Shown one piece after another: positions 1 through 64,000 of a DNA stretch of 64,000 nt (its first letter is position 1; the number at the start of each line of letters is the position of its first letter). Position numbers and translations under genes: made by a program. The stretch is from Angustibacter luteus (GTDB taxonomy: Bacteria > Actinomycetota > Actinomycetes > Actinomycetales > Angustibacteraceae), in NCBI RefSeq assembly GCF_039541115.1, contig NZ_BAABFP010000005.1, positions 666,447 to 730,446 on the forward strand, given 5' to 3'. The notes beneath the pieces are model-generated. The model saw nothing but the letters and a program-made list of their open reading frames with translations, was not told the DNA's origin and did not search any database.

Positions 1-2412
<2,412 letters not shown>

Positions 2413-2482
2413 GGTGGGCTCGCTCCTGCAGGTCGAGAACGTGTCCGGCGTGCTCGGCGAACCGACCGGACGGGTCGCGACC

Positions 2483-2505
2483 ATGCTAGGTCGACCCACC
2501 GACAA
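2483..2505 (-). promoter_or_regulatory. PafBC-type (RecA-independent) DNA-damage promoter of uvrA
   Basis: On the minus strand the sequence reads TTGTCGGTG, then exactly 8 nt, then TAGCAT. This matches the mycobacterial RecA-independent damage promoter consensus (TTGTCRGTG-N8-TANNNT) recognised with PafBC. Transcription would start near 2476, leaving a leader of about 64 nt before the GTG with its ribosome binding site. The match is direct; control by PafBC in this organism is inferred. Confidence 0.82.
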
Positions 2506-2510
2506 CGGCC

Positions 2511-2538
2511 TTGTCGGCGTCCGTCCCGGGAGTAGGTT
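2511..2538 (+). promoter_or_regulatory. Candidate promoter of the maleylpyruvate isomerase gene, leaderless
   Basis: A TTGTCG box (2511-2516), 16 nt, then TAGGTT (2533-2538) lie directly before the ATG at 2545. The -10 box ends 6 nt before the start codon, so the transcript probably begins at or beside the ATG. It lies back to back with the uvrA promoter. Confidence 0.5.
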
Positions 2539-2544
2539 CGGCCC

Positions 2545-3261
2545 ATGACGGCCTTCGCGGACGACCCGTTGCTCGCCCATCTGTCCGAGCAGACTGACCG
2601 CCTGCTGAGCACGATCAACGAGCTGACGGACGAGCAGGCCCGTGGTCCGTCCCTCCTGCCCGGGTGGACCCGTGGGCACGTGCTGGCGCACCTCGCGCGC
2701 AACGCGGACGGCCTGGGCAACGTCGCTCGGACGGCGATCACCGGGCGGGTGACGCCCATGTACGAGTCCGCCGCGCAGCGCGATGCTGACATCGAGGCTG
2801 ATGCGGATCGCTCAGCGTCCGACCACGAGTCCGACGTGGAGGCCTCGGCCGAGCGGCTGCTCGCGCTGCTCGCCGACATCCCGGCGGACCGGCTCGACGT
2901 GCAGGTGCCCAGCGGTCGCGGACCGACGATCACGGTCGCCACGCTGCCCTGGGTCAGGCTGCGCGAGGTGGTCTACCACCACGTCGACCTGGACGCCGGC
3001 TTCACCATGGCGGACGCCCCTGATCTCGTCCTGCGCGGCGGCCTGGCTGAGTGCCCCGCCCGGCTGGCGGACGCCACCCCCGGGGCGACCATCACGGCGC
3101 AGTTCGCGGACTCCCCCGACGAGCGGCTCGTCATCGGCGACGGCAGTGTCGCCGTCGCCGGTCCCGCGCACGAGGTGCTCGGCTGGTTGACCGGGCGCTC
3201 GTCGGGCTCCGGCCTCGACACCGGCCAGGACGACCTCCCAGCCCTGCCGAGCTGGGGCTGA
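2545..3261 (+). CDS. Maleylpyruvate isomerase family protein (mycothiol-dependent type)
   Basis: A 238-residue DinB/MDMPI-fold protein. The N-terminal half carries the family signature [17 protein letters not shown] (about residues 37-53), and a second conserved block [10 protein letters not shown] lies at about 141-150. His49, Glu141 and His145 fall where the zinc ligands sit in the Corynebacterium enzyme, which isomerises maleylpyruvate to fumarylpyruvate with mycothiol in gentisate degradation. The C-terminal part fits the MDMPI C-terminal domain. No gentisate pathway gene is nearby, so the real substrate is unknown; many paralogues are mycothiol-dependent transferases or detoxifying enzymes. 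It is followed after 37 nt by the metallo-hydrolase gene and starts back to back with uvrA. No ribosome binding site is evident, consistent with a leaderless transcript. Confidence 0.85.
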
Positions 3262-3298
3262 GTGCCCGGGCAGGCACGGGCGCGCTAGCGTCGCCCGC

Positions 3299-3964
3299 AT
3301 GAGCGACTACAGCGGCGACGTCGTCCAGGGTGGGCCAACTGCGGTGCGCGAGCTCTCGCACCTGGTGGTCCGCAAGGCGAGCGTCAGCGAGCAGGACAAC
3401 AACGCGTACCTGCTGACGTGCGTCCAGACCGGCGAGCAGCTGCTGGTCGACGCCGCGGACGACGCCCCGCGCCTGCTGGCCCTGATGAACGAGGGGACCG
3501 GCTGGTTGGACGCCGTGGTCACCACGCACCAGCACTGGGACCACCACCGCGCGCTGCCCGAGGTTGTCGCGCACACCGGCGCACGGGTGGCCGCGGGGGC
3601 GGACGACGCCGAGGCCCTGCCGGTCCCGGTCGGCGAGCTCCTGCACCACGGCGACCGGGTGACGTTCGGGAACATCACTCTCGAGGTCATCTACCTGCGC
3701 GGCCACACGCCCGGTTCGGTCGCGCTGCTCTACCGCGACCCCGACGGTGTGCCGCACCTGTTTACCGGCGACTCACTGTTCCCCGGTGGCGTCGGCAACA
3801 CCCAGGGGGACGCCGAGCGGTTCGCCAGCCTGCTCACCGACGTCGAGCAGCGCATCTTCGACGTGCTGCCGGACGAGACCTGGTTCTATCCGGGCCACGG
3901 TGCCGACTCCACGCTCGGCGAGCAGCGCCCGCACCTCGCCGAGTGGCGCGAGCGCGGCTGGTAG
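3299..3964 (+). CDS. Metallo-beta-lactamase-fold hydrolase (glyoxalase II-like)
   Basis: A 221-residue cytosolic hydrolase of the metallo-beta-lactamase superfamily. The metal-binding signature is complete: THQHWDHH (His77, His79, Asp81, His82), GHTPGS with the next His, TGDSLF with the bridging Asp, and the final YPGHG His. The size and spacing fit glyoxalase II or persulfide dioxygenase-like enzymes; in an actinobacterium the thiol carrier would be mycothiol, which agrees with the neighbouring isomerase-like gene, but the substrate is not known. A TAGCGT box at 3286-3291 ends 7 nt before the ATG and there is no ribosome binding site, suggesting a leaderless transcript, although cotranscription with the upstream gene is also possible. 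The stop codon lies one base from the end of convergent terC. Confidence 0.87.
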   Translation: MSDYSGDVVQGGPTAVRELSHLVVRKASVSEQDNNAYLLTCVQTGEQLLVDAADDAPRLLALMNEGTGWLDAVVTTHQHWDHHRALPEVVAHTGARVAAGADDAEALPVPVGELLHHGDRVTFGNITLEVIYLRGHTPGSVALLYRDPDGVPHLFTGDSLFPGGVGNTQGDAERFASLLTDVEQRIFDVLPDETWFYPGHGADSTLGEQRPHLAEWRERGW

Positions 3965-3965
3965 C

Positions 3966-4958
3966 TCAGGAGTCCACGCCTGCCTTGCGCTCGTCGCGAC
4001 GCGTCTTGGCCAGGCTCGCGACGGCGGTCACGGCCAACGTGCCGACTATGACCACGAGGGACAGCCAGATGGGGATGTCCGGAGCCCAGTGCACCGGCTC
4101 GCCACCGTTGATGAACGGGACCTCGTTCTCGTGCAACGCGTGCAGGATGAGCTTGATGCCGATGAAGAAGAGCAGGAACGACAGCCCGATGCCCAGGTAG
4201 ACCAGGCGCTGCAGCAGACCACCGATGAGGAAGTACAGCTGGCGCAGCCCCATCAGGGCGAACACGTTGGCCATGAGGACCAGGTACGGCTCCTTGGTGA
4301 GCCCGTAGATGGCCGGGATCGAGTCCAGCGCGAACAGCAGGTCGGTGGTGCCCAGGGCGACGAGCACGATGGCCATCGGGGTGATCAGCCGCTTGCCGTT
4401 CTCGACGACCGTCAGCTTGACCCCGTGGTACTGGTCCGTGGCCGGCAGGTGGTTGCGCGCCCAGCGGATCAGCGCGTTCTCCTGGTAGTCCTCCTCGCCG
4501 CTCTGGCCCTCACGCGCCAGGTGGATCGCGGTGTAGACCAGGAACGCGCCGAAGAGGTAGAAGACCCAGCTGAAGTTGTTGATGGCGGCGGCGCCGATGA
4601 AGATGAAGATCCCGCGGAAGATCAGGGCCAGGATGATCCCGATCAGCAGGGCGGTCTGCTGGTACTGCCTGGGGACGGCGAACTTGGACATGATGATGAT
4701 GAAGATGAACAGGTTGTCCACCGACAGGCTGTACTCGGTGAGCCACCCGGCGAAGAACTCCGCACCGAACTGCGCGCCGGCGAACACCCAGACCCCGATA
4801 CCGAAGAGCACAGCGAGGCCGACGAAGAACGCCAGGTGACGCGCGGACTCCCCCGTCGACGGCTCGTGCGGGCGTCGCCCGATGATGAACACGTCGATCA
4901 GCAGGAACGCCATCGCGATGCCGACGGTGGTCAGCCAGACCCAGGTGGGTACGTTCAC
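3966..4958 (-). CDS. TerC family integral membrane protein (probable Mn2+ exporter)
   Basis: A 330-residue inner-membrane protein with about eight to nine hydrophobic segments and the two TerC acidic signatures: ELSLSVDNLF-type (seen as TEYSLSVDNLFIF) and the second repeat TTDLLFALDSIPA. TerC proteins such as Alx and MeeF export manganese, in some cases to load secreted enzymes. The start was set at the GTG at 4958 because the GGAGG ribosome binding site lies 9 nt upstream; another GTG at 4964 is only 3 nt from it. The gene is preceded by a manganese riboswitch, which strongly supports a role in Mn homeostasis. Convergent with the metallo-hydrolase gene, one base apart, with no terminator between. 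Confidence 0.93.
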   Translation of the reverse strand: MNVPTWVWLTTVGIAMAFLLIDVFIIGRRPHEPSTGESARHLAFFVGLAVLFGIGVWVFAGAQFGAEFFAGWLTEYSLSVDNLFIFIIIMSKFAVPRQYQQTALLIGIILALIFRGIFIFIGAAAINNFSWVFYLFGAFLVYTAIHLAREGQSGEEDYQENALIRWARNHLPATDQYHGVKLTVVENGKRLITPMAIVLVALGTTDLLFALDSIPAIYGLTKEPYLVLMANVFALMGLRQLYFLIGGLLQRLVYLGIGLSFLLFFIGIKLILHALHENEVPFINGGEPVHWAPDIPIWLSLVVIVGTLAVTAVASLAKTRRDERKAGVDS

Positions 4959-4967
4959 GAGCACAAG

Positions 4968-5016
4968 CCTCCGGTCAGTCGAGGCGCGTCGACCCGGACG
5001 GACGACGCGCTGCTGC
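4968..5016 (-). promoter_or_regulatory. Expression platform of the terC riboswitch, with maskable ribosome binding site
   Basis: The terC ribosome binding region CCGGAGG (4968-4974) is perfectly complementary over 7 bases to CCTCCGG (5016-5022), the 3' strand of the riboswitch P1 helix. Between them lies an 8-bp hairpin (GCGCGTCG, 4984-4991 on the plus strand, with CGACGCGC at 5003-5010). This looks like a direct switch: P1 formation frees the ribosome binding site, P1 opening lets the same strand mask it. Confidence 0.65.
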
Positions 5017-5117
5017 CGGAGGTCTCTCCCACCCGTAGGGGGCCGACTCCCCGGGCCCGGCGCACGAGGCGCCGCAGCCGTGATGACGAGGATGCCGTCA
5101 GGGGATACTCCCCTCCG
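5017..5117 (-). promoter_or_regulatory. yybP-ykoY (manganese) riboswitch upstream of terC
   Basis: The 101-nt leader shows the conserved landmarks of the Mn2+ aptamer in order: GGGGAGUA at the 5' side, a GUCAUCACGG block in the middle and GGGAGAGACC at the 3' side. The ends pair as P1 (CGGAGG with CCUCCG). This class binds Mn2+ and commonly controls terC, alx and mntP genes. It lies between the DUF72 stop codon and terC. Confidence 0.87.
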
Positions 5118-5129
5118 TCGAACGCCGTC

Positions 5130-5135
5130 AGTCTA
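5130..5135 (-). promoter_or_regulatory. Probable -10 box of the terC riboswitch transcript
   Basis: TAGACT on the minus strand, a typical actinobacterial -10 hexamer, overlaps the TAG stop codon of the DUF72 gene and lies 12 nt before the aptamer, so the transcript would start a few bases before P1. No convincing -35 box is seen. Confidence 0.45.
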
Positions 5136-5969
5136 CCCGCTGCTCGGTGGCAGCCGCGCCAGCAGGGAGCGGGCGTCGTGCGGTGCGTAGCCCTTGACGT
5201 CGTTGTCGAAGTAGAGCAGGACGTCGACCCCCTGCTCGACCCAGCCGCGAACCCGCTCCGCCCAGCCGTCGAGCGCCGCCGGCGAGTAGCCGCTCGCGTA
5301 CAGCTCCTTGTCGCCGTGCAGCCGGGCGTACACGAAGTCCGCCGTGACCTCCTCCAGCATCGGCCAGTGCCGGGCTGAGTCGGCCACCACCAGCGCGACG
5401 GAGTGGGAGCGCATGAGCTGGACGGCCTCCGCGGAGCCGAAGCTGGGGTGCCGGGCCTCGACGGCGTGCCGCACCGGCCGGGTGGCCGACGTCGTCGTGA
5501 CGGCCTCCGGGACACGCTCGTCGTGTCGCGCGGCGAGGTCGGCCGCCTGCCGGCTGTCCCGGGGCAGCAGCCTCAGGAACGCGTCGACCAGCTCGGCGTC
5601 GAACGGCAGGTTCGGTGGTAGCTGCCAGAGCACTGCGCCCAGCTTCTGCTCCAGCGCGAGCAGCCCGGTGGCGAAGTAGTTCGCGACAGCCACGTCCACG
5701 TCCTTCAGCCGCTTCATGTGCGTGATGAACCGGCCACCCTTGACGGAGAACACGAAGTCGTCGGGTGTCTGCTCCGCCCAGTGCCGGAAGGTCGCCGGCT
5801 TCTGCATCGCGTAGAAGGTGCCGTTCACCTCGATCGACGTCAGCTGACGGGATGCGTACTCGAGCTCACGCCGCTGCGCGAGCCCCTTCGGGTAGAAGTC
5901 GCCCCGCCAGGCCGGGTACGTCCACCCGGCGATGCCGATCCTGGCGGTCGCCCGCTGTCGCTGGGTCAC
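5133..5969 (-). CDS. DUF72 (YecE-like) TIM-barrel protein
   Basis: A 278-residue protein of the DUF72/YecE family, whose biochemical role is not established. Family landmarks are visible: the N-terminal GIAGWTYPAWRGDFYP, the SIEVNGTFY strand with conserved Glu and Asn, a FSVKGGRFITHMKRL block, VEARHPSF in the middle and VYARLHG towards the C-terminus, ending in LLYFDNDVKGYAP. The GTG start is 4 nt after uvrB, indicating cotranscription with it. DUF72 genes have been noted near DNA-repair genes in other bacteria, but no function should be inferred from that alone. Confidence 0.9.
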   Translation of the reverse strand: MTQRQRATARIGIAGWTYPAWRGDFYPKGLAQRRELEYASRQLTSIEVNGTFYAMQKPATFRHWAEQTPDDFVFSVKGGRFITHMKRLKDVDVAVANYFATGLLALEQKLGAVLWQLPPNLPFDAELVDAFLRLLPRDSRQAADLAARHDERVPEAVTTTSATRPVRHAVEARHPSFGSAEAVQLMRSHSVALVVADSARHWPMLEEVTADFVYARLHGDKELYASGYSPAALDGWAERVRGWVEQGVDVLLYFDNDVKGYAPHDARSLLARLPPSSG

Positions 5970-5973
5970 CGGC

Positions 5974-8076
5974 TCAGGCGTGCCCCGCGCCCTGCATGGC
6001 GCGCAGCTCCTTCTTCAGGTCCCCGATCTCGTCCCGAAGCCGGGCGGCGAGCTCGAACTGCAGCTCGCCCGCCGCGCTGTGCATCTGGTCCGACAGCTGT
6101 TGGATGAGGTCCGCCAGGTCGGCGGCCGGCAGAGCCGCGAGGGCCCGGCCCTCCCCCACGCCGCGCGAGCCCTGCCCGGGGACTGGCGCCTTGCCGCGCG
6201 ACTGGTTGCGCCCCGAACCGCCGAGCAGGGCCGCGGTATCCGCGTCCTCCCGGCTGATCAGGTCCGTGATGTCCGCGATCTTCTTGCGCAGGGGCGTTGG
6301 GTCCACCCCGCGCTCCACGTTGTAGGCGACCTGCTTGGCGCGCCGCCGGTTCGTCTCGTCGATCGCGTGCTGCATGGACGGGGTGACCCGGTCGGCGTAC
6401 ATGTGCACCTGGCCGGACACGTTCCGCGCGGCCCGCCCGATCGTCTGGATCAGCGACGTGCCCGACCTCAGGAAGCCCTCCTTGTCGGCGTCCAGGATGC
6501 TGACCAGCGAGACCTCGGGCAGGTCCAGTCCCTCGCGGAGCAGGTTGATCCCCACCAGGACGTCGAACTCGCCGAGCCGCAGCTCGCGGAGCAGCTCGAC
6601 CCGGCGCAGGGTGTCGACCTCGGAGTGCAGGTAGCGCACCTGGACGCCCTGTTCGAGCAGGTAGTCCGTGAGGTCCTCGGACATCTTCTTCGTCAGCGTG
6701 GTCACCAGGACCCGCTCGTTGCGGGCGGCCCGCTCGCGGATCTCGTGCAGCAGGTCGTCGATCTGTCCCTTGGTCGGTTTGAGAACGACCTCGGGGTCCA
6801 CCAGGCCCGTCGGGCGGATGATCTGCTCCACGACGCCGTCGCCCTTGCTGAGCTCGTACTGCCCGGGCGTGGCCGAAAGGTACACGGTCTGCCCGATGCG
6901 CTCCAGGAACTCCTCCCACCTCAGCGGACGGTTGTCCATCGCGCTCGGCAGCCGGAAGCCGTGGTCCACCAGCGCCCTCTTGCGGGACATGTCCCCCTCG
7001 TACATCGCGCCGATCTGCGGCACGGTGACGTGCGACTCGTCGATGACCAGCAGGAAGTCCTCGGGGAAGTAGTCCAGCAACGTGTTCGGCGCCGTACCGG
7101 GCCCACGCCCGTCGATGTGCCGGCTGTAGTTCTCGATGCCGGAGCAGGACCCGACCTGGCGCATCATCTCGATGTCGTAGGTGGTGCGCATGCGCAGGCG
7201 CTGTGCCTCCAGCAGCTTGCCCTGCCGCTCCAGCTCGTCCAGCCGATCCGCCAGCTCGGTCTCGATGCCCGTGATGGCTCGCTCCATGCGCTGCGGGCCG
7301 GCGACGTAGTGCGTCGCCGGGAAGACGTACATCTCCGCCTCCTCGTGCACGACCTCCCCCGTCAGCGGGTGCAGCGTGTAGATGCGCTCGATCTCGTCCC
7401 CGAAGAACTCGATACGCAGCGCCAGCTCTTCGTACACCGGGATGATCTCGACCGTGTCACCACGCACCCGGAACGTCCCGCGGGTGAAGGCCAGGTCGTT
7501 GCGGGTGTACTGCATCTGCACGAACCGGCGCAGCAGGTCGTCACGCTCGATGACGTCGCCGACCTTCAGCCGGGCCATGCGGTCCACGTACTCCTGCGGC
7601 GTCCCCAGGCCGTAGATGCACGACACCGACGCGACCACGATGACGTCCCGGCGGGTCAGCAGGGAGTTCGTGGCCGAGTGCCGCAGCCGCTCCACCTCGT
7701 CGTTGATGGACGAGTCCTTCTCGATGTACGTATCCGTCTGCGCGATGTAGGCCTCGGGCTGGTAGTAGTCGTAGTACGACACGAAGTACTCGACCGCGTT
7801 GTTCGGCAGGAGCTCACGGAACTCGTTGGCCAGCTGCGCAGCCAGGGTCTTGTTGGGTGCCATCACCAACGTTGGCCGCTGAAGCTGCTCGACCAGCCAC
7901 GCCGTCGTCGCCGACTTGCCGGTGCCGGTGGCGCCCAGCAGGACGACATCCTGCTCCCCCGACTCGACGCGCCGCTTCAGGTCAGCGATCGCGGTGGGCT
8001 GGTCACCGGACGGGGTGAACTCCGAGATCACCTCGAACGGGGCGACCCGACGCTGCAGGTCGGTGGTGGGTCTCAT
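5974..8076 (-). CDS. uvrB: Excinuclease ABC subunit B
   Basis: UvrB is the damage-verifying helicase-like ATPase that receives DNA from UvrA and recruits UvrC. The 700-residue product has Walker A GATGTGKS (residues 48-55), the Tyr-rich beta-hairpin [11 protein letters not shown] that probes damage, a DESH Walker B box, the helicase motif VI region QTIGRAARN and a C-terminal UVR domain that contacts UvrC. The ATG at 8076 gives the conserved N-terminus; the open frame runs further upstream but that part is not conserved. No ribosome binding site precedes the ATG, and the promoter -10 box ends 7 nt before it, implying a leaderless mRNA. The DUF72 gene follows after 4 nt. Confidence 0.97.
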
Positions 8077-8083
8077 GGGGTCA

Positions 8084-8106
8084 ACCGTAGGCGCGACCAC
8101 CGACAA
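8084..8106 (-). promoter_or_regulatory. PafBC-type DNA-damage promoter of uvrB, leaderless
   Basis: The minus strand reads TTGTCGGTG, exactly 8 nt, then TACGGT. It is the same element as before uvrA. The -10 box ends 7 nt before the uvrB ATG, so the predicted start point coincides with the start codon. Two perfect matches before the two partner genes make chance unlikely. Confidence 0.82.
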
Positions 8107-8120
8107 CCGGCGAGCGGTAC

Positions 8121-9323
8121 TCAGCCGGGCGGTGCCCAGCCCGATCGCCGCCCCCAGGCGACGGCCCGGTCCACAGCCACCGCGAACCACGCCTCCTTCG
8201 CGTCGGCGTACTCCGCGGCGCTGTCGGTCGCGGCGGCCAGCCGCTGCTTCTCCCCCTGGTAGGCGCTCCGCTCGACCGCATCGGCGCGCCACCAGTCGCG
8301 CAGCAGGAGGGCGGCCCGCCAGCCGGGGCTGCCGACGACCCGCACGTGCAGGTTCACCGCGCGGCCCGGGTCGGCGTTGGCGTGGAACCGCTTCGACCAC
8401 ACTGCCGGGTCCGCCGCGCTCTCGAGCACCGCGTGCGGGTTGTCTCTCGTCACACCAACGACCCGGGGGAAGCCCGCCGCTGCCAGAGCCACGACGACCT
8501 CGTCCGCGTCGGCCAACGAGCGAACCCCGAGCTGCAGGTCGACGACGTCCTTGGCAGCGAGCCCGGGCACGGCCGTCGAGCCCACGTGCTGGGTCCCGCA
8601 ACCCAGCGCACCCGCAGCGAGGTCGATCCGGGCCGCCAGCCGCGCCGCCTGCGCCGGCCAGCTGCCGTCGTACGGCACGATCTCGGCGCGGGCGGGCCGG
8701 TCAGCGCGCGTCCCCGCGCGCAGGTTGGCCTCAAAGGGCTGGAGCCGCCCCTCCCAGAGGACCGACAGGTCAGCCGCCACCTCGGGCGCAGGCCGGTCGT
8801 TGTCCAGCCAGACGTCGGCGGCAGCGCGCCGCTGCCCGTCGTCGGCCTGCGCCGCGATCCGGGCGCGGACGTCGTCCCGGGACATCGCTCGCGAGGCCAG
8901 CAGGCGGTCGATGCGGACCCGCTCGGAGGCGTGCACCACCAGCACCAGGTGGTAGAGCGCGCCCATCTGCTTCTCCACGATGAGCGGGACGTCGTGCACG
9001 ACGATCGCCTCAGGACCCGCGTCGTCGAGCACCTGTGCCGTGCGCTGAGCCACCAGCGGGTGGGTGATCTGCTCCAGCGCGCGCCGCCGACTCTCGTCCG
9101 CGAAGACCAGGCGCCCCAACGCCGCGCGATCCAACGACCCATCTCCGGCGAGCACCGCGGGTCCGAACTCGGCTGCGACGGCGGCCAGGCCCGGCGTCCC
9201 AGGTGCCAGCACCTCGCGAGCGAACCGATCGGCGTCCGCTACGACAGCACCCAGGTTCGCCAGCTGGGCCGCGACAGTCGACTTGCCCGCCCCGATCCCG
9301 CCGGTCAGCCCGATCCTCAGCAC
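8121..9323 (-). CDS. coaE: Dephospho-CoA kinase fused to a GrpB (UPF0157) domain
   Basis: The N-terminal ~195 residues are dephospho-CoA kinase, which phosphorylates the 3'-OH of the ribose in the last step of coenzyme A synthesis: P-loop [12 protein letters not shown] (residues 5-16), the DADRFAREV motif and the [10 protein letters not shown] strand. From about residue 215 the chain is a GrpB/UPF0157 nucleotidyltransferase-like domain, with [33 protein letters not shown] and the FRDWWRADA-type helix region (seen as [15 protein letters not shown]). This fusion is common in actinobacteria, where the second domain has been linked to CoaE folding or stability. The GTG start has no ribosome binding site; a TAGGGT box at 9330-9335 ends 6 nt upstream, so the transcript may be leaderless. 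Confidence 0.93.
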
Positions 9324-9359
9324 GCGCCGACCCTAGCGGCCGGACGCGCGAGTGCGACG

Positions 9360-9397
9360 CGAAGGGGCCCCGCACCAGACGGTGCGGGGCCCCTTCG
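9360..9397. terminator. Strong hairpin terminator after rpsA
   Basis: A perfect 17-bp inverted repeat (9360-9376 with 9381-9397) with loop AGAC lies between the rpsA stop and the coaE start. There is no long T-tract, as is usual for GC-rich actinobacteria. Confidence 0.88.
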
Positions 9398-9412
9398 TTC
9401 GAGCGTGGTGGA

Positions 9413-10909
9413 TCAGGCGCCGGTCAGCTTCTCACGAAGCGCGGCGAGCGCCTCGTCGGAAGCCAGCGTGCCCTCGCCCTGAGCCTGCGGGGCGTCGGCC
9501 GGGGTAGCGGCGACGTCCGCGGCCGTCGTCTCCGAGGAGTACGACGTCGGGGTGTCGCCCTCGGCGCGGGCCTCGGAGTCGGCCTTGGCCGCCTCCTCGA
9601 TCTGCGTCTTGTGCGCCTCCCAGCGAGCGTGTGCCTCGGCGTACTGCTTCTCCCAGACCTCGCGCTGCGCCTCGTAGCCCTCGAGCCAGTCGTTGCTCTC
9701 CTGGTCGAAGCCCTCGGGGTACTTGTAGTTGCCCGCGTCGTCGTACTCGGCCGCCATGCCGTAGAGCGTGGGGTCGAACTCGGTGACCTGAGCGGACGTA
9801 CCGTCGTTGGCCTGCTTGAGCGACAGCGAGATGCGGCGACGCTCCAGGTCGATGTCGATCACCTTGACGAAGATCGAGTCGCCGACCTGGACGACCTGCT
9901 CCGGGATCTCGACGTGGCGCTCTGCCAGCTCCGAGATGTGCACCAGACCCTCGATGCCCTCGTCGACGCGCACGAACGCGCCGAAGGGGACGAGCTTGGT
10001 GACCTTGCCCGGGACGACCTGACCGATCGCGTGCGTGCGTGCGAACTGCTGCCAGGGGTCCTCCTGCGTCGCCTTGAGCGACAGCGAGACGCGCTCGCGG
10101 TCCATGTCGACGTCCAGGACCTCGACCGTGACCTCCTGGCCGACCTCGACGACCTCGGACGGGTGGTCGATGTGCTTCCAGGACAGCTCGGAGACGTGCA
10201 CCAGACCGTCGACGCCGCCGAGGTCCACGAACGCACCGAAGTTGACGATGGAGGAGACCACACCGGAGCGGACCTGGCCCTTCTGCAGGGTCTGCAGGAA
10301 GGTCTGGCGCACCTCGGACTGGGTCTGCTCGAGCCACGCGCGACGCGACAGGACCACGTTGTTGCGGTTCTTGTCGAGCTCGATGATCTTGGCCTCGAGC
10401 TCCTTGCCCACGTAGGGCTGCAGGTCGCGGACGCGGCGCATCTCGACCAGCGACGCCGGCAGGAAGCCGCGCAGCCCGATGTCGAGGATCAGGCCACCCT
10501 TGACGACCTCGATCACCGTGCCGGTGACGATGCCGTCCTCTTCCTTGACCTTCTCGATCGTGCCCCAGGCGCGCTCGTACTGCGCGCGCTTCTTGGACAG
10601 GATCAGGCGACCCTCCTTGTCCTCCTTCTGGAGGACCAGAGCCTCGACCTCATCGCCGACCTTGACGACCTCGTTGGGGTCGACGTCGTGCTTGATGGAG
10701 AGCTCGCGGGAGGGGATGACACCCTCGGTCTTGTAGCCGATGTCGAGCAGGACCTCGTCCCGGTCGACCTTGACGATGACCCCTTCGACGATGTCTCCGT
10801 CGTTGAAGTACTTGATGGTCTCGTCGATGGCGGCGAGGAAGTCCTCGGCCGAGCCGATGTCGTTGACCGCAACCTGAGGGGCGCGGGTCTCGGTGGTGCT
10901 GGCAGTCAT
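9413..10909 (-). CDS. rpsA: 30S ribosomal protein S1
   Basis: S1 binds mRNA on the 30S subunit and aids translation initiation. The 498-residue product has four S1/OB repeats at about 36-105, 120-190, 206-275 and 293-362, each ending in the typical ISLS/VSLSLKA strand; the third has SIVNFGAFVDLGGVDGLVHVSELSW. After the repeats comes an acidic, Trp- and Tyr-rich actinobacterial tail ending in EALAALREKLTGA. The ATG at 10909 begins MTASTTETRAP, which fits the family; the frame stays open another 99 nt without conservation. It is flanked downstream by a strong hairpin terminator and upstream by a good promoter with a palindrome at the likely start point. Confidence 0.96.
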   Translation of the reverse strand: MTASTTETRAPQVAVNDIGSAEDFLAAIDETIKYFNDGDIVEGVIVKVDRDEVLLDIGYKTEGVIPSRELSIKHDVDPNEVVKVGDEVEALVLQKEDKEGRLILSKKRAQYERAWGTIEKVKEEDGIVTGTVIEVVKGGLILDIGLRGFLPASLVEMRRVRDLQPYVGKELEAKIIELDKNRNNVVLSRRAWLEQTQSEVRQTFLQTLQKGQVRSGVVSSIVNFGAFVDLGGVDGLVHVSELSWKHIDHPSEVVEVGQEVTVEVLDVDMDRERVSLSLKATQEDPWQQFARTHAIGQVVPGKVTKLVPFGAFVRVDEGIEGLVHISELAERHVEIPEQVVQVGDSIFVKVIDIDLERRRISLSLKQANDGTSAQVTEFDPTLYGMAAEYDDAGNYKYPEGFDQESNDWLEGYEAQREVWEKQYAEAHARWEAHKTQIEEAAKADSEARAEGDTPTSYSSETTAADVAATPADAPQAQGEGTLASDEALAALREKLTGA

Positions 10910-10965
10910 GTAGTGGGGGCTCCGATGCGGACAGATGAGTCGTGGTGGACAGGATGAAGAGTGTT

Positions 10966-10983
10966 GTCGCACACGTGTGCGAC
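10966..10983. promoter_or_regulatory. 18-bp perfect palindrome at the rpsA transcription start
   Basis: GTCGCACACGTGTGCGAC is identical to its reverse complement. It covers the predicted +1 of the rpsA promoter (-10 at 10989-10994). It could be a repressor operator or a 5'-terminal mRNA hairpin. No regulator can be named. Confidence 0.6.
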
Positions 10984-10988
10984 CCCCC

Positions 10989-11018
10989 ACCCTATCGATC
11001 TGGTCCACAGCGGGTCAA
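10989..11018 (-). promoter_or_regulatory. Housekeeping promoter of rpsA
   Basis: On the minus strand TTGACC (11013-11018) is followed by an 18-nt spacer and TAGGGT (10989-10994). Start of transcription would fall near 10982, leaving a leader of about 73 nt before the rpsA ATG. Confidence 0.68.
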
Positions 11019-11039
11019 CGCGGGCCGGCGCGCCCGGTG

Positions 11040-12041
11040 CTAGCGACGACCGCGCACGGCCGCGAGCGAGCGAAGCGCCGTCCGCGCCACCACCACGGGT
11101 GCCGGCGCGGCCGCGCCGCGTTCCGGTCGGGCCGACAGCTCGAGCAGCGCGAAGACGTCCAGGTCGGCGGCCCGCTGAAGCCAGTCGTCGTCGAGTCCAC
11201 CGAGGGTGGCGGTGGACACCGTGCCGTCCTCGTAGATCCCGGTGTGCAGAGCGTCCACCAGGCCGCGTCGGAAGGCCGACCACGAGGCGGCGCCCACCTC
11301 GCCGCTACCGGCGCCGTGATCGGCCGCGCGGAGCAGGTTACCGACGTCCTCGGTCCACTCCCCGCCGTGCGAGAACTCCCAGTCCAGCACGCCGCGCAAC
11401 CGCCCGGTGTTCGGGTCGACGATGAGGTTCTTGCCGTTGAGGTCGCCGTGCACCAGCGACGCCGGACGAGGAGGGCCCATCGCCAGTCGCTGTGCGGCGG
11501 CAGCGACCGCGGCACGAAGCCCGGGCGTGCTTCGCCGGCCGAGCCCGGCAGCAGCCAGGCCCGCTTCGAGGTGCTCGTACCAGGCGATGAGATCGGCCTG
11601 GGACGGCGGCCACTGACTGGTCCGCAGGTCGGCGTCCGCCCACGGGCCGTGGCCCTCCGCCCGCACCTCACGCAACCGGGTCACGAGGCGGGCGCACTGG
11701 CGGCCGAGGGCGTTGGACGCCGGCAGCGGCAGCCCTCGGTCGAGCAGCTGGTCGGCGCGTTTGCCCTCGACCTCACGGGTCACGATGTGCGGCGGCAGGC
11801 CGCCGACCCCACGGGGCTCGGCCGCGAGGATCTTGGGCAGCGGAACCTGACCGGACAGCCGTCGCATCACGGCCAGGTCGAGGACGGCCTGGCTCGGCTT
11901 GCGCAGGTACAGGCGGACGAACGCGGGCTCCCGGAACCAGGTGCCCGCGAAGGTCTCGCCACTGAATCCGCCGGTGGCCACCTGCGGCTCGTGCAGCACC
12001 TTGGCGGCGATGGACAGCGGATCGGACTTCGACACGTGCAC
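11040..12041 (-). CDS. Aminoglycoside phosphotransferase (APH) family kinase-like protein
   Basis: A roughly 333-residue cytosolic protein of the APH/choline kinase fold. It carries the catalytic loop VHGDLNGKNLIVD and the metal-binding LDWEFSHGGEWTEDVGNLL motif. Before these is a typical N-lobe (ATGGFSGETFAGTW, then a FVRLYLRKP strand). Such proteins phosphorylate small hydroxyl compounds; resistance to aminoglycosides should not be assumed in this housekeeping setting. The start is uncertain: the frame opens with a TTG at 12083, 9 nt after the upstream stop, while GTGs at 12041 and 12035 give a more usual N-terminus. None has a clear ribosome binding site. Cotranscription with the VWA gene just upstream is likely. 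Confidence 0.8.
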   Translation of the reverse strand: MHVSKSDPLSIAAKVLHEPQVATGGFSGETFAGTWFREPAFVRLYLRKPSQAVLDLAVMRRLSGQVPLPKILAAEPRGVGGLPPHIVTREVEGKRADQLLDRGLPLPASNALGRQCARLVTRLREVRAEGHGPWADADLRTSQWPPSQADLIAWYEHLEAGLAAAGLGRRSTPGLRAAVAAAAQRLAMGPPRPASLVHGDLNGKNLIVDPNTGRLRGVLDWEFSHGGEWTEDVGNLLRAADHGAGSGEVGAASWSAFRRGLVDALHTGIYEDGTVSTATLGGLDDDWLQRAADLDVFALLELSARPERGAAAPAPVVVARTALRSLAAVRGRR

Positions 12042-12091
12042 ATCGCAGCACAGGCTGCGTCCGTTGTCAGCGGGCGCGCCCAAGTGGTGGG

Positions 12092-13900
12092 CTATTCAGA
12101 CAGCGTGGCGAGCAGAACGCGCTCGATGTCCGCCGGGCTGGCCGCGATGAAGCTCTGGCCACCGGTGGCCTTCGCGATGGCGGACAGCGACGCCGCGTCC
12201 GCCTGCGCTCCGTACGCCACCGTGAACACCCGCACCGGCTTGTCGGCGTTCTGCTCCTTCTTGAGCGTCGACACCAGCGCCTTCAGCGAGACGCTGCCCG
12301 GGTCGTCGTTCCTGCCGTCGCTCAGCACCACCACGACGTTCTGGTCGGCCCGCCACTTGCTGCGGACCTCGCGGACCGCGGCCAGGGTCGTGTCGTAGAG
12401 ACCGGTGTCACCGCGGGCGGTCAGGTGCGAGATGCCACTGCGCACGGCGTCGCGGCGGGTCCCCCCGCCGACGGCGTCGCTGGCGGCGCCGAGCGGGACG
12501 ACGACGCGGTAGTCCTTGCTGCCGCTCAGGTGCCGGGAGAACTCCCAGAGCCCGATCGACGAACGGTCCGACGTCGAGACGATCGCCGAGGTCAGCGCCT
12601 TCTGCGCGAGCTGGAGGCGGGTCAGGCCCAGCTTGGGCACGGCCTGCTTCATGGACCCCGAGACGTCCACGGCCAGCAGCACCGAGCCGGTGCGCTCCAA
12701 CGCCGACCAGGACTGCAGGGCCTTGGAGATGGACTGCAGGGTGGGCTGGGACAGCTCCAGGGTCGCCGGCTTGACCTCGTGCGCGGTATCGCCGGCGCCG
12801 ACCGTCGCCGGCCCGGTCTCGGTGCCGGAGTCGCCGTTCGGGATGCGCCAGCCGTCCGCCGCGAAGGCCCGGTTGCCGTCCGTGGAGGTCAGGAACTGGC
12901 GGAACGACTCAGCAGCCGTCATGGCGCGGGCGCGGTCCAGGGAGGTGCCGTACAGCGGCAGGTACCCCACCTTGGCCGCCGCACCGCTCACCCCGACGGT
13001 GACGGGGGCCAGCTTCTCTCGCGGGCCGCTGGCGTTGAAGGCCCGCACCTCGCGCTCGGTGGAGGGCGTGATGATCGATGCCTTGAGCGCCTCGTCGGAG
13101 CTCAGCTGGGGGTCCGCCAGGGGCTCCAGGGCCTTCGACTCGTCCAGGTCCAGGTTCGTCAGGGCGTTCTGCACGCGCAGCATGCCGACCCGCAGCTGGT
13201 CCGCGTTCGTGCCCGCACCGAGCTTGGCGAACAGGGTCATCAGACCGTCCAGCCCCGCAGTCGACTTCTGCGGGTCCTGCCAGGCGACCCTTACGCGACC
13301 CCACTCCGGGTGACCGAACTTGCCCCAGCCGGCCGGGTCCTGGGCGAGGGCGACGAGCTGGTCGAGCTCAGCCTGACGCTTGGGCCAGCCCAACGACTTC
13401 GCCATCGGCTCCGGCATCGCCGCGACCACCGGGGAGCTGGCCAGCACGCTGAACACGTCCGGCAGCAGGCGGTCGACCTCGGGGCGGCGGGACAGCACCT
13501 TGGCCCAGGTCGCCGACTCGGGCACCCAGACGTCGAAGCCGGGGTCGCGGCGCAGCGAGGCGGCCGAGACGAGCGCCGCGTTCACCTTCGGCACGTCCAT
13601 GGCGACGACGTCCACACTCACGCACGCGTCGCCCACCTGGGGCTTGGTCTGCTCGAACGCACGCGCCTCCTGCTGCACCGCATCCGCCACCGAGGACGAA
13701 GCGGCGACGCGCAGCGTCACCGGGCTGCCGGAACAGGACACGGCGCCACGCGCCTGGTAGCCCCACCACGCCAGGCCCGACGTGCCGACCACGATGATCA
13801 ACAGGGTCGCCAGGCCGGCCACGGTCCGCGCCTGGTGGCGGGACTTGCGGGCCCGGTGCCGCGATCGCAGCTGCGCGCGAGTCAGCGTGTCGGTTGTCAT
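12092..13900 (-). CDS. Membrane-anchored protein with periplasmic-binding-like and von Willebrand A domains
   Basis: A 602-residue protein. After a basic N-terminus there is one transmembrane or signal segment (VAGLATLLIIVVGTSGLAWW, about residues 28-47). The middle, about 60-400, looks like an ABC solute-binding domain (VTLRVAASSSVADAVQ; FDVWVPESATWA; FRQFLTSTDGNRAFAADGWRIP). The last ~200 residues are a VWA domain with the MIDAS motif DVSGSM, a later Thr/Asp pair (RGDTGLYDT) and VLSDGRND. The protein probably works outside the membrane and binds a partner through the metal site; its ligand is unknown. The ATG at 13900 follows GAGGGTGG. The phosphotransferase gene follows closely. This architecture is known in actinobacteria but not functionally defined. 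Confidence 0.82.
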   Translation of the reverse strand: MTTDTLTRAQLRSRHRARKSRHQARTVAGLATLLIIVVGTSGLAWWGYQARGAVSCSGSPVTLRVAASSSVADAVQQEARAFEQTKPQVGDACVSVDVVAMDVPKVNAALVSAASLRRDPGFDVWVPESATWAKVLSRRPEVDRLLPDVFSVLASSPVVAAMPEPMAKSLGWPKRQAELDQLVALAQDPAGWGKFGHPEWGRVRVAWQDPQKSTAGLDGLMTLFAKLGAGTNADQLRVGMLRVQNALTNLDLDESKALEPLADPQLSSDEALKASIITPSTEREVRAFNASGPREKLAPVTVGVSGAAAKVGYLPLYGTSLDRARAMTAAESFRQFLTSTDGNRAFAADGWRIPNGDSGTETGPATVGAGDTAHEVKPATLELSQPTLQSISKALQSWSALERTGSVLLAVDVSGSMKQAVPKLGLTRLQLAQKALTSAIVSTSDRSSIGLWEFSRHLSGSKDYRVVVPLGAASDAVGGGTRRDAVRSGISHLTARGDTGLYDTTLAAVREVRSKWRADQNVVVVLSDGRNDDPGSVSLKALVSTLKKEQNADKPVRVFTVAYGAQADAASLSAIAKATGGQSFIAASPADIERVLLATLSE

Positions 13901-14009
13901 GCGTGGTCCACCCTCGTCACATTCGGTGCATGGAACAGGGCCCGCACACGCGCTGGCCCCGAAGGATGGTGACACAGAATCACCGTCTTGAGCAGAGGCC
14001 GGGTGAAAC

Positions 14010-14029
14010 TTGACAATTCCGTAGGTCAA
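14010..14029. promoter_or_regulatory. Back-to-back -35-like elements between divergent genes
   Basis: TTGACA on the plus strand (14010-14015) and TTGACC on the minus strand (14024-14029) form a small dyad in the 195-bp gap between the VWA and methyltransferase genes. No clear -10 boxes were found at the right distances, so this is only a weak suggestion of divergent promoters. Confidence 0.25.
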
Positions 14030-14095
14030 CCGGGTGCGGTCGTGACCCTGTGTAGCCGAACCGGGACCGCTGCGCCGGGGTGCAGGATGGAGCCC

Positions 14096-14902
14096 ATGAC
14101 GGAGGAGTCGGTGACCGAGGCGATGCGCCGCGACGCGGACAGCCACGAGTCAGCCAGCGCGAACCGGTCGTGGTGGGACGCCGAGGCGGCCGACTACTAC
14201 GCCGAGCACGGGAGCTTCCTCGGCGACGGGCGGTTCGTCTGGGGTCCCGAAGGGCTCGACGAGGCGGACGCCGGCCTGCTCGGCGACGTGCGCGGACGCC
14301 GGGTGCTCGAGGTCGGGGCGGGCGCCGGGCAGTGCTCGCGCTGGCTGGCCGCGCAGGGCGCGCAGCCCGTTGCCGTTGACCTGTCCATCGGGATGCTGCG
14401 TCAAGGGGTGCAGATAGACCCGGGCACCGCGGTGCCGATGATCCAGGCGGACGCGTGCGCCCTGCCGTTGGCCGACGCCAGCGTGGACGTCGCGTGCTCG
14501 GCCTACGGGGCGGTGCCGTTCGTGGCCGACGCGGCGGCGCTCATGCGTGAGGTAGCCCGGGTCCTCCGTCCCGGCGGCCGCTGGGTCTTCTCCACGACGC
14601 ACCCGGTGCGCTGGGCACTGCCGGACGACCCGGGTGAGGCCGGGCTCGTCGTCCGGAACTCGTACTTCGACCGCACCCCGTACGTCGAGGAGGGCGAGGA
14701 CGGCCGGGCCGTCTACGTGGAGCACCACCGCACGCTCGGCGACCGGGTCCGTGACCTCGTGGGCGCGGGCTTCGTCCTGGACGACGTGGTGGAGCCTGAG
14801 TGGCCGCAGGGCCACGAGCAGGTCTGGGGCGGCTGGAGCCCCCTCAGGGGCCGCCTGGTGCCCGGCACAACCATCTTCGTGAGCCACCTGCCGACGCGGT
14901 GA
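14096..14902 (+). CDS. Class I SAM-dependent methyltransferase
   Basis: A 268-residue cytosolic methyltransferase. Motif I is LEVGAGAGQCSRWL, followed by the acidic end of beta-2 (AVDLSIGMLRQG), motif II/III with QADACALPLADASVDVACSAYGAVPF and the ARVLRPGGRWVFSTTHP post-III strand. The WWDAEAADYYAEHGSFLGDGRFVWGPEGL N-terminus (split here by its own variable loop) is typical of the actinobacterial ubiE/COQ5-like subgroup. The substrate is not known. The ATG at 14096 has AGGA about 8 nt upstream; another ATG at 14087 is possible. The gene stands alone, divergent from the VWA gene and convergent with the heptad-repeat gene across a strong shared terminator. Confidence 0.87.
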   Translation: MTEESVTEAMRRDADSHESASANRSWWDAEAADYYAEHGSFLGDGRFVWGPEGLDEADAGLLGDVRGRRVLEVGAGAGQCSRWLAAQGAQPVAVDLSIGMLRQGVQIDPGTAVPMIQADACALPLADASVDVACSAYGAVPFVADAAALMREVARVLRPGGRWVFSTTHPVRWALPDDPGEAGLVVRNSYFDRTPYVEEGEDGRAVYVEHHRTLGDRVRDLVGAGFVLDDVVEPEWPQGHEQVWGGWSPLRGRLVPGTTIFVSHLPTR

Positions 14903-14906
14903 ACGC

Positions 14907-14943
14907 CGAAGGGGTGGCCGTCGTGACGACGGCCACCCCTTCG
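14907..14943. terminator. Bidirectional hairpin terminator between convergent genes
   Basis: A perfect 17-bp inverted repeat (14907-14923 with 14927-14943) and a TGA loop lie between the methyltransferase stop at 14902 and the end of the leftward heptad-repeat gene at 14963. It is symmetrical and can serve both strands. Confidence 0.9.
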
Positions 14944-14962
14944 GGTCACTGCTGGTGGAGCG

Positions 14963-17476
14963 TCAGACCAGCTTCTGCCGGATGGCAGCCGCCGCACCGC
15001 CGGCGATGGCGAAGATGGCCAGCGCGCCGAGGCCGCGGCCCCAGTTACGGCTGCTCTCGCCGTCCGCGCCCGCGATCTCGAGGCTGTACGCCGTCTCGCC
15101 GTCCGCGCCCTGCGGTGCGCCGTACGCCATGGACTCCGCCTGGGCGCGCTTGGCACCCGCGTCGATCAGCGCGTACTTCTCGCCGAAGGTCTGGGCGGTG
15201 TCCTTGCCCTTGACGATGAGCACCTTCGTGCCCTCGGTGGACAGCTGCTCTGCACCTTCGGGGATAGCGGTCGAGCCGTCTGCGGCCGTGTCGAGGCCGT
15301 CGGCCAGCTGACCCGATCCGGACGCCGCGTCGCCCAGCCCGCTGGACAGCTTGTTGGCGCCGGCCGAGAGTTGGCCCGCACCGTCACCGAGCTGGCCCGC
15401 ACCCGAGTTGATCTTGCCGAGACCCGCGTTCAGGTCGTCGGCGCCGTTGGCCAGCTTCGCGTTGCCGCCCGCGACGACAGCCGCACCGTCAGCGACCTGG
15501 CCGGCACCGTCCGCGACGTCACCCGCACCCTCGTAGGCCTGGTTCACCACGTCACCGAGCTGGTCGGCAATGGCAGCCACGAGGTCGTTGATGCCCACGC
15601 TGACCAAGCCAGCCGCCTGCTTGAGACCGCACGGATTGGCCGGATTGGTTGGGTTTGTCAGGCTACATGCGGGGTTCGACACCCCAAGCTTGATCAGCGC
15701 AAGACCGCCGAGGATGGTCGCCGAGGTCTGGTTAGACAGCTGCCCAATCCCCTGCTGCACCTGGTCGAGAGTCTCCGCCGCTGCGTTGGTCTGCGCCTGG
15801 AGCCCCCCGGGGTCGGTTGGGCTGAGCACACCCTTGGGCAGCCCGAGGCCATAGACAATGTTGGCGAGATCCACGCAGGTCGCAGGCACCGGGGGGGAAG
15901 GAAGCATGGTCGGCGGCACGACCGGCGGGATGGGAGTGGCAGGATTCTGCGGGCATCCGATGGCCTTGTAGACACTGATGCCGTTATCCACCCAGCCAGC
16001 AATTGGCCCGCCCGGCGCAGCTGCTCCGGACAGCTTTCCGGAGACGATCTGCACGGCATCGGCCGCACCACAGTCATCCGACTTGTCAGCATCGTTGGGG
16101 GTCTGGTCGCAGTGGGCAACGCCGGCAGGACTACGGAGTCCGTAGCGCACACCATTGATCGCACCGAGCAACGTGGTGTCGGCCTGAACCGGCTGCGGCA
16201 CGTCTGACGAGTTCCCGATCTTATTCTGCATCGTCGTCAGGGCGCCCTGGAGCCGCTGGAAGTCTGGGTCGGACTGGATATCCGTGGGCAGCGAGTCGAT
16301 TCCGTCGACGATCAGGCCGAGCCCGTCCGCGAGATCGCCGGCGCCGGCCGCCACCTGGTCACTGCCGTCGGCAAGGCCTGCGGAGCCCTTGGCCAGCAGG
16401 TTCGCCCCGACGGCCAGCTTCGCGGAGCCCGCCTTGGCGGTCTTGGTGCCCTTCACGAGCACGCCCACGCCGGTGTTGAGCTGACTGGCCCCATCGGCCA
16501 GCAGGGCGGCACCAGGTGCGGCGTCGTTGGCCAGGCCGTCGTTGAGCTTGTGCGCACCCGCCTGGAGCTTGATCAGACCCGCGACGAGGGTGTTGGCCCC
16601 GTCACGCAGCTTCAGCAGGTTGGAGTCGATCTGGATCGCGCCGTCGGTGAGCTGCGCACCCGTCGCGGCGCCGCTCTTGTAGCTCTCGGCGCCACCGGAG
16701 AACGAGGGGCTCTCCAGCGGGTTGAGCGGCAGGGCAGAGATCGACGCGGGCGGGATGACGCCGTCGCTGATCCGGGCCGTGTAGCCGAACTCGGCGGTCT
16801 CGGATCCGATGGGCGGGAACAACGTCATGGTGAAGGACAGCTTGGTGCCGCCGTTGCCGTCACCGGCGATGTTGGCCTGCTTGGACGCCACCTCGGTGAA
16901 GTTCGACGGCAGCTGGGTCGACAGCGAGCCCACCATCGGGATCACGACCTGCTCGTCTTTGGTGACCTGCTTGCCCGTTCCGTCGTCGAAGGTGACGGAG
17001 CCGGACTTGCCCGTGGTGTTGGTGACCTTGTAGTTCACCCCGAGATCGCCGCTCTTGCCGACGACGTCGCCGGGCTTCACCGGCTTGCCGTCGAGGGTGT
17101 AGCTCACCTCAACAGTGAGGGGAATGTCCTTGGTGAAGTTGCTGACGCTGCGGAGTCGCTTCTCGCCGTTGACGTCGACGTTGGCAATCATGTTGCCGTC
17201 CTTGACGTCGAAGCCCTTGAAGCCGTCGAGGTTGCGGAGCCCGTCCGTGGAGACGGGGTTGGAGACCTCGACCTTGCCGCTGCCGGTCAGGGCCAGCTGC
17301 TCGTAGACCCGCTTGTCCTTGACCTTGCCGGTCGCGTCGAGGTGAGCCTGGATGGTCTCGGTGTTGGACACCGTGACATCGCTGGCGGCGAGAGCCGGGC
17401 CAGCGCCCAGGACGAGGGCTGCCGGCACGGCGGCCCCCATGAGGGCGAGGCGGAAGGCGGTGCGCTGACGGGTCAC
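14963..17476 (-). CDS. Secreted, membrane-anchored protein with Leu-x-x-Gly heptad repeats and a Cys-rich insert
   Basis: An 837-residue exported protein: Sec signal peptide (cleavage likely after GPALAA), a beta-rich N-terminal domain to about 280, two blocks of Gly/Ala/Leu heptads of the LADGA type (about 297-395 and 648-745), and a C-terminal transmembrane helix (LGALAIFAIAGGAAAAI) with a short basic tail. Heptads of this type also occur in YhgE/Pip surface proteins, but the five-helix YhgE membrane domain is missing. Between the blocks, about residues 400-640, sits a segment with six Cys (456-616) and lower-GC codon use. The role is unknown. The GTG start overlaps the stop of the upstream membrane gene (GTGA), so the two are translationally coupled. 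Confidence 0.8.
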   Translation of the reverse strand: MTRQRTAFRLALMGAAVPAALVLGAGPALAASDVTVSNTETIQAHLDATGKVKDKRVYEQLALTGSGKVEVSNPVSTDGLRNLDGFKGFDVKDGNMIANVDVNGEKRLRSVSNFTKDIPLTVEVSYTLDGKPVKPGDVVGKSGDLGVNYKVTNTTGKSGSVTFDDGTGKQVTKDEQVVIPMVGSLSTQLPSNFTEVASKQANIAGDGNGGTKLSFTMTLFPPIGSETAEFGYTARISDGVIPPASISALPLNPLESPSFSGGAESYKSGAATGAQLTDGAIQIDSNLLKLRDGANTLVAGLIKLQAGAHKLNDGLANDAAPGAALLADGASQLNTGVGVLVKGTKTAKAGSAKLAVGANLLAKGSAGLADGSDQVAAGAGDLADGLGLIVDGIDSLPTDIQSDPDFQRLQGALTTMQNKIGNSSDVPQPVQADTTLLGAINGVRYGLRSPAGVAHCDQTPNDADKSDDCGAADAVQIVSGKLSGAAAPGGPIAGWVDNGISVYKAIGCPQNPATPIPPVVPPTMLPSPPVPATCVDLANIVYGLGLPKGVLSPTDPGGLQAQTNAAAETLDQVQQGIGQLSNQTSATILGGLALIKLGVSNPACSLTNPTNPANPCGLKQAAGLVSVGINDLVAAIADQLGDVVNQAYEGAGDVADGAGQVADGAAVVAGGNAKLANGADDLNAGLGKINSGAGQLGDGAGQLSAGANKLSSGLGDAASGSGQLADGLDTAADGSTAIPEGAEQLSTEGTKVLIVKGKDTAQTFGEKYALIDAGAKRAQAESMAYGAPQGADGETAYSLEIAGADGESSRNWGRGLGALAIFAIAGGAAAAIRQKLV

Positions 17477-18048
17477 AGGCTCTTCTCCGAAACGAGGTCG
17501 TCGTTGGTCGTGGTCGTGCTGGGGGTGTCACGGTGCGAGGCCGACTCGTGCTCGCGGTTGGCCTCCACGGCCGGGCCGAGGAACGCGGTCGCCAGATAGC
17601 CGAGCGCGGCAGCCAGGAGCACCTGCGTCGCGGCCTGGGGCGACTCCGACAGGAACTGGGACGGCGAGTCGGTGTAGGTGGTCTCGTAGGCCCCGACGAT
17701 GGCGGCGACGCCGACGAGCATCGCCCACAGGGGCAGGCGCGTGCCGGACAGCACCGAGACGCCCATGCACAGCAGGATGACGATGAATGCCGCGACCGCA
17801 CGGCCGCCAGCGGTGTCGGGCAGGACGGCGGCGCGCAGTGCGAAGCCGATCCAGGCCGCGGCGAAGCCGACGCCGAAACCGGCGATGCGCTGCCAGGGCA
17901 GGCGGTCCGGCACCAGGCCGATCACGCCGCCGAGGGCCGCTCCGAGCAGCGCCACATGATCCAGATCCCAGCCGAGCAGATGCCCGACCCCGAAGACCAA
18001 AGCTGCCATGACGGCGAGCACGAACCCACCGATGACGTTGTTCCGCAT
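17473..18048 (-). CDS. Small integral membrane protein, function unknown
   Basis: A 191-residue protein with about five hydrophobic segments (for example VIGGFVLAVMAALVFGVGHL and FIVILLCMGVSVLSG) and a hydrophilic C-terminal tail rich in Ser, Thr and Asp. The ATG at 18048 follows GAGGTGG; a longer frame upstream lacks membrane character and was dropped. Its stop overlaps the GTG of the secreted heptad-repeat gene, so the two products are probably made together and may work as partners at the cell envelope. The family was not recognised. Confidence 0.75.
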   Translation of the reverse strand: MRNNVIGGFVLAVMAALVFGVGHLLGWDLDHVALLGAALGGVIGLVPDRLPWQRIAGFGVGFAAAWIGFALRAAVLPDTAGGRAVAAFIVILLCMGVSVLSGTRLPLWAMLVGVAAIVGAYETTYTDSPSQFLSESPQAATQVLLAAALGYLATAFLGPAVEANREHESASHRDTPSTTTTNDDLVSEKSL

Positions 18049-18106
18049 GTCCACCTCTAAGTCGGCCTGCCGTCGTCGGTCCCTCCACAATGAGAGACCA
18101 CGGCTG

Positions 18107-18155
18107 CGAAGTTCTACCACGGAGTAACTTCGGAGGTCACCTACTTGGGCCCAAG
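18107..18155. promoter_or_regulatory. Two dyads in the promoter region of the membrane/heptad-repeat pair
   Basis: CGAAGTT (18107-18113) and AACTTCG (18126-18132) form a perfect 7-bp inverted repeat with 12 nt between, the spacing typical of TetR-family operators. A separate perfect palindrome CTTGGGCCCAAG is at 18144-18155. Both lie between the polA stop and the membrane gene. No adjacent regulator gene was found. Confidence 0.4.
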
Positions 18156-18208
18156 GCCTCGTTACGAAATCGTCACAAGGTCCGCGCGAGCACGACCCAT
18201 GCGTGATT

Positions 18209-20926
18209 TCAGTGGCCGGCGGACTCCCAGGACTGGCCGACACCGACCGAGACGTCGAGGGGGACGGACAGCTCGATGGCGTGGCCCATGGCCTGGCGGA
18301 CGAGCGCCTCGAGGTCGTCCCGCTCCCCCGGTGCGACGTCGAAGATCAGCTCGTCGTGCACCTGCAGCAGCATCCGGGAACGCAGGTCCTGCTGCTCGAG
18401 CGCAGCGGCGACCCGCAGCATCGCCACCTTGATGATGTCGGCCGCCGACCCCTGGATCGGCGCGTTCAGCGCCATCCGCTCGGCCGCCTCCCGACGCTGG
18501 CGGTTGTCGCTGGTGAGGTCCGGCAGGTAGCGGCGCCGACCCAGCATGGTCTGGGTGTAGCCGGTACGCCGGGCCTCGTCGACCACCGAGTCCAGGTAGA
18601 CGCGGACCCCGCCGAACCGCTCGAAGTACTCCCCCATCAGGCCGCGCGCCTCGTCGACGTCGATCCGCAGCTGACGGCTGAGCCCGAACGCCGAAAGGCC
18701 GTACGCCAGGCCGTAGCTCATGGCCTTGACCTTGCTGCGCATCGCGGAGGTGACGTCGACCGGCTCGACGCCGAACACCCGAGCGCCCACGAAGCGGTGC
18801 AGGTCCTCGCCGGTGTTGAACGCCTCGATCAACCCGGCGTCACCGGACAGGTGCGCCATGATCCGCATCTCGATCTGGCTGTAGTCGGCCGTCATGAGCG
18901 ACTCGAAGCCGGGCCCGACCACGAACGCCTCGCGGATGCGCCGACCCTCGTCCGTGCGGATGGGGATGTTCTGCAGGTTCGGGTCGGTCGAGCTGAGGCG
19001 ACCGGTCGCGGCGATCGTCTGGTTGTACGTCGTGTGGATGCGCCCGTCGTCCGACACCGTCTTGCGCAGTCCCTCGACGGTCTGCCGCAGCCGCGACACG
19101 TCACGGTGGCGCAGCAGCGCCTCGAGGAACGGGTGCGGACTCTTGACGTAGAGGTCCTGCAGCGCCTCGGCGTCGGTCGTGTACCCGGTCTTGGTGCGCT
19201 TGGTCTTGGGCATCCCGAGCTCGTCGAACAGCACGGTCTGCAGCTGCTTGGGAGAGCCGAGGTTGAGCGTGCGGGCCGAGCCGTCGGCCGCCTGCGGGAG
19301 CGCGGCGAACGCCTCGTCTGCGGCCCGCTTCACCTCGCCGGCGAAGCCCGCCTCGAGATCGGCGAGCTGGTCGTCGTCCACGCCGATGCCGATGCGCTCC
19401 ATCTCCGCGAGCACCCGCACCAGTGGAAGCTCGACATCGCGCAGCAGCTCGGCACCGCCGCGGGCCTCGAGCTCGGCGTCCAGGGCGTCCGCCAGGTCGA
19501 GCACCGCGCGGGCCTGCACCATCGCCGTCTCGTCCTCGTCCGGCCCTTCACCGGTGTCCAGGGTGAGCTGGCCGCTCGGGTCCTCGGCCTCCAGTCGCAG
19601 CTCTCGACTCAGGTGCCGCAGCACCAGGTCTGCCAGGTCGTAGGAGCGCTGGTCCGGCTTGACCAGGTAGGCCGCCAGGGCGGTGTCGCTCACCACGCCC
19701 CGCAACGGCAGCCCGCGCTCGCGCAGCGCGTGCCCGGGCCCCTTCGCGTCGTGCAACGCCTTGGGCCGCGCCGGGTCACCCAGCCAGTCACCCACTGCGG
19801 CGAGACCGGCCTCGTCGAGGCTCTCGAGGTCGACGTAGCCGGCGGACTCGTCGGCCGCCGCGACCGCCAGCCCGCGGGCGTCACCTGCGCCGCGGCCCCA
19901 CGATCCCACCACGTGCAGACCCGTCCGCACGCCAGCACCGGCGTGCTCCGTCAGCCAGTCCGCCACGGCCGTCGAGTCCAGCTTCGACGTGGCCAGGTCG
20001 AATCCTGACTCGGCCTCGGGGGCCGCCGCGTCCACCGTCGCGAAGAGCCGCTCGCGCAGCACCCGGAACTCCAGGCCGTCGAAGACCTGGTGCACCTCGT
20101 CCCGGTCCCACTGCTGCCGGGCCAGATCGGCCGGACCGAGCGGGAGCTCGAGGTCGCGGACGAGGGCGTTGAGGCGGCGGTTGCGCAGCACTCCGTCCAG
20201 GTGCTCGCGCAGGCTCTCCCCCGCCTTGCCCTTGATCAGGTCGACGTTGGCCACGACGCCGTGCAGGTCGCCGTACGTGGTGATCCACTTCGCCGCCGTC
20301 TTCGGCCCGACGCCCGGGACCCCGGGCAGGTTGTCGCTCGTCTCGCCGACCAGGGCCGCGAGGTCCGGGTAGCGCTCCGGCGGGACGCCGTACTTGTCGA
20401 GCACCGCCTGCGGGTCCATCCGCCACAGCTCGGAGACACCGCGGACCGGGTAGAGGACGGTCGTGCGGTCACTGACCAGCTGGAAGTTGTCTCGGTCGCC
20501 GGAGCAGATCAGCACGTCCAGACCCTGAGCGGCGGCCTGCGTCGTGAGGGTGGCGATGACGTCGTCCGCCTCGAAGCCCTCCTTCTCGATGACCGGGATG
20601 CGCAGCGCGGCGAGCACCTCGTGCAGCAAGGAGATCTGGCCCTTGAACTCGTCGGGCGTCTTCGACCGGCCGGCCTTGTACTCGGCGTACTCCTCGGATC
20701 GGAACGTCTGCCGGGAGACGTCGAAGGCGACGGCGATGTGCGTCGGCTGCTCGTCGCGGAGCAGGTTGATCAACATGGACGTGAAGCCGTAGACCGCGTT
20801 GGTGGTCTGCCCGGTGGACGTCGAGAAGTTCTCCGGCGGCAGGGCGAAGAACGCCCGATAGGCCAGTGAGTGCCCGTCGAGCAGCATCAGGCGCGGGGTC
20901 TGGTCGGCAGTCGTGGGAACGCTCAC
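18209..20926 (-). CDS. polA: DNA polymerase I
   Basis: The repair and Okazaki-fragment polymerase, 905 residues. Order of domains: 5'-3' nuclease (LLDGHSLAYRAFFAL; FEADDVIATL; CSGDRDNFQLV; LVGETSDNLPGVPGVGPKTA), a 3'-5' exonuclease-like domain at about 315-480 in which the catalytic DxE and later Asp residues are not recognisable (as in mycobacterial PolA, so probably no proofreading), and the polymerase domain with motif A DYSQIEMRIMAHLSGD, motif B RSKVKAMSYGLAYG and motif C QVHDELIFD. Start: GTG at 20926 is preferred over GTG at 20935, because a TAGGGT box ends 7 nt upstream and gives a leaderless start. It stands alone, followed by the membrane pair. Confidence 0.96.
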   Translation of the reverse strand: MSVPTTADQTPRLMLLDGHSLAYRAFFALPPENFSTSTGQTTNAVYGFTSMLINLLRDEQPTHIAVAFDVSRQTFRSEEYAEYKAGRSKTPDEFKGQISLLHEVLAALRIPVIEKEGFEADDVIATLTTQAAAQGLDVLICSGDRDNFQLVSDRTTVLYPVRGVSELWRMDPQAVLDKYGVPPERYPDLAALVGETSDNLPGVPGVGPKTAAKWITTYGDLHGVVANVDLIKGKAGESLREHLDGVLRNRRLNALVRDLELPLGPADLARQQWDRDEVHQVFDGLEFRVLRERLFATVDAAAPEAESGFDLATSKLDSTAVADWLTEHAGAGVRTGLHVVGSWGRGAGDARGLAVAAADESAGYVDLESLDEAGLAAVGDWLGDPARPKALHDAKGPGHALRERGLPLRGVVSDTALAAYLVKPDQRSYDLADLVLRHLSRELRLEAEDPSGQLTLDTGEGPDEDETAMVQARAVLDLADALDAELEARGGAELLRDVELPLVRVLAEMERIGIGVDDDQLADLEAGFAGEVKRAADEAFAALPQAADGSARTLNLGSPKQLQTVLFDELGMPKTKRTKTGYTTDAEALQDLYVKSPHPFLEALLRHRDVSRLRQTVEGLRKTVSDDGRIHTTYNQTIAATGRLSSTDPNLQNIPIRTDEGRRIREAFVVGPGFESLMTADYSQIEMRIMAHLSGDAGLIEAFNTGEDLHRFVGARVFGVEPVDVTSAMRSKVKAMSYGLAYGLSAFGLSRQLRIDVDEARGLMGEYFERFGGVRVYLDSVVDEARRTGYTQTMLGRRRYLPDLTSDNRQRREAAERMALNAPIQGSAADIIKVAMLRVAAALEQQDLRSRMLLQVHDELIFDVAPGERDDLEALVRQAMGHAIELSVPLDVSVGVGQSWESAGH

Positions 20927-20933
20927 GGGGTTC

Positions 20934-20956
20934 ACCCTAGAGGCGCCCGCCGACAG
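20934..20956 (-). promoter_or_regulatory. Degenerate PafBC-like promoter of polA
   Basis: The minus strand reads CTGTCGGCG, 8 nt, TAGGGT. Seven of nine positions and the exact spacer agree with the element before uvrA and uvrB. The -10 box ends 7 nt before the GTG. It could give damage induction, or be a plain housekeeping promoter. Confidence 0.45.
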
Positions 20957-20968
20957 GCCAGGGAGCGG

Positions 20969-21580
20969 TCAGGCGCTGCTGCGGGCGCGCAGGGCGCCGG
21001 CCATGTTCCTGGCCCGCAGGGAGCGGCGACGCAGGACGGTCGCATCGCGCGCGAGGCACGGCTCCGGCACGAGCCGGCGGCGGACGGCGGACACCGACGC
21101 GACGCGGCGCACGACGAACGGTGTGAAGCCCAGCCGAGCGAAGAAGCGTTGCCCGTCCCGGCCCGCGGCCGGCACGCTGGTCGAGATCTGGCTCGCCCCA
21201 CCCTGCTCCGCGAACGTCGTGGCGCGCGCGATCAGCGCACGGCCCACGCCCTGGCGACGGGCGTCCTCCTGCACGAACAAGTGCTCGATGGCGACGCTGG
21301 GCTCATCCAGGAGCGGCAGCAGCGGCCCGCGGGACAGGACGACGAAACCGACGTCGTGCCCGTCCAGCGCAGCGACGAACGCCTTCACGCCGTCCCGCGC
21401 GATGGCGCGCCCGAGGGTACTGGCGAGATCGCGTCGATCGACCCGACCGGCTGCAGGGACTCGTCCGACGGGACGGGAGTCCACCCACAGACCCGCCAGT
21501 GACTCGACGTCCACTGGCTCCTCGGCATCGATGACCCGAACGCTGACCTGAGACGGGGCCACTGGTCCTCCTGTCGACAT
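20969..21580 (-). CDS. GNAT family N-acetyltransferase
   Basis: About 203 residues. The acetyl-CoA binding motif A is clear: IEHLFVQEDARRQGVGRALIARAT, containing the Q/R-x-x-G-x-G/A signature, followed by a QISTSVPAAGRDGQRFFARLGF block typical of motif B. The basic C-terminal tail (RRSLRARNMAGALRARSSA) is outside the domain. The acceptor substrate cannot be told from sequence. Start choice is open: ATG at 21580, or GTG at 21562 which has AGGAGG only 4 nt upstream. It lies upstream of and reads away from polA in the same direction, with no sign of close coupling to the liv genes on its other side. Confidence 0.8.
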   Translation of the reverse strand: MSTGGPVAPSQVSVRVIDAEEPVDVESLAGLWVDSRPVGRVPAAGRVDRRDLASTLGRAIARDGVKAFVAALDGHDVGFVVLSRGPLLPLLDEPSVAIEHLFVQEDARRQGVGRALIARATTFAEQGGASQISTSVPAAGRDGQRFFARLGFTPFVVRRVASVSAVRRRLVPEPCLARDATVLRRRSLRARNMAGALRARSSA

Positions 21581-21708
21581 CCTGGCGGGGCCCCCACCCA
21601 TGCCTGCACGAGCTTGATCCGTTGCAGACCTTACGACCTCTGCACCCCTCGACGGTAGTGCCTGTCGATATCCGTACTGACCTGGGGTGTGTGACGGTGG
21701 TTTCGTCG

Positions 21709-22425
21709 CTAGACGTCGCCGCCGAGGTAGGCAGCCCGGATGCTGTCGTCGGCGGCGAGGTCGCTGCCCGAGCCGTCCCGGACGATCTCGCCGGTCTCCA
21801 GGATGTACGCGTGATCGGCCGTCTTCAGGGCCTGCGCCGCATTCTGCTCGACGAGCAGGATCGTGACGCCCTGGCCGTGGATCTCCCGGATGATCGCGAA
21901 GATCTGCGCGATGAGCTTGGGCGCGAGGCCCATCGATGGCTCATCCAGCAGCAGCAGCTTCGGACGCCCCATCAGCGCCCGGCCGATGGCGAGCATCTGC
22001 TGCTCGCCGCCGGACATGGTCCCCGCGGCCTGGGACGCGCGCTCCTTGAGCCGCGGGAAGAGCGTGAAGACTCGCTCCAGGTCCTTGGGGACGGTCACCT
22101 TGCGGTCCTTGCGGAAGTAGGCGCCCATCTCGAGGTTCTCCATGACGGACATCCCCGGGAAGACCCCACGACCCTCGGGTGCCTGCCCGATGCCCAGCTC
22201 GACGCGCTTGTGCGCCGCCATGTTCGTGATGTCCTCGCCGTCGAACACGATCTTGCCGGCCCGCACCGGGTGCAGTCCGGAGACCGTCTTCATGGTTGTC
22301 GTCTTGCCCGCGCCGTTCGCCCCGATCAAGGTGACGACGGAGTTCTCGGGCACGCCGAAGGAGATGTCCCGGATGGCCTCGATGCGCCCGTAGTTGACGC
22401 ACAGGCCTTCGACCTCAAGAAGCAT
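21709..22425 (-). CDS. livF: Branched-chain amino acid ABC transporter ATP-binding protein LivF
   Basis: One of the two cytoplasmic ATPases of a branched-chain amino acid (or related amide/urea) importer. In 238 residues: Walker A GANGAGKTTT, Q-loop, the signature MSGGEQQMLAIGRALM and Walker B LLLLDEPSMGLAP, then the LVEQNAAQALKTADHAYILETG tail typical of LivF. The ATG at 22425 is preferred to a TTG at 22437. It overlaps the end of livG by 11 nt. Last gene of the livJHMGF operon. Confidence 0.93.
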   Translation of the reverse strand: MLLEVEGLCVNYGRIEAIRDISFGVPENSVVTLIGANGAGKTTTMKTVSGLHPVRAGKIVFDGEDITNMAAHKRVELGIGQAPEGRGVFPGMSVMENLEMGAYFRKDRKVTVPKDLERVFTLFPRLKERASQAAGTMSGGEQQMLAIGRALMGRPKLLLLDEPSMGLAPKLIAQIFAIIREIHGQGVTILLVEQNAAQALKTADHAYILETGEIVRDGSGSDLAADDSIRAAYLGGDV

Positions 22426-23242
22426 CTTCTTCGTCAACTCCCAGGTAGGCGGCGATGACCGCGGGGTTGTCGCGGATCTCGGCGGGTAGACCCTCGGCGA
22501 TCTTGCGGCCGAACTCCAGCACCACGATGCGGTCCGTGACGCCCATGACGAGGCGCATGTCGTGCTCGATCAGCAGGACCGTGTAGCCCTGGTCCCGGAT
22601 TCGCCGGATCAGGTCCATCAGGTCGCGCTTCTCCGCGGGGTTGAAGCCGGCGGCCGGCTCGTCCAGGCAGAGCAGCTGGGGGTTGGTGGCCAGGGCGCGC
22701 GCGATCTCCAGCCGGCGCTGGTCGCCGTAGGGCAGGTTGCGGGCCAGCTCGTCGGCCCGCTTGCTCAGGCCCATGAACTTGAGCAGCTCACGCGCCTTGT
22801 CGTGGCCCTCGGTCTCCTCGCGGCGGTGCTTGGGCAGCTTGAACAGCGAGGAGAACAGTCCGGTGCTGTGCTGGGCGTCGGCCCCGACCAGGATGTTCTC
22901 CAACGCCGTCATGTTGCCGAACAGCCGGATGTTCTGGAACGTGCGGGCGATGCCGAGCTTGGTGATCGCGAACTTGTGCAGCCCTGCGAGGGAGCTGCCG
23001 TTGAAGCTCACCTGGCCCGAGGTCACCTGGTAGACGCCGGTCATGGCGTTGAAGCACGTGGTCTTCCCGGCGCCGTTCGGCCCGATGAGCCCGAGGATCT
23101 CGCCGCGACGGATGTCGAACGACACCCCGTCGAGGGCGACGACACCACCGAACCGCAGGGTGACGTCGTCCAGGGACAGCAGCACGTCGCCGGCCGCCGT
23201 GGGCGGCGTCGCGGCGGGCTGGGTCGTCTGGGTGTCAGACAT
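22415..23242 (-). CDS. livG: Branched-chain amino acid ABC transporter ATP-binding protein LivG
   Basis: The second ATPase of the importer, 275 residues. Walker [10 protein letters not shown], the LivG-specific long helical insert after the Q-loop ([40 protein letters not shown] as signature), Walker [14 protein letters not shown] and H-loop [22 protein letters not shown]. An Ala/Thr/Pro-rich N-terminus of about 20 residues precedes the domain. The ATG follows GAGGAGGGGG. It overlaps livM by 8 nt and livF by 11 nt, so translation is coupled. Confidence 0.93.
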
Positions 23243-24389
23243 GCGCTGCCCCCTCCTCGAGCTCCTCGAGCTCCTCGTCGACCTGTCTGGCCCGGACCGT
23301 CCGCTTGGGCGGTAGCAGCCCCTGCGGACGGAAGTTGGCCAGCACGATCAGCAGGATCCCGAACACCAGCACCCGGTAGTCGGCGAAGGGCCGGAAGATC
23401 TCGGGCAGGTAGGACACGATGATGGCGCCGACGATGACGCCCCACCGGTTGCCCGCACCGCCGACGACGACCGCCGCCAGGAACAGGATGGACAGCAGCA
23501 GCGGGAAGGACTCCGGGTTGATGAACGCCTGGCGGGTGGCGAACAACCCGCCCGAGAGGCCGCCGATGAAGGCACCGCAGGAGAAGGCCAGCAGCTTGAA
23601 CTTGAACGTCGGCACGCCCATCAGCTCGGCGGCGTCCTCGTCCTCGCGGGTCGCCTCCCAGGCCCGGCCCACGCGGCTCTGCACCAGGCGCTTCTCACCC
23701 GCGAGGATGATGAAGATCACCGTGAGCGCCAGCCAGTAGTACGGGATCTGGTCCAGCACGCCGAACTTGATGAACGTGGTCGTGTTGTCCAGGTCGATCG
23801 TCGCGACGAAGCCGTTCCACGAGACGTGCGGCAGCTTGAAGATCTCGACGCTGGGCGGCCGTGGGACGTTGCTGATCCCAGCCGCCGCGCCGACCCACTG
23901 CAGGTTGACGGCGGTCAGCCGGATGATCTCACCGAAGCCGAGCGTCACGATCGCGAGGTAGTCACCGCGCACCCGCAGCGTCGGGGCACCGAGCAGGACG
24001 CCCGACACGGTGGCCACCAGCGCCGCCAGCGGCAGCAGGAGCAGCAGCGGAACGTGCGCGTGCAGGGACCCGAGCACGGCGACCGTGTACGCGCCGATCG
24101 CGTAGAAGCCGACGTAGCCGAGGTCGAGCAGCCCGGCGTAGCCCAGCACGATGTTCAGACCCAGGGCCACCAGCACGTACGTCGACACGTTGAACAGCAC
24201 CGCACCGAAGTCGCTCTGGCTCGGCGAGATGAGCGGCGGGTTCAGCAGCGGCAGCAGGTACAGCAGGACGACGAACAGGGCGCCCAGCAGGACGCGGACC
24301 GGCTTCGGCTGGCGACGGATGACGTCGGCGACGGTGACCAGCGGGTTGCGGGACCGGCTCTTGCCGGCGGTTGCGGTGGGAGACGTCAT
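23235..24389 (-). CDS. livM: Branched-chain amino acid ABC transporter permease LivM
   Basis: A 384-residue inner-membrane permease with about eight to ten hydrophobic segments. Characteristic blocks are [24 protein letters not shown] in the N-terminal half, the [19 protein letters not shown] coupling loop that meets the ATPases, and [17 protein letters not shown] basic, likely cytoplasmic, N-terminal extension of about 30 residues precedes the first helix. The ATG follows GGGGAGGG and overlaps the livH stop (ATGA). Confidence 0.93.
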
Positions 24390-25375
24390 GCGCGTGCCCT
24401 CCCCAAGGACTCACCGAGCAGGCCGGTTGGTCGGAACAGCAGGATGACGATCAGGAGGACGAACGCGACGACGTCCTGCCACTGCGAGCCCACGATCGCC
24501 GACCCGTAGTTCTCAGCCAGCCCGAGCACGAAGCCGCCGAGCAGGGCCCCCCGGACGTTGCCGATGCCACCCAGGACCGCCGCGGTGAACGCCTTGACAC
24601 CGAGCAGGAAGCCCGCGTTCCAACGGGTGACGCCGAACTTCATGAGGTACAGCAGCGCGGCGGCGCCGGCCATCACACCGCCGATCAGGAAGGTGACCCG
24701 GATGACCTGCTGCTTGTTGACGCCCATCAACGCGGCGGCGTCGGAGTCCTGCGCGACCGCGCGGATACCCCGGCCCAGTCGCGACCGCCGGATGAACTGG
24801 TCGAGGGCGACCATCATGACCAACGCGCAGCCGAGCACCAGCAGGTCGATGTTGCTGACGCCGTAGTTGCCGATGTTGAACAGGATCCGGGACTGGAGCG
24901 GGTTCGCGAACCGCGTGTTGTCCCGCGCACCGCTGACGTACAGGTGCAGCGTGCCGTCCAGGCCGACCCAGCCGGTGATCTTGTCCCGCAGGCCCATGAT
25001 CTCGCCCAGCACGAAGGACATGCCGATGGCGCTGATCAGAGCGGTCAGGGGTGGGGCTTTCAGTCGGATCAGGCGCCGGTAGGCGACCCGCTCGACGACC
25101 AGGGCCGTCGCACCGCTCACTGCGGTGGCGGCGACGAGGGCCACCAGCAGCAGGAGGGCGATCTCCAGCGGCGAGGGGTTCGGCCCCGCGCCGATCGCGG
25201 CGAGCGCCCACACCGCCGCGAAGCTCCCCCACATGAAGACCTCGGAGTGGGCGAAGTTGATCAGGCGCAGCACGCCGTACACGAGCGTGTAGCCCAGGGC
25301 GACGAGTCCGTAGACCGCCCCCTTGATGAGCCCGGTGCCCGTCAACGCGGCGAAGTTGTGGATCAGGTACGACAT
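24386..25375 (-). CDS. livH: Branched-chain amino acid ABC transporter permease LivH
   Basis: A 329-residue membrane permease. Family landmarks are GAVYGLVALGYTLVYGVLRLINFAHSEV (given here in overlapping parts), the coupling loop RLGRGIRAVAQDSDAAALMGVN and the C-terminal GLAENYGSAIVGSQWQDVVAF. The ATG at 25375 has GGAGG 4 nt upstream; the frame runs on upstream to 25759 but that part is antisense-like shadow of the livJ gene. A strong hairpin separates it from livJ, so it is probably expressed by read-through at a lower level than the binding protein. It overlaps livM by 4 nt. Confidence 0.93.
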   Translation of the reverse strand: MSYLIHNFAALTGTGLIKGAVYGLVALGYTLVYGVLRLINFAHSEVFMWGSFAAVWALAAIGAGPNPSPLEIALLLLVALVAATAVSGATALVVERVAYRRLIRLKAPPLTALISAIGMSFVLGEIMGLRDKITGWVGLDGTLHLYVSGARDNTRFANPLQSRILFNIGNYGVSNIDLLVLGCALVMMVALDQFIRRSRLGRGIRAVAQDSDAAALMGVNKQQVIRVTFLIGGVMAGAAALLYLMKFGVTRWNAGFLLGVKAFTAAVLGGIGNVRGALLGGFVLGLAENYGSAIVGSQWQDVVAFVLLIVILLFRPTGLLGESLGRARA

Positions 25376-25400
25376 CCGACCTCCAGAAGCCTGGGCACCC

Positions 25401-25435
25401 CACGCGGCCGGGAGCCTACCGCTCCCGGCCGCGTG
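25401..25435 (-). terminator. Intercistronic hairpin (attenuator) between livJ and livH
   Basis: A perfect 15-bp stem (25401-25415 with 25421-25435) and a CTACC loop lie inside the liv operon, between the binding-protein gene and the first permease. It would terminate most transcripts or protect the livJ mRNA end, giving more binding protein than permease. Confidence 0.85.
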
Positions 25436-25464
25436 GACCTCACCTGTATGGGTAGAGCTCGGTG

Positions 25465-26598
25465 CTACTTGACTTCCTGGTCCGGCACGATCTTGCCGCC
25501 CTCGACCTTGTACGCCCAGACGGTGACGTTGGTCGGCTCGCCCTTGTCGTCGAACTTGAGCTGCTTCGTCACGCCCGGCTGGTCGTAGGCCTTCGTGAAG
25601 GCAACCACGTCCGCACGGCTGGTCTTGCCGGCCTTGACCGCGGAGATGATGATCGTGGCCGCGTCGTACGCCTCGGCGCCGTAGGTGGCGGGGTCGGCGT
25701 TGAAGGCCTTCTTGTAGTCGGTGTAGAAGGTGCCGCCGGCCTTGTCCGGGGGCAGGCACGGGCAGGTCATGATCGTGCCCTCGGCGGCCTTGGCGCCGGC
25801 CGCCGTGATGAAGCCGTCGTCCTTCACGCCGTCGCCGACGACGAACTTGGCGTTGATGCCCGCGTCCGTCATCTGCTTCTTGAGCAGGCCGGCCTCGGCG
25901 TAGTAGCCACCGAAGAAGACCGCGTCAGCGTTGGCGGACTTGATCTTCGTGACGGTCGGACCGAAGTCGGTCTGCTTCTGCTGGATCGTGTCGGTGGCCA
26001 CGACGGTGCTGCCGAGGTCGCCCTTCACGATGTCAGCCAGGCCCTTGCCGTACTCGGAGGCGTCGTCCACGACGACGACCTTCTTGGCGGTCAGCACGTC
26101 GCTGATGTACTTCGCGGCGGCCGGACCCTGCGACGCGTCGTTGCCCAGCACGCGGAAGAAGGTCTTCCAGCCGTTGGTGGACAGCGCCGGGTTGGTCGCG
26201 GAGGCGGAGATGGTCACCAGACCGGCCTCGTTGAACAGCGGGTCGGCAGCCTTGGACTCACCCGAGAAGGCGGGGCCGACGATGCCGATGACGGCCTTGT
26301 CGTCGATGGCCTTCTTGGCCAGGCCGGGGGCCTGGTCGGGGTTGCCCTGCGAGTCGTAGTCGACCAGCGTGATCTTCGTCTTGGGGTTCGTGGCGTTGTA
26401 CTGGTCGATCGCCAGCTGAGCGCCCTTCTTGATGTTCTGGCCGAGGTTGGCCGCGTCACCGGTGAGTGCACCGAAGAAGCCGACCTTCACCTCCGTCGGG
26501 GCGCTGCTCGCGTCATTGTCGTCAGACGTGCCGCCGCAGGCGGTCAGAGCGAGGGCCGCGGCGACCACCGGGACGCCGAGCTTGAGGATGGAACGCAC
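25465..26598 (-). CDS. livJ: Branched-chain amino acid ABC transporter substrate-binding lipoprotein
   Basis: A 377-residue extracellular lipoprotein. The signal ends in the lipobox LTAC with Cys21 as the acylated residue. The mature part is a type I periplasmic-binding fold: VKVGFFGALTGDAANLGQNIKKGAQLAIDQ (landmark in overlapping parts), IGIVGPAFSGESKAADPLF, FFRVLGNDASQGPAAAKYI, and AEAYDAATIIISAV near the C-terminus. It should bind leucine, isoleucine, valine or a related amino acid outside the membrane and deliver it to LivHM. The GTG at 26598 follows GGAGG with 7 nt spacing. First gene of the operon, preceded by its own promoter and a structured leader. Confidence 0.93.
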   Translation of the reverse strand: MRSILKLGVPVVAAALALTACGGTSDDNDASSAPTEVKVGFFGALTGDAANLGQNIKKGAQLAIDQYNATNPKTKITLVDYDSQGNPDQAPGLAKKAIDDKAVIGIVGPAFSGESKAADPLFNEAGLVTISASATNPALSTNGWKTFFRVLGNDASQGPAAAKYISDVLTAKKVVVVDDASEYGKGLADIVKGDLGSTVVATDTIQQKQTDFGPTVTKIKSANADAVFFGGYYAEAGLLKKQMTDAGINAKFVVGDGVKDDGFITAAGAKAAEGTIMTCPCLPPDKAGGTFYTDYKKAFNADPATYGAEAYDAATIIISAVKAGKTSRADVVAFTKAYDQPGVTKQLKFDDKGEPTNVTVWAYKVEGGKIVPDQEVK

Positions 26599-26611
26599 GC
26601 GTGGTCCTCCA

Positions 26612-26690
26612 ATTCCAGGGACTGCGACGACGTGCCGCAGCCGGTGGGTGTTACCCGCGATGGGGTGCCCCGAACCCTAGACCCTGGAAT
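26612..26690 (-). promoter_or_regulatory. Candidate multibranched RNA leader upstream of livJ
   Basis: Perfect 9-bp arms ATTCCAGGG and CCCTGGAAT (26612-26620 and 26682-26690) enclose three small hairpins: CTGCG/CGCAG (26622-26640), GGGT/ACCC (26646-26656) and GGG/CCC (26662-26671). The outer helix ends one base before the GGAGG ribosome binding site of livJ. This is the shape of a riboswitch-like or protein-bound leader, but it matches no class known to me. Confidence 0.45.
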
Positions 26691-26721
26691 CGGCAGAACC
26701 CAGCACCGCAACCGACGCGTG

Positions 26722-26751
26722 ACTATCTCGTGATCTACTGACGATCGTCAG
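26722..26751 (-). promoter_or_regulatory. Candidate promoter of the liv operon
   Basis: Minus strand CTGACG (26746-26751), 18 nt, GATAGT (26722-26727): four of six matches in each box. Transcription would start near 26715, just before the structured leader. Confidence 0.42.
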
Positions 26752-26752
26752 T
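26737..26752. promoter_or_regulatory. 16-bp perfect palindrome overlapping the liv promoter -35 box
   Basis: ACTGACGATCGTCAGT equals its reverse complement. It covers the candidate -35 box, the right place for a repressor operator; it could instead be the terminator of the ANTAR regulator gene, though it has no room for a large loop. Confidence 0.5.
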
Positions 26753-26780
26753 CGGACGACGTCCGGCGGCACGAACGAAC

Positions 26781-27383
26781 CTAGTCCGCCATTCCGGACA
26801 CGACCGCGTCGGCGACCTCCCGCATGCTCAGCCGACGGTCCATCGAGGTCTTCTGGATCCAGCGGAACGCCTCGGGTTCGCTCAGCCCGAGCTTCTTCAT
26901 CAGGACGCCCTTCGCGCGGTCCGTGCGCTTGCGGGTCTCGAAGCGCTCCCCCAGGTCGGCGACCTCGGCCTCCAGCGCGCGAAGCTCGGCGTACCGCGAG
27001 ACGGCGATCTCGATCGCGGGCAGCAGGTCGGCCTTCGTGAACGGCTTGACGACGTAGGCCATGGCCCCGGCATCACGGGCCCGCTCGACCAGCTCGGTCT
27101 GCGAGAAGGCGGTCAGCATGACGGTGGCGCCGAGCTTCTCCCGGCCGATGTGCTCGGCCGCGGACAGCCCGTCCATCACCGGCATCTTCACGTCCAGGAC
27201 GACGACGTCGGGCTGCAGCTCTCGGGCGAGCGCGACCGCCTGCTCACCGTCGCCGGCCTCGCCGACGACGTCGAACCCCTCCTCGCGCAGCATCTCGACG
27301 AGGTCCAGACGGATCAGGGCCTCGTCCTCGGCGACGACGACGCGGCGACCGCTGGGCGCGGCGGGGTGAGGGGTGGCGACCAT
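26781..27383 (-). CDS. pdtaR: ANTAR-domain response regulator (PdtaR-like)
   Basis: A 200-residue cytosolic response regulator. The receiver domain has the acidic pair ED at 19-20, the phosphorylated Asp64 in VVLDVKMPVMDG, a Thr/Ser switch and the Lys in YVVKPFTKADL. After a coiled linker comes the ANTAR RNA-binding domain (about 130-190) with TDRAKGVLMKKLGLSEPEAFRWIQKTSMDRRLSMREVADAV. ANTAR proteins bind paired hexaloop hairpins in nascent RNA and prevent termination. It resembles mycobacterial Rv1626 (PdtaR), which also lies near polA. A TAGACT box (27391-27396) ends 7 nt before the ATG and no ribosome binding site is seen, so the mRNA is probably leaderless. Its kinase is not in the window. 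Confidence 0.9.
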   Translation of the reverse strand: MVATPHPAAPSGRRVVVAEDEALIRLDLVEMLREEGFDVVGEAGDGEQAVALARELQPDVVVLDVKMPVMDGLSAAEHIGREKLGATVMLTAFSQTELVERARDAGAMAYVVKPFTKADLLPAIEIAVSRYAELRALEAEVADLGERFETRKRTDRAKGVLMKKLGLSEPEAFRWIQKTSMDRRLSMREVADAVVSGMAD

Positions 27384-27419
27384 GCGCGCCAGTCTACGGA
27401 TGGCCCGTTACGCTGACGT

Positions 27420-27441
27420 TGCGCGGCCCCGGGGCCGCGCA
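27420..27441. repeat. 22-bp perfect GC palindrome abutting tRNA-Leu
   Basis: A self-complementary 22-bp run (TGCGCGGCCCC and its complement) ends two bases before the 5' end of tRNA-Leu. If transcription starts from the TACGCT at 27409-27414, it would form a hairpin at the very 5' end of the tRNA precursor. Confidence 0.6.
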
Positions 27442-27443
27442 TG

Positions 27444-27526
27444 GCCGGGTTGGCGGAAGGGCAGACGCGGCGCACTCAAAATGCGCTGTCCGAGAGGGCG
27501 TGCGGGTTCGAATCCCGCACCCGGCA
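27444..27526 (+). tRNA. tRNA-Leu (anticodon CAA)
   Basis: An 83-nt class II tRNA. The acceptor stem is GCCGGGT with ACCCGGC plus discriminator A at 27526; the D-loop region has GGCGGAAGGGCAGACGC; the anticodon stem is GCGCA/TGCGC around CTCAAAA, giving CAA (reads UUG); a variable arm follows, then the T-arm GCGGG-TTCGAAT-CCCGC. CCA is not encoded. It is convergent with der. Confidence 0.95.
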
Positions 27527-27561
27527 CGAGGTTCTCACGAGGTGGGGCTGGGCGCGGAGGA

Positions 27562-29028
27562 CTACCGGCGGCGCTTCTCGCGCACCCGGACGCTGACCTC
27601 GATCGGCGTCCCGGTGAAACCGAAGGTCTCCCGCAGGCGCCGCTCGATGAACCTGCGGTAGCCGGCTTCGAGGAAGCCGCTGGCGAACACCACAAACCGC
27701 GGCGGCCGGGTGGCGGCCTGGGTCGCGAAGAGAACGCGTGGCTGCTTGCCGCCCCGCAGCGGGTGCGGGTGCGCGGCGACGAGCTCGCCCATGAACGAGT
27801 TCAGCCGCCCCGTCGACACCCGGGTGTCCCAGGACTCCAGCGCTTGGTCCAGCGCCGGCACGAGCCGGTCCAGGTGCCGGCCGGTCCGCGCAGAGATGTT
27901 GACCCTCGGCGCCCAGGGCACCTGGACGAGATCCTGCTCGATCTCGCGCTCGAGGTAGTAGCGACGCTCCTCGTCGACCGTGTCCCACTTGTTGTAGGCG
28001 ATCACCAGGGCCCGACCGGCGTCGATGACCTGCTGGACCACCCGGACGTCCTGCTCCGTGATCGGGGTGCCCGCGTCCATCAGGACGACGGCGACCTCGG
28101 CCTTCTCCAGTGCGGTCTGGGTGCGCAGCGAGGCGTAGAAGTCGGCCCCGCGGGTCTGGTGCACCCGCCGGCGGATACCCGCGGTGTCCACGAACCGCCA
28201 GGTCCGCCCGGCCAGCTCGACCATCTCGTCGACCGGGTCGCGCGTCGTGCCGGCGACCTCGTCCACGACGACCCGCTCCGAGCCGACGGCCTTGTTCAGC
28301 AGGCTGGACTTGCCGACGTTCGGGCGACCCACCAGGGCCACTCGCCGCGGTCCGCCGGGGGCGTACCCCCCGCCCACCTGGGAGATCGGCGGCAGGACGG
28401 CGAGCGCCGCGTCGAGCATGTCGCCGCTCCCCCGTCCGTGCAGGGCGGAGACCGGGTGCGGCTCGCCCAGCCCCAACGACCAGAGCATCGCCGCGTCCGC
28501 CTCGGTGCGGGCGTCGTCCACCTTGTTCGCGGCGAGCACCACAGGCTTGCCGGAGCGGCGCAGCACCTTGACGACGGCCTCGTCGGTGTCGGTGGCGCCG
28601 ACCGTCGCGTCGACCACGAACAGCACGGCGTCGGCGAGCTCGATGGCGATCTCGGCCTGCTCCGCGACGCGCAGGTGCAGACCTTTCGCGTCCCGCTCCC
28701 AGCCGCCGGTGTCGACGAGCACGAACCGACGTCCGGCCCAGTCGGCCTCGTAGGTGACGCGGTCGCGGGTCACGCCCGGGACGTCCTCGACGACCGCCTC
28801 GCGCCGACCCAGGATCCGGTTCACCAGGGTCGACTTGCCGACGTTCGGCCGGCCGATGACGGCCAGCACCGGCAACGGTCCTTCGTCGACCAGGGCGTCG
28901 AGGTCGTCCTCGGAGCGGCCGAGGAGCGCGACGTCCTCGTCACTGAGGTCGTAGTCCTCGAGCCCTGCTCGCAGGCCCTCGGCGACGCTGCCGTCCTCGG
29001 GGCCGAGCTCGCCGTCGGTGTCGGTCAT
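27562..29028 (-). CDS. der: Ribosome-assembly GTPase Der (EngA)
   Basis: Der has two tandem GTPase domains and a KH-like C-terminal domain and acts in maturation of the 50S subunit. In 488 residues: an acidic N-terminal extension of about 50 residues (usual in actinobacteria), domain 1 with [15 protein letters not shown] and NKVD, domain 2 with [17 protein letters not shown] and YNKWD, then the KH-like part ending [16 protein letters not shown]. The ATG overlaps the plsC stop (ATGA). Last gene of the long leftward array; it ends 35 nt from tRNA-Leu with no clear terminator. Confidence 0.96.
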
Positions 29029-29726
29029 GAGGCACCTTCCAGACCCGCCGTGGGCGGGTCCTCGTAGAGGGGGATTCCCGTGCGCTCCGAGCTGGAGCGT
29101 ACGTGGCGGGCCATCACGAGCCGCAGCTGCTCGGTGAGCTCGCGGCTGGCGGCCCGCCGCGACAGACCCGGGGGCGCGACGAGGTGCACCGGCTCACCGA
29201 ACACGACCGCCACCCGGTGCCCGGGCAGCGGTGGCCGTCCGATCGAGGCGCCGCGACTGCGGGTGCCGAGGCAGGCCACCGGCACGACGGGCGCGCCGCT
29301 GGCCATGGCCAGCCACGTGATGCCCTCCCGGACCGCCGCGACGTCGCCCAGTCCGCGAGCACCTTCGGGGAAGACCCCGACCACCCGGCCGTCCCGCAGG
29401 GCCGCCAGCGCGGTCTGCAGGGCGAGCCGGTCGATGCTGTCCCGGTTGATCGGGATCTGCCCGCAGTGCTCCAGGACCCACCCGGCCGGGCCGTGGAAGA
29501 ACTCCTTCTTGACCAGGAAGTGCGTCGGGCGCGGCGCGAGGCCGTAGACGAGCGGACCGTCCAGGATCCCGGTGTGGTTGGAGGCCAGCAGCACGGGGCC
29601 GCTGGTCGGTACGTGCTCGCCCCCCACGACGCTCGACCGGTACAGCGTGTGGAACAGGCCCTGCCCGACCCGGCGACCACCGGCGGCACGGCGGGCGGAC
29701 GGCGCGACGACGTCCGTCGCGCTCAC
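29025..29726 (-). CDS. 1-acyl-glycerol-phosphate acyltransferase (PlsC family)
   Basis: A 233-residue membrane-associated acyltransferase that would add an acyl chain to a lysophospholipid or related acceptor. The catalytic HX4D motif appears as SNHTGILDG, with the later glycerophosphate-binding blocks IPINRDSID and [13 protein letters not shown] (the EGTRS-type motif) and VVPVACLGT. The GTG start follows GGAG and overlaps the cmk stop by 4 nt; the der gene overlaps its end in the same way. A plsC homologue between cmk and der is a common actinobacterial arrangement. Confidence 0.9.
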
Positions 29727-30433
29727 CTCGACTCCACGGCGGGCTCTCGTCCGGTGACCCGGGTGACGAGCGCGCTGAGGGCGTCGACGACCTCCTCGAA
29801 CCCCATCGCAGACGAGTCGATCGTGTGCACGCCGTCGGCCGCGGTCACGAACTGGGAGACGGTCGAGTCGTCGCGGTCCCGTCGGACCACCTGGTCACGG
29901 GTCGACTCGACGGCGTCCTGCTCCGCGTGTCCGTGCAGCTCACGGGTACGCCGCTCGAGCCTGGCCTGCTCGGTGGCGGTGAGCAGGACACGCACGTCCG
30001 CATCCGGTGCGACGACCGTGGTGATGTCGCGGCCCTCGGCGACGACGCCGGCCTCGGCCTCGCCGATCAGCCGACGCTGCAGGTCGCGCATCCGGGCGCG
30101 CACGTCCAGGTTGGTGGCGACCGCGCTGACCCGCTCGCTGACCCGGGTCTGCCGGATCGGCTCGCCGACGTCCACCGCGCCGACGAAGACGCTCGGGGCG
30201 GCGGGGTCGGTGCCCATGACGAGCGGCATCGCGTCCATGGCGCGGACGACGGCCCCCTGGTCGGCGAGGTCGACCGCCTGGTCCAGGCACCACCAGGTCA
30301 GCGCGCGGTACATGGCGCCCGTATCCAGGTAGCGCAGGCCGAACCGGCGCGCGACGGCGCGCGAGACGCTGGACTTGCCGGAACCGCTGGGCCCGTCGAC
30401 GGCGACGACGAGGGCGGGCACGGACGTGGGCAC
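29723..30433 (-). CDS. cmk: Cytidylate kinase
   Basis: Phosphorylates CMP and dCMP to the diphosphates with ATP. The 236-residue product has P-loop DGPSGSGKSSVSR, the NMP-binding block RYLDTGAMYRALTWW, the VAEGRDITTVVAPDADVRVLLTA strand and the RRDRDDSTVSQFVTAADGVHTIDSS region near the end. The ATG at 30451 was rejected as start because AAGGAG lies after it and 7 nt before a GTG at 30433, which gives the usual N-terminus. It overlaps plsC by 4 nt. Confidence 0.95.
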   Translation of the reverse strand: MPTSVPALVVAVDGPSGSGKSSVSRAVARRFGLRYLDTGAMYRALTWWCLDQAVDLADQGAVVRAMDAMPLVMGTDPAAPSVFVGAVDVGEPIRQTRVSERVSAVATNLDVRARMRDLQRRLIGEAEAGVVAEGRDITTVVAPDADVRVLLTATEQARLERRTRELHGHAEQDAVESTRDQVVRRDRDDSTVSQFVTAADGVHTIDSSAMGFEEVVDALSALVTRVTGREPAVESR

Positions 30434-30482
30434 GCGAGAACTCCTTGACATACGACTGGGAGGAACTCAGCGTAGTCGAGGA

Positions 30483-31577
30483 TCAGGCGTGCACGCTCCA
30501 GCCCTGCTGACGCAGAGCGGTGACGAGGGTCTGCGCCGCGGCCGGCAGGACGTCGATCTCGGCCAGGCCCACCGGGCGGCCTTCGCTGTGCTCGATGCGC
30601 AGGTCCTCCAGGTTCACGCCCGCGTCTCCGACGTCGCGCAGCAGCCGGGCGAGCTCGCCCGGGCGGTCCGGCACGATGACCGGCACCGCGACGTACACCG
30701 TGGGAGCGCTGCCGTGCTTGCCGGGGATCCGGGCGTGTCCCTCGTTGCCTGCCGCGACGAACCCGGCCACGGTCGCGCGGGCGCCGAGCGCGTCGTCCGG
30801 GCGGGCGCCGAGGGCGTCCACCGCCGCGAGCACCGCGTCGAGGTCGTCCCGCAGCGCGTGCAGGGCACGGGCCACGGCGCCGGCGTTCCCGGCGAGGATC
30901 TGCGTCCACAGGTGCGGGTCGCTCGCCGCGATCCTGGTCACGTCCCGCACGCCCTGCCCGGCCAGCCCCACGGCCTGCTCCGACGCGGTCCGCAGCCGAG
31001 CGGCGACGAGGCTGGCGGCCACCTGCGGTACGTGCGAGATGATCGCGACCGCCTCGTCGTGCTCGCGGGCGTCCATCACCGACACGGTGGCGCCGAGCAG
31101 CTGGGCGGTGGCACGGACCTGCTCGAGCGCGGCCGGGGACGTCTCCGCGGTGGGCGTGAGCACCCAGGGCCGACCAGTGAAGAGGTCGGCTCGGGCCGCG
31201 ACGGCTCCGGACCGTTCCCGGCCGGCCAGCGGATGGCCGCCGACATACCGGCTCAGGTCGACGCCGAGGGTGTGCAGCCGTTGCAGCGGAAGGGACTTGA
31301 CGCTGGCCACGTCGGTCACGACGGCATCCGGGTGGGCCGCCAGCTCCGCGGCCACGACGTCCGCGACCACGTCCGGTGGCGCCGCAACCACGACGAGATC
31401 GCACCCGGCGTCCGGGTCGATCCGTCCCGCGCCGAGGTCACGAGCCAGCGCGACGGCGCTGGGCGAGGGGTCCGCGAGGGTGACGTCGATGCCGTGCCCG
31501 GTCAGGGCGAGGCCGACGCTGGTGCCCACCAGCCCGGTCCCGACCACCCGCACCGACGTGACGTGCGAGCCGGTCAC
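30483..31577 (-). CDS. tyrA: Prephenate dehydrogenase
   Basis: Converts prephenate to 4-hydroxyphenylpyruvate with NAD(P)+ in tyrosine synthesis. The 364-residue product starts with a Rossmann fold (VVGTGLVGTSVGLAL), then VVVAAPPDVVADVV, TDVASVKS, the GHPLAGRERSG active-site block and DAREHDEAVAIISHVPQ. The last ~75 residues are an ACT domain (VIVPDRPGELARLLRDVGDAGVNLEDLRIEH), suggesting feedback by tyrosine or a similar amino acid. The GTG at 31577 overlaps the chorismate mutase stop (GTGA), so the two consecutive steps chorismate to prephenate to hydroxyphenylpyruvate are translationally coupled. Confidence 0.93.
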   Translation of the reverse strand: MTGSHVTSVRVVGTGLVGTSVGLALTGHGIDVTLADPSPSAVALARDLGAGRIDPDAGCDLVVVAAPPDVVADVVAAELAAHPDAVVTDVASVKSLPLQRLHTLGVDLSRYVGGHPLAGRERSGAVAARADLFTGRPWVLTPTAETSPAALEQVRATAQLLGATVSVMDAREHDEAVAIISHVPQVAASLVAARLRTASEQAVGLAGQGVRDVTRIAASDPHLWTQILAGNAGAVARALHALRDDLDAVLAAVDALGARPDDALGARATVAGFVAAGNEGHARIPGKHGSAPTVYVAVPVIVPDRPGELARLLRDVGDAGVNLEDLRIEHSEGRPVGLAEIDVLPAAAQTLVTALRQQGWSVHA

Positions 31578-31936
31578 TGGGCGATGTCCAGCCGCAGGGA
31601 CGTCGCGCCACGCAGGTACACGTGCTGCACCTGCTTGCGGGGGACGTCCATCTCGGCGTGCGCCATCAGCCGCACCACCCGCGGCAAGGCACCTGGGACG
31701 TCGATCTCCACCGTGCACAGCAGCGGGACCTCCCCCAGCCCGAGCTCGCGCGCCGCGACGGCCGGGAACTCCGAGCGCAGGTCCGCCGTGACGGTGAAGA
31801 CGATGGAGATCAGGTCGTCCGCGGTGAGGTAGTTGGCGGCCATCACGGCGGCCACCAGCTCGCGGGTCGAGGAGAGCAGGTGGTCACGCTCGTCGCGGTC
31901 GAGCTGGATCGCCCCGCGGATCGCACGAACCGCCAT
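31574..31936 (-). CDS. aroH: Chorismate mutase, AroH type
   Basis: A 120-residue trimeric-barrel chorismate mutase of the Bacillus AroH class (not the helical AroQ class). It begins VRAIRGAIQLDRDERDHLL with the active-site Arg near residue 6, continues ANYLTADDLISIVFTVTADLRSEFPA, has PLLCTVEIDVPGALPRVVRLM with catalytic Glu and Arg, and ends HVYLRGATSLRLDI. It supplies prephenate to the coupled tyrA. It lies 2 nt after rluB and overlaps tyrA. Confidence 0.93.
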   Translation of the reverse strand: MAVRAIRGAIQLDRDERDHLLSSTRELVAAVMAANYLTADDLISIVFTVTADLRSEFPAVAARELGLGEVPLLCTVEIDVPGALPRVVRLMAHAEMDVPRKQVQHVYLRGATSLRLDIAQ

Positions 31937-31938
31937 GC

Positions 31939-32895
31939 TCAGAGCCCCACCGCGCTGAACAGCTGGGCGACCTCGGTCCGGGTCAGCACGCGCCAGCGGC
32001 CCTGCCGCAGGTCCCCGAGGTGCACCGGACCGACCTGCACGCGGACCAGCCGCTCGACCGGGTAGCCCACCTCTTCGAGACCTCGGCGCACGATGTGCTT
32101 GCGGCCCTCGTGCAGCACGACCTCGACGAGCGCCTTACCCGGCTGGGAGTCGATCAACCGGAAGCTGTCGAACCTGACGGGTCCGTCCTCGAGCTCGACG
32201 CCCTCGCGCAGCCGCTTGCCGACGTCGCGGGCCACGGGACCCGGCACCTCGGCGAGGTACGTCTTCGGCACGCCGTACCCGGGGTGCTGCAACCGGTGCG
32301 CGAGCTCGCCGTCGTTCGTGAGCAGGATCAGACCCTCGGTCTCGGAGTCGAGCCGGCCGACGTGGAAGAGCCGCTCCGGCCGCTCCGCCATGAAGTCACC
32401 GAGGGAGACCCGGCCCAGGTCGTCGCTCATCGAGGAGACCACGCCGGCCGGCTTGTTGAAGGCCAGGTAGAGCTTGTCCTCGTCGACCTGCACCCGGACG
32501 CCGTCCACGTGCACGACCTGGCGCACCGGATCGATCCGGACGCCCTGCTCGACCACGATGTGCCCGTCGACCTGTACGCGGCCGGCGGCGATCATCGCCT
32601 CGCAGGCCCGGCGGCTGCCGACCCCGGCCTGCGCCAGCACCTTCTGCAGCCGCATGCCGTCCTCGACGTGGACGTCGGCGGGGACCGCGGGCACCGGCGC
32701 GTGGCCGCGCTTCGGCCGGGTCGGACGCGGCTTGGCACCCTTGGCCGGCTTGCCCTTGCCGGCCGGCTTGCCCTTGCCGACCGGCTTGCCCTTGCCGGCC
32801 GGCTTGCCCTTACCGACCGGCTTGCCCTTACCGACCGGCTTGCCCTTGCCGGTGGGCTTGCCCGGCCCGCTGCGCCGCGGCCCCTCGCCACTCAT
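31939..32895 (-). CDS. rluB: 23S rRNA pseudouridine synthase (RluB/RsuA family) with Lys/Gly repeat tail
   Basis: A 318-residue rRNA modification enzyme. After a repetitive basic N-terminus (about residues 10-55; hexapeptides of the type GKGKPV) comes an S4-like RNA-binding domain (MRLQKVLAQAGVGSRRACEAMIAAGRVQVDG) and the catalytic domain with HVGRLDSETEGLILLTNDGEL, where the Asp of GRLDSET is the catalytic residue. Conserved ends KHIVRRGLEEVGYPVERLVR and GLRQGRWRVLT-type (seen as LRQGRWRVLT) are present. The target would be a uridine near the peptidyl-transferase centre. The ATG overlaps the scpB stop (ATGA), the usual scpB-rluB pairing. Confidence 0.93.
   Translation of the reverse strand: MSGEGPRRSGPGKPTGKGKPVGKGKPVGKGKPAGKGKPVGKGKPAGKGKPAKGAKPRPTRPKRGHAPVPAVPADVHVEDGMRLQKVLAQAGVGSRRACEAMIAAGRVQVDGHIVVEQGVRIDPVRQVVHVDGVRVQVDEDKLYLAFNKPAGVVSSMSDDLGRVSLGDFMAERPERLFHVGRLDSETEGLILLTNDGELAHRLQHPGYGVPKTYLAEVPGPVARDVGKRLREGVELEDGPVRFDSFRLIDSQPGKALVEVVLHEGRKHIVRRGLEEVGYPVERLVRVQVGPVHLGDLRQGRWRVLTRTEVAQLFSAVGL
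32735..32870 (-). repeat. 18-bp tandem repeats in the 5' part of rluB
   Basis: About seven 18-bp units encode GKGKPV or GKGKPA. Units are nearly identical at the DNA level, so length is likely to vary by slippage in steps of six residues. The repeat lies outside the catalytic fold. Confidence 0.85.
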
Positions 32896-33536
32896 CGGGA
32901 CACTCCCTCGGACAGCTCGTCCAGGACGTCGATCTCGGGCAGGTAGGGAGCCAGCGCCGGCAGCTCGTCGAGGGACGTGAGGCCGAGCCGTTCCAGGAAC
33001 GTCGAGGTGGTCACGTACAGGATCGCGCCGCTCTCGCCGTCCGTCCCGCCCTCCTCGACCAGCCCGCGGCTGACCAGCGTGCGCATCACGCCGTCCACGT
33101 TGACGCCACGGACGTTGCTGACCCGAGCGCGCGAGACCGGCTGCCGGTAGGCGACCACCGCCAACGTCTCCAGCGCCGCCTGGGTGAGCCGCGCCTGCTG
33201 GCCGCCGACGACGAAGCGCTCGATGACCGGGGCGTAGTCCGCGCGGCTGAACACGCGCCAGCCACCGGCGACCTCGCGCAGCTCGAAACCGCGCTGCTGC
33301 TCGTCGTACTCCGCGGCCAGGCCGCGGACGAGCTCGGCGACCTCCGCGGGGGGCAGGCCGAGGGCTTGCGCGAGCGTGATCTCGGCGATCGGCTCGTCCA
33401 CCACCATCAGCAACGCCTCGAGCGCGCCACGAGCACCGGACGGCAGGTCGTCGAGCACCAGCTCTGCGGGCTCCGGGTCGGCGACCGCGGCCGGTTCAGG
33501 CTGGTCGGCTGCGCCGTCGAGCGGAAGGTCCGTCAT
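32892..33536 (-). CDS. scpB: SMC-associated segregation and condensation protein ScpB
   Basis: ScpB dimers bind the kleisin ScpA and regulate the SMC condensin that compacts and separates chromosomes. The 214-residue product has two winged-helix units (ALEALLMVVDEPIAEITLAQAL; then ERFVVGGQQARLTQAALETLAVVAYRQPVSRARVSNVRGV in overlapping parts) and a GLVEEGG block, all typical. A TAGACT box (33545-33550) lies 8 nt before the ATG, so it has its own near-leaderless promoter in addition to read-through. It is split from scpA by the GH25 gene. It overlaps rluB by 4 nt. Confidence 0.94.
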   Translation of the reverse strand: MTDLPLDGAADQPEPAAVADPEPAELVLDDLPSGARGALEALLMVVDEPIAEITLAQALGLPPAEVAELVRGLAAEYDEQQRGFELREVAGGWRVFSRADYAPVIERFVVGGQQARLTQAALETLAVVAYRQPVSRARVSNVRGVNVDGVMRTLVSRGLVEEGGTDGESGAILYVTTSTFLERLGLTSLDELPALAPYLPEIDVLDELSEGVSR

Positions 33537-33572
33537 GGTCGCCGAGTCTAGTGGCGTCGGCGCGGGCTCAGG

Positions 33573-34955
33573 TCAGCGGAGCCGCACCGCCCGCACCGTG
33601 GACGCGCTCGGCCGGTTCGCGTAGGAGCCGGCGAACACCGCGCGGTAGCTCACCGCCACCCGCGGACGGACCGTCAGTGCGAAGCGAGCGGCCTTCGCCG
33701 ACGTGGTGACGGCGCGGACCACCGTCCACGGACCGGCGCCCACCCGCTGGTAGACCACGACGCGCTTGCCCGGCAACGGGGCGCCGTTCACTGCCCGGGT
33801 CAGCCGGCCGGACAGGGTCACGGCGCTTCCCTTGCGCACCCGGATCGCGCTCGTGCCGAGAGTCGTGCTGACCACGGCCCGGTCGCGGATGGTGTGGCTG
33901 CGTGGGTACGACCAGGACGCCGCGAACTGGGTGCCGCCCGAGTAGCGGACCTTGTACGTCGCGGCCGTGGTGGGCTGGCGGGTGAAGCCGTACCAGGCGG
34001 TGACGGACGAGGTGCGCGTGCTCGCCACGAGTGCCCAGGGTCCGGCGCCGACCCGGCGGTAGAGCCGCACGGTCGCACCGGTGACCGGCGTCCCGGCGGA
34101 CGTACGCAGGTAGCCCGAGATCCGCCAGGCCGACCCCCGGTATGCCGTGCTGCTGGTGGTGGCGGTGGTCGGGTGGGTGCCGAGGTGGGCGAAGGCCCGC
34201 AGCTGGGCGGCGCTCCCGTTGAACACGTTGAGGTCGACGTCACCGCTGATCCCGGCGACCCGGCCGGTCGCCGAGTACTGGTGCACCGCGTACGTGGGCC
34301 AGCCGCCGGGCACCGAGGGCGTGGCCGTCCAGTTCGCGATCCACAACGGGTAGGCGTGGAACGCGTTGCTGTCGGCCATAGCACTGCGCCAGAAGGAGGG
34401 GTAGGTGTAGATCATCGGCTGGCGGCCGGTCAGCGAGCGCACCGTGGTCAGCCAGGTTCGCGTCCAGGTGGCCAGCTGGGCGGGCTTGAGCCCACCGGAC
34501 GTCTCCAGGTCGAGGACGGGCGGCAGGTCGCCGGCGTCCTGCATGCGGCCGACGATCGAGACGAAGACGCGGGCGTCGCGCGCTGCCGATCCGGCCACCG
34601 CACTCGGGATCGCGTAGTGGTAGGCGCCCCGGTAGATGCCCGCGGTGACGGCTCCGCGCCAGTTGCGGTCGAAGCACGCGTCCTGCGCGGTGACAGCCGC
34701 CTTGGTCCGGGTCGCGCGGATGAAGACGAAGCTGCGGGTCGTCGCCGACACCTTCGACCAGTCGATGCCCTGAGCGGCGCAGCTGTCCGAGGCCCCGGCG
34801 CTCTGCCAGCGGGAGACGTCGATGCCGAGGGGGCGGCTGGTGGCCGCGGACGCCGGGACGGCGAGCCCGGCCAGCGCGGTCGCTGCGGCGGCGAGCACGA
34901 CCGCGGTGAGGGTCAGCGGACGGGCACGGCGCAGGGCGGCGAGGTGTCGGGGCAC
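33573..34955 (-). CDS. Secreted GH25 muramidase with two C-terminal Ig-like repeats
   Basis: A 460-residue exported cell-wall hydrolase that should cleave the MurNAc-GlcNAc bond. The signal peptide ends near VPASAA. The GH25 catalytic domain (about 40-255) shows GIDVSRWQ, the catalytic LPPVLDLET (Asp and Glu), IYTYPSFW, LWIANWT and the closing VHQYSATGRVAGISGDVDLN. Two related beta domains follow (about 275-360 and 375-455), each with a VRLYRRVGAGPWALV or VVVYQRVGAGPWTVV strand; they probably bind the wall or serve as spacers. It lies, with 37-nt gaps, between scpA and scpB, an unusual place for a wall enzyme. The GTG start has no strong ribosome binding site. Confidence 0.9.
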   Translation of the reverse strand: MPRHLAALRRARPLTLTAVVLAAAATALAGLAVPASAATSRPLGIDVSRWQSAGASDSCAAQGIDWSKVSATTRSFVFIRATRTKAAVTAQDACFDRNWRGAVTAGIYRGAYHYAIPSAVAGSAARDARVFVSIVGRMQDAGDLPPVLDLETSGGLKPAQLATWTRTWLTTVRSLTGRQPMIYTYPSFWRSAMADSNAFHAYPLWIANWTATPSVPGGWPTYAVHQYSATGRVAGISGDVDLNVFNGSAAQLRAFAHLGTHPTTATTSSTAYRGSAWRISGYLRTSAGTPVTGATVRLYRRVGAGPWALVASTRTSSVTAWYGFTRQPTTAATYKVRYSGGTQFAASWSYPRSHTIRDRAVVSTTLGTSAIRVRKGSAVTLSGRLTRAVNGAPLPGKRVVVYQRVGAGPWTVVRAVTTSAKAARFALTVRPRVAVSYRAVFAGSYANRPSASTVRAVRLR

Positions 34956-34992
34956 ACCAACCCCGTCGGCGTGCGCCGGGACGACCTGAGGC

Positions 34993-35934
34993 TTAGGACC
35001 CGATGTCGTCCGGGTCCCGTGGGGCGTCCGGGTCCCGTGGGGCTGCAGGGTCTGGCGGCACGCGCGAGTCTGCCTCGTCCGGCACGCTCGGCTCGTCCTG
35101 CTCGTCCTGCGCGTCGAACTCGTCGAACTCGTCGCTGACGTCCACGTCCCCGTCGTCCGAGCCGGTCCAGCGGATGGTGAGCTCGCCGAGCGGGCTGACC
35201 TGGTCGAAGCCGACGGCCCCGTCGCGGAACAGCTCCAGCAGCGCGAGGAACCGGGCTACCACCATGAGCGTGCTCTCGGCGTCCGCGGTGAGCGCGCGGA
35301 ACGTGGTGGTCCGGCTGCGCCGCAGCACGTCGATGATCACGGCGGCCTGCTCGCGGACGCTGACCGCCGGGGCGTGCAGGTGCGCCAGCCCGACCGTGGG
35401 GGCGACCTTCGGCGCCAACGCCTGCGCCGCGATGGCGGCCAGCTGCTCGGGGGTGATGCTCATGATGAGCTCGGGCAGCAGGTTCGCGAAGTGCGGCTCC
35501 AGCGTGTTCTGCCGGGCGGTCCGGCGGGCGGCGTCCGCCATCCGCTCGCTGAACACGGCAGCCACCTGCTTGAACGCGCGGTACTGCAGCAGCCGGGCGA
35601 ACAGCAGGTCGCGCGCCTCGAGCATGGCGAGGTCGTCCTCGTCCTCGACCTGCGCGGACGGCAGCAGCCGCGCCGCCTTCAGGTCCAGGAGCGTGGCGGC
35701 GACGACCAGGAACTCGCTGGCCTGGCCGAGGTCCCAGTCCCCGCCTTCGCCGGCGTGCCCGCGGATGTGCGCCATGAACTCGTCGGTGACCCTGGCCAGC
35801 GACACCTCCGTGATGTCCAGCTGGTGCTTGGAGATCAGCCCCAGGAGCAGGTCGAACGGTCCCTCGAAGACATCCAGGTGCACCTGGAACGGAACCGATC
35901 GACCCCGCCCGGTGGCCGGCGCGGCGTCGTCCAC
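34993..35934 (-). CDS. scpA: Segregation and condensation protein ScpA (kleisin)
   Basis: ScpA bridges the SMC heads and binds ScpB. In 313 residues: N-terminal FQVHLDVFEGPFDLLLGLISKHQLDITEVSLARVT (landmark in overlapping parts), FLVVAATLLDLKAARLLP, and a C-terminal winged helix with FLALLELFRDGAVGFDQVSPLGELTIRW. It ends in an acidic tail with a PRDPDA repeat. The start is either GTG at 35943 or at 35934; the latter was chosen for AGGTGG 5 nt upstream. It follows parA by 14 nt. The combined ParA-ScpA reading in one frame is an artefact of the open upstream frame. Confidence 0.93.
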   Translation of the reverse strand: MDDAAPATGRGRSVPFQVHLDVFEGPFDLLLGLISKHQLDITEVSLARVTDEFMAHIRGHAGEGGDWDLGQASEFLVVAATLLDLKAARLLPSAQVEDEDDLAMLEARDLLFARLLQYRAFKQVAAVFSERMADAARRTARQNTLEPHFANLLPELIMSITPEQLAAIAAQALAPKVAPTVGLAHLHAPAVSVREQAAVIIDVLRRSRTTTFRALTADAESTLMVVARFLALLELFRDGAVGFDQVSPLGELTIRWTGSDDGDVDVSDEFDEFDAQDEQDEPSVPDEADSRVPPDPAAPRDPDAPRDPDDIGS

Positions 35935-35948
35935 GACGACCACCTGGC

Positions 35949-36842
35949 TCAGGCGGCGTCGCCGCGGGCGATGAGCTCGCGAGCCAGCTGCCGGTAGGCC
36001 TCGGCACCTGCGTGGGTGGACGCGTAGGTGGTGATCGGCTCCGCGGCGACCGAGGCGTCGGGGAACTTCACGGTCCGCGAGATGACGGTGCGGAAGACGT
36101 TGTCCCCGAAGGCCTCGACGACACGGGCGACGACCTCGCGGCTGTGCAGCGTCCGGCTGTCGTACATCGTGGCCAGGATCCCGTCGATCTCGAGCCGGGG
36201 GTTGAGCCGGTCCTGCACCTTCTCGATCGTCTCGACGAGGAGGGCGACGCCACGCAGCGCGAAGAACTCGCACTCCAGCGGGATCAGCACGCCGTGCGCG
36301 GCGGTCAGCGCGTTGACGGTCAGCAGTCCCAGCGAGGGCTGGCAGTCGATGAGCACGACGTCGTAGTCGTCGAGCACGGGGCGCAGTGCCCGTCCGAGCA
36401 CCATCTCGCGTGCGACCTCGCCCACGAGCTGCACCTCGGCGGCGGACAGGTCGATGTTGGCGGGCAGCACGTCCAGCCCCTCGATGGCCGTGGTGCGGAC
36501 GACGGAGCGCACGTCGGTGGAGCGGTCCATCAGCACGTTGTAGATGGTCACGTCGAGCTCGTGCGGATTGATACCGAGCCCGACGGACAGCGCGCCCTGG
36601 GGGTCGAAGTCGACCAGCAGCACCTTGCGGCCGACCTCGGCCAGGGCGGCGCCGAGGTTGATCGTGGTGGTGGTCTTGCCGACCCCACCCTTCTGGTTGC
36701 ACATCGCGATGATGCGCGCCGGCCCGTGCGACGACAGCGGGGCCGGCTGCGGGAAGTCGATCTCCGGACGGCCGGTCGGCCCGAGCTCGGTGTCGACGGG
36801 AGCCATCGGGAGCTCAGCGGACGTCGGTGGCTGGGCGGTCAC
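35949..36842 (-). CDS. ParA family ATPase
   Basis: A 297-residue MinD/ParA ATPase with a deviant Walker A CNQKGGVGKTTTTINLG, the switch region VDFDPQGALSVGLG and Walker B VVLIDCQPSLGLLTVNAL, preceded by about 45 Pro-rich residues. This ParA, next to scpAB rather than parB, is conserved in actinobacteria; it may assist loading or positioning of SMC, but that is inference. GTG at 36842 is the first start; an ATG 12 codons later is possible. It has its own promoter and leads into scpA. Confidence 0.92.
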   Translation of the reverse strand: MTAQPPTSAELPMAPVDTELGPTGRPEIDFPQPAPLSSHGPARIIAMCNQKGGVGKTTTTINLGAALAEVGRKVLLVDFDPQGALSVGLGINPHELDVTIYNVLMDRSTDVRSVVRTTAIEGLDVLPANIDLSAAEVQLVGEVAREMVLGRALRPVLDDYDVVLIDCQPSLGLLTVNALTAAHGVLIPLECEFFALRGVALLVETIEKVQDRLNPRLEIDGILATMYDSRTLHSREVVARVVEAFGDNVFRTVISRTVKFPDASVAAEPITTYASTHAGAEAYRQLARELIARGDAA

Positions 36843-36899
36843 GGGCGGTCGACTCCAGGTGCGGACAGGTCGGGCGGCTCGGGGCGAGCGGTGTCCGTG

Positions 36900-36929
36900 A
36901 CCCTAGCCGCGGGCCGCCCGGCGCTTCAA
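36900..36929 (-). promoter_or_regulatory. Promoter of the parA-scpA unit
   Basis: Minus strand TTGAAG (36924-36929), 18-nt spacer, TAGGGT (36900-36905). Transcription would start near 36893, about 50 nt before the parA GTG, in the gap after xerD. Confidence 0.6.
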
Positions 36930-36949
36930 GGCACCCCGCCGTCCAGCAC

Positions 36950-37912
36950 TCACAAGGCCCGCGGGTGGGCGGCTGCGTAGACCTCACGGAGCCGGTCGGC
37001 CGTGACGAGCGTGTACAGCTGGGTCGTCGTCACCGACGCATGGCCGAGCAGCTCCTGGACCACCCGGACGTCGGCGCCGCCGTCGAGCAGGTGGGTGGCG
37101 AAAGAGTGCCGCAGGGTGTGCGGGCTCACGTGCCCACCCAGGTGGGCCCGCTCGGCCGCCACCCGGAGCACCGACCACGCGCTCTGCCGGGACAGCCGCC
37201 CGCCGCGGGAGTTCAGGAACAGCGCGGTGGCGCCCCGCCCGTTCGCGGCCGACCCGTGCACGGCGAACCCTGGCCGGGCCCGTACCAGGTAGGCGCGCAC
37301 AGCGTCCCGGGCGAACGATCCCAGGGGCACCACCCGCTCCTTGCGGCCCTTGCCGAACAGCCGCACGGCACCGTGCTCGAGGTCGACGTCGTCGACGTCC
37401 AGCCCGACCGCCTCGCTGATCCGGGCGCCGCAGCCGTACAGCAGCTCGAGCAGGGCGCGGTCACGCAGCGATGCCGGGCTGTCCCCCACGGAAGCGGCCT
37501 CGAGCAGCCGCTCCACCTCGCCCGTGCTGATGGCCTTGGGCAACCGCTTCGGCGCGCTCGGGGGCCGGACGTCGGCGGCCGGGTCGTGCGTGGTGACGTC
37601 CTCGAGCAGCAGGAACCGGTGCAGACCGCGGACCGCGACCAGGCAGCGCGCCGAGGACGCCGCAGTCAGCGGCTGGTGGTCCGCGTCCCCCTCTCGCAGG
37701 TGCATGACGAACGCGGTGACGTCGGCCTCGGTCACCGCTTGGGGGTCGACGACCGACCGGTCGGCCAGGAAGGCGGTGTATCGACGCAGGTCGCGCCGGT
37801 AGGACGAGAGCGTGTTCGCGGCCGCGCCCCGCTCGACGTCCAGGTGCGCCAGCCAGCCGGAGACGGCGGCGGTGAGCGCCGCCGACGCCTCCGGCGCGGG
37901 CTGTGCGCTCAG
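36950..37912 (-). CDS. xerD: Tyrosine recombinase XerD (probable CTG start)
   Basis: XerD resolves chromosome dimers at dif with XerC. The catalytic set is complete: Arg164 (GARISE), Lys in GKGRKER (188-191), His265 and Arg268 ([12 protein letters not shown]), His291 (LLGHASV) and nucleophile Tyr300 (LYT). The first ATG/GTG/TTG start in frame is the GTG at 37735, but it would remove most of the core-binding domain ([20 protein letters not shown]). The frame is open to 37912, where a CTG overlaps the ald stop as CTGA and has GAGGTG 5 nt upstream. That gives 320 residues, the usual length. No ATG, GTG or TTG occurs in frame between 37912 and 37735. Confidence 0.88.
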
Positions 37913-39024
37913 GCGAGCACCTCGGCGAGCGGCACGGACGTCATCCCGTGCGCCTCGGCGACCGGGGCGTAGGTGACCTGGCCGTCGTGCGTGTTGAGAC
38001 CGAGCGCCAGGGCGCGGTCGGCCTGCAGGGCGGAACGCCAGCCGCGGTTGGCCAGCTCGACGGCGTACGGCAGCGTCACGTTGGTCAGCGCGTACGTCGA
38101 GGTGTGCGGGACGGCGCCCGGCATGTTCGCGACGCAGTAGAAGACCGAGTTGTGCACCTGGTAGGTCGGGTCCGCGTGCGTGGTCGGACGGGAGTCCTCG
38201 AAGCAGCCGCCCTGGTCGATCGAGATGTCGACCAGCACGCTGCCGGGCTTCATCCGGGAGACCTGCTCGTTGGTGACCAGGGTCGGGGCCTTGGCACCGG
38301 GGACGAGGACGGCACCGATCACCATGTCGGCGTCCATGATCGCCTGCTCGACCTCGTACGCGTTGGACGCGACGGTCTGGCAGTGACCCTGGTAGATCGC
38401 GTCGACCTGACGCAGGCGCGCGACGTTGCGGTCCAGCAGGAGCACCTCGGCCTGCATGCCGAGCGCGATGGCCGCCGCGTTCATGCCGGACACGCCAGCG
38501 CCGATGACGACCACCTTCGCCGCGTAGACGCCGGGCACCCCGCCCATCAGGATGCCGCGGCCGCCCTGGGCGCGCATGAGGGTCGCCGCCCCGACCTGCG
38601 GAGCCAGCCGACCGGCGACCTCGCTCATCGGGGCCAGCAGCGGGAGGCTGCGGTCCGGCAGCTCGACGGTCTCGTAGGCGATGCCCGTGACCTTGCGCTT
38701 GGTGAGCTCCTCGGTCAGCGGCTTGTCAGCGGCCAGGTGCAGGTACGTGAAGAGCGTCTGCCCCTCCCGCATCCGGTCGTACTCGGACGCGATCGGCTCC
38801 TTCACCTTCAGGATGAGGTCGCCAGTACCCCACACGTCGTCGGCGCCGGACAGGATCGTCGCGCCGGCGGAGACGTAGTCCTCGTCCGTGATGGAGGAGC
38901 CGACACCTGCCTCGGTCTCGACGAACACCTCGTGACCGTTGCGCACGAGCTCGTTCACTCCGGACGGCGTGATCGCCACCCGGTACTCGTGGTTCTTGAC
39001 CTCGCGGGGAATACCGACCTTCAC
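37909..39024 (-). CDS. ald: Alanine dehydrogenase
   Basis: Reversibly deaminates L-alanine to pyruvate and ammonia with NAD+. The 371-residue product is the standard length: [20 protein letters not shown] with substrate-binding Arg15, [16 protein letters not shown] with catalytic Lys/His region, NAD-binding [18 protein letters not shown], and the [16 protein letters not shown] and [14 protein letters not shown] blocks. The GTG at 39024 has AAAGGA 9 nt upstream; an in-frame region reaching 39450 is not coding. xerD overlaps its stop, so they are coupled. Confidence 0.95.
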
Positions 39025-39190
39025 GGTCACACGTCCTTTGCGCGCACCGCCACCGTCAGGCGCCATTGCCCGACGGTCAGCCCCGATCTGGGGTGGCAGC
39101 GCGAGTCTAGCCGGGGCCGCTGCCCGCCCCCGCCCGGCAGAGTGTCTGCCGGAACAGCGCTTTTCGACAGTTTTACGTCGGGCGGTGGCC

Positions 39191-39604
39191 TCAGGAGGTG
39201 CTGGCGGCCGCTCCCCAGCCGTGCCAGTGATCGATCTCGATCCACGCGCTGACCCGCGGCCGTTCGCGGTTGGGGTAGGCGTCCCCGCCGTAGTGCCGGG
39301 ACAGCCGGTCGATGTCGGCCAGCTCTGCGTCGTCCCGCCACTCGACGACCCTGCCGCGGATGCTGACGTGGGTGTACCAGGCACCGTCCTCGAGCGCGGT
39401 GAGCGCGACGCGACCGTCGTGGCGCAGCCACTCGACCCGGGCCCGGCCACCGTCCATGTTCACCAGGATCCGGCCGTCGTCCTCGACCAGGTACCAGGTG
39501 GCCACGGCGAACGGCTGACCGTCCGGCATGGTGCCCGCGATGACGGCGGGGTTGGCCCGTCGCAGCAGGTCCATCGTGTCGTCCGGCAGGGGTGGGGTGG
39601 GCAT
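39191..39604 (-). CDS. Pyridoxamine 5'-phosphate oxidase-fold protein (probable F420-binding)
   Basis: A 137-residue split-barrel flavin- or F420-binding protein. It shows the strand VIAGTMPDGQPFAVATWYLVEDDGRILVNM and RVEWLRHDGRVALTALE followed by VSIRGRVVEW, the layout of the actinobacterial F420-dependent TIGR03618 group, with a C-terminal WIEIDHWHGWG. The cofactor and substrate are inferred; riboflavin-derived F420 is common in this phylum. GAGAGGA lies 5 nt before the ATG. It is divergent from the nitroreductase gene, 40 nt away. Confidence 0.82.
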   Translation of the reverse strand: MPTPPLPDDTMDLLRRANPAVIAGTMPDGQPFAVATWYLVEDDGRILVNMDGGRARVEWLRHDGRVALTALEDGAWYTHVSIRGRVVEWRDDAELADIDRLSRHYGGDAYPNRERPRVSAWIEIDHWHGWGAAASTS

Positions 39605-39644
39605 GTTCGTCCTCTCGTCGACCAGGGGCTGACACGATCCTCAC

Positions 39645-40331
39645 ATGGAACTCGACGCGGTCATCCGCCGCCGGCGCATGGTGCGCGCCTACGACCCCGA
39701 CCGCCCCGTCCCCGGTGAGGTGATCGACCGGGTGCTCGACCACGCCGTGCGCGCCCCCAGCGCAGGCTTCAGCCAGGGCTGGGACTTCGTGGTCCTGCGC
39801 GACGACGCGTCCCGCCGGACCTTCTGGAGCACCACGAAGGAGGACGACGGTCCGCCGGACGCCTGGTTGCGGGGTCTGATGAGCGCCCCGGTACTCGTGC
39901 TCTGCCTCAGCGACAAGGACGCCTACCTCGACCGTTATGCCGAGCCGGACAAGGGCTGGACGGACCGCGCCGAGTCGCACTGGCCGATCCCCTACTGGGA
40001 CGTCGACACCGGGATGGCCGCACTGATGATGCTGCTCACCGCGGTCGACTCCGGGCTCGGCTCGTGCTTCTTCGGGGTGCCGGGTGAGCGGCACGACGCC
40101 GTCCGGCGGGCGTTCGCCATCCCGGGCGGACGCCGCGTCGTGGGGGTCGTCTCGGTCGGGTACGCCGCCGCCGACCGCCGCTCCCCCAGCCTGCGCCGGG
40201 GTCGTCGTCCGGTCTCCGAGGTCGCCCACGAGGGCCGGTTCGGGCAGCAGTACCGCGCCACACCGAGCGGCCTCAGCCACGTCGACGACGGCGTGGGCGA
40301 TGATGAGGCGGCCCGTCCGCTGCAGACCTGA
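39645..40331 (+). CDS. Nitroreductase family FMN oxidoreductase
   Basis: A 228-residue FMN enzyme of the nitroreductase superfamily. Visible are [41 protein letters not shown] (FMN-binding start, in overlapping parts), [24 protein letters not shown] and the [20 protein letters not shown] block. It would reduce nitro compounds, quinones or a flavin; the substrate is unknown. A CACGAT box ends 6 nt before the ATG with no clear ribosome binding site. Its stop codon overlaps the AGGAG ahead of parC, so the two may be cotranscribed. Confidence 0.87.
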
Positions 40332-40347
40332 GGAGCTCTCCCGCGCC

Positions 40348-42813
40348 ATGGCACGTCGATCGTCGCCCACCCCTCCGCCCGAGGACTACACCGAGCGGAT
40401 CGTCGACATCGACGTCCAGAACGAGATGCAGGACTCGTTCCTCGAGTACGCCTACTCGGTCATCTACTCGCGCGCCCTGCCGGACGCGCGGGACGGCCTC
40501 AAGCCGGTGCAGCGCCGCATCCTGTACTCGATGTCCGAGATGGGCCTGCGCCCCGAGCGCGGGCACGTGAAGAGCTCCCGGGTCGTCGGCGAGGTCATGG
40601 GCAAGTTCCACCCGCACGGCGACGGCGCCATCTACGACGCGCTCGTCCGGATGGCCCAACCCTTCTCGCTGCGGCTGCCCGTCGTCGACGGGCACGGCAA
40701 CTTCGGATCGCCCGACGACGGCCCGGCGGCCATGCGGTACACGGAGGCGCGGCTGGCCCCGGCCGCGCTGCTGATGACGGCCTCGCTGGACGAGGCGACC
40801 GTCGAGTTCGTGCCGAACTACGACGACCAGCTGACCCAGCCCGAGGTCCTGCCCGCGGCCTACCCCAACCTGCTGGTCAACGGCGCCAGCGGCATCGCGG
40901 TCGGCATGGCGACGAACATGGCCCCGCACAACCTCGTCGAGGTGATCGGCGCGGCGAGGCACCTGATCGCGCACCCCGACGCGACGCTCGACGATCTGAT
41001 GCGCTTCGTTCCCGGGCCGGACCTGCCGACCGGCGGCCGGATCGTCGGCCTGGACGGGATCCGCGAGGCGTACGAGACGGGCCGCGGCACCTTCCGCACC
41101 CGGGCCACGGCTCGGGTGGAGGCGATCACCCCTCGCCGCAAGGGCATCGTGGTCACCGAGCTGCCGTACACGGTCGGCCCCGAGAAGGTGCGCGAGAAGA
41201 TCGTGGACCTGGCCCGGGCGAAGAAGATCCAGGGCATCGCGGACGTCGTGGACCTGACCGACCGCAGCCACGGGCTGCGGCTCGTCATCGAGGTCAAGAA
41301 CGGCTTCAACCCGGACGCCGTGCTCGAGCAGCTGTACAAGCTGACGCCGATGGAGGACTCCTTCGGCATCAACAACGTGGCGCTGGTCGACGGCCAGCCA
41401 CGCACCCTCGGCCTGCGCGAGCTGCTGCGGGTCTACGTGGACTTCCGGATCGACGTGGTGCGTCGCCGCAGCCAGTTCCGGCTGGCCCGCCGCGAGGAGC
41501 GGCTGCACCTCGTCGAGGGCCTGCTGGTGGCCATCCTGGACATCGACGAGGTCATCGCGATCATCCGGTCCAGCGACGACGCGGACACCGCGCGGACCCG
41601 GCTGACCCAGGTGTTCGACCTGTCGACGCAGCAGGCTGAGTACATCCTCGAGCTCCGGCTGCGCCGGCTCACCAAGTTCAGCCGGATCGAGCTCGAGAAG
41701 GAGGCAGAGGAGCTGCGCCGCCAGATCGAGGAGCTGCGCGCCGTGCTCGGCGACGAGGGCGCGCTGCGACGCGTCGTCTCCGACGAGCTCGCCGAGGTCG
41801 CCAAGGCGCACGGCACTCCCCGGCGCACCGTCCTGCTGGCCTCGGCCGGTGCCCCGGCGACCGCGGCCACCCCCCTCGAGGTCGCCGACGACCCGTGCTG
41901 GGTGCTGCTCTCGTCGACCGGGCTGCTGGCCCGCACCGCGAGTGACGAGCCCCTCCCGCACTCCGGTGAGCGGCACCAGCACGACTCGATCCTGGCCGCG
42001 ATCCGCACGACCGCCCGTGGCGAGGTGGCTCTGGTCACCTCCCGCGGCCGCGCTCGCCGGCTGTCCGTCCTCGAGCTGCCCTCCCTGCCACCGACGAACG
42101 GCTCCCCCAGCCTGGCCGGCGGTGCCCCGCTCGGCGCCTTCGTCGACCTCCCGGCGGGCGAGCGCGTGCTGACGCTGAGCTCGCTGGACGCCGGTTCGGT
42201 CGGCCTCGCGCTCGGCACCGCCCATGGCGTGGTCAAGCGGGTCGTCCCGGACCACCCGGGCGGCCGCGAGGAGTGGGAGCTGATCGGGCTCAAGGACGGC
42301 GACGAGGTCGTCGGTGCGGTCGAGCTCGCCACCGAGGCCGTGGAGCTGTGCTTCATCACCTCGGACGCCCAGCTGCTGCACTTCCCGGCGGCGTCCGTGC
42401 GACCTCAGGGCCGACCGGCCGGCGGCATGGCCGGCGTCAAGCTCGGGGCGGGCGCCACGGCCGTCTGGTTCGGCGCCGTGGACCCGGCGGCGGACGCCGT
42501 GGTGGTCACCGTCGCCGGGTCGACGGGGGCCCTGCCCGGCACCGAGCCTGGCGCCGTCAAGGTGACGCCCTGGTCGGAGTACCCCGGCAAGGGGCGCGCC
42601 ACCGGCGGGGTCCGCTGCCACCGCTTCCTGCGGGGCGAGGACACGCTGATCCTCGGCTGGGCCGGTGCGACCCCCGCGCGGGCCAGCGCCGCGAACGGCA
42701 GCGCACTCGAGCTGCCCGCCGCCACCGGCAAGCGGGACGGGTCCGGCGTCCCGGCGCCGGCTCCGATCGCCGCGGTCACCGCTCCGGCCGGCCCGGTCTC
42801 CCCGGCGAACTGA
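40348..42813 (+). CDS. parC: DNA topoisomerase IV subunit A
   Basis: The breakage-reunion subunit of the decatenating type II topoisomerase, 821 residues. Catalytic Tyr131 lies in [10 protein letters not shown]. The quinolone-determining region reads [20 protein letters not shown], with Gly93 in the place of GyrA Ser83 and Asp97 in the place of Asp87. The tower, coiled-coil ([22 protein letters not shown]) and C-terminal beta-pinwheel ([34 protein letters not shown]) follow. The strict GyrA-box QRRGGKG is absent, supporting ParC rather than GyrA. ATG at 40348 with AGGAG upstream. It converges with parE, 54 nt apart. Confidence 0.92.
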
Positions 42814-42827
42814 CGCTCGCGCCCTGA

Positions 42828-42846
42828 CGCCCGCGCTGGGCGGGCG
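42828..42846. terminator. Hairpin between convergent parC and parE
   Basis: CGCCCGC (42828-42834) pairs with GCGGGCG (42840-42846) around a GCTGG loop, in the 54-nt gap between the two stop codons. Short but GC-rich; it can act on both strands. Confidence 0.6.
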
Positions 42847-42867
42847 CCTGCTCGCGGTGGGACCCGC

Positions 42868-45003
42868 TCAGGCGTCGATGCGCTCGCGGTCGAGGTCGGC
42901 GGCGCCCTCGACGAGGAAGTCCTTGCGCGGGGCCACGTCCGACCCCATGAGCAGCTCGAAGACGCGCTCGGCGCGCTCGGCGTCCGGCACGGTGACGCGG
43001 CGCAGGGTGCGGTGCCGAGGGTCCATGGTCGTCTCGGCCAGCTGGTCGGCGTCCATCTCGCCCAGGCCCTTGTAGCGCTGGATGGGCTCCTTGTAACGCT
43101 TGCCCTTCTTCTCCAGCTGCTTGAGCAGCGTGCGCAGCTCGGTCTCGGAGTAGGTGTAGACGACCTCGTTCTTCTTGCTGCCCGGGTTGACGATCTCGAC
43201 CCGGTGCAGGGGCGGCACCGCCGCGTACACCCGCCCTTCGTCCACCAGCGGGCGCATGTAGCGGAAGAACAGCGTGAGCAGCAGCGTGCGGATGTGCGCA
43301 CCGTCGACGTCGGCGTCCGTCATCAGCACGATCCGGCCGTACCGGCGGGCCTCGAGGTCGAACGATCGGCCCGAGCCGGCGCCGACCACCTGGATGATGG
43401 AGGCGCACTCGGCGTTCTTGAGCATGTCCGCGACGGACGCCTTCTGGACGTTCAGGATCTTGCCGCGGATCGGCAGCAGCGCCTGGAAGTCGGACGAGCG
43501 GGCCAGCTTGGCGGTGCCCAGGGCGCTGTCCCCCTCGACGATGAACAGCTCGCTGCGCTCGAGGTCGGTCGTGCGGCAGTCGGCCAGCTTGGACGGCAGC
43601 GACGAGGTCTCGAGCGCGTTCTTGCGACGCTGCGTCTCCTTGTGCAGTCGCGCGCTGATCCGCGTCTTCATCTCGGCGACGACCTTCTCGAGCAGCAGCG
43701 CGGACTGCTGCTTGGCGCCGCGCTTGGTCGAGGTCAGCAGCTCAGTGAGCTCCTTCTCGACGACCCGGGACACGATGCCGCGCACCGCATTGGTGCCCAG
43801 CACCTCCTTCGTCTGGCCCTCGAACTGGGGCTCCGCGAGACGGACGGTCACCACGGCGGTCAGGCCCGCGAGCACGTCGTCCTTGTCGACCTTGTCGTTG
43901 CCGGCCTTCAGCCGCCGCGCGTTCGACTCGATTTGCTTGCGGAACGTCTTGATCAGCGCCGTCTCGAAGCCGGCCAGGTGGGTGCCGCCCTTGGGGGTCG
44001 CGATGATGTTCACGAACGAGCGGACGTGGGTGTCGTAGCCGATCCCCCAGCGCAGCGCGATGTCGACCTCGCACTCGCGCTCGACCTCGGTCGCCGTCAT
44101 GTGGCCGCGCTCGTCCAGCACCGGCACCGTCTCGTGGAAGCGCCCGGTGCCGTGCAGTCGCCACACGTCCGTGACCGAGGTGTCGTGGGCCAGGAACTCG
44201 ACGTACTCGGTGATGCCACCGTCGTGGTGGAACACCTCCTCGTGCGGGCCGTCCGCCCCCGGCGTCCCGGGGAGCCGTCGCTCGTCCCGGATCACCAGGG
44301 CCAGGCCGGGCACCAGGTAGGACGTCTGCCGGGCGCGCGTGACCAGGTCGTCGTAGGTGAACTCCGCCTCGCTCAGGAACACCTGCGGGTCGGACCAGTA
44401 GCGGATCCGGGTGCCCGTGACGCCCCGCTTGCCCCGGCCGACGTGCAGCTCCGAGCGGGAGACGAACGGCTCGAAGGCGGCGTCCGGCGAGGGCTGCGCC
44501 GTCCCGTCCTTGAACGTGCCGGGCTCACCGCGCCGGAAGCTCATCGAATGCACCTTGCCGCCACGCTCGACGTGCACGTCCAGCCGCGAGGACAACGCGT
44601 TGACGACGCTCGCGCCGACACCGTGCAGACCACCCGTGGCCGTGTAGGAGCTGCCGCCGAACTTGCCGCCCGCGTGCAGCTTGGTGAACACCACCTCGAC
44701 GCCGGACAGGCCCGTTCGCGGCTCGATGTCGACCGGGATGCCCCGGCCGTCGTCGTGCACCTCGACCGAGCCATCAGCGTGCAGCGTCACCTCGATGCGG
44801 TGGCAGACCCCCGCCAGCGCCTCGTCGACGGCGTTGTCGATGATCTCCCACAGGCAGTGCATGAGCCCACGGCTGTCGGTGGAGCCGATGTACATGCCTG
44901 GCCGCTTGCGGACCGCCTCGAGACCCTCCAGCACCGACAGGTGTCGAGCGGTGTAGTCACCCTCCGTGACGGTCCTGCGGCGTGCTGCGGGCTGGGCGCT
45001 CAA
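42868..45003 (-). CDS. parE: DNA topoisomerase IV subunit B
   Basis: The ATPase subunit, 711 residues. GHKL ATPase motifs: EIIDNAVDEALAG, DDGRGIPVDI, GGLHGVGASVVNALS; transducer with the Lys of QTKEVLGTNA-type region; TOPRIM domain with VEGDSALGTAKLARS and MTDADVDGAHIRTLLL, and the YKGLGEMDADQL block. Length and sequence fit the actinobacterial ParE group; gyrB would be a separate gene elsewhere. The start codon is a TTG at 45003 with AGGAG 10 nt upstream. parC and parE are tail to tail rather than in one operon. Confidence 0.92.
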   Translation of the reverse strand: MSAQPAARRRTVTEGDYTARHLSVLEGLEAVRKRPGMYIGSTDSRGLMHCLWEIIDNAVDEALAGVCHRIEVTLHADGSVEVHDDGRGIPVDIEPRTGLSGVEVVFTKLHAGGKFGGSSYTATGGLHGVGASVVNALSSRLDVHVERGGKVHSMSFRRGEPGTFKDGTAQPSPDAAFEPFVSRSELHVGRGKRGVTGTRIRYWSDPQVFLSEAEFTYDDLVTRARQTSYLVPGLALVIRDERRLPGTPGADGPHEEVFHHDGGITEYVEFLAHDTSVTDVWRLHGTGRFHETVPVLDERGHMTATEVERECEVDIALRWGIGYDTHVRSFVNIIATPKGGTHLAGFETALIKTFRKQIESNARRLKAGNDKVDKDDVLAGLTAVVTVRLAEPQFEGQTKEVLGTNAVRGIVSRVVEKELTELLTSTKRGAKQQSALLLEKVVAEMKTRISARLHKETQRRKNALETSSLPSKLADCRTTDLERSELFIVEGDSALGTAKLARSSDFQALLPIRGKILNVQKASVADMLKNAECASIIQVVGAGSGRSFDLEARRYGRIVLMTDADVDGAHIRTLLLTLFFRYMRPLVDEGRVYAAVPPLHRVEIVNPGSKKNEVVYTYSETELRTLLKQLEKKGKRYKEPIQRYKGLGEMDADQLAETTMDPRHRTLRRVTVPDAERAERVFELLMGSDVAPRKDFLVEGAADLDRERIDA

Positions 45004-45248
45004 CGGTGGTGTGCTCCTGGTTCGCGAATCGGGCCGGACCTCTCAAGGCCCACCCGAAGGTTACCGATCCATACCGACAGACCGATGGAGGCAGGCCGCG
45101 CCGGAGGTCGAGCAGGGTTCAGCGTTCAGCGAACCGCCGGTCAAGCTGCACGGCGGGAACGTTCTGACGTGCTTGACTGTTATGCAGGTCGACGGCGCCG
45201 GACTTGCTCGGCGCCACCGTTGTCCCTGACGAGGAAAAGGAAGGTGAC

Positions 45249-45476
45249 GTGACCAGTACTCTCGCCACCAGTCCGCTCACCGCTGCTGACCGTTGCGACC
45301 GGTGCGGGGCCCAGGCCTACGTCCGCGTGATGCTCCTGAGCGGGGGCGAGCTGCTGTTCTGCGCCCACCACGGCCGCGAGCACGCCCCGGCGCTGACGTC
45401 GGCCGCCGCGACCATCCAGGACGAGAGCGAGCGGCTCCGTGAGACGCCCGCTGTCGCGCCCGAGGACGAGCGCTGA
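45249..45476 (+). CDS. Small zinc-ribbon-like DUF7455 protein
   Basis: A 75-residue protein with a Cys pair CDRCG near the N-terminus and CAHHGREH about 25 residues later, together a likely Zn-binding set. It matches the actinobacterial DUF7455 pattern (TAADRCDRCGAQAYVRV then LLFCAHH). The function is not known; the family is widespread in actinobacteria. The GTG start follows AAGGAAGG. It is divergent from parE and ends at a strong terminator. Confidence 0.82.
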   Translation: MTSTLATSPLTAADRCDRCGAQAYVRVMLLSGGELLFCAHHGREHAPALTSAAATIQDESERLRETPAVAPEDER

Positions 45477-45500
45477 CCCCGACCCCCACGCACCTTCGAG

Positions 45501-45529
45501 AGGCCCCGGCGCACCGCGCCGGGGCCTTT
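45501..45529 (+). terminator. Rho-independent terminator after the DUF7455 gene
   Basis: A 12-bp perfect stem (45501-45512 with 45516-45527), loop ACC, and a short T run at 45527-45529 lie 24 nt after the stop codon. Confidence 0.9.
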
Positions 45530-45573
45530 CGCGTCCCGGCACGGGGGTCGCGGCCCTGCCAGACTCTGCCGCT

Positions 45574-46053
45574 GTGACCCCCCTCGACGTCCTGCTCGCG
45601 CTGGTGATCCTGGTCGGGCTGGCCGGTGTGGTCGTGCCCGTGCTGCCCGGACTGGTGCTGGTGCTCGGCGCCGTCCTGGTGTGGTCGCTGGAGCGTCAGG
45701 ACGCGACGGGCTGGGTGGTACTCGCCGTCGTGACCGTGCTGTTCGCGGTCGGTCAGGTCGCCAAGTACCTGCTACCGGGCCGACGGCTGCGCGAGGCGGG
45801 AGTCCCCGCGTCCACCATGCTCGCCGGTGCGGCCCTGGGGATCGTCGGCTTCTTCGTCGTCCCCGTGGTCGGGCTGTTCCTCGGGTTCGTGCTCGGCGTG
45901 TACCTGGCCGAGCTGGCGCGCACCCGTACCCACGCCGACGCGTGGCCGTCGACCGTGCACGCCCTCAAGGCGGCCGGCTGGAGCATGCTCATCGAGCTCG
46001 CCGCCGGGCTGCTGATGACAGCCGCCTGGGTCGCCGGGCTGCTGGTCGCGTAG
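45574..46053 (+). CDS. DUF456 membrane protein
   Basis: A 159-residue membrane protein of the DUF456 family with a duplicated pattern of Gly-rich hydrophobic segments: VILVGLAGVVVPVLPGLVLVLGAVLVW, then VLFAVGQVAKYLLPGRRL, AGAALGIVGFFVVPVVGLFLGFVLG (landmarks given in overlapping parts) and a final LIELAAGLLMTAAWVAGLL. The repeated G-x-x-x-P-x-x-P/G motif suggests a glycine-zipper-like fold. The function is unknown. The GTG start has no ribosome binding site; the frame is open to 45439 but the part upstream is not conserved in character. Confidence 0.83.
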   Translation: MTPLDVLLALVILVGLAGVVVPVLPGLVLVLGAVLVWSLERQDATGWVVLAVVTVLFAVGQVAKYLLPGRRLREAGVPASTMLAGAALGIVGFFVVPVVGLFLGFVLGVYLAELARTRTHADAWPSTVHALKAAGWSMLIELAAGLLMTAAWVAGLLVA

Positions 46054-46184
46054 GGAGCCTAGACCGGGCGCGGAGTACCGCGAAAGCACCCGGCCCGGTA
46101 GGGCTGCCGTGGTAGTTTCCGAAGACGTAGATCGGTCCGGGAACGGTGCCCTGCACCCCTGACGGACGTGCGGCGGAGGATCGG

Positions 46185-47378
46185 GTGACGATGGGCGGCG
46201 GGCACCCCTACGACGGGCGACCCGCGACCACTTCCGCCTATCCGAACGGGTCGGCCCTGACCGACCACCGCGACGAGGCCGTGGTGGTTGGCGGCGGCTT
46301 CTACGGCCTACGGGTAGCCCTGTTCCTGCGTCAGCGGCTCGGCTTCCGGCACGTGCGCGTGTTCGAGATGCTGGACTCGGTCATGGAACGGGCCAGCTAC
46401 GTCAACCAGGCCCGCGTCCACAACGGCTACCACTACCCGCGGAGCATCCTCACCGCCTACCGCTCACGGGTGAACTTCCCCGGCTTCGTGGACGAGTACC
46501 GGGACGCCGTCGTCGACGACTTCGACCACTACTACGCCATCGCTCGCGCTCACTCCAAGGTGAACGCCCGTCAGTTCGAGCTGTTCTGCACCCGGATCGG
46601 CGCGGCCTGGCGCCCGGCGCCGACGCCGATCGCGGCGATGTTCCACCCCGGTCGCATCGAGCGCAGCTACGCCGTCCGCGAGCCCGCCTTCGATGCACGG
46701 GTCCTGCGCGAGCTGCTGCTCGACCGGATCTCGCGGGCCGGCGGCATCGACATCAGCCTGGGCGACGAGGTGAGCTCGATCGCGGCTCTCCCGGACGGCC
46801 GAGTGCTGCTCGAGGCCAGCAGTGGCAGCTACACCGCCGACCGCGTCGTCGGAGCGGGCTACTCCCGGATCAACGTCCTGCACCGTTCGTCGCACCTCGA
46901 GCAGGTGGCGCTGCAGCACGAGATCAGCGAGATGGCGCTGGTCGAGCTGCCACCGGCGCTGCGCGGACTGGGTCTGACGGTGATGGATGGCCCGTTCTTC
47001 TCCGTGATGCCCTTCCCGAGTCGAGGCCTGCACACGCTCTCGCACGTTCGCTTCACCCCGCGCTACCGGTGGCGGGACGGCAGCGGGCAGCCCGCACTCG
47101 ACCCCCAGGCCGTGTTCTCGATGGCAGACCGGACCTCCGGCTTCACCGGGATGCGGGCCGATGTCATCCGGTACGTTCCTGCGCTGGCTGCCATGCGGCA
47201 GGTGGACTCCCTGCGAGAGGTGAAGACGGTGCTGGCCAAGAGCGACCTCGACGACAGCAGGCCGATCCTCTACCGGCCCGACCACGGCATCGCGAACTAC
47301 ACCTGCATCATGGGCGGCAAGCTGGACAACATCTACGACGTCCTCTCCGAGCTGGAGCACGACAGTGTCAGTGCGTAG
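46185..47378 (+). CDS. FAD-dependent oxidoreductase of a glycan cassette
   Basis: About 397 residues. An N-terminal dinucleotide-binding motif (EAVVVGGGFYGLRVALFL) marks a DAO/amine-oxidase-type FAD protein. Distinctive are VNQARVHNGYHYPRS and the later ADRVVGAGYSRINVL; the C-terminus has a second conserved block DHGIANYTCIMGGKLDNIYDVL. Proteins of this kind sit in surface-polysaccharide clusters, but the reaction is not known; oxidation of a sugar or lipid-linked sugar is an inference. The start is GTG 46185 or ATG 46191 behind GGAGGA. First gene of a five-gene unit; the next gene starts 14 nt before its stop. Confidence 0.78.
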   Translation: MTMGGGHPYDGRPATTSAYPNGSALTDHRDEAVVVGGGFYGLRVALFLRQRLGFRHVRVFEMLDSVMERASYVNQARVHNGYHYPRSILTAYRSRVNFPGFVDEYRDAVVDDFDHYYAIARAHSKVNARQFELFCTRIGAAWRPAPTPIAAMFHPGRIERSYAVREPAFDARVLRELLLDRISRAGGIDISLGDEVSSIAALPDGRVLLEASSGSYTADRVVGAGYSRINVLHRSSHLEQVALQHEISEMALVELPPALRGLGLTVMDGPFFSVMPFPSRGLHTLSHVRFTPRYRWRDGSGQPALDPQAVFSMADRTSGFTGMRADVIRYVPALAAMRQVDSLREVKTVLAKSDLDDSRPILYRPDHGIANYTCIMGGKLDNIYDVLSELEHDSVSA

Positions 47379-48357
47379 CCCCGTCGAGGGGAAGGTCGAC
47401 GCGTTCGTCTCGGTCATCGCCGTCCTGGACGACGAGGTGCGTGACCCGGTGGCGTTCCTCGCATCGCTGCATGAGGTGGTGCAGGCCAACTACACCAACT
47501 ACGAGGTGGTCGCGGTCCTCAACGGCTTGTCGGCCGAGCGCATCCCGCAGATCCGCGCGCTGCTGTCGACCCTCCCGTGCATCCGGGTGCTGAGGCTGTC
47601 GCGCTCGTTCGGGGTGGACACCGCCATCTTCGCGGGGCTGGAGTCCGCCATCGGGGACTACGTCGTGAACCTGACCCCCGAGATCGACCCCGTGACGGTG
47701 GTGGTCGATCTGGTGACCCTGGCCATGCAGGGCAACGACGTCATCCAGGGCATCAGCACCACGCGGGTCGCCGGCAGCTGGCCCCGGCGGGCCGTCCGGC
47801 ACTACTTCCTCGCCTACAACCGTCGGTACCTGCACGTCGAGATCCCCGAGCAGGAGACCTACCTCGTCTGCCTGACCCGACGGGCGATGAACTCGCTGGC
47901 GAACGCCTCGCGCAGCCAGCGATACCTGCGGCACCTGATTCGGCACATCGGCTACCGACTGACCGACTACACGTACGCGACGGCGGACGCCTCGCACCGG
48001 GCTCGCTCGATCCGCAACGACGTCATCAAGGGCGCCGAGATGATCACGAGCTACTCCTCGCACCCCCTGAGGTTCGTGACGTTCATCGGGGTCCTGGCCG
48101 GTCTGGCGAACCTCCTGTACGCCGTCTACGTCGTCGGGCTACGCCTCTTCCGGTCCGACATCGCCGCGGGCTGGACCACGACGTCCCTGCAGCTGTCAGC
48201 CATGTTCTTCGTCTTCTCGCTGATCCTGGCCGTGCAGGCCGAGTACATCGGACGCGTCCTGGCGGAGACCCGCAAGGAGCCGGCGTACTTCATCATGGAA
48301 GAGCTCGAGAGCGACACCCTCATCGCCGACCTCGACCGCCGCAACCTGAGCAGCTGA
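47365..48357 (+). CDS. GT2-family glycosyltransferase with two C-terminal membrane helices (GtrB-like), atypical DxD
   Basis: A 330-residue GT-A fold protein. Its N-terminal half fits polyprenyl-phosphate glycosyltransferases (VSVIAVLDDEVRDPVAFLASL; the SRSFGVDTAIFAGLESAIGDYVVNL block equals the usual NFGKEAAI...G/ADGD region). C-terminal helices at about 235-255 and 272-292 match the GtrB/DPM1-like membrane anchor. The usual DADLQDPPE motif is replaced by TPEIDPVT, so metal binding may be altered or lost. It would make a polyprenyl-phosphate sugar on the inner face of the membrane. The GTG start overlaps the oxidoreductase gene by 14 nt. Confidence 0.8.
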   Translation: MSVRSPVEGKVDAFVSVIAVLDDEVRDPVAFLASLHEVVQANYTNYEVVAVLNGLSAERIPQIRALLSTLPCIRVLRLSRSFGVDTAIFAGLESAIGDYVVNLTPEIDPVTVVVDLVTLAMQGNDVIQGISTTRVAGSWPRRAVRHYFLAYNRRYLHVEIPEQETYLVCLTRRAMNSLANASRSQRYLRHLIRHIGYRLTDYTYATADASHRARSIRNDVIKGAEMITSYSSHPLRFVTFIGVLAGLANLLYAVYVVGLRLFRSDIAAGWTTTSLQLSAMFFVFSLILAVQAEYIGRVLAETRKEPAYFIMEELESDTLIADLDRRNLSS

Positions 48358-48368
48358 GAGGACCAGCG

Positions 48369-49196
48369 TTGACCACCGCACTCCCGCTCCCCGGTCAGGT
48401 GCCCACGTACCGGGCCGACGTCCTCGCTCCGCGCGCGCACCGCTACTGCGTCGTCGTGTTCGTCATCAACGAGGGCGAGAAGATCCGGCAGCAGCTCACC
48501 CGCATGGTCCCGCTCACGGAGCAGGTGGACGTGGTCGTGGCGGACGGCGGGAGCACCGACGGTTCGCTGGACCTGCCCTACCTCGGCGAGCAGCGGGTGC
48601 GCGCCCTGCTGACCAAGACGGGGCCCGGCAAGCTGAGCGCGCAGATGCGGATGGCCTTCGCCTGGGCCTTGGGCGAGGGCTACGAGGGCGTCGTGGTGAT
48701 CGACGGGAACGGCAAGGACGGCGTGGAGGCCGTGCCTGAGTTCGTGCGGCTGCTGGATCAGGGGTACGACCACATCCAGGGGTCTCGCTTCATCCCGGGC
48801 GGGCAGGCGGTCAACACGCCGCTGGTCCGGCTCGTGTCCGTCCGGTTGCTGCACGCCCCCGCCATCAGCCTGGCCGCGGGACGCCGGCACACCGACACGA
48901 CCAACGGCTTCCGGGCCTACAGCTCCCGACTCCTGACGGACCCCGAGGTGGCGGTGTTCCGCGACGTGTTCGTCACCTACGAGCTGCACTACCACCTGGC
49001 CGTCGAGGCATCGCGCCTGCCGCGGTTCAGGGCGGTGGAGACGCCCGTGAGCCGCACCTACCCGCCGCACGGGAAGACCCCGACCAAGATCAGCCCGGTC
49101 AGGGGCAATGCGCACGTGCTCGGTGTGCTGTTCAAGGCGGTCACCGGCCGCTACCGGTACCGGCCGACGGCCGCGGCGACGGACCAGCCGCGATGA
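48369..49196 (+). CDS. GT2-family glycosyltransferase (soluble, DPM-like)
   Basis: A 275-residue GT-A protein: VVVFVINEGEKIRQQLTRM, the acidic VVVADGGSTDGSLDL, VVVIDGNGKDGVEAVPEF with the metal-binding Asp residues, then IQGSRFIPGGQAVNTPL and the TDTTNGFRAYSSRLL acceptor block. It lacks membrane helices. Its substrate is unknown; it may act with the preceding membrane-bound transferase. The start codon is TTG at 48369, with AGAGGA about 8 nt upstream and no nearer ATG or GTG, and lies 11 nt after the previous stop. The next gene overlaps its stop as ATGA. Confidence 0.83.
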   Translation: MTTALPLPGQVPTYRADVLAPRAHRYCVVVFVINEGEKIRQQLTRMVPLTEQVDVVVADGGSTDGSLDLPYLGEQRVRALLTKTGPGKLSAQMRMAFAWALGEGYEGVVVIDGNGKDGVEAVPEFVRLLDQGYDHIQGSRFIPGGQAVNTPLVRLVSVRLLHAPAISLAAGRRHTDTTNGFRAYSSRLLTDPEVAVFRDVFVTYELHYHLAVEASRLPRFRAVETPVSRTYPPHGKTPTKISPVRGNAHVLGVLFKAVTGRYRYRPTAAATDQPR

Positions 49197-49972
49197 GCGG
49201 CACGGGCGACGCCCTGGTGGGGTGGACCGGCTTCGTCGGCGGCAACCTCTCCCGTCAGCACGACTTCGCCCACCGCTACGCCTCGGCCACGGCACCCGAG
49301 ATGGCGGGACACCGTTTCGATCGCGTGGTGTTCTCCGCGGCGCGGGCGGAGAAGTGGCGCATCAACCAGGACCCCGTGACCGACCGGGCGCACATCGAGG
49401 ACCTCAAGCGCATCCTGTCGTCGTTCAGGGCAGAGCGGCTCGTGCTCGTCTCCACCGTCGACGTCTACGCGAAGCCCGTCGGAGTGGACGAGACCACGCC
49501 GCTGCCGGCGCCAGGGCTCCACCCCTACGGCGCGCACCGGTTCGAGCTCGAGGAGTTCGCCCGCAGCCGCTTCGACAACGTGCTCGTCGTCCGCCTACCC
49601 GGCCTGTTCGGGCCCGGGATCAAGAAGAACGTGATCTTCGACCTGCTGACCGGCAACAACCTGTCGGCGATAGACCACCGGGGCAGCTTCCAGTACTACG
49701 ACCTGAGGCGCCTGTGGGCGGACATCGGCGTCGCGCTGGATGCCGGGTTCCCCCTGGTGAACTTCGCCACCGAACCCGTCACGACGGGGAAGGTCGCCCA
49801 GGAGTGCTTCGACCTGGACTTCCGCAACGAGCCGCCGGGCTCGTCCCCGGGCACGTACGACGTCCGGTCGGTGCACGCCGACGCCTTCGGAGGCCACGGC
49901 GGCTACCTGCAGTCGGCGGACCAGGTGCTGGCGGACCTGCGGTCCTTCGTCCTCGATGAGCGGAGCCGCTAA
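49193..49972 (+). CDS. NAD(P)-dependent epimerase/dehydratase-like protein with altered catalytic Lys
   Basis: A 259-residue short-chain dehydrogenase-like protein. It begins with a Rossmann motif (LVGWTGFVGGNLSRQ) instead of the common GxxGxxG with Ala, has VVFSAARAEKW, LVLVSTVDVYAKP and the active-site region HPYGAHRFELEEF. The usual YxxxK is YGAHR, so the catalytic Lys is replaced by Arg. VRLPGLFGPGIKKNVIFDLL and a QYYDLRRLWADI substrate block follow. It may be a nucleotide-sugar enzyme with unusual chemistry or a non-catalytic binder. It overlaps both neighbours (ATGA before, TAATG after). Confidence 0.77.
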   Translation: MSGTGDALVGWTGFVGGNLSRQHDFAHRYASATAPEMAGHRFDRVVFSAARAEKWRINQDPVTDRAHIEDLKRILSSFRAERLVLVSTVDVYAKPVGVDETTPLPAPGLHPYGAHRFELEEFARSRFDNVLVVRLPGLFGPGIKKNVIFDLLTGNNLSAIDHRGSFQYYDLRRLWADIGVALDAGFPLVNFATEPVTTGKVAQECFDLDFRNEPPGSSPGTYDVRSVHADAFGGHGGYLQSADQVLADLRSFVLDERSR

Positions 49973-50793
49973 TGGCGCTCGCCGTCTCGAACATCGCCTG
50001 GGAGGCGGCCGAGGAACCGATCGTGGCGGCCGAGCTCGCTCGGCTGGGCGTCCAGGCCGTCGAGGTCGCGCCGACCAAGGTGTTCGCGGACCCGCTGCGG
50101 GTGTCGGACGCGGAGGTCGCCGGCTACCGGCAGTTCTGGGCCGATCACGGCGTCCGCGTGGTGGCGTTCCAGTCGATGCTCTTCGGTCATCCCGAGCTGA
50201 CCGTCTTCGACGGGGCGCAGACGCGCGCTGCCACGACGGCCCACCTGGTCGGGTTCCTCGACCTCGCGGAACGGCTGGACGCCGGCGTGCTGGTCTTCGG
50301 GTCGCCGCGCAACCGACGGGTCCCCGACGCGATGACGGCGGAGCAGGTCGACGACATCGCTGTCGCGTTCTTCAGCGACCTGGGTCGGGAGGCGGCCGAG
50401 CGCGGCGTCCTGCTGTGCATCGAGCCCAACCCACCTGCCTACGACTGCAACTTCGTGACGACTGCGGGCGAGGGTGCGGCGCTGGTCGCCGCCGTCGACT
50501 CCCCCGGCTTCGGGTTGCACCTGGACGCGGCGGGCATGACGCTGGCCGGGGACGACGTCCACGCAGCGATCACCGCAGCGCCCGGTCTGCGGCACTTCCA
50601 CGTCAGCGCACCCCAGCTGGGTGAGCCGGAGGAGGACGTCGTGGACCACGCGTCAGCCGCACGCGCGCTGGGTGAGGTCGGCTACGCCCACCACGTGTCC
50701 ATCGAGATGCGCTCCGTGCCCGGCGGGGACACCGTGGACCGGGTGGCGCGCGCCGTGGGTCTGGCGCGCCGGCACTACGGTGCGCTGGTCTGA
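49972..50793 (+). CDS. Sugar phosphate isomerase/epimerase-like TIM-barrel protein
   Basis: A 273-residue AP-endonuclease/xylose isomerase-like TIM barrel: LAVSNIAWEAAEEPIVAAEL, VEVAPTKVFADPL, VVAFQSMLFGHPELTVF, GVLVFGSPRNRRVPDAM, GVLLCIEPNPPAYDCNFVTT with metal-binding Glu, FGLHLDAAGMTL with Asp/His, LRHFHVSAPQLGEP with His and SIEMRSVPGGDTVDRV with the last Glu. The metal site is therefore complete. It probably isomerises or epimerises a sugar intermediate of the cassette. The ATG overlaps the previous stop by one base. Its 3' end overlaps the convergent GtrA-like gene by 19 bp. Confidence 0.82.
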   Translation: MALAVSNIAWEAAEEPIVAAELARLGVQAVEVAPTKVFADPLRVSDAEVAGYRQFWADHGVRVVAFQSMLFGHPELTVFDGAQTRAATTAHLVGFLDLAERLDAGVLVFGSPRNRRVPDAMTAEQVDDIAVAFFSDLGREAAERGVLLCIEPNPPAYDCNFVTTAGEGAALVAAVDSPGFGLHLDAAGMTLAGDDVHAAITAAPGLRHFHVSAPQLGEPEEDVVDHASAARALGEVGYAHHVSIEMRSVPGGDTVDRVARAVGLARRHYGALV

Positions 50794-51203
50794 GCCGCGC
50801 CGTACATCGAGCGCCGGGCCACGAAGTTCCAGACGTAGACGACCGCGGTCGCCAGGGCCTTGGACCACAGGTAGAACAGCCCCAGCCGGTCGGTGAGCAG
50901 CCACATCAGCCCGTCCAGCAGGAAGAGCCCAACCAGGCCGATGGCTGCGAAGAGCAGGAAGCGAGCACCAGCGTGGACGATCTTCGGCGACGAGAACACG
51001 TAGCGCTCGCTGAGCACGTAGGTGACGACCAACCCGCAGAGGAAGCCGGCCGTGGCCCCGACCAGGTGGTTGACTCCGAGCCCGCTGGTGAGGGCGACGA
51101 GTACGCCGACGTCAACGAGCAGGCCGACCGCAGCCACCCCGAAGTAGTCGCGGACCTGCCGCACGACGTCGCTGTGGCGCTGGAGCACGGCCGGCACGCT
51201 CAC
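50775..51203 (-). CDS. GtrA family membrane protein (probable polyprenyl-phosphate sugar flippase)
   Basis: A 142-residue protein with four predicted helices (YFGVAAVGLLVDVGVLVAL; LVGATAGFLCGLVVTYVLSERYVF; FLLFAAIGLVGLFLLDGLMWLL; LATAVVYVWNFVARRSMY). The helix-2 end TYVLSERYVF and the final NFVARRSMY are hallmark GtrA positions. GtrA proteins are thought to flip undecaprenyl-phosphate sugars outward. The GTG overlaps the stop of the GT-C gene (GTGA), so the pair is coupled. Tail-to-tail overlap of 19 bp with the isomerase gene. Confidence 0.88.
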   Translation of the reverse strand: MSVPAVLQRHSDVVRQVRDYFGVAAVGLLVDVGVLVALTSGLGVNHLVGATAGFLCGLVVTYVLSERYVFSSPKIVHAGARFLLFAAIGLVGLFLLDGLMWLLTDRLGLFYLWSKALATAVVYVWNFVARRSMYGAAQTSAP

Positions 51204-52735
51204 GCCGCGCAGCGGTAGAGGCCGATGCCGGCCGCCCGCTCGATCGGCGCGCAGCTGATGCCAGCCTGCTGCAACGGGACCAGCAGGTCGTCCTTGGCGG
51301 GCCGCGGACCGCTCAGCAGGCAGCCACTGCCCTCGCGGCGGAAGTAGTCCACGGCCCGCGCCTGGTAGGCCGGCATGTTGTCGCGGACCTGCTGCAGCCA
51401 CGATTGCGACCCCAGCCCCGAGCGCGTGGGCACCAGGCCCTCGAGCTCGATCCCGAGTCGGTCCCTGGCGACGTACATCTGCGCAGCAGGCTGGTAGCTG
51501 TAGGCCGTGTAGGTGGCGCTGCAGGCCGCATCCCCGGCCGCCAGGACCCGGCCGACCTCCTCCTGCCGGCGCGCCGCACCGTAGAAGGCCACGCCGAGCA
51601 CCCCCGCGACGGAGGCGGCCACCAGACCGACGGCCAGCAGTCGCACGACCGTGGACCGGTTGGTCCAGCCCGCCACGGCCTGCTGGAGCGTGCTCACCGC
51701 CGACCCGAGCGCGAGTCCGATGGCCGGCGTCACGAACAGCACGTGCCGTGGCTTGCTGAACGGTGACAGGCCCAGGACCGTGGCGACGGCCATCGCCGCC
51801 ATCGCGGCCACCAGCACCAGGTAGGGGTACCAGGCTTCGGCGTCCCGGCGCCGCCCCACCACGGCACCGGCCGCCACCACGACGAGCACCGCGGTGCCGA
51901 AGAGCAGGAACAGGGGCTTGCCCGTGGGGGCGTAGATGCTGAGGACGCCGTTCACCAACGCACCGAGACCCACGCTGTCGTACACCGGCAGTGACAGCTG
52001 GTAGACCGCAGCCGGCTTCACGACCAGGAGGTAGGACAGCAGGAACACGGCGAGGTACCCGCCGCCCAGCAGGACCAGGGGCAGGCGGGCTCGCACCAGC
52101 GCCGGGCGGTCGGCCACCCACGAGATGAGCACCGCGGTGGCGCCCACCGACGCGGTCGCGATCACCGCCGTGTTCGAGAAGGGCAGCGCCAGCACCGACA
52201 CCGCGAAGAACCAGCCGAGTGCTCGCGTCGAGAAGCGCTCGCGCACCAGCGTCACGCCCGTGGCCAGGATGAGCGCGCCCGCGGCGTACTCGAACGCGTA
52301 GTGCTTGAACATTCCCGCTTCCCAGACCACCCACATCGCCAGGCCCCCGGCGAGCACCGCACACAGTCGCCCGAGTGCGGTCTCGATCATGCGGGCCGCC
52401 CGGCGCAGGGCGAGGATGCCCACCACGAAGGCGATCAGGCTGGGCAGCCGCAGGACGATCTCGTTCAGCCCGAACGCGTCGACGAGCAGCTTGTCCAGCA
52501 CGTACACGCCGTACGGCATGGTCTGCTCGAACAAGGCCATCGGCTGCCCCGGGGCCAGCCAGCCCTGCCCGGCCACGGCCTGGTAGACCATCGCCTCGTC
52601 GAACCAGAAGTTGCGGTTGGTGACCTCGATGGTCACCACCAGGAGCACGACGAAGGCGCCGAGGCCGATGTCCGTCCAGCGCTCCCACCGCCGCCGCGTC
52701 GGCGGTTCCTGCGGTCGACGAGCGCGGTTGAGCAT
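51200..52735 (-). CDS. GT-C (ArnT/PMT-like) integral membrane glycosyltransferase
   Basis: A 511-residue multispanning protein with about ten to eleven helices. The first extracytoplasmic loop has the acidic pair of GT-C enzymes in RNFWFDEAMVYQAVAGQGWL, and GLNEIVLRLPSLIAFVVGIL is the typical ArnT/PMT block. The last ~110 residues form a soluble domain with several Cys (AACSATYTAYS; GSGCLLSGP; GISCAPIE). It should take a sugar from a polyprenyl-phosphate donor outside the membrane and add it to a surface acceptor. A TAGGAT box (52742-52747) lies 6 nt before the ATG and includes AGGA, so it can be read as a leaderless -10 or as a ribosome binding site. Coupled to the GtrA gene. Confidence 0.83.
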   Translation of the reverse strand: MLNRARRPQEPPTRRRWERWTDIGLGAFVVLLVVTIEVTNRNFWFDEAMVYQAVAGQGWLAPGQPMALFEQTMPYGVYVLDKLLVDAFGLNEIVLRLPSLIAFVVGILALRRAARMIETALGRLCAVLAGGLAMWVVWEAGMFKHYAFEYAAGALILATGVTLVRERFSTRALGWFFAVSVLALPFSNTAVIATASVGATAVLISWVADRPALVRARLPLVLLGGGYLAVFLLSYLLVVKPAAVYQLSLPVYDSVGLGALVNGVLSIYAPTGKPLFLLFGTAVLVVVAAGAVVGRRRDAEAWYPYLVLVAAMAAMAVATVLGLSPFSKPRHVLFVTPAIGLALGSAVSTLQQAVAGWTNRSTVVRLLAVGLVAASVAGVLGVAFYGAARRQEEVGRVLAAGDAACSATYTAYSYQPAAQMYVARDRLGIELEGLVPTRSGLGSQSWLQQVRDNMPAYQARAVDYFRREGSGCLLSGPRPAKDDLLVPLQQAGISCAPIERAAGIGLYRCAA

Positions 52736-52789
52736 GGCGCGATCCTAGGCGATGGCCGGTGGTCGCCGGACCGCAATCGGCAGACGCAA

Positions 52790-52821
52790 GAGGCCCCGAC
52801 CCCGTGCGGGATCAGGGCCTC
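52790..52821 (-). terminator. Terminator of the sigma factor gene
   Basis: A long stem with GT wobble pairs: GAGGCCC (52790-52796) with GGGCCTC (52815-52821), continued inward by CGACCCCG/CGGGATC, 12 nt after the sigma factor stop. It insulates the downstream glycan genes. Confidence 0.82.
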
Positions 52822-52833
52822 CTACTCGTGCGA

Positions 52834-54405
52834 TCAGTCCAGGTAGTCGCGCAGCACCTGGCTGCGGCTGGGGTGGCGCAGCTTGCTCATCGTCTTGGAC
52901 TCGATCTGGCGGATCCGCTCACGCGTGACGCCGTAGACCTTGCCGATCTCGTCCAGCGTCTTCGGCTGACCGTCGGTGAGCCCGAAACGCATGGACACCA
53001 CGCCGGCCTCGCGCTCGGACAGGGTGTCCAGCACGGAGTGCAGCTGCTCCTGGAGCAGGGTGAAGCTCACCGCGTCCGCCGGCACGACCGCCTCGGAGTC
53101 CTCGATCAGGTCACCGAACTCGCTGTCGCCGTCCTCGCCCAGCGGGGTGTGCAGCGAGATGGGCTCGCGGCCGTACTTCTGCACCTCGACGACCTTCTCG
53201 GGGGTCATGTCGAGCTCCTTGGCGAGCTCCTCCGGAGTGGGCTCGCGGCCCAGGTCCTGAAGCATCTGCCGCTGCACGCGGGCGAGCTTGTTGATGACCT
53301 CGACCATGTGCACCGGGATCCGGATGGTGCGCGCCTGGTCCGCCATGGCCCGGGTGATCGCCTGCCGGATCCACCAGGTGGCGTACGTCGAGAACTTGTA
53401 GCCCTTGGTGTAGTCGAACTTCTCGACCGCGCGGATCAGACCCAGGTTGCCCTCCTGGATGAGGTCCAGGAAGAGCATGCCGCGGCCGGTGTAGCGCTTG
53501 GCGAGCGAGACGACCAGTCGCAGGTTGGCCTCGAGCAGGTGGTTCTTGGCCTTCTTGCCGTCCTGGGCGATCCACCACAGCTCGCGCTTGAACTTCGGCT
53601 CGATCTTGGCGCCGGAGTTCAGCCGCTCCTCGGCGAACAGGCCGGCCTCGATGCGCTTGGCGAGCTCGACCTCCTGCTCGGCGTTCAGCAGGGCGACCTT
53701 GCCGATCTGCTTGAGGTAGTCCTTGACCGGGTCGGCGGTGGCGCCGGCGGTCGCGACCTGCTGGGCGGGCGCGTCGTCGTCGTCGTCCGTGATGACGAAG
53801 CCGGTCTCCTCGACGTCCTCGGCCGCCTCGCCCTCAGCTGGCTCGGCCGGTGTCTCGCCGTCTTCGGCCGCGGGAGCTGCCTCGTCGCCGGCGGCCGGCG
53901 CGGCGGCAGCCTGCTTCGCCGCGGTCTTCTTGGCCGGAGCGGCCTTCTTCGCCGTGGCCGCCTTGGTCGCGGGGCGCGCAGCGGCACTCGTCGCTGCCTC
54001 GGCTGCGTCGGGCGTCGCCTTCTTGGCGGCCGCCTTCTTCGCCGGAGCAGCCGCGGACTTGGCCGCAGGCTTCGCAGCCTCCGTCGACTTGGCGGCGGCC
54101 TTCTTCGCGGGGGCCTTCGTCGTGGCGGATGCCGAGGTGGAAGCACGCTTGGTCGCCGTGGCGGCGACTGCACGACTGGGTGCAGCCTCCAGGTGCACCG
54201 CGACGCCCTGCTCGTCGAGCGTGCGCAGCACGGCCTTCATCCTCTTCAGTGGGAGGTCAGCCTCCTCCAGCGCGTGCTTGACGGAACCGGCGTCCACGAA
54301 ACCGTTGGTACGGCCGAGGCGCAGGAGGTCCTGCAGAGCGGGATGGGTGAACTCGGCCGGAAGTGACTCGGCAGAGCTGGACCGGGCGGTCGGAACCGAC
54401 GACAC
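52834..54405 (-). CDS. sigA: Principal RNA polymerase sigma factor (SigA/HrdB/RpoD group)
   Basis: The 523-residue housekeeping sigma factor. An N-terminal region 1.1-like part is followed by a long Ala/Lys/Pro-rich low-complexity tract (about 85-200) and an acidic stretch ITDDDDDAP. Then come region 1.2/2 ([87 protein letters not shown], in overlapping parts), region 3 and region 4.2 ([33 protein letters not shown]). GTG at 54405 has AAAGG 7 nt upstream. An ECF-type promoter candidate lies in the leader. Confidence 0.96.
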
Positions 54406-54550
54406 GGACAACCTTTCGTCGCGGATGATCGGGTGGGCGCGGGGGTGGTTCAGTGGAAACGGCGGACGGGCAATCCAACCGGTAACCCGCACAACGCGTG
54501 GAACCGGCCAATAATGCCCGGGCCGCGAGATTGACTCCCCCGGCCGGACT

Positions 54551-54577
54551 CAACAGCCCATTGTGTCATGCGTTCCC
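54551..54577 (-). promoter_or_regulatory. Candidate ECF (SigR/SigH-type) promoter of the sigma factor gene
   Basis: Minus strand GGGAAC (54572-54577), then a 17-nt spacer, then GTTG (54551-54554). This fits the thiol/heat-stress ECF consensus GGAAY-N17-19-GTT. Streptomyces hrdB has such a SigR promoter. A leader of about 140 nt would precede the GTG. Confidence 0.5.
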
Positions 54578-54637
54578 GCAGACGGGCGGTACCGGTTCAC
54601 GGACGGCGGTGCGTCGTGGTGCTGGGAGCACCCAGCG

Positions 54638-55039
54638 TCACGCATCCGCCTTGACGGCGAGCACGGGGCACGGCGCATCCAGCAGGATGCGCTGCGCGTT
54701 GGATCCCAGGATGAGCTTGCCCACCGGGGTCCGCCGCCGCAGGCCGATCACGATGAAGTCGGCGCCGATCTCCGTCGCCACCGCGATCAGGTCCTCGGCG
54801 GGCTCGAGGCCGCGCACCAGCTGGCGGACCTCGTGGTCGATGCCGGCCTCGGCCAACTCACGCTGCACGGCCGCCAGCTCGGCCTCGTACCGCACCGCGT
54901 CGTCCGAGGCGAGGTCCTTGCCCCCACGGTTCGAATTGATCACCACCAACCGGGTGGACCGCAGCTTCGCTTCCTCCGCCGCCCGCCGCAGAGCGGCCTT
55001 ACCCTCGTTGGTCGGGACGAAGCCCACCACGATCGCCAT
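54638..55039 (-). CDS. Universal stress protein (UspA fold)
   Basis: A 133-residue single-domain Usp. It starts MAIVVGFVPTNEGKAALRRA, and near the C-terminus has DFIVIGLRRRTPVGKLILGSNAQRILLDAPCPVLAV, which contains the G-2x-G-9x-G-S/N type ATP-binding motif seen as GLRRRTPVGKLILGSNA. It may bind ATP or another nucleotide. The role is stress-related in general but not specified. The ATG at 55039 follows AGGAGG 4 nt upstream. It is divergent from the YbdK-NUDIX fusion gene. Confidence 0.9.
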   Translation of the reverse strand: MAIVVGFVPTNEGKAALRRAAEEAKLRSTRLVVINSNRGGKDLASDDAVRYEAELAAVQRELAEAGIDHEVRQLVRGLEPAEDLIAVATEIGADFIVIGLRRRTPVGKLILGSNAQRILLDAPCPVLAVKADA

Positions 55040-55098
55040 CGATCCTCCTCGCTGCACACCGCCCGCGCGCCCGTCGGACGGGGACGACCGTACCGGAA

Positions 55099-55126
55099 CT
55101 GACCGCGCTGCGACGATCCGTAGGCT
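55099..55126 (+). promoter_or_regulatory. Candidate promoter of the YbdK-NUDIX gene
   Basis: CTGACC (55099-55104), 16 nt, TAGGCT (55121-55126) in the gap after the divergent usp gene; start near 55133, about 40 nt before the ATG. Confidence 0.42.
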
Positions 55127-55172
55127 GGGCACGAGCTCGCCCCCGCGCCGACGCCCCTGGATGAGGTTCACC

Positions 55173-56816
55173 ATGGCAGTGCAGCCCACGACCGGACCCA
55201 CCCTGGGCCTCGAGGAGGAGCTGCACGTCTGCGACCTCGCGAGCGGTGACCTGCGCAGCAGCGCCGACGACCTGCTGGCGGCGCTGTCCACCCCCGCGAC
55301 CACTGCGGGCCTGACCGCGGCCGGCACCGTCGTCGCCGAGCTGCCGCTGTCCCAGATCGAGACCGTCACCGGCGTCGGGAGCAGCATCGAGGACCTGCTC
55401 GGGCGAGCACTGACGCTGCGAGCCGCCGCCGCCGGGGCGGCCACCGAGCTCGGGCTCGGTCTGCTGGCCAGTGGCTCTCCCCCGCTCGGTCGGGCGGCCG
55501 ACCAGCGCGTCTCGCCCGACTCCCGGTACGACGCGCTGCGCGAGCGAGCGGCGGCGCTGGTGGACCAGCAGCTCATCGCCGGCATGCACCTGCACGTCGG
55601 GGTCGGCGACCCCACGTCCACGGCGGTGGACGACGAGGCGCGGGTGGCCGTGGTCGAGGCGCTGCGCCCGTGGCTGCCGGCCCTGCTCGCCCTGACGGCC
55701 AACTCGCCGTACTGGTTGGGCACGGACACGGGCTTCGCGTCCTACCGCCAGGTTCACTGGCAGCGTTGGCCGGTCGCGGGCCCGCCGCCCTCGGCCCAGG
55801 ACGCGGCGCAGTGGCACCGCTCGGTCGCCGCCCTGGTCGACGCCGGCGTCGTGGACGACGCCAGCTTCGTCTACTGGGACGTCCGGCTGGCCACCCGCTT
55901 CCCGACCGTCGAGGTCCGGGTCGCCGATGTGGTTCCGACCCTGGACGACGCCGCCGGTTTCGTGGCGATCGTGCGTGGCCTGGCGGCCGGGGCTCTGGCG
56001 GAGCACGAAGCCGGACGCCGGGCGCCGGGCGTGCGACTGTCGGCGCTGCGAGCCGCTACCTGGCGCGCCGCCCGGTACGGGTTGGCCGGTCAGCTGGTGG
56101 ACCCGGCGACCGGCACCCTGGCACCGGCCGTCGACGTGCTGCGCTCGATGCTGCGGCACGCCGCACCCGGGCTCGAGATCGCGGGCGACGGCGACCTGGC
56201 GCGCGACGGGCTGGCCCGGGTGTTCCGGGACGGCAACGGCGCCGACCGGCAACGGCGGGCGTTCGAGCGGTTCGGGTGGGAGGGCGTGCTGGACGTCGTG
56301 CGCGTCGACCCCGACGCCAGCACCCCGACGGTGACCAGTGGGGACGGCAACGGCTGGGTCGCCTGCACGTGCGGTCAGCAGCACTGGGGCCTGCACGGCG
56401 CGGCGGGGCTGCTGCTCACCCGGCCTGGGGCGGCCGGTCCCGAGGTGCTGCTGCAGCTGCGCGCCGCCTGGACCCACCAGGGCGGTACCTGGGGCCTGCC
56501 CGGTGGTGCCCGGGACAGCCACGAGACGACCGGCGAGGCCGCCCGCCGCGAGGCCTGGGAGGAGGCGGGCGTCGAGCCCGGTGCCGTGACCGTCCTCGGC
56601 GAGGACCAGGACGACCACGGACCGTGGTCCTACACCTACGTCCTGGCGCGGGCCGACGACGGCGTCGCCGCCTCCCCCACCAACCGCGAGTCCGACGCGG
56701 TCGAGTGGGTACCCGTGCCCCAGGTCGACGCGCGGGAGCTGCACCCGGCCTTCGCCGCGGCGTGGCCGCGGCTGCGCACCCGGCTGGTCGCGCTCGCCGA
56801 GGTCAGGGAGCGCTGA
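55173..56816 (+). CDS. YbdK-type carboxylate-amine (glutamate-cysteine) ligase fused to a NUDIX hydrolase
   Basis: A 547-residue two-domain protein. Residues 1 to about 365 are a GCS2/YbdK ligase: GPTLGLEEELHVCD, ELPLSQIETVTG, HLHVGVGDP, LALTANSPYWLGTDTGFASYR and YWDVRLATRFPTVEVRVADVVPT. Such enzymes join glutamate to cysteine or a related amine with ATP. After a CTCGQQHWGLHG linker comes a NUDIX domain (about 400-540) with a full NUDIX box, GARDSHETTGEAARREAWEEAG, which hydrolyses nucleoside-diphosphate-linked compounds. Both domains look intact. ATG at 55173 follows GAGG by 6 nt. The end overlaps convergent metX by 14 bp. Confidence 0.87.
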   Translation: MAVQPTTGPTLGLEEELHVCDLASGDLRSSADDLLAALSTPATTAGLTAAGTVVAELPLSQIETVTGVGSSIEDLLGRALTLRAAAAGAATELGLGLLASGSPPLGRAADQRVSPDSRYDALRERAAALVDQQLIAGMHLHVGVGDPTSTAVDDEARVAVVEALRPWLPALLALTANSPYWLGTDTGFASYRQVHWQRWPVAGPPPSAQDAAQWHRSVAALVDAGVVDDASFVYWDVRLATRFPTVEVRVADVVPTLDDAAGFVAIVRGLAAGALAEHEAGRRAPGVRLSALRAATWRAARYGLAGQLVDPATGTLAPAVDVLRSMLRHAAPGLEIAGDGDLARDGLARVFRDGNGADRQRRAFERFGWEGVLDVVRVDPDASTPTVTSGDGNGWVACTCGQQHWGLHGAAGLLLTRPGAAGPEVLLQLRAAWTHQGGTWGLPGGARDSHETTGEAARREAWEEAGVEPGAVTVLGEDQDDHGPWSYTYVLARADDGVAASPTNRESDAVEWVPVPQVDARELHPAFAAAWPRLRTRLVALAEVRER

Positions 56817-57936
56817 CCCGCGCGGAGGCCAGGCTGCGCCGGACGACCTCGCCCACCTGCGAGGTCTCGATGAGGAAGCCGTCGTGCCCGTACGGCGAGC
56901 TGACCGTGAGCAGGGGCCGTGCGGTCGGGACCGCCGCCACGATCTCCTCCGACAGCCGCGGTGGGTACAGCCGGTCGCTGTCCACGGACGCTACGTACAG
57001 GTCGCAGGTGACCCGGCCCAGCGCCTGCTGGACCCCACTACGGCCTCGCCCGACATCGTGCGAGTTCATCGCCTCGGTCAGCACCACGTAGGAACCGGCG
57101 TCGAACCGCCGGTGCAGCTTGTCCGCGTGGTGGTCCAGGTAGCTCTCGACCGCGTACCGCCCGCTCCCCCCGATCGGCTGCTCGTCGCCCTGCGCCGAAC
57201 GCCCGAACCGTTCCGCGAGCTCGAGCTCGCTGCGGTAGGTCACGTGCGCGATGCGGCGGGCGATACCGAGACCCGCGACCGGGCCGGGCCCGTCCAGCTC
57301 GTGGTAGTCGCCGCCGGCCCACTGCGCATCCGCCCGGATGGCCAGCAGCTGCGGCTCGCACCAGGCGATCTGCTCCGCGGTGGCGTACGCGGTCGAGGCC
57401 AGCACCACGGCCGAGCGGAGCCGGTCGGGGTAGGTGACCGCCCACTCGAGGACCCGCATGCCACCCATGGACCCGCCGATGACCGAGGCCCAGCTGTCGA
57501 TGCCGAGCCGGTCGGCCAGCCGAGCCTCCGCGGCCACCTGGTCCCGGACGGTGAGGAAGGGGAAGCGCGAGCCCCATGCCCGGCCGTCCGGAGCGGGCGA
57601 GGCCGGTCCCGTCGTCCCCTGGCACCCACCGAGCACGTTGGGTGCCACGACGAACCACTGGTCGGTGTCCAGCGCTCTACCCGGCCCGACGAGCGCGTCC
57701 CACCAGCCGGCCGTGGGGTGCCCCGACGTGGCCGGACCCGAGACGTGGCTGTCGCCGGTCAGCGCGTGCAGCACCAGCACGGCGTTGTCCCGCGCTGCGT
57801 TGAGCGTGCCCCACGTCTCGTAGGCGACGGTCACGTCCGGCAGGGCACCGCGTGCCTCCAGCGTCAGCGTCCCCACATCGGCGAAGTGCCGGCGTCCGAC
57901 GGGGTCCCCCGCCGACCAGGCGCCCCCCGCCGCCAT
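56803..57936 (-). CDS. metX: Homoserine O-acetyltransferase
   Basis: Transfers acetyl from acetyl-CoA to L-homoserine, the first committed step of methionine synthesis. The 377-residue alpha/beta hydrolase has the conserved HALTGDSHVSG, NVLGGCQGTTGP, nucleophile Ser156 in IGGSMGGMRVLEW, the MNSHDVGRGR block and catalytic His in SPYGHDGFL. ATG at 57936 follows AAGGAGG by 4 nt and overlaps the metY stop by one base. Cotranscribed behind metY, and so under the SAM riboswitch. Some MetX enzymes use succinyl-CoA; this is not resolved here. Confidence 0.94.
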   Translation of the reverse strand: MAAGGAWSAGDPVGRRHFADVGTLTLEARGALPDVTVAYETWGTLNAARDNAVLVLHALTGDSHVSGPATSGHPTAGWWDALVGPGRALDTDQWFVVAPNVLGGCQGTTGPASPAPDGRAWGSRFPFLTVRDQVAAEARLADRLGIDSWASVIGGSMGGMRVLEWAVTYPDRLRSAVVLASTAYATAEQIAWCEPQLLAIRADAQWAGGDYHELDGPGPVAGLGIARRIAHVTYRSELELAERFGRSAQGDEQPIGGSGRYAVESYLDHHADKLHRRFDAGSYVVLTEAMNSHDVGRGRSGVQQALGRVTCDLYVASVDSDRLYPPRLSEEIVAAVPTARPLLTVSSPYGHDGFLIETSQVGEVVRRSLASARVSAP

Positions 57937-59252
57937 CAGGCCTCCTTGGCCGCGCGGAAGCCCGCCTCCAGGTCGGCCAGGATGTCGTCGATGTGCTCGA
58001 TGCCGACTGCGAGCCGGACCAGCCCGGGCGTCACGCCGCTGGACAGCTGCTCCTCCGCGGACAGCTGGCTGTGCGTGGTGGATGCCGGGTGGATGACCAG
58101 GCTCCGCACGTCGCCGATGTTGGCCACGTGGCTGTGCAGCTCGAGCGCCTCGACGAATCGCTGCCCCGCCTCGGAGCCACCCTTGATCTCGAACGCCAGC
58201 ACGGCGCCCGGACCCTTGGGCGCGTACTTGAGTGCGCGCTCGTGCCAGGGGCTGCTCTCCAGCCCGGCGTACGCCACGCTCTCGACCTCGTCGCGGCCCT
58301 CGAGCCACTGCGCCACCGCCTGGGCGTTCTGCACGTGCCGCTCGATGCGCAGGCTCAGCGTCTCGATGCCCTGCGCGATGAGGAAGGCGTTGAACGGCGA
58401 GGCTGCCGGCCCCAGGTCGCGCAGCAGCTGCACCCGGGCCTTGAGGATGAACGCGAGGTTCGCGCCGAGGGCGCTGCCCACGCCGAGGTCGCGTCCGTAG
58501 ACCAGGCCGTGGTAGCTCGGGTCGGGCTGGTTGTAGTTCGGGAACTTGTCCGGGTCCTGGGCGAAGTCGAACTTCCCACCGTCGACGATGACGCCCGCGA
58601 TGGACGTCCCGTGACCGCCGAGGTACTTGGTCGCCGAGTGCACCACGATGTCGGCGCCCCACTCGAGCGGACGGATCAGGTACGGCGTGGCCACCGTGTT
58701 GTCGACCACCAGCGGGACGCCGTGCGCATGCGCCACTCCGGCGACGCCCTCGATGTCGAGCACGTCGGACTTGGGGTTGGCGATGGTCTCGGCGAAGAAG
58801 GCCTTGGTGTTCGGCTGGACGGCCGCCTCCCACGAGGCCAGGTCGTCGGGGTCGTCCACGAAGGTGGTCTGGATGCCCAGCTTGGGGAACGTGTAGTGCA
58901 GCAGGTTGTAGGTGCCGCCATACAGGCTGGGGCTGGCCACGATGTGGTCGCCGGCCTCGGCGAGGTTGAGCAGCGCGAGGGTCTCGGCGGACTGGCCGCT
59001 AGCAACCAGCAGAGCGCCGACACCGCCCTCGAGACTGGCCACCCGCTGCTCGACCGCGTCGGTGGTCGGGTTCATCAGCCGCGTGTAGATGTTGCCGAAC
59101 TCCTTGAGGGCGAACAGGTTCGCCGCGTGCGCCGTGTCGTTGAACACGTACGACGTGGTCTGGTAGATCGGCAGCGCGCGGGCGCCGGTGGTCGCGTCGG
59201 CGGTCTGGCCGGCGTGGATCTGACGGGTCTCGAAGGACCAACCGTCGTTCAT
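57936..59252 (-). CDS. metY: O-acetylhomoserine sulfhydrylase
   Basis: A PLP enzyme that makes homocysteine from O-acetylhomoserine and sulfide. In 438 residues: FETRQIHAGQTADATTGARALPIYQTTSYVF, ARLMNPT-type (seen as YTRLMNPTTDAVEQRVA), ALLVASGQSAETLAL, the PLP-Lys in VHSATKYLGGHGTS and RLAVGIEHIDDILADLEAGF near the end. ATG at 59252 with AGGAG about 8 nt upstream. It is first in the metY-metX unit. Its long leader carries a SAM-IV riboswitch and a small uORF. Confidence 0.94.
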   Translation of the reverse strand: MNDGWSFETRQIHAGQTADATTGARALPIYQTTSYVFNDTAHAANLFALKEFGNIYTRLMNPTTDAVEQRVASLEGGVGALLVASGQSAETLALLNLAEAGDHIVASPSLYGGTYNLLHYTFPKLGIQTTFVDDPDDLASWEAAVQPNTKAFFAETIANPKSDVLDIEGVAGVAHAHGVPLVVDNTVATPYLIRPLEWGADIVVHSATKYLGGHGTSIAGVIVDGGKFDFAQDPDKFPNYNQPDPSYHGLVYGRDLGVGSALGANLAFILKARVQLLRDLGPAASPFNAFLIAQGIETLSLRIERHVQNAQAVAQWLEGRDEVESVAYAGLESSPWHERALKYAPKGPGAVLAFEIKGGSEAGQRFVEALELHSHVANIGDVRSLVIHPASTTHSQLSAEEQLSSGVTPGLVRLAVGIEHIDDILADLEAGFRAAKEA

Positions 59253-59335
59253 GGGGACTCCTGACGAGGAATGTGGCTGCGCTGCAGCCGGGGCTGGGCA
59301 GGGAGAGGCACCGGCACGGCCGGTGGGCGAACGGG

Positions 59336-59351
59336 GACGACGGCGGTCGTC
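59336..59351 (-). promoter_or_regulatory. Small hairpin directly after the leader ORF
   Basis: GACGAC and GTCGTC pair as a 6-bp stem with a 4-nt loop, beginning inside the stop codon of the leader ORF. A ribosome stopping on the ORF would cover it, so it may couple leader translation to downstream RNA folding. Confidence 0.35.
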
Positions 59352-59373
59352 AGAAGGGCATTCGACAGGTCAT
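59350..59373 (-). CDS. Seven-codon leader ORF (MTCRMPF) between the SAM riboswitch and metY
   Basis: An ATG at 59373 with GGAG (59381-59384) seven bases upstream opens a reading frame of seven codons, Met-Thr-Cys-Arg-Met-Pro-Phe, then TGA. Two Met and one Cys codon in seven suggest a sulfur amino acid sensing leader peptide. It lies between the riboswitch and metY in the only stretch longer than 300 bases without a conventional gene (59253-59578). No homologue is known to me, and chance is possible for so short an ORF. Confidence 0.42.
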   Translation of the reverse strand: MTCRMPF

Positions 59374-59393
59374 TCGAGGGCTCCAAGCTCCTG

Positions 59394-59415
59394 GGGCCCG
59401 CTCGAAGACGGACCC
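59394..59415 (-). promoter_or_regulatory. Possible switching hairpin after the SAM-IV aptamer
   Basis: GGGUCC at the 3' edge of the aptamer can pair with GGGCCC (59394-59399) across a 10-nt loop, just before the uORF ribosome binding site. It would compete with the aptamer 3' end. Confidence 0.35.
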
Positions 59416-59525
59416 GCGCTTGCCGGTCGCAGGTGCAGACCGGCCAGGTCATCACCCGGGGCACCCCACCGCGGTTGGAGGGTTGCCGGCCAGCAAGCCG
59501 GGGCTACGCGCTGGCACTCATGACC
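59408..59525 (-). promoter_or_regulatory. SAM-IV riboswitch upstream of metY-metX
   Basis: The leader begins GGUCAUGAGUGCCAGCG and closes P1 with AUGACC (59447-59452). P2 is GCCAGC/GCUGGC, followed by the CCGGCAACCCUCC and GGUGGGGUGCCCCGG core, and after P1 a 3' part with the GCCGGUC/GACCGGC hairpin and GGCAAGCGCGGGUCC. Order and sequences match the actinobacterial SAM-IV class, which senses S-adenosylmethionine and shuts off methionine genes. Confidence 0.92.
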
Positions 59526-59532
59526 TCTGACG

Positions 59533-59561
59533 AGATTACCAACGCGCCGCCAGGCCGTCCA
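59533..59561 (-). promoter_or_regulatory. Promoter of the metY-metX transcript
   Basis: TGGACG (59556-59561), 17-nt spacer, TAATCT (59533-59538) on the minus strand. The start would be near 59526, right at the first base of the riboswitch. Confidence 0.6.
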
Positions 59562-59578
59562 CGGACCGGTCGGCTGTC

Positions 59579-60643
59579 TCAGCTGTCGAGACTGGGCCTG
59601 ATACCGGCCCGCAGCAGACCCTCGACCAGCACGGCCATCCGGTAGCCGGGGTCGAGGTCGAGGGCGCGCTCCACCGCCAGGTTGGCCAGGGCGCCCTCGC
59701 CGTCGTGCCAGCACTGCAGCGCGAACAGGGTCAGCGGGCAGACCGCCCAGTCGCCGTCGCAGCGCCGGCTCAGGTCGGCCAGCAGCGCGGTGACCGCCTC
59801 GTGCTCGGCAGCCTCAACCGTCGGACCATCCTGACCAGCACGAGCGGCGCCGGACGGACGTCGCAGCCAGCCCACCCAGCGCATCGCGACCGCGTCCCGG
59901 ATCGGGACGTCGGCGAGCCCGGCCAGCAGGAGCGCCGCCTGGGCGTCGCTGGTTTCGACACGACCCGCCCTGGCTCGTTCGGCGACGAGCCCGGCGAACA
60001 GCGCCTCGACCCGTCGGCTGTGCTGGAGGTAGTCCCCCGAGCGCATCGCCTCGTGCTGCTGGTGCGCAAGCCGCCCGGTGCGACGCACGACGGCGGGGGC
60101 CGCGGCACTGATGCGCGCCCGCAGGTCTTCCCGTCCCGGCACCGGCGCCCGACCGCTGGCCACCAGGGCCGTCGCGGCAACGCTGGTCCGGCCGTGATCC
60201 AGCGGCGTCCCCTCGTCCGGGCAGCACCGGCTCTCGTGGCACGAGTACGACCAGAAGCGGTCCGCCGAGACGTAGGTCGCTTCCTTCAGCCCGATCCCGA
60301 GCTCGGCCAGCTCGCCCTGCAGCGCGTCGACGAGCTTCTGCCACGGGCGTGCGTCACGGCGCCACCGGGCGTCGTCGTACACGAGCAGCGCCACCTGGCT
60401 GGGCCGTTCCCGGGAGACGAAGGTGAGCAGGTCCGCCGCCCAGGGCCCCAGGATCGACGGCTCGTCCGGCAGGTCGACCCTCGCGGCCATGCCGCAACGC
60501 AGCTTCGGCCCGTTCAGGGCGAGCAGCACCAGGCTGCGGCTCGGGGTGAACCCCAGGAGGTACGGCACGGTTCCGACGAGATCGGCTGGCCCGGTGACCC
60601 GGACGACGGTTTCAGGAGCGGCGGGCGGAGTTGAGGTGGTCAT
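59579..60643 (-). CDS. DUF4192 protein
   Basis: A 354-residue cytosolic protein of the actinobacterial DUF4192 family. Landmarks are the N-terminal VPYLLGFTPSRSLVLLAL, QVALLVYDDARW, and the Cys-rich FWSYSCHESRCCPDEGTPLD, which looks like a metal-binding or structural site. The C-terminus has CPLTLFALQCWHDGEGALANLAVERALDLDPGYRMAVLV, TPR-like in character. The function is unknown. A small dyad (GACCAG/CTGGTC, 60647-60661) lies directly before the ATG and no ribosome binding site is obvious. Confidence 0.87.
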   Translation of the reverse strand: MTTSTPPAAPETVVRVTGPADLVGTVPYLLGFTPSRSLVLLALNGPKLRCGMAARVDLPDEPSILGPWAADLLTFVSRERPSQVALLVYDDARWRRDARPWQKLVDALQGELAELGIGLKEATYVSADRFWSYSCHESRCCPDEGTPLDHGRTSVAATALVASGRAPVPGREDLRARISAAAPAVVRRTGRLAHQQHEAMRSGDYLQHSRRVEALFAGLVAERARAGRVETSDAQAALLLAGLADVPIRDAVAMRWVGWLRRPSGAARAGQDGPTVEAAEHEAVTALLADLSRRCDGDWAVCPLTLFALQCWHDGEGALANLAVERALDLDPGYRMAVLVEGLLRAGIRPSLDS

Positions 60644-60767
60644 GTCGACCAGCGTCTGGTCTCACGAGCCGGCCGGACAGGGCCTGGACCGGATCTGTGG
60701 ACAGTGGGACTAACGCCCGATCTTGTGGATGAGGGGGCTGTGCAGCACGGCCCCCTTCACGGTTCGG

Positions 60768-61142
60768 TCAGCCGCGAACGACCTTCCCAGCCACCACGGG
60801 CCCCGGCTTCGGCGCGCCCTCGCTCTCCCAGCGCAGGAAGGCCGCGGCGTCCATCAGCAGGCGTCCGGCCAGCCACGAGGCCACCACCGCGTCGTCCACG
60901 ATCCCCAGCAGCGGGAGGAAGTCCGGTAGCAGGTCGATGGGCGACACGATGTAGAGCACGGCGACCGCGAGCAGGCCGATCTCGCCGCGCGAGGCGCCTG
61001 GGTAGCGGCCGACCAGCGTCGCTACCACCAGACGCGGCACGGCCCGCAGGGACTCCCAGACCCCCGGGGCACCGGGACGGGACGCCCCGCGCAGGGCCTG
61101 CCACAGCGCGACGTAAGCCGCGGTCCTGCCTTTGCCGGCCAT
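60768..61142 (-). CDS. YkvA-like DUF1232 membrane protein
   Basis: A 124-residue protein with the DUF1232 signature LYIVSPIDLLPDFLPLLGIVDDAVV, two adjacent hydrophobic segments (LLAVAVLYIVSPIDLLP and VASWLAGRLLMDAAAFL) and a short tail. Function unknown; the family is widespread. The ATG follows GGGAGGG. It stands between EcsC-like and DUF4192 genes with no tight coupling. Confidence 0.87.
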   Translation of the reverse strand: MAGKGRTAAYVALWQALRGASRPGAPGVWESLRAVPRLVVATLVGRYPGASRGEIGLLAVAVLYIVSPIDLLPDFLPLLGIVDDAVVASWLAGRLLMDAAAFLRWESEGAPKPGPVVAGKVVRG

Positions 61143-61235
61143 GAGGCCCTCCCTGATCGACGGTTCTCCTGGTCAGACGTTACGGCGGCGCCCCAGGTTC
61201 CGCAGATCTCCCAGGTGTCGCGAACGGCGGTCGAC

Positions 61236-61904
61236 TCAGCGGGCCAGGGCGGCCTGGGCGTGCGGGAACTCGCGACGGGCCTGGTCGGCGATCCGGCGCA
61301 GCAGGAAGACGTCGAAGCCGGCCCCGAGGAAACCACCGACAAGGGGGACGCCGCGCCCCAGTCGCGGGGCGGCGCTCTGGCCCACGCGGGCGATCAGCCG
61401 GAACCCGATGCCCTTGTTCAGCACCATGAGCGCCGGGCCGGGCAGCCGGCTCGTCGCGAGCCCCGCCAGCCGACCGGAGTGCTGCACGCCCGCACCCTTC
61501 AGGAGGTCGTCGGCGTCCGCGCCGACCAGCGTCAACATCACCGCGGCCCGGACGCCCCGCTGGTGCAGGTCGTACCCACGCAGGCTGGCGATCGAGGCGA
61601 CCATGCGGGTGGCGATCGCGTAGAACTCCAGCACGTTGGCCGGCAGCGCCAGCGGCAGCGTGAAGAACCCCCCGAGCCCGGTGACGAAGCCGCCCGCAGC
61701 GGCAGCGCGGACGTGGCTACGGACAATCGCATCGATGGCCCGCTCGGCATCGCCCTGACCACTGAGCGCGCTGTCCGCGACGGTCTGGGCGGAGTCGAAC
61801 GGCCCTCGACCGTCGATCCCCACGTCGATCAGCCGGTCAACGATGACGGTCGCGTGGGCCGCGAAGCCCTTCACGTCCTCTTCGGTCCGAACTTCCTGCG
61901 TCAC
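61236..61904 (-). CDS. EcsC family protein
   Basis: A 222-residue protein with moderately hydrophobic helices, matching the EcsC family: AAAGGFVTGLGGFFTLPLALPANVLEFYAIATRMVASIA, then LRGYDLHQRGVRAAVMLTLVG, and GRGVPLVGGFLGAGFDVFLLRRIADQARREFP near the end (landmarks in parts). In Bacillus ecsC lies with an ABC transporter, but its role is not known, and no transporter is next to it here. The GTG at 61904 has GGAGG 6 nt upstream; a much longer open frame upstream is not coding. It is divergent from the ligase gene. Confidence 0.85.
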   Translation of the reverse strand: MTQEVRTEEDVKGFAAHATVIVDRLIDVGIDGRGPFDSAQTVADSALSGQGDAERAIDAIVRSHVRAAAAGGFVTGLGGFFTLPLALPANVLEFYAIATRMVASIASLRGYDLHQRGVRAAVMLTLVGADADDLLKGAGVQHSGRLAGLATSRLPGPALMVLNKGIGFRLIARVGQSAAPRLGRGVPLVGGFLGAGFDVFLLRRIADQARREFPHAQAALAR

Positions 61905-61982
61905 GTTCGTCCTCCTTCGACCGCGCGGCACCGCGCGTCCCCCGATGATGCCGTGCCACGTGGCGTCCCGCAGCGCGCAGCT

Positions 61983-62079
61983 CGCTTCCGCCGTCCAGTC
62001 CGCTTTCCGCCACGTGGGCCGCTCAGGCGGGGTCCAGGAGCGGGCTGAGTGGCGGAAAGCGGACTGAGCGGCGGAAGCG
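61983..62079. repeat. REP/MITE-like interrupted inverted repeat
   Basis: Two 31-bp arms (61983-62013 and 62049-62079) match at 29 of 31 positions and enclose 35 nt; the inner 18 bp are perfect. Each arm itself holds two related copies of a GGCGGAAnGCGGAC-like unit. It lies in the 246-bp gap between divergent EcsC and ligase genes. It resembles a bacterial interspersed palindrome, but other copies outside the window would be needed. Confidence 0.75.
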
Positions 62080-62086
62080 TGGGGTT

Positions 62087-62120
62087 GCCGTGGGGGTGGG
62101 GTGGCCGTGGGGGTGGGGTG
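62087..62120 (+). repeat. Tandem 17-bp G-rich repeat with quadruplex potential
   Basis: GCCGTGGGGGTGGGGTG occurs twice in direct succession. Four G-runs of four or five, with loops of 1, 7 and 1 nt, fit a canonical G-quadruplex on the plus (mRNA-like) strand, about 31 nt before the probable ligase start. Confidence 0.8.
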
Positions 62121-62150
62121 ATGTCGGTGCCACCCGCCAGGATGGGTGAC

Positions 62151-63725
62151 GTGCTCCTCGCCGATGTCGCCGCTGCCAGCAAGGTGGTCGCTGCCACCCC
62201 CTCCCGGCGCGCCAAGGTGGCCGCACTCGCCACCTGCCTGGCGGCGGCCTCCGCCGGTGGGGACCCGCGCACCGTCTCGGTCGTCGTGAGCTACCTGACC
62301 GGTGAGCTGAAGCAGCGGCGCACCGGGATCGGGTACGCCGCGCTTCGCGAGGCCGCCACCGTCGAGCGCGCAGACCGGCCCACGCTGACCGTGCTGGAGG
62401 TCGATGACGCCTTCGAGACCGCGGCGGCACTGTCCGGCTCGGGGTCGCAGTCCGCGCGCCGCGACCTGGTTCGCGGGCTGCTGTCCCGGGCGACCGCGGA
62501 CGAAGCCGCACTGCTGGTCGCGCTGGTCTCGGGCGAGCTGCGGCAGGGGGCCCAGGTCGGCGTGCTGCTGGACGCGTTGGCCGTCGCGACGGGTGCTGCG
62601 CCCGCGGCGGTGCGCCGGGCGATCACCCTGAGTGGCTCGGTCGGCGAGGTGGCCGTCGCCGGCCTGCTGCGCGGGCCGGGCGCCCTCGGCGACTTCACCC
62701 TTCAGGTGGGTCGCCCGCTGTCGCCCATGCTCGCCAAGTCGGCCCCGGACGTCGCGACCGCCCTGGCCGGCCTCGGTGGCTGCGCCATCGAGTGGAAGCT
62801 GGACGGCATCCGGATCCAGGTGCACCGCGACGGCTCGAAGGTGGCGGTGTTCACCCGCACCCTGGACGACGTCACGGACCGACTGCCCGAGGTCGTGGCA
62901 CTAGCGCGGTCCCTGCCGGTCGACAGCGTCGTGCTGGACGCCGAGGCGATCGCGCTGCGACCGGACGGGCGCCCACGCCCGTTCCAGGAGACCGCGTCCC
63001 GGGTCATGACGCAGGCGGCCAGGACCGATGCCGCGGCGGAGCGGACGCCCCTGACGACCTACGTGTTCGACGTGCTCGCGCTGAACGGCACCGACCTCAC
63101 GGACGAGCCGTTGCGGTCGCGCCGAGCCACGCTCGAGTCCGTCGTCCCGGCTCGGGCGGTCGTACCGCACCTCATGGTGCCGAACGACGACCAGGCGGTC
63201 AGCCGGGCCGAGGCCTTCGCACAGGAGGCCCTCGACCAAGGTCACGAGGGCGTGGTGGTGAAGGAGCTGGACGCGCCCTACGCCATGGGCCGGCGCGGCG
63301 CGGGGTGGGTCAAGGTCAAGCCGGTGCACACGCTCGACCTCGTCGTCCTCGCGGCGGAGTGGGGTCACGGCCGGCGCACCGGTCGGCTGTCCAACCTGCA
63401 CCTCGGAGCCCGGGACCCGGCAGGCCGGTTCGGACCGCCGGGCGGGTTCGTCATGCTCGGCAAGACCTTCAAGGGCCTGACCGACCAGTTGCTCGCGTGG
63501 CAGACCGAGGAGCTGCTCGCCCGCGCCGACGGGGACAGCGACCAGTGGGTGGTGTCGGTCCGGCCCGAGCTGGTGGTCGAGATCGCCCTGGACGGCGTGC
63601 AGACCTCCCCGCGGTACCCGGCCGGCATCGCGCTGCGGTTCGCCCGCGTCGTCCGCTACCGGCCGGACAAGGTGGCCACTGACGCCGACCCGATCGAAGC
63701 CGTCGAGGACCTGCGTCCCGACTGA
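62151..63725 (+). CDS. ligB: ATP-dependent DNA ligase, LigB type
   Basis: A 524-residue ATP-dependent ligase. Catalytic Lys of motif I is in [10 protein letters not shown]; motif III VFDVLAL, motif IIIa region, motif [15 protein letters not shown] and motif [22 protein letters not shown] are all clear; an OB-fold with [16 protein letters not shown] and [14 protein letters not shown] ends the protein. Order and sequence match mycobacterial LigB, including the N-terminal [22 protein letters not shown] domain. Start was set at GTG 62151 (VLLADV) by alignment with the family and AGGATGG upstream; ATGs at 62121 and 62142 are alternatives. It is non-essential and repair-related in other actinobacteria. 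Confidence 0.92.
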
Positions 63726-63837
63726 CGGCCCGGCTGCCCACATCGCGGACATCCGCCGGCTCCGCTCGGCGCGGACCCAGCCACCTGGGATCATGAAGAC
63801 GCCCACCCCTGATGACACCGACCACGGAGGCCACGTC

Positions 63838-64000
63838 GTGACCCTGCCCAGCGACACCGACGCCAAGCTCGCGCAGTACGCCCATCCCGAGCGCCTGGTC
63901 TCGACCGAGTGGCTGGCCGAGCACCTGGGCGACGAGGGGCTCGTGGTCGTCGAGTCCGACGAGGACGTGCTGCTGTACGACAGCGGTCACATCCCCGGTG
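63838..64000 (+). CDS. Rhodanese-type thiosulfate sulfurtransferase (N-terminal part, cut by window edge)
   Basis: Only the first 54 residues are present: ...[24 protein letters not shown] then [17 protein letters not shown]. This N-terminus is typical of actinobacterial CysA/SseA-like tandem-rhodanese enzymes; the GHIPG turn matches the first rhodanese domain. The catalytic Cys domain lies beyond base 64000. GTG at 63838 with GGAGG 7 nt upstream. It follows ligB by about 110 nt. Confidence 0.85.

Follow-up and report, generated by a model that had tools for sequence, protein, structure and literature searches.

A candidate lipid-linked sugar-editing cassette with a conserved five-gene core in Angustibacter luteus and distantly related bacteria

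Five genes in the window, the whole 64,000-nucleotide stretch of Angustibacter luteus DNA analysed here, are a conserved module common to distantly related bacteria. They encode an FAD oxidoreductase, two GT2-like proteins, an SDR and a TIM-barrel protein, and in the window they face a leftward gene pair (Table 1). We consider the chances about even that the cassette rebuilds a sugar carried on a lipid, exports it and adds it to a surface molecule, and we hold with equal reserve that it is a mobile or patchily kept module for making and exporting an unusual sugar.

Table 1. Genes of the cassette in the window, with positions, strands and assignments
Gene	Position	Strand	Assignment	Pfam match
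FAD	46185..47378	+	DAO/GlpD-superfamily FAD oxidoreductase	PF01266, 36.3 bits
GTm	47365..48357	+	Membrane-anchored GT2-like protein, hydrophobic C-terminal segments, no DxD	PF00535, 24.7 bits
GTs	48369..49196	+	Soluble DPMS/AglJ-like GT2, TTG start	PF00535, 25.4 bits
SDR	49193..49972	+	Short extended SDR with Tyr112-xxx-Arg116	PF01370, 23.9 bits
TIM	49972..50793	+	AP_endonuc_2-type keto-sugar epimerase by homology	PF01261, 91.6 bits
GtrA	50775..51203	-	Small membrane protein	PF04138 (GtrA_DPMS_TM), 68.6 bits (cut-off 26.1)
GTC	51200..52735	-	511-aa polytopic membrane protein, candidate GT-C transferase	No family

Layout and conservation of the five-gene core

All seven open reading frames were confirmed at the positions assigned to them in a preliminary description, and its picture of a rightward five facing a leftward pair agrees with both the reading frames and the Pfam families, GTC being without a family. 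The Pfam scores of the other six products exceed the curated cut-offs, those of the two GT2 proteins and of the SDR (Epimerase) only narrowly. The rightward genes had been described as tightly overlapping; this holds for FAD and GTm (14 bases), GTs and SDR (4 bases) and SDR and TIM (1 base), but not for GTm and GTs, because GTs starts with TTG after an 11-base gap. The leftward GTC and GtrA overlap by 4 bases, and the convergent TIM and GtrA by 19.

When gene neighbourhoods were searched, as the preliminary description had proposed, all five core genes were found within 10.2 kb in 67 of the 80 FAD loci that the scan retained, and in 66 of these full cassettes they lie on the same strand. The hosts are Actinobacteria, Proteobacteria, Planctomycetes, Paenibacillus and one Saccharibacterium; the five are also present in G539 and G273, two other close class members that were found. 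Glaciihabitans tibetensis and Demequina sediminis are among the non-pathogenic carriers. At least one core gene was missing from the other 13 loci, five of which are no more than 8.2 kb long. The counts reported here are based on tblastn, because a crude gene caller missed some overlapping genes; the exception is the count of polytopic proteins given below, which comes from that caller.

The core proteins diverge in a correlated manner. Their pairwise distance correlations across 63 members range from r 0.86 to 0.97, and for each of the 10 pairs none of 999 permutations gave a value as high. Among 149 genomes of Pseudomonas, the genus of locus L032, the SDR profile matched seven and the FAD profile nine, with all seven contained within the nine (hypergeometric 1.3e-10, a value that ignores genome kinship). 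Presence of an FAD family member is not by itself a sign of the cassette, since around distant FAD relatives (26–33% identity) the other six genes were absent at E 1e-3, in 16 kb for G549 and G524 and in 4 kb for G407.

The literal set of seven, whose failure to co-occur elsewhere the preliminary description had named as evidence against its proposal, was seen nowhere else in the data searched, whereas the five-gene core does recur. As a single conserved unit the seven were rejected, because GTC was found in no relative: in none of the 80 FAD loci, in none of six genomes of cassette carriers (which proves little, as that set held no genome with a known match), and among 296 class genomes only as the window's own copy, its own genome being detected. 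The DUF456–sigma gap of the genus-mate G004 holds none of the seven genes, and this empty site looks as if they were gained or lost together. A phage origin was rejected, with just one weak partial match among 50,697 phage records. Insertion-marking repeats around the cassette were limited to short, weak matches, and a scan for promoters and terminators, uninformative here, found none.

Core enzymes and a proposed order of reactions

Structure predictions, suggested in the preliminary description, gave a GlpD/DAO fold for FAD and a GalE/RmlD-like fold for SDR. The AF2 model of FAD (pLDDT 88.9) has E. coli GlpD as its best VIA match (2r45, Z 31.2, rmsd 3.0, 345 aligned) and also matches L-2-hydroxyglutarate dehydrogenase; its DAO-fold matches are mostly amine or amino-acid oxidases and dehydrogenases. 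GlpD and L-2-hydroxyglutarate dehydrogenase oxidize secondary alcohols, and we count the likeness to them in favour of our proposal that FAD converts a secondary hydroxyl of a sugar to a ketone. The block NQARxHxG(Y)HYPR is invariant in 81 aligned FAD sequences, except for the bracketed Tyr (77/81).

Judged by homology and an intact metal site, TIM is a predicted keto-sugar epimerase; the TIM barrel of the preliminary description stands, and its wording as an isomerase is corrected accordingly. The profile matches include D-psicose and D-tagatose 3-epimerases (6e-16 to 9e-16) and the 3-keto-D-glucoside 4-epimerase 6wn6 (2.6e-11), and alignment with E. coli K-12 YcjR gave an hhalign probability of 97.7. 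The barrel had been called complete in its site, and E151, D185, H210 and E245, which we take to be the metal-site ligands of ketose 3-epimerases, are indeed invariant in 73/73 sequences.

The SDR, read as altered from the outset, proved to be so throughout its family: the catalytic Tyr is present in 74/74 members, and the Lys of Tyr-xxx-Lys is replaced by Arg in all 74. The three Gly of the GxxGxxG nucleotide motif are likewise kept in 74/74, and the SDR fold is present. The best VIA match of its AF2 model (pLDDT 96.6) is MoeE5 (6kvc, Z 23.8, rmsd 2.8, 246 aligned), tied with UDP-galactose 4-epimerases; at 259 aa the protein is shorter than the best-matched structures (278–338 residues). We propose that this GalE/RmlD-like protein is a keto-sugar reductase, and the Arg could signify weak or different chemistry.

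Of the two GT2 proteins, GTs appears the likelier polyprenyl-phosphate-sugar synthase, because GTm has no DxD in any of 78 aligned members. GTs matches dolichol-phosphate-mannose synthase in the PDB (5mlz, E 1.1e-5) and scores 43.9 bits against the AglJ model, under its cut-off of 325. Both Asp of DGxSxD, the DGN and the KD are each retained in 72/73 sequences; DGN stands in place of a strict DxD, and no anchor is predicted. GTm has hydrophobic segments at 235–299 and reaches 89 bits against NCBIfam PgfS, under the cut-off of 500; the window's copy is the only one of the 78 without Asp at both key columns. The membrane GT2 is thus not the normal GtrB-like enzyme first supposed, and we propose that it is a non-canonical glycosyltransferase or a pseudo-glycosyltransferase partner of FAD.

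In the route that we propose, GTs would load undecaprenyl or decaprenyl phosphate with a common sugar taken from an NDP-sugar. With the DxD-less GTm keeping it at the membrane, FAD would then turn a single hydroxyl on the lipid-linked sugar into a ketone, the metal-dependent TIM would invert the carbon next to it, and SDR would reduce the ketone; oxidation, inversion and reduction together would change the stereochemistry of the sugar. GtrA, or in most relatives an SMR/EamA-type protein, would flip the lipid-linked sugar, and the polytopic protein would transfer the sugar to a surface acceptor.

Rather more doubtful is the fuller claim that this is an undescribed, widespread pathway in which a flavoenzyme, a TIM-barrel epimerase and an Arg-type SDR edit stereochemistry on the polyprenyl-phosphate carrier, a one-time GtrB no longer capable of glycosyl transfer serves as the scaffold presenting the lipid-linked sugar to FAD, and interchangeable flippases and transferases lead to different acceptors. 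If it is true, one portable gene set would explain rebuilt surface sugars in many unrelated bacteria, on-carrier sugar editing would gain a new enzyme set (the printed cases met here are pentoses), and GTm would plainly illustrate how a GtrB-like protein can be conserved beside a flavoenzyme after losing its catalytic motif. In the literature searched, to which subscription papers mostly did not belong, looking for the set or its parts gave no description of the cassette and looking for such an inactive GtrB gave no precedent, so that absence from print is unproven.

Variable partners and alternative readings

The small flippase-like protein and the large membrane protein vary between cassettes. 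Within 2.5 kb of the 67 full cassettes the small protein is SMR/EamA-type in 49, GtrA-type in 6, both in none and neither in 12; one of these 12, placed there by two profiles, has an EamA-family protein (L089). We propose that the window's GtrA is the flippase of the lipid-linked sugar. A polytopic protein lies within 3.5 kb in 61 of the 67 and is lacking in 6, a raw count without a background rate. GTC itself has no Pfam match and no PDB sequence match; it has many hydrophobic segments, the first of them followed by an acidic FWFDEA, a topology and motif that are presumably GT-C-like.

Four variant loci (L044, L057, L062 and L084) retain the GTm–FAD pair, with the other members replaced by an aldo-keto reductase, GtrA and a GT2 that contains a DxD (Pfam assignments from the members of L044 and L057). 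Replacement of SDR and TIM by an aldo-keto reductase fits editing by oxidation, optional epimerization and reduction. In these four and in L071 and L091, FAD still accompanies a membrane GT2-like gene in the absence of SDR, TIM and GTs, an association that suggests a membrane site of action. The same six loci, and the shortness of the SDR relative to its best matches, argue against the alternative that FAD, TIM and SDR act on a cytosolic nucleotide sugar to give a rare NDP-sugar, with the GT2 proteins then loading a lipid or a growing glycan. We give this limited credence, as the SDR fold is nearest to NDP-sugar 4-epimerases and reductases.

It seems unlikely that the core five contribute to a polysaccharide repeat or glycolipid that is assembled in the cytoplasm, with the window's GtrA and GTC as unrelated neighbours. 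That pair does lie in the opposite orientation, GTC accompanies no other cassette, and two plasmid cassettes sit among polysaccharide genes; against this, relatives of GtrA lie next to the cassette in L014, L016 and L022, as do SMR/EamA-type proteins in 49 of 67, and all seven genes are missing together from the G004 gap. Sugar catabolism of the YcjQRS kind, with no tie to surface glycans, would suit the YcjR-type homology of TIM but is very improbable given the conserved association with two GT2-like and small membrane proteins and given that no product of the seven genes matches a family of sugar kinases, glycoside hydrolases or ABC importers.

Comparison with known systems

Read as a route for editing a lipid-linked sugar, the cassette shares parts with several systems. 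E. coli K-12 YcjQ, YcjR and YcjS are annotated as a 3-dehydrogenase, a 4-epimerase and a 3-dehydrogenase, and their interconversion of gulosides and glucosides is a precedent for oxidize–epimerize–reduce logic. The cassette has a homologous TIM-barrel keto-sugar epimerase with the metal-site residues, whereas its oxidoreductases match the DAO and Epimerase families; YcjQ and YcjS are Gfo/Idh/MocA dehydrogenases, in a catabolic gene setting with no GT2 and no flippase.

GtrA/GtrB/Gtr glucosylation (E. coli K-12 yfdG-yfdH-yfdI) likewise combines a small flippase-like protein, a GT2 with hydrophobic C-terminal segments and a large membrane protein, the three-part logic that the preliminary description had recognized. 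That logic survives in part: a GT2, a small flippase-like protein, a large membrane protein and sugar-modifying enzymes recur together, and the window's small protein belongs to the GtrA family by its score (Table 1). However, the exact seven are unseen elsewhere in the data searched, four further enzymes are present, and no single GT2 combines DxD with an anchor, GTm being anchored without the motif (YfdH has DVD and ArnC DAD) and GTs having DGN and no predicted anchor. In the Arn pathway (ArnC, ArnD, ArnT) a lipid-linked sugar is altered after transfer, as we propose for the cassette, by the ArnD deformylase, and then passed to a membrane transferase; the chemistry and the modifying enzymes differ in the cassette.

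DprE1 is an FAD enzyme of the VAO family, whereas the cassette FAD has no DprE1-type FAD domain (its Pfam family is DAO, and its model, nearest GlpD, has a GlpD/DAO fold); the cassette also brings in a TIM-barrel epimerase. What would be common is the epimerization of a polyprenyl-phosphate sugar by two enzymes, for DprE1/DprE2 from decaprenyl-phosphate ribose to arabinose (PMC11127046). The three-component pentofuranose modification of Citrobacter youngae O1/O2 O antigens employs a donor linked to a lipid phosphate and also relies on a flippase, a membrane-bound transferase and an auxiliary epimerase whose substrate the authors expect to be the lipid-linked sugar; on our proposal the cassette would have all of these in common with it. 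It uses a polyprenyl phosphoribose synthase, a single YxxxK SDR epimerase, a MATE-family flippase and GT136 (PMC11127046), whereas the cassette has GT2 proteins, FAD with TIM and a YxxxR SDR, a GtrA or SMR/EamA-type protein and the orphan GTC; among its seven products there is no prenyltransferase-type Pfam or NCBIfam match. Epimerization of an undecaprenyl-phosphate-linked sugar before flipping, as we propose here, has a published precedent (PMC11127046).

A conserved five-gene core

Reading frames and family matches placed seven genes where the preliminary description had put them: a core of five, encoding a DAO/GlpD-type oxidoreductase (FAD), a membrane GT2-like protein (GTm), a soluble GT2 (GTs), an SDR and a keto-sugar epimerase by homology (TIM), and two more, encoding a small flippase-like protein (GtrA) and a large polytopic candidate GT-C transferase (GTC).

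Named genomes were scanned with the FAD protein, and the best 80 of at least 589 confirmed stretches (at least 597 matched) were taken as the locus sample, picked on FAD similarity and not on cassette content. Homologues of all five core genes occurred together in 67 of these best 80 of at least 589 loci, on one strand in 66. The extended FAD reading spanned just 10–68 residues in L072, L079 and L092, which were left out of the FAD alignment and scored present. The order GTm-FAD-SDR-TIM-GTs prevailed (51 of the 67 full cassettes); nine loci (L014, L015, L016, L017, L018, L022, L026, L033 and L089) had the window's order, FAD-GTm-GTs-SDR-TIM, four had GTm-SDR-TIM-GTs-FAD and three had singleton orders. 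The median core span was 5.0 kb and the maximum 10.2 kb, in the Pseudomonas locus L032, where it is inflated because TIM and GTs are each present in two copies. At least one core gene was missing from 13/80 loci; five of these were 8.2 kb or shorter, and in such short loci the missing gene may therefore sit beyond the fetched stretch. We conclude that the five genes are a real, conserved module.

A search of 149 genomes from the genus to which L032 belongs, with the FAD and SDR profiles, found FAD in nine, which may be a lower bound as 13 first-look candidates were scored per genome, and SDR in seven, all within the nine and each within ∼1.5 kb of the FAD match (hypergeometric 1.3e-10, for genomes related to one another). 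For the 63 members in which all five proteins could be compared, their distance matrices correlated pairwise at 0.86–0.97, part of which reflects the hosts' common ancestry.

Genomic site and distribution

The cassette lies between a DUF456 gene and a sigma-70 gene, and is preceded by a gene of gyrase-B type (parE or gyrB) and by DUF7455. In G004, the one other genus member compared, the DUF456–sigma gap is ∼1.4 kb and held none of the seven genes; in G001, from another family of the order, it is ∼130 bases. The gap looks like a variable site, as that of G004 has a polysaccharide deacetylase in place of the cassette. From these comparisons, the cassette was either gained locally by the window's lineage or lost by related ones. 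A SAM-IV riboswitch was also recorded in the window.

Coordinates of features in the window and in compared loci
Feature	Sequence	Position	Strand	Remark
Seven-gene cassette	Window	46185–52735		
SAM-IV riboswitch	Window	59411–59525	−	117 bits
DUF456–sigma gap content	L121 (G004 contig 14)	9999–11275		Short ORF without Pfam family; polysaccharide deacetylase PF01522, 105.5 bits
Entire five-gene core	L015 (TM7 phylum sp. oral taxon 352)	4324–11082		Saccharibacterium contig
TIM/SMR-type/GTs gene sets	L032 (Pseudomonas)	3211–5340; 11369–13384		Either side of one GTm-FAD pair
GTm-FAD, then GT2, aldo-keto reductase, GtrA	L044, L057, L062, L084	about 7.0–11.3 kb		Variant cassette

Of the FAD matches in 198 genomes of the order, only the window's own was strong; the nine others were all weak (E 3.8e-5 or worse). 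Across the class, a match reached 1e-20 in 6/394 genomes: the window's own, two close (G539 and G273; 43–45% identity, both with the full core) and three distant (26–33% identity), for which the full core was not found in the stretches examined. The identity of the L015 core to the window is near that of actinobacterial copies.

The encoded proteins

Residues were counted in alignments that combine the window with the genome contig loci and with as many as three loci from plasmids. The AlphaFold model of FAD (pLDDT 88.9) matched DAO-superfamily structures, best by VIA structure-match scoring GlpD 2r45 (Z 31.2, rmsd 3.0, 345 aligned), tied with 3dme and followed by glycine oxidase 4ysh and others. 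In profile searches TIM was homologous to ketose 3-epimerases and 3-keto-D-glucoside 4-epimerase, and matched E. coli K-12 YcjR (probability 97.7); its four metal-site residues were unchanged in 73/73. The SDR model (pLDDT 96.6) was closest to MoeE5 and UDP-galactose 4-epimerases (Z about 23–24, rmsd 2.8–2.9), with Tyr112 and Arg116 unchanged in 74/74. This Arg-type SDR is an unusual trait of the module.

GTs is AglJ/DPMS-like, scoring under the NCBIfam cut-offs, and retained both acidic motifs in 72/73. GTm has a GtrB/PgfS-like layout, likewise under cut-off, and appears from the alignment to have lost DxD, which was missing in 78/78. The window's GTm was the sole copy in which Asp is missing from the first-motif column as well as from the DxD column; other copies may have some residual or different activity, because Asp occupies the first DxD position in 63/78 and the first motif in 74/78. 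The DxD-less GT2 adjoined the flavoenzyme gene in 78 of the best 80 of at least 589 loci, the two exceptions (L021 and L064) having FAD at the edge of the retrieved sequence, and this pairing is, judged by sequence, an unusual trait of the module.

SMR/EamA-type small proteins lay near the core in 49 of the 67 full cassettes, GtrA in six, both in none and neither in 12, one of which (L089) has an EamA-family protein; these counts are partly circular because the two profiles were built from some of the same loci (25 for the SMR type; six plus the window for GtrA). A polytopic protein of at least 350 residues lay within 3.5 kb of the core in 61/67, a count without a background rate; these proteins fell in several clusters, and those scanned gave no Pfam family above cut-off. 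The window's GTC had no match among proteins called in the best 80 of at least 589 loci; of 296 class genomes, the 295 besides the window's own showed no relative at 1e-10.

A variant cassette and relation to known systems

The best reading, with substrate, order and product as we infer them, is that a lipid-linked sugar would be oxidised, epimerised at the neighbouring carbon and then reduced, and the product flipped and transferred. L044, L057, L062 and L084, in which SDR, TIM and GTs were not found, represent a second form of the system (Pfam assignments from L044 and L057). Replacement of SDR and TIM by a single ketone reductase is what the oxidation–reduction reading predicts, if the variant epimerises the oxidised carbon alone. 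In L091, GTm-FAD is accompanied by a GtrB-like GT2 and, where the contig ends, by a partial aldo-keto reductase; in L071, GTm-FAD was present and no SDR, TIM, GTs, extra GT2, aldo-keto reductase or GtrA was recognised.

Unlike GTm, the extra GT2 adjoining variant cassettes retained DxD (5/5), as did K-12 ArnC and YfdH. The literature searched held no description of the module; its general kind, lipid-linked sugar modification, is already known. YcjQRS of E. coli K-12 is a precedent for the oxidation, epimerisation and reduction, according to the K-12 annotation and PMC11543891, where the names YcjQ and YcjS are swapped relative to that annotation. The C. youngae O2 epimerase ORF13 is a published precedent for sugar editing on a lipid carrier, its authors expecting it to work once the sugar has been transferred to undecaprenyl phosphate (PMC11127046).
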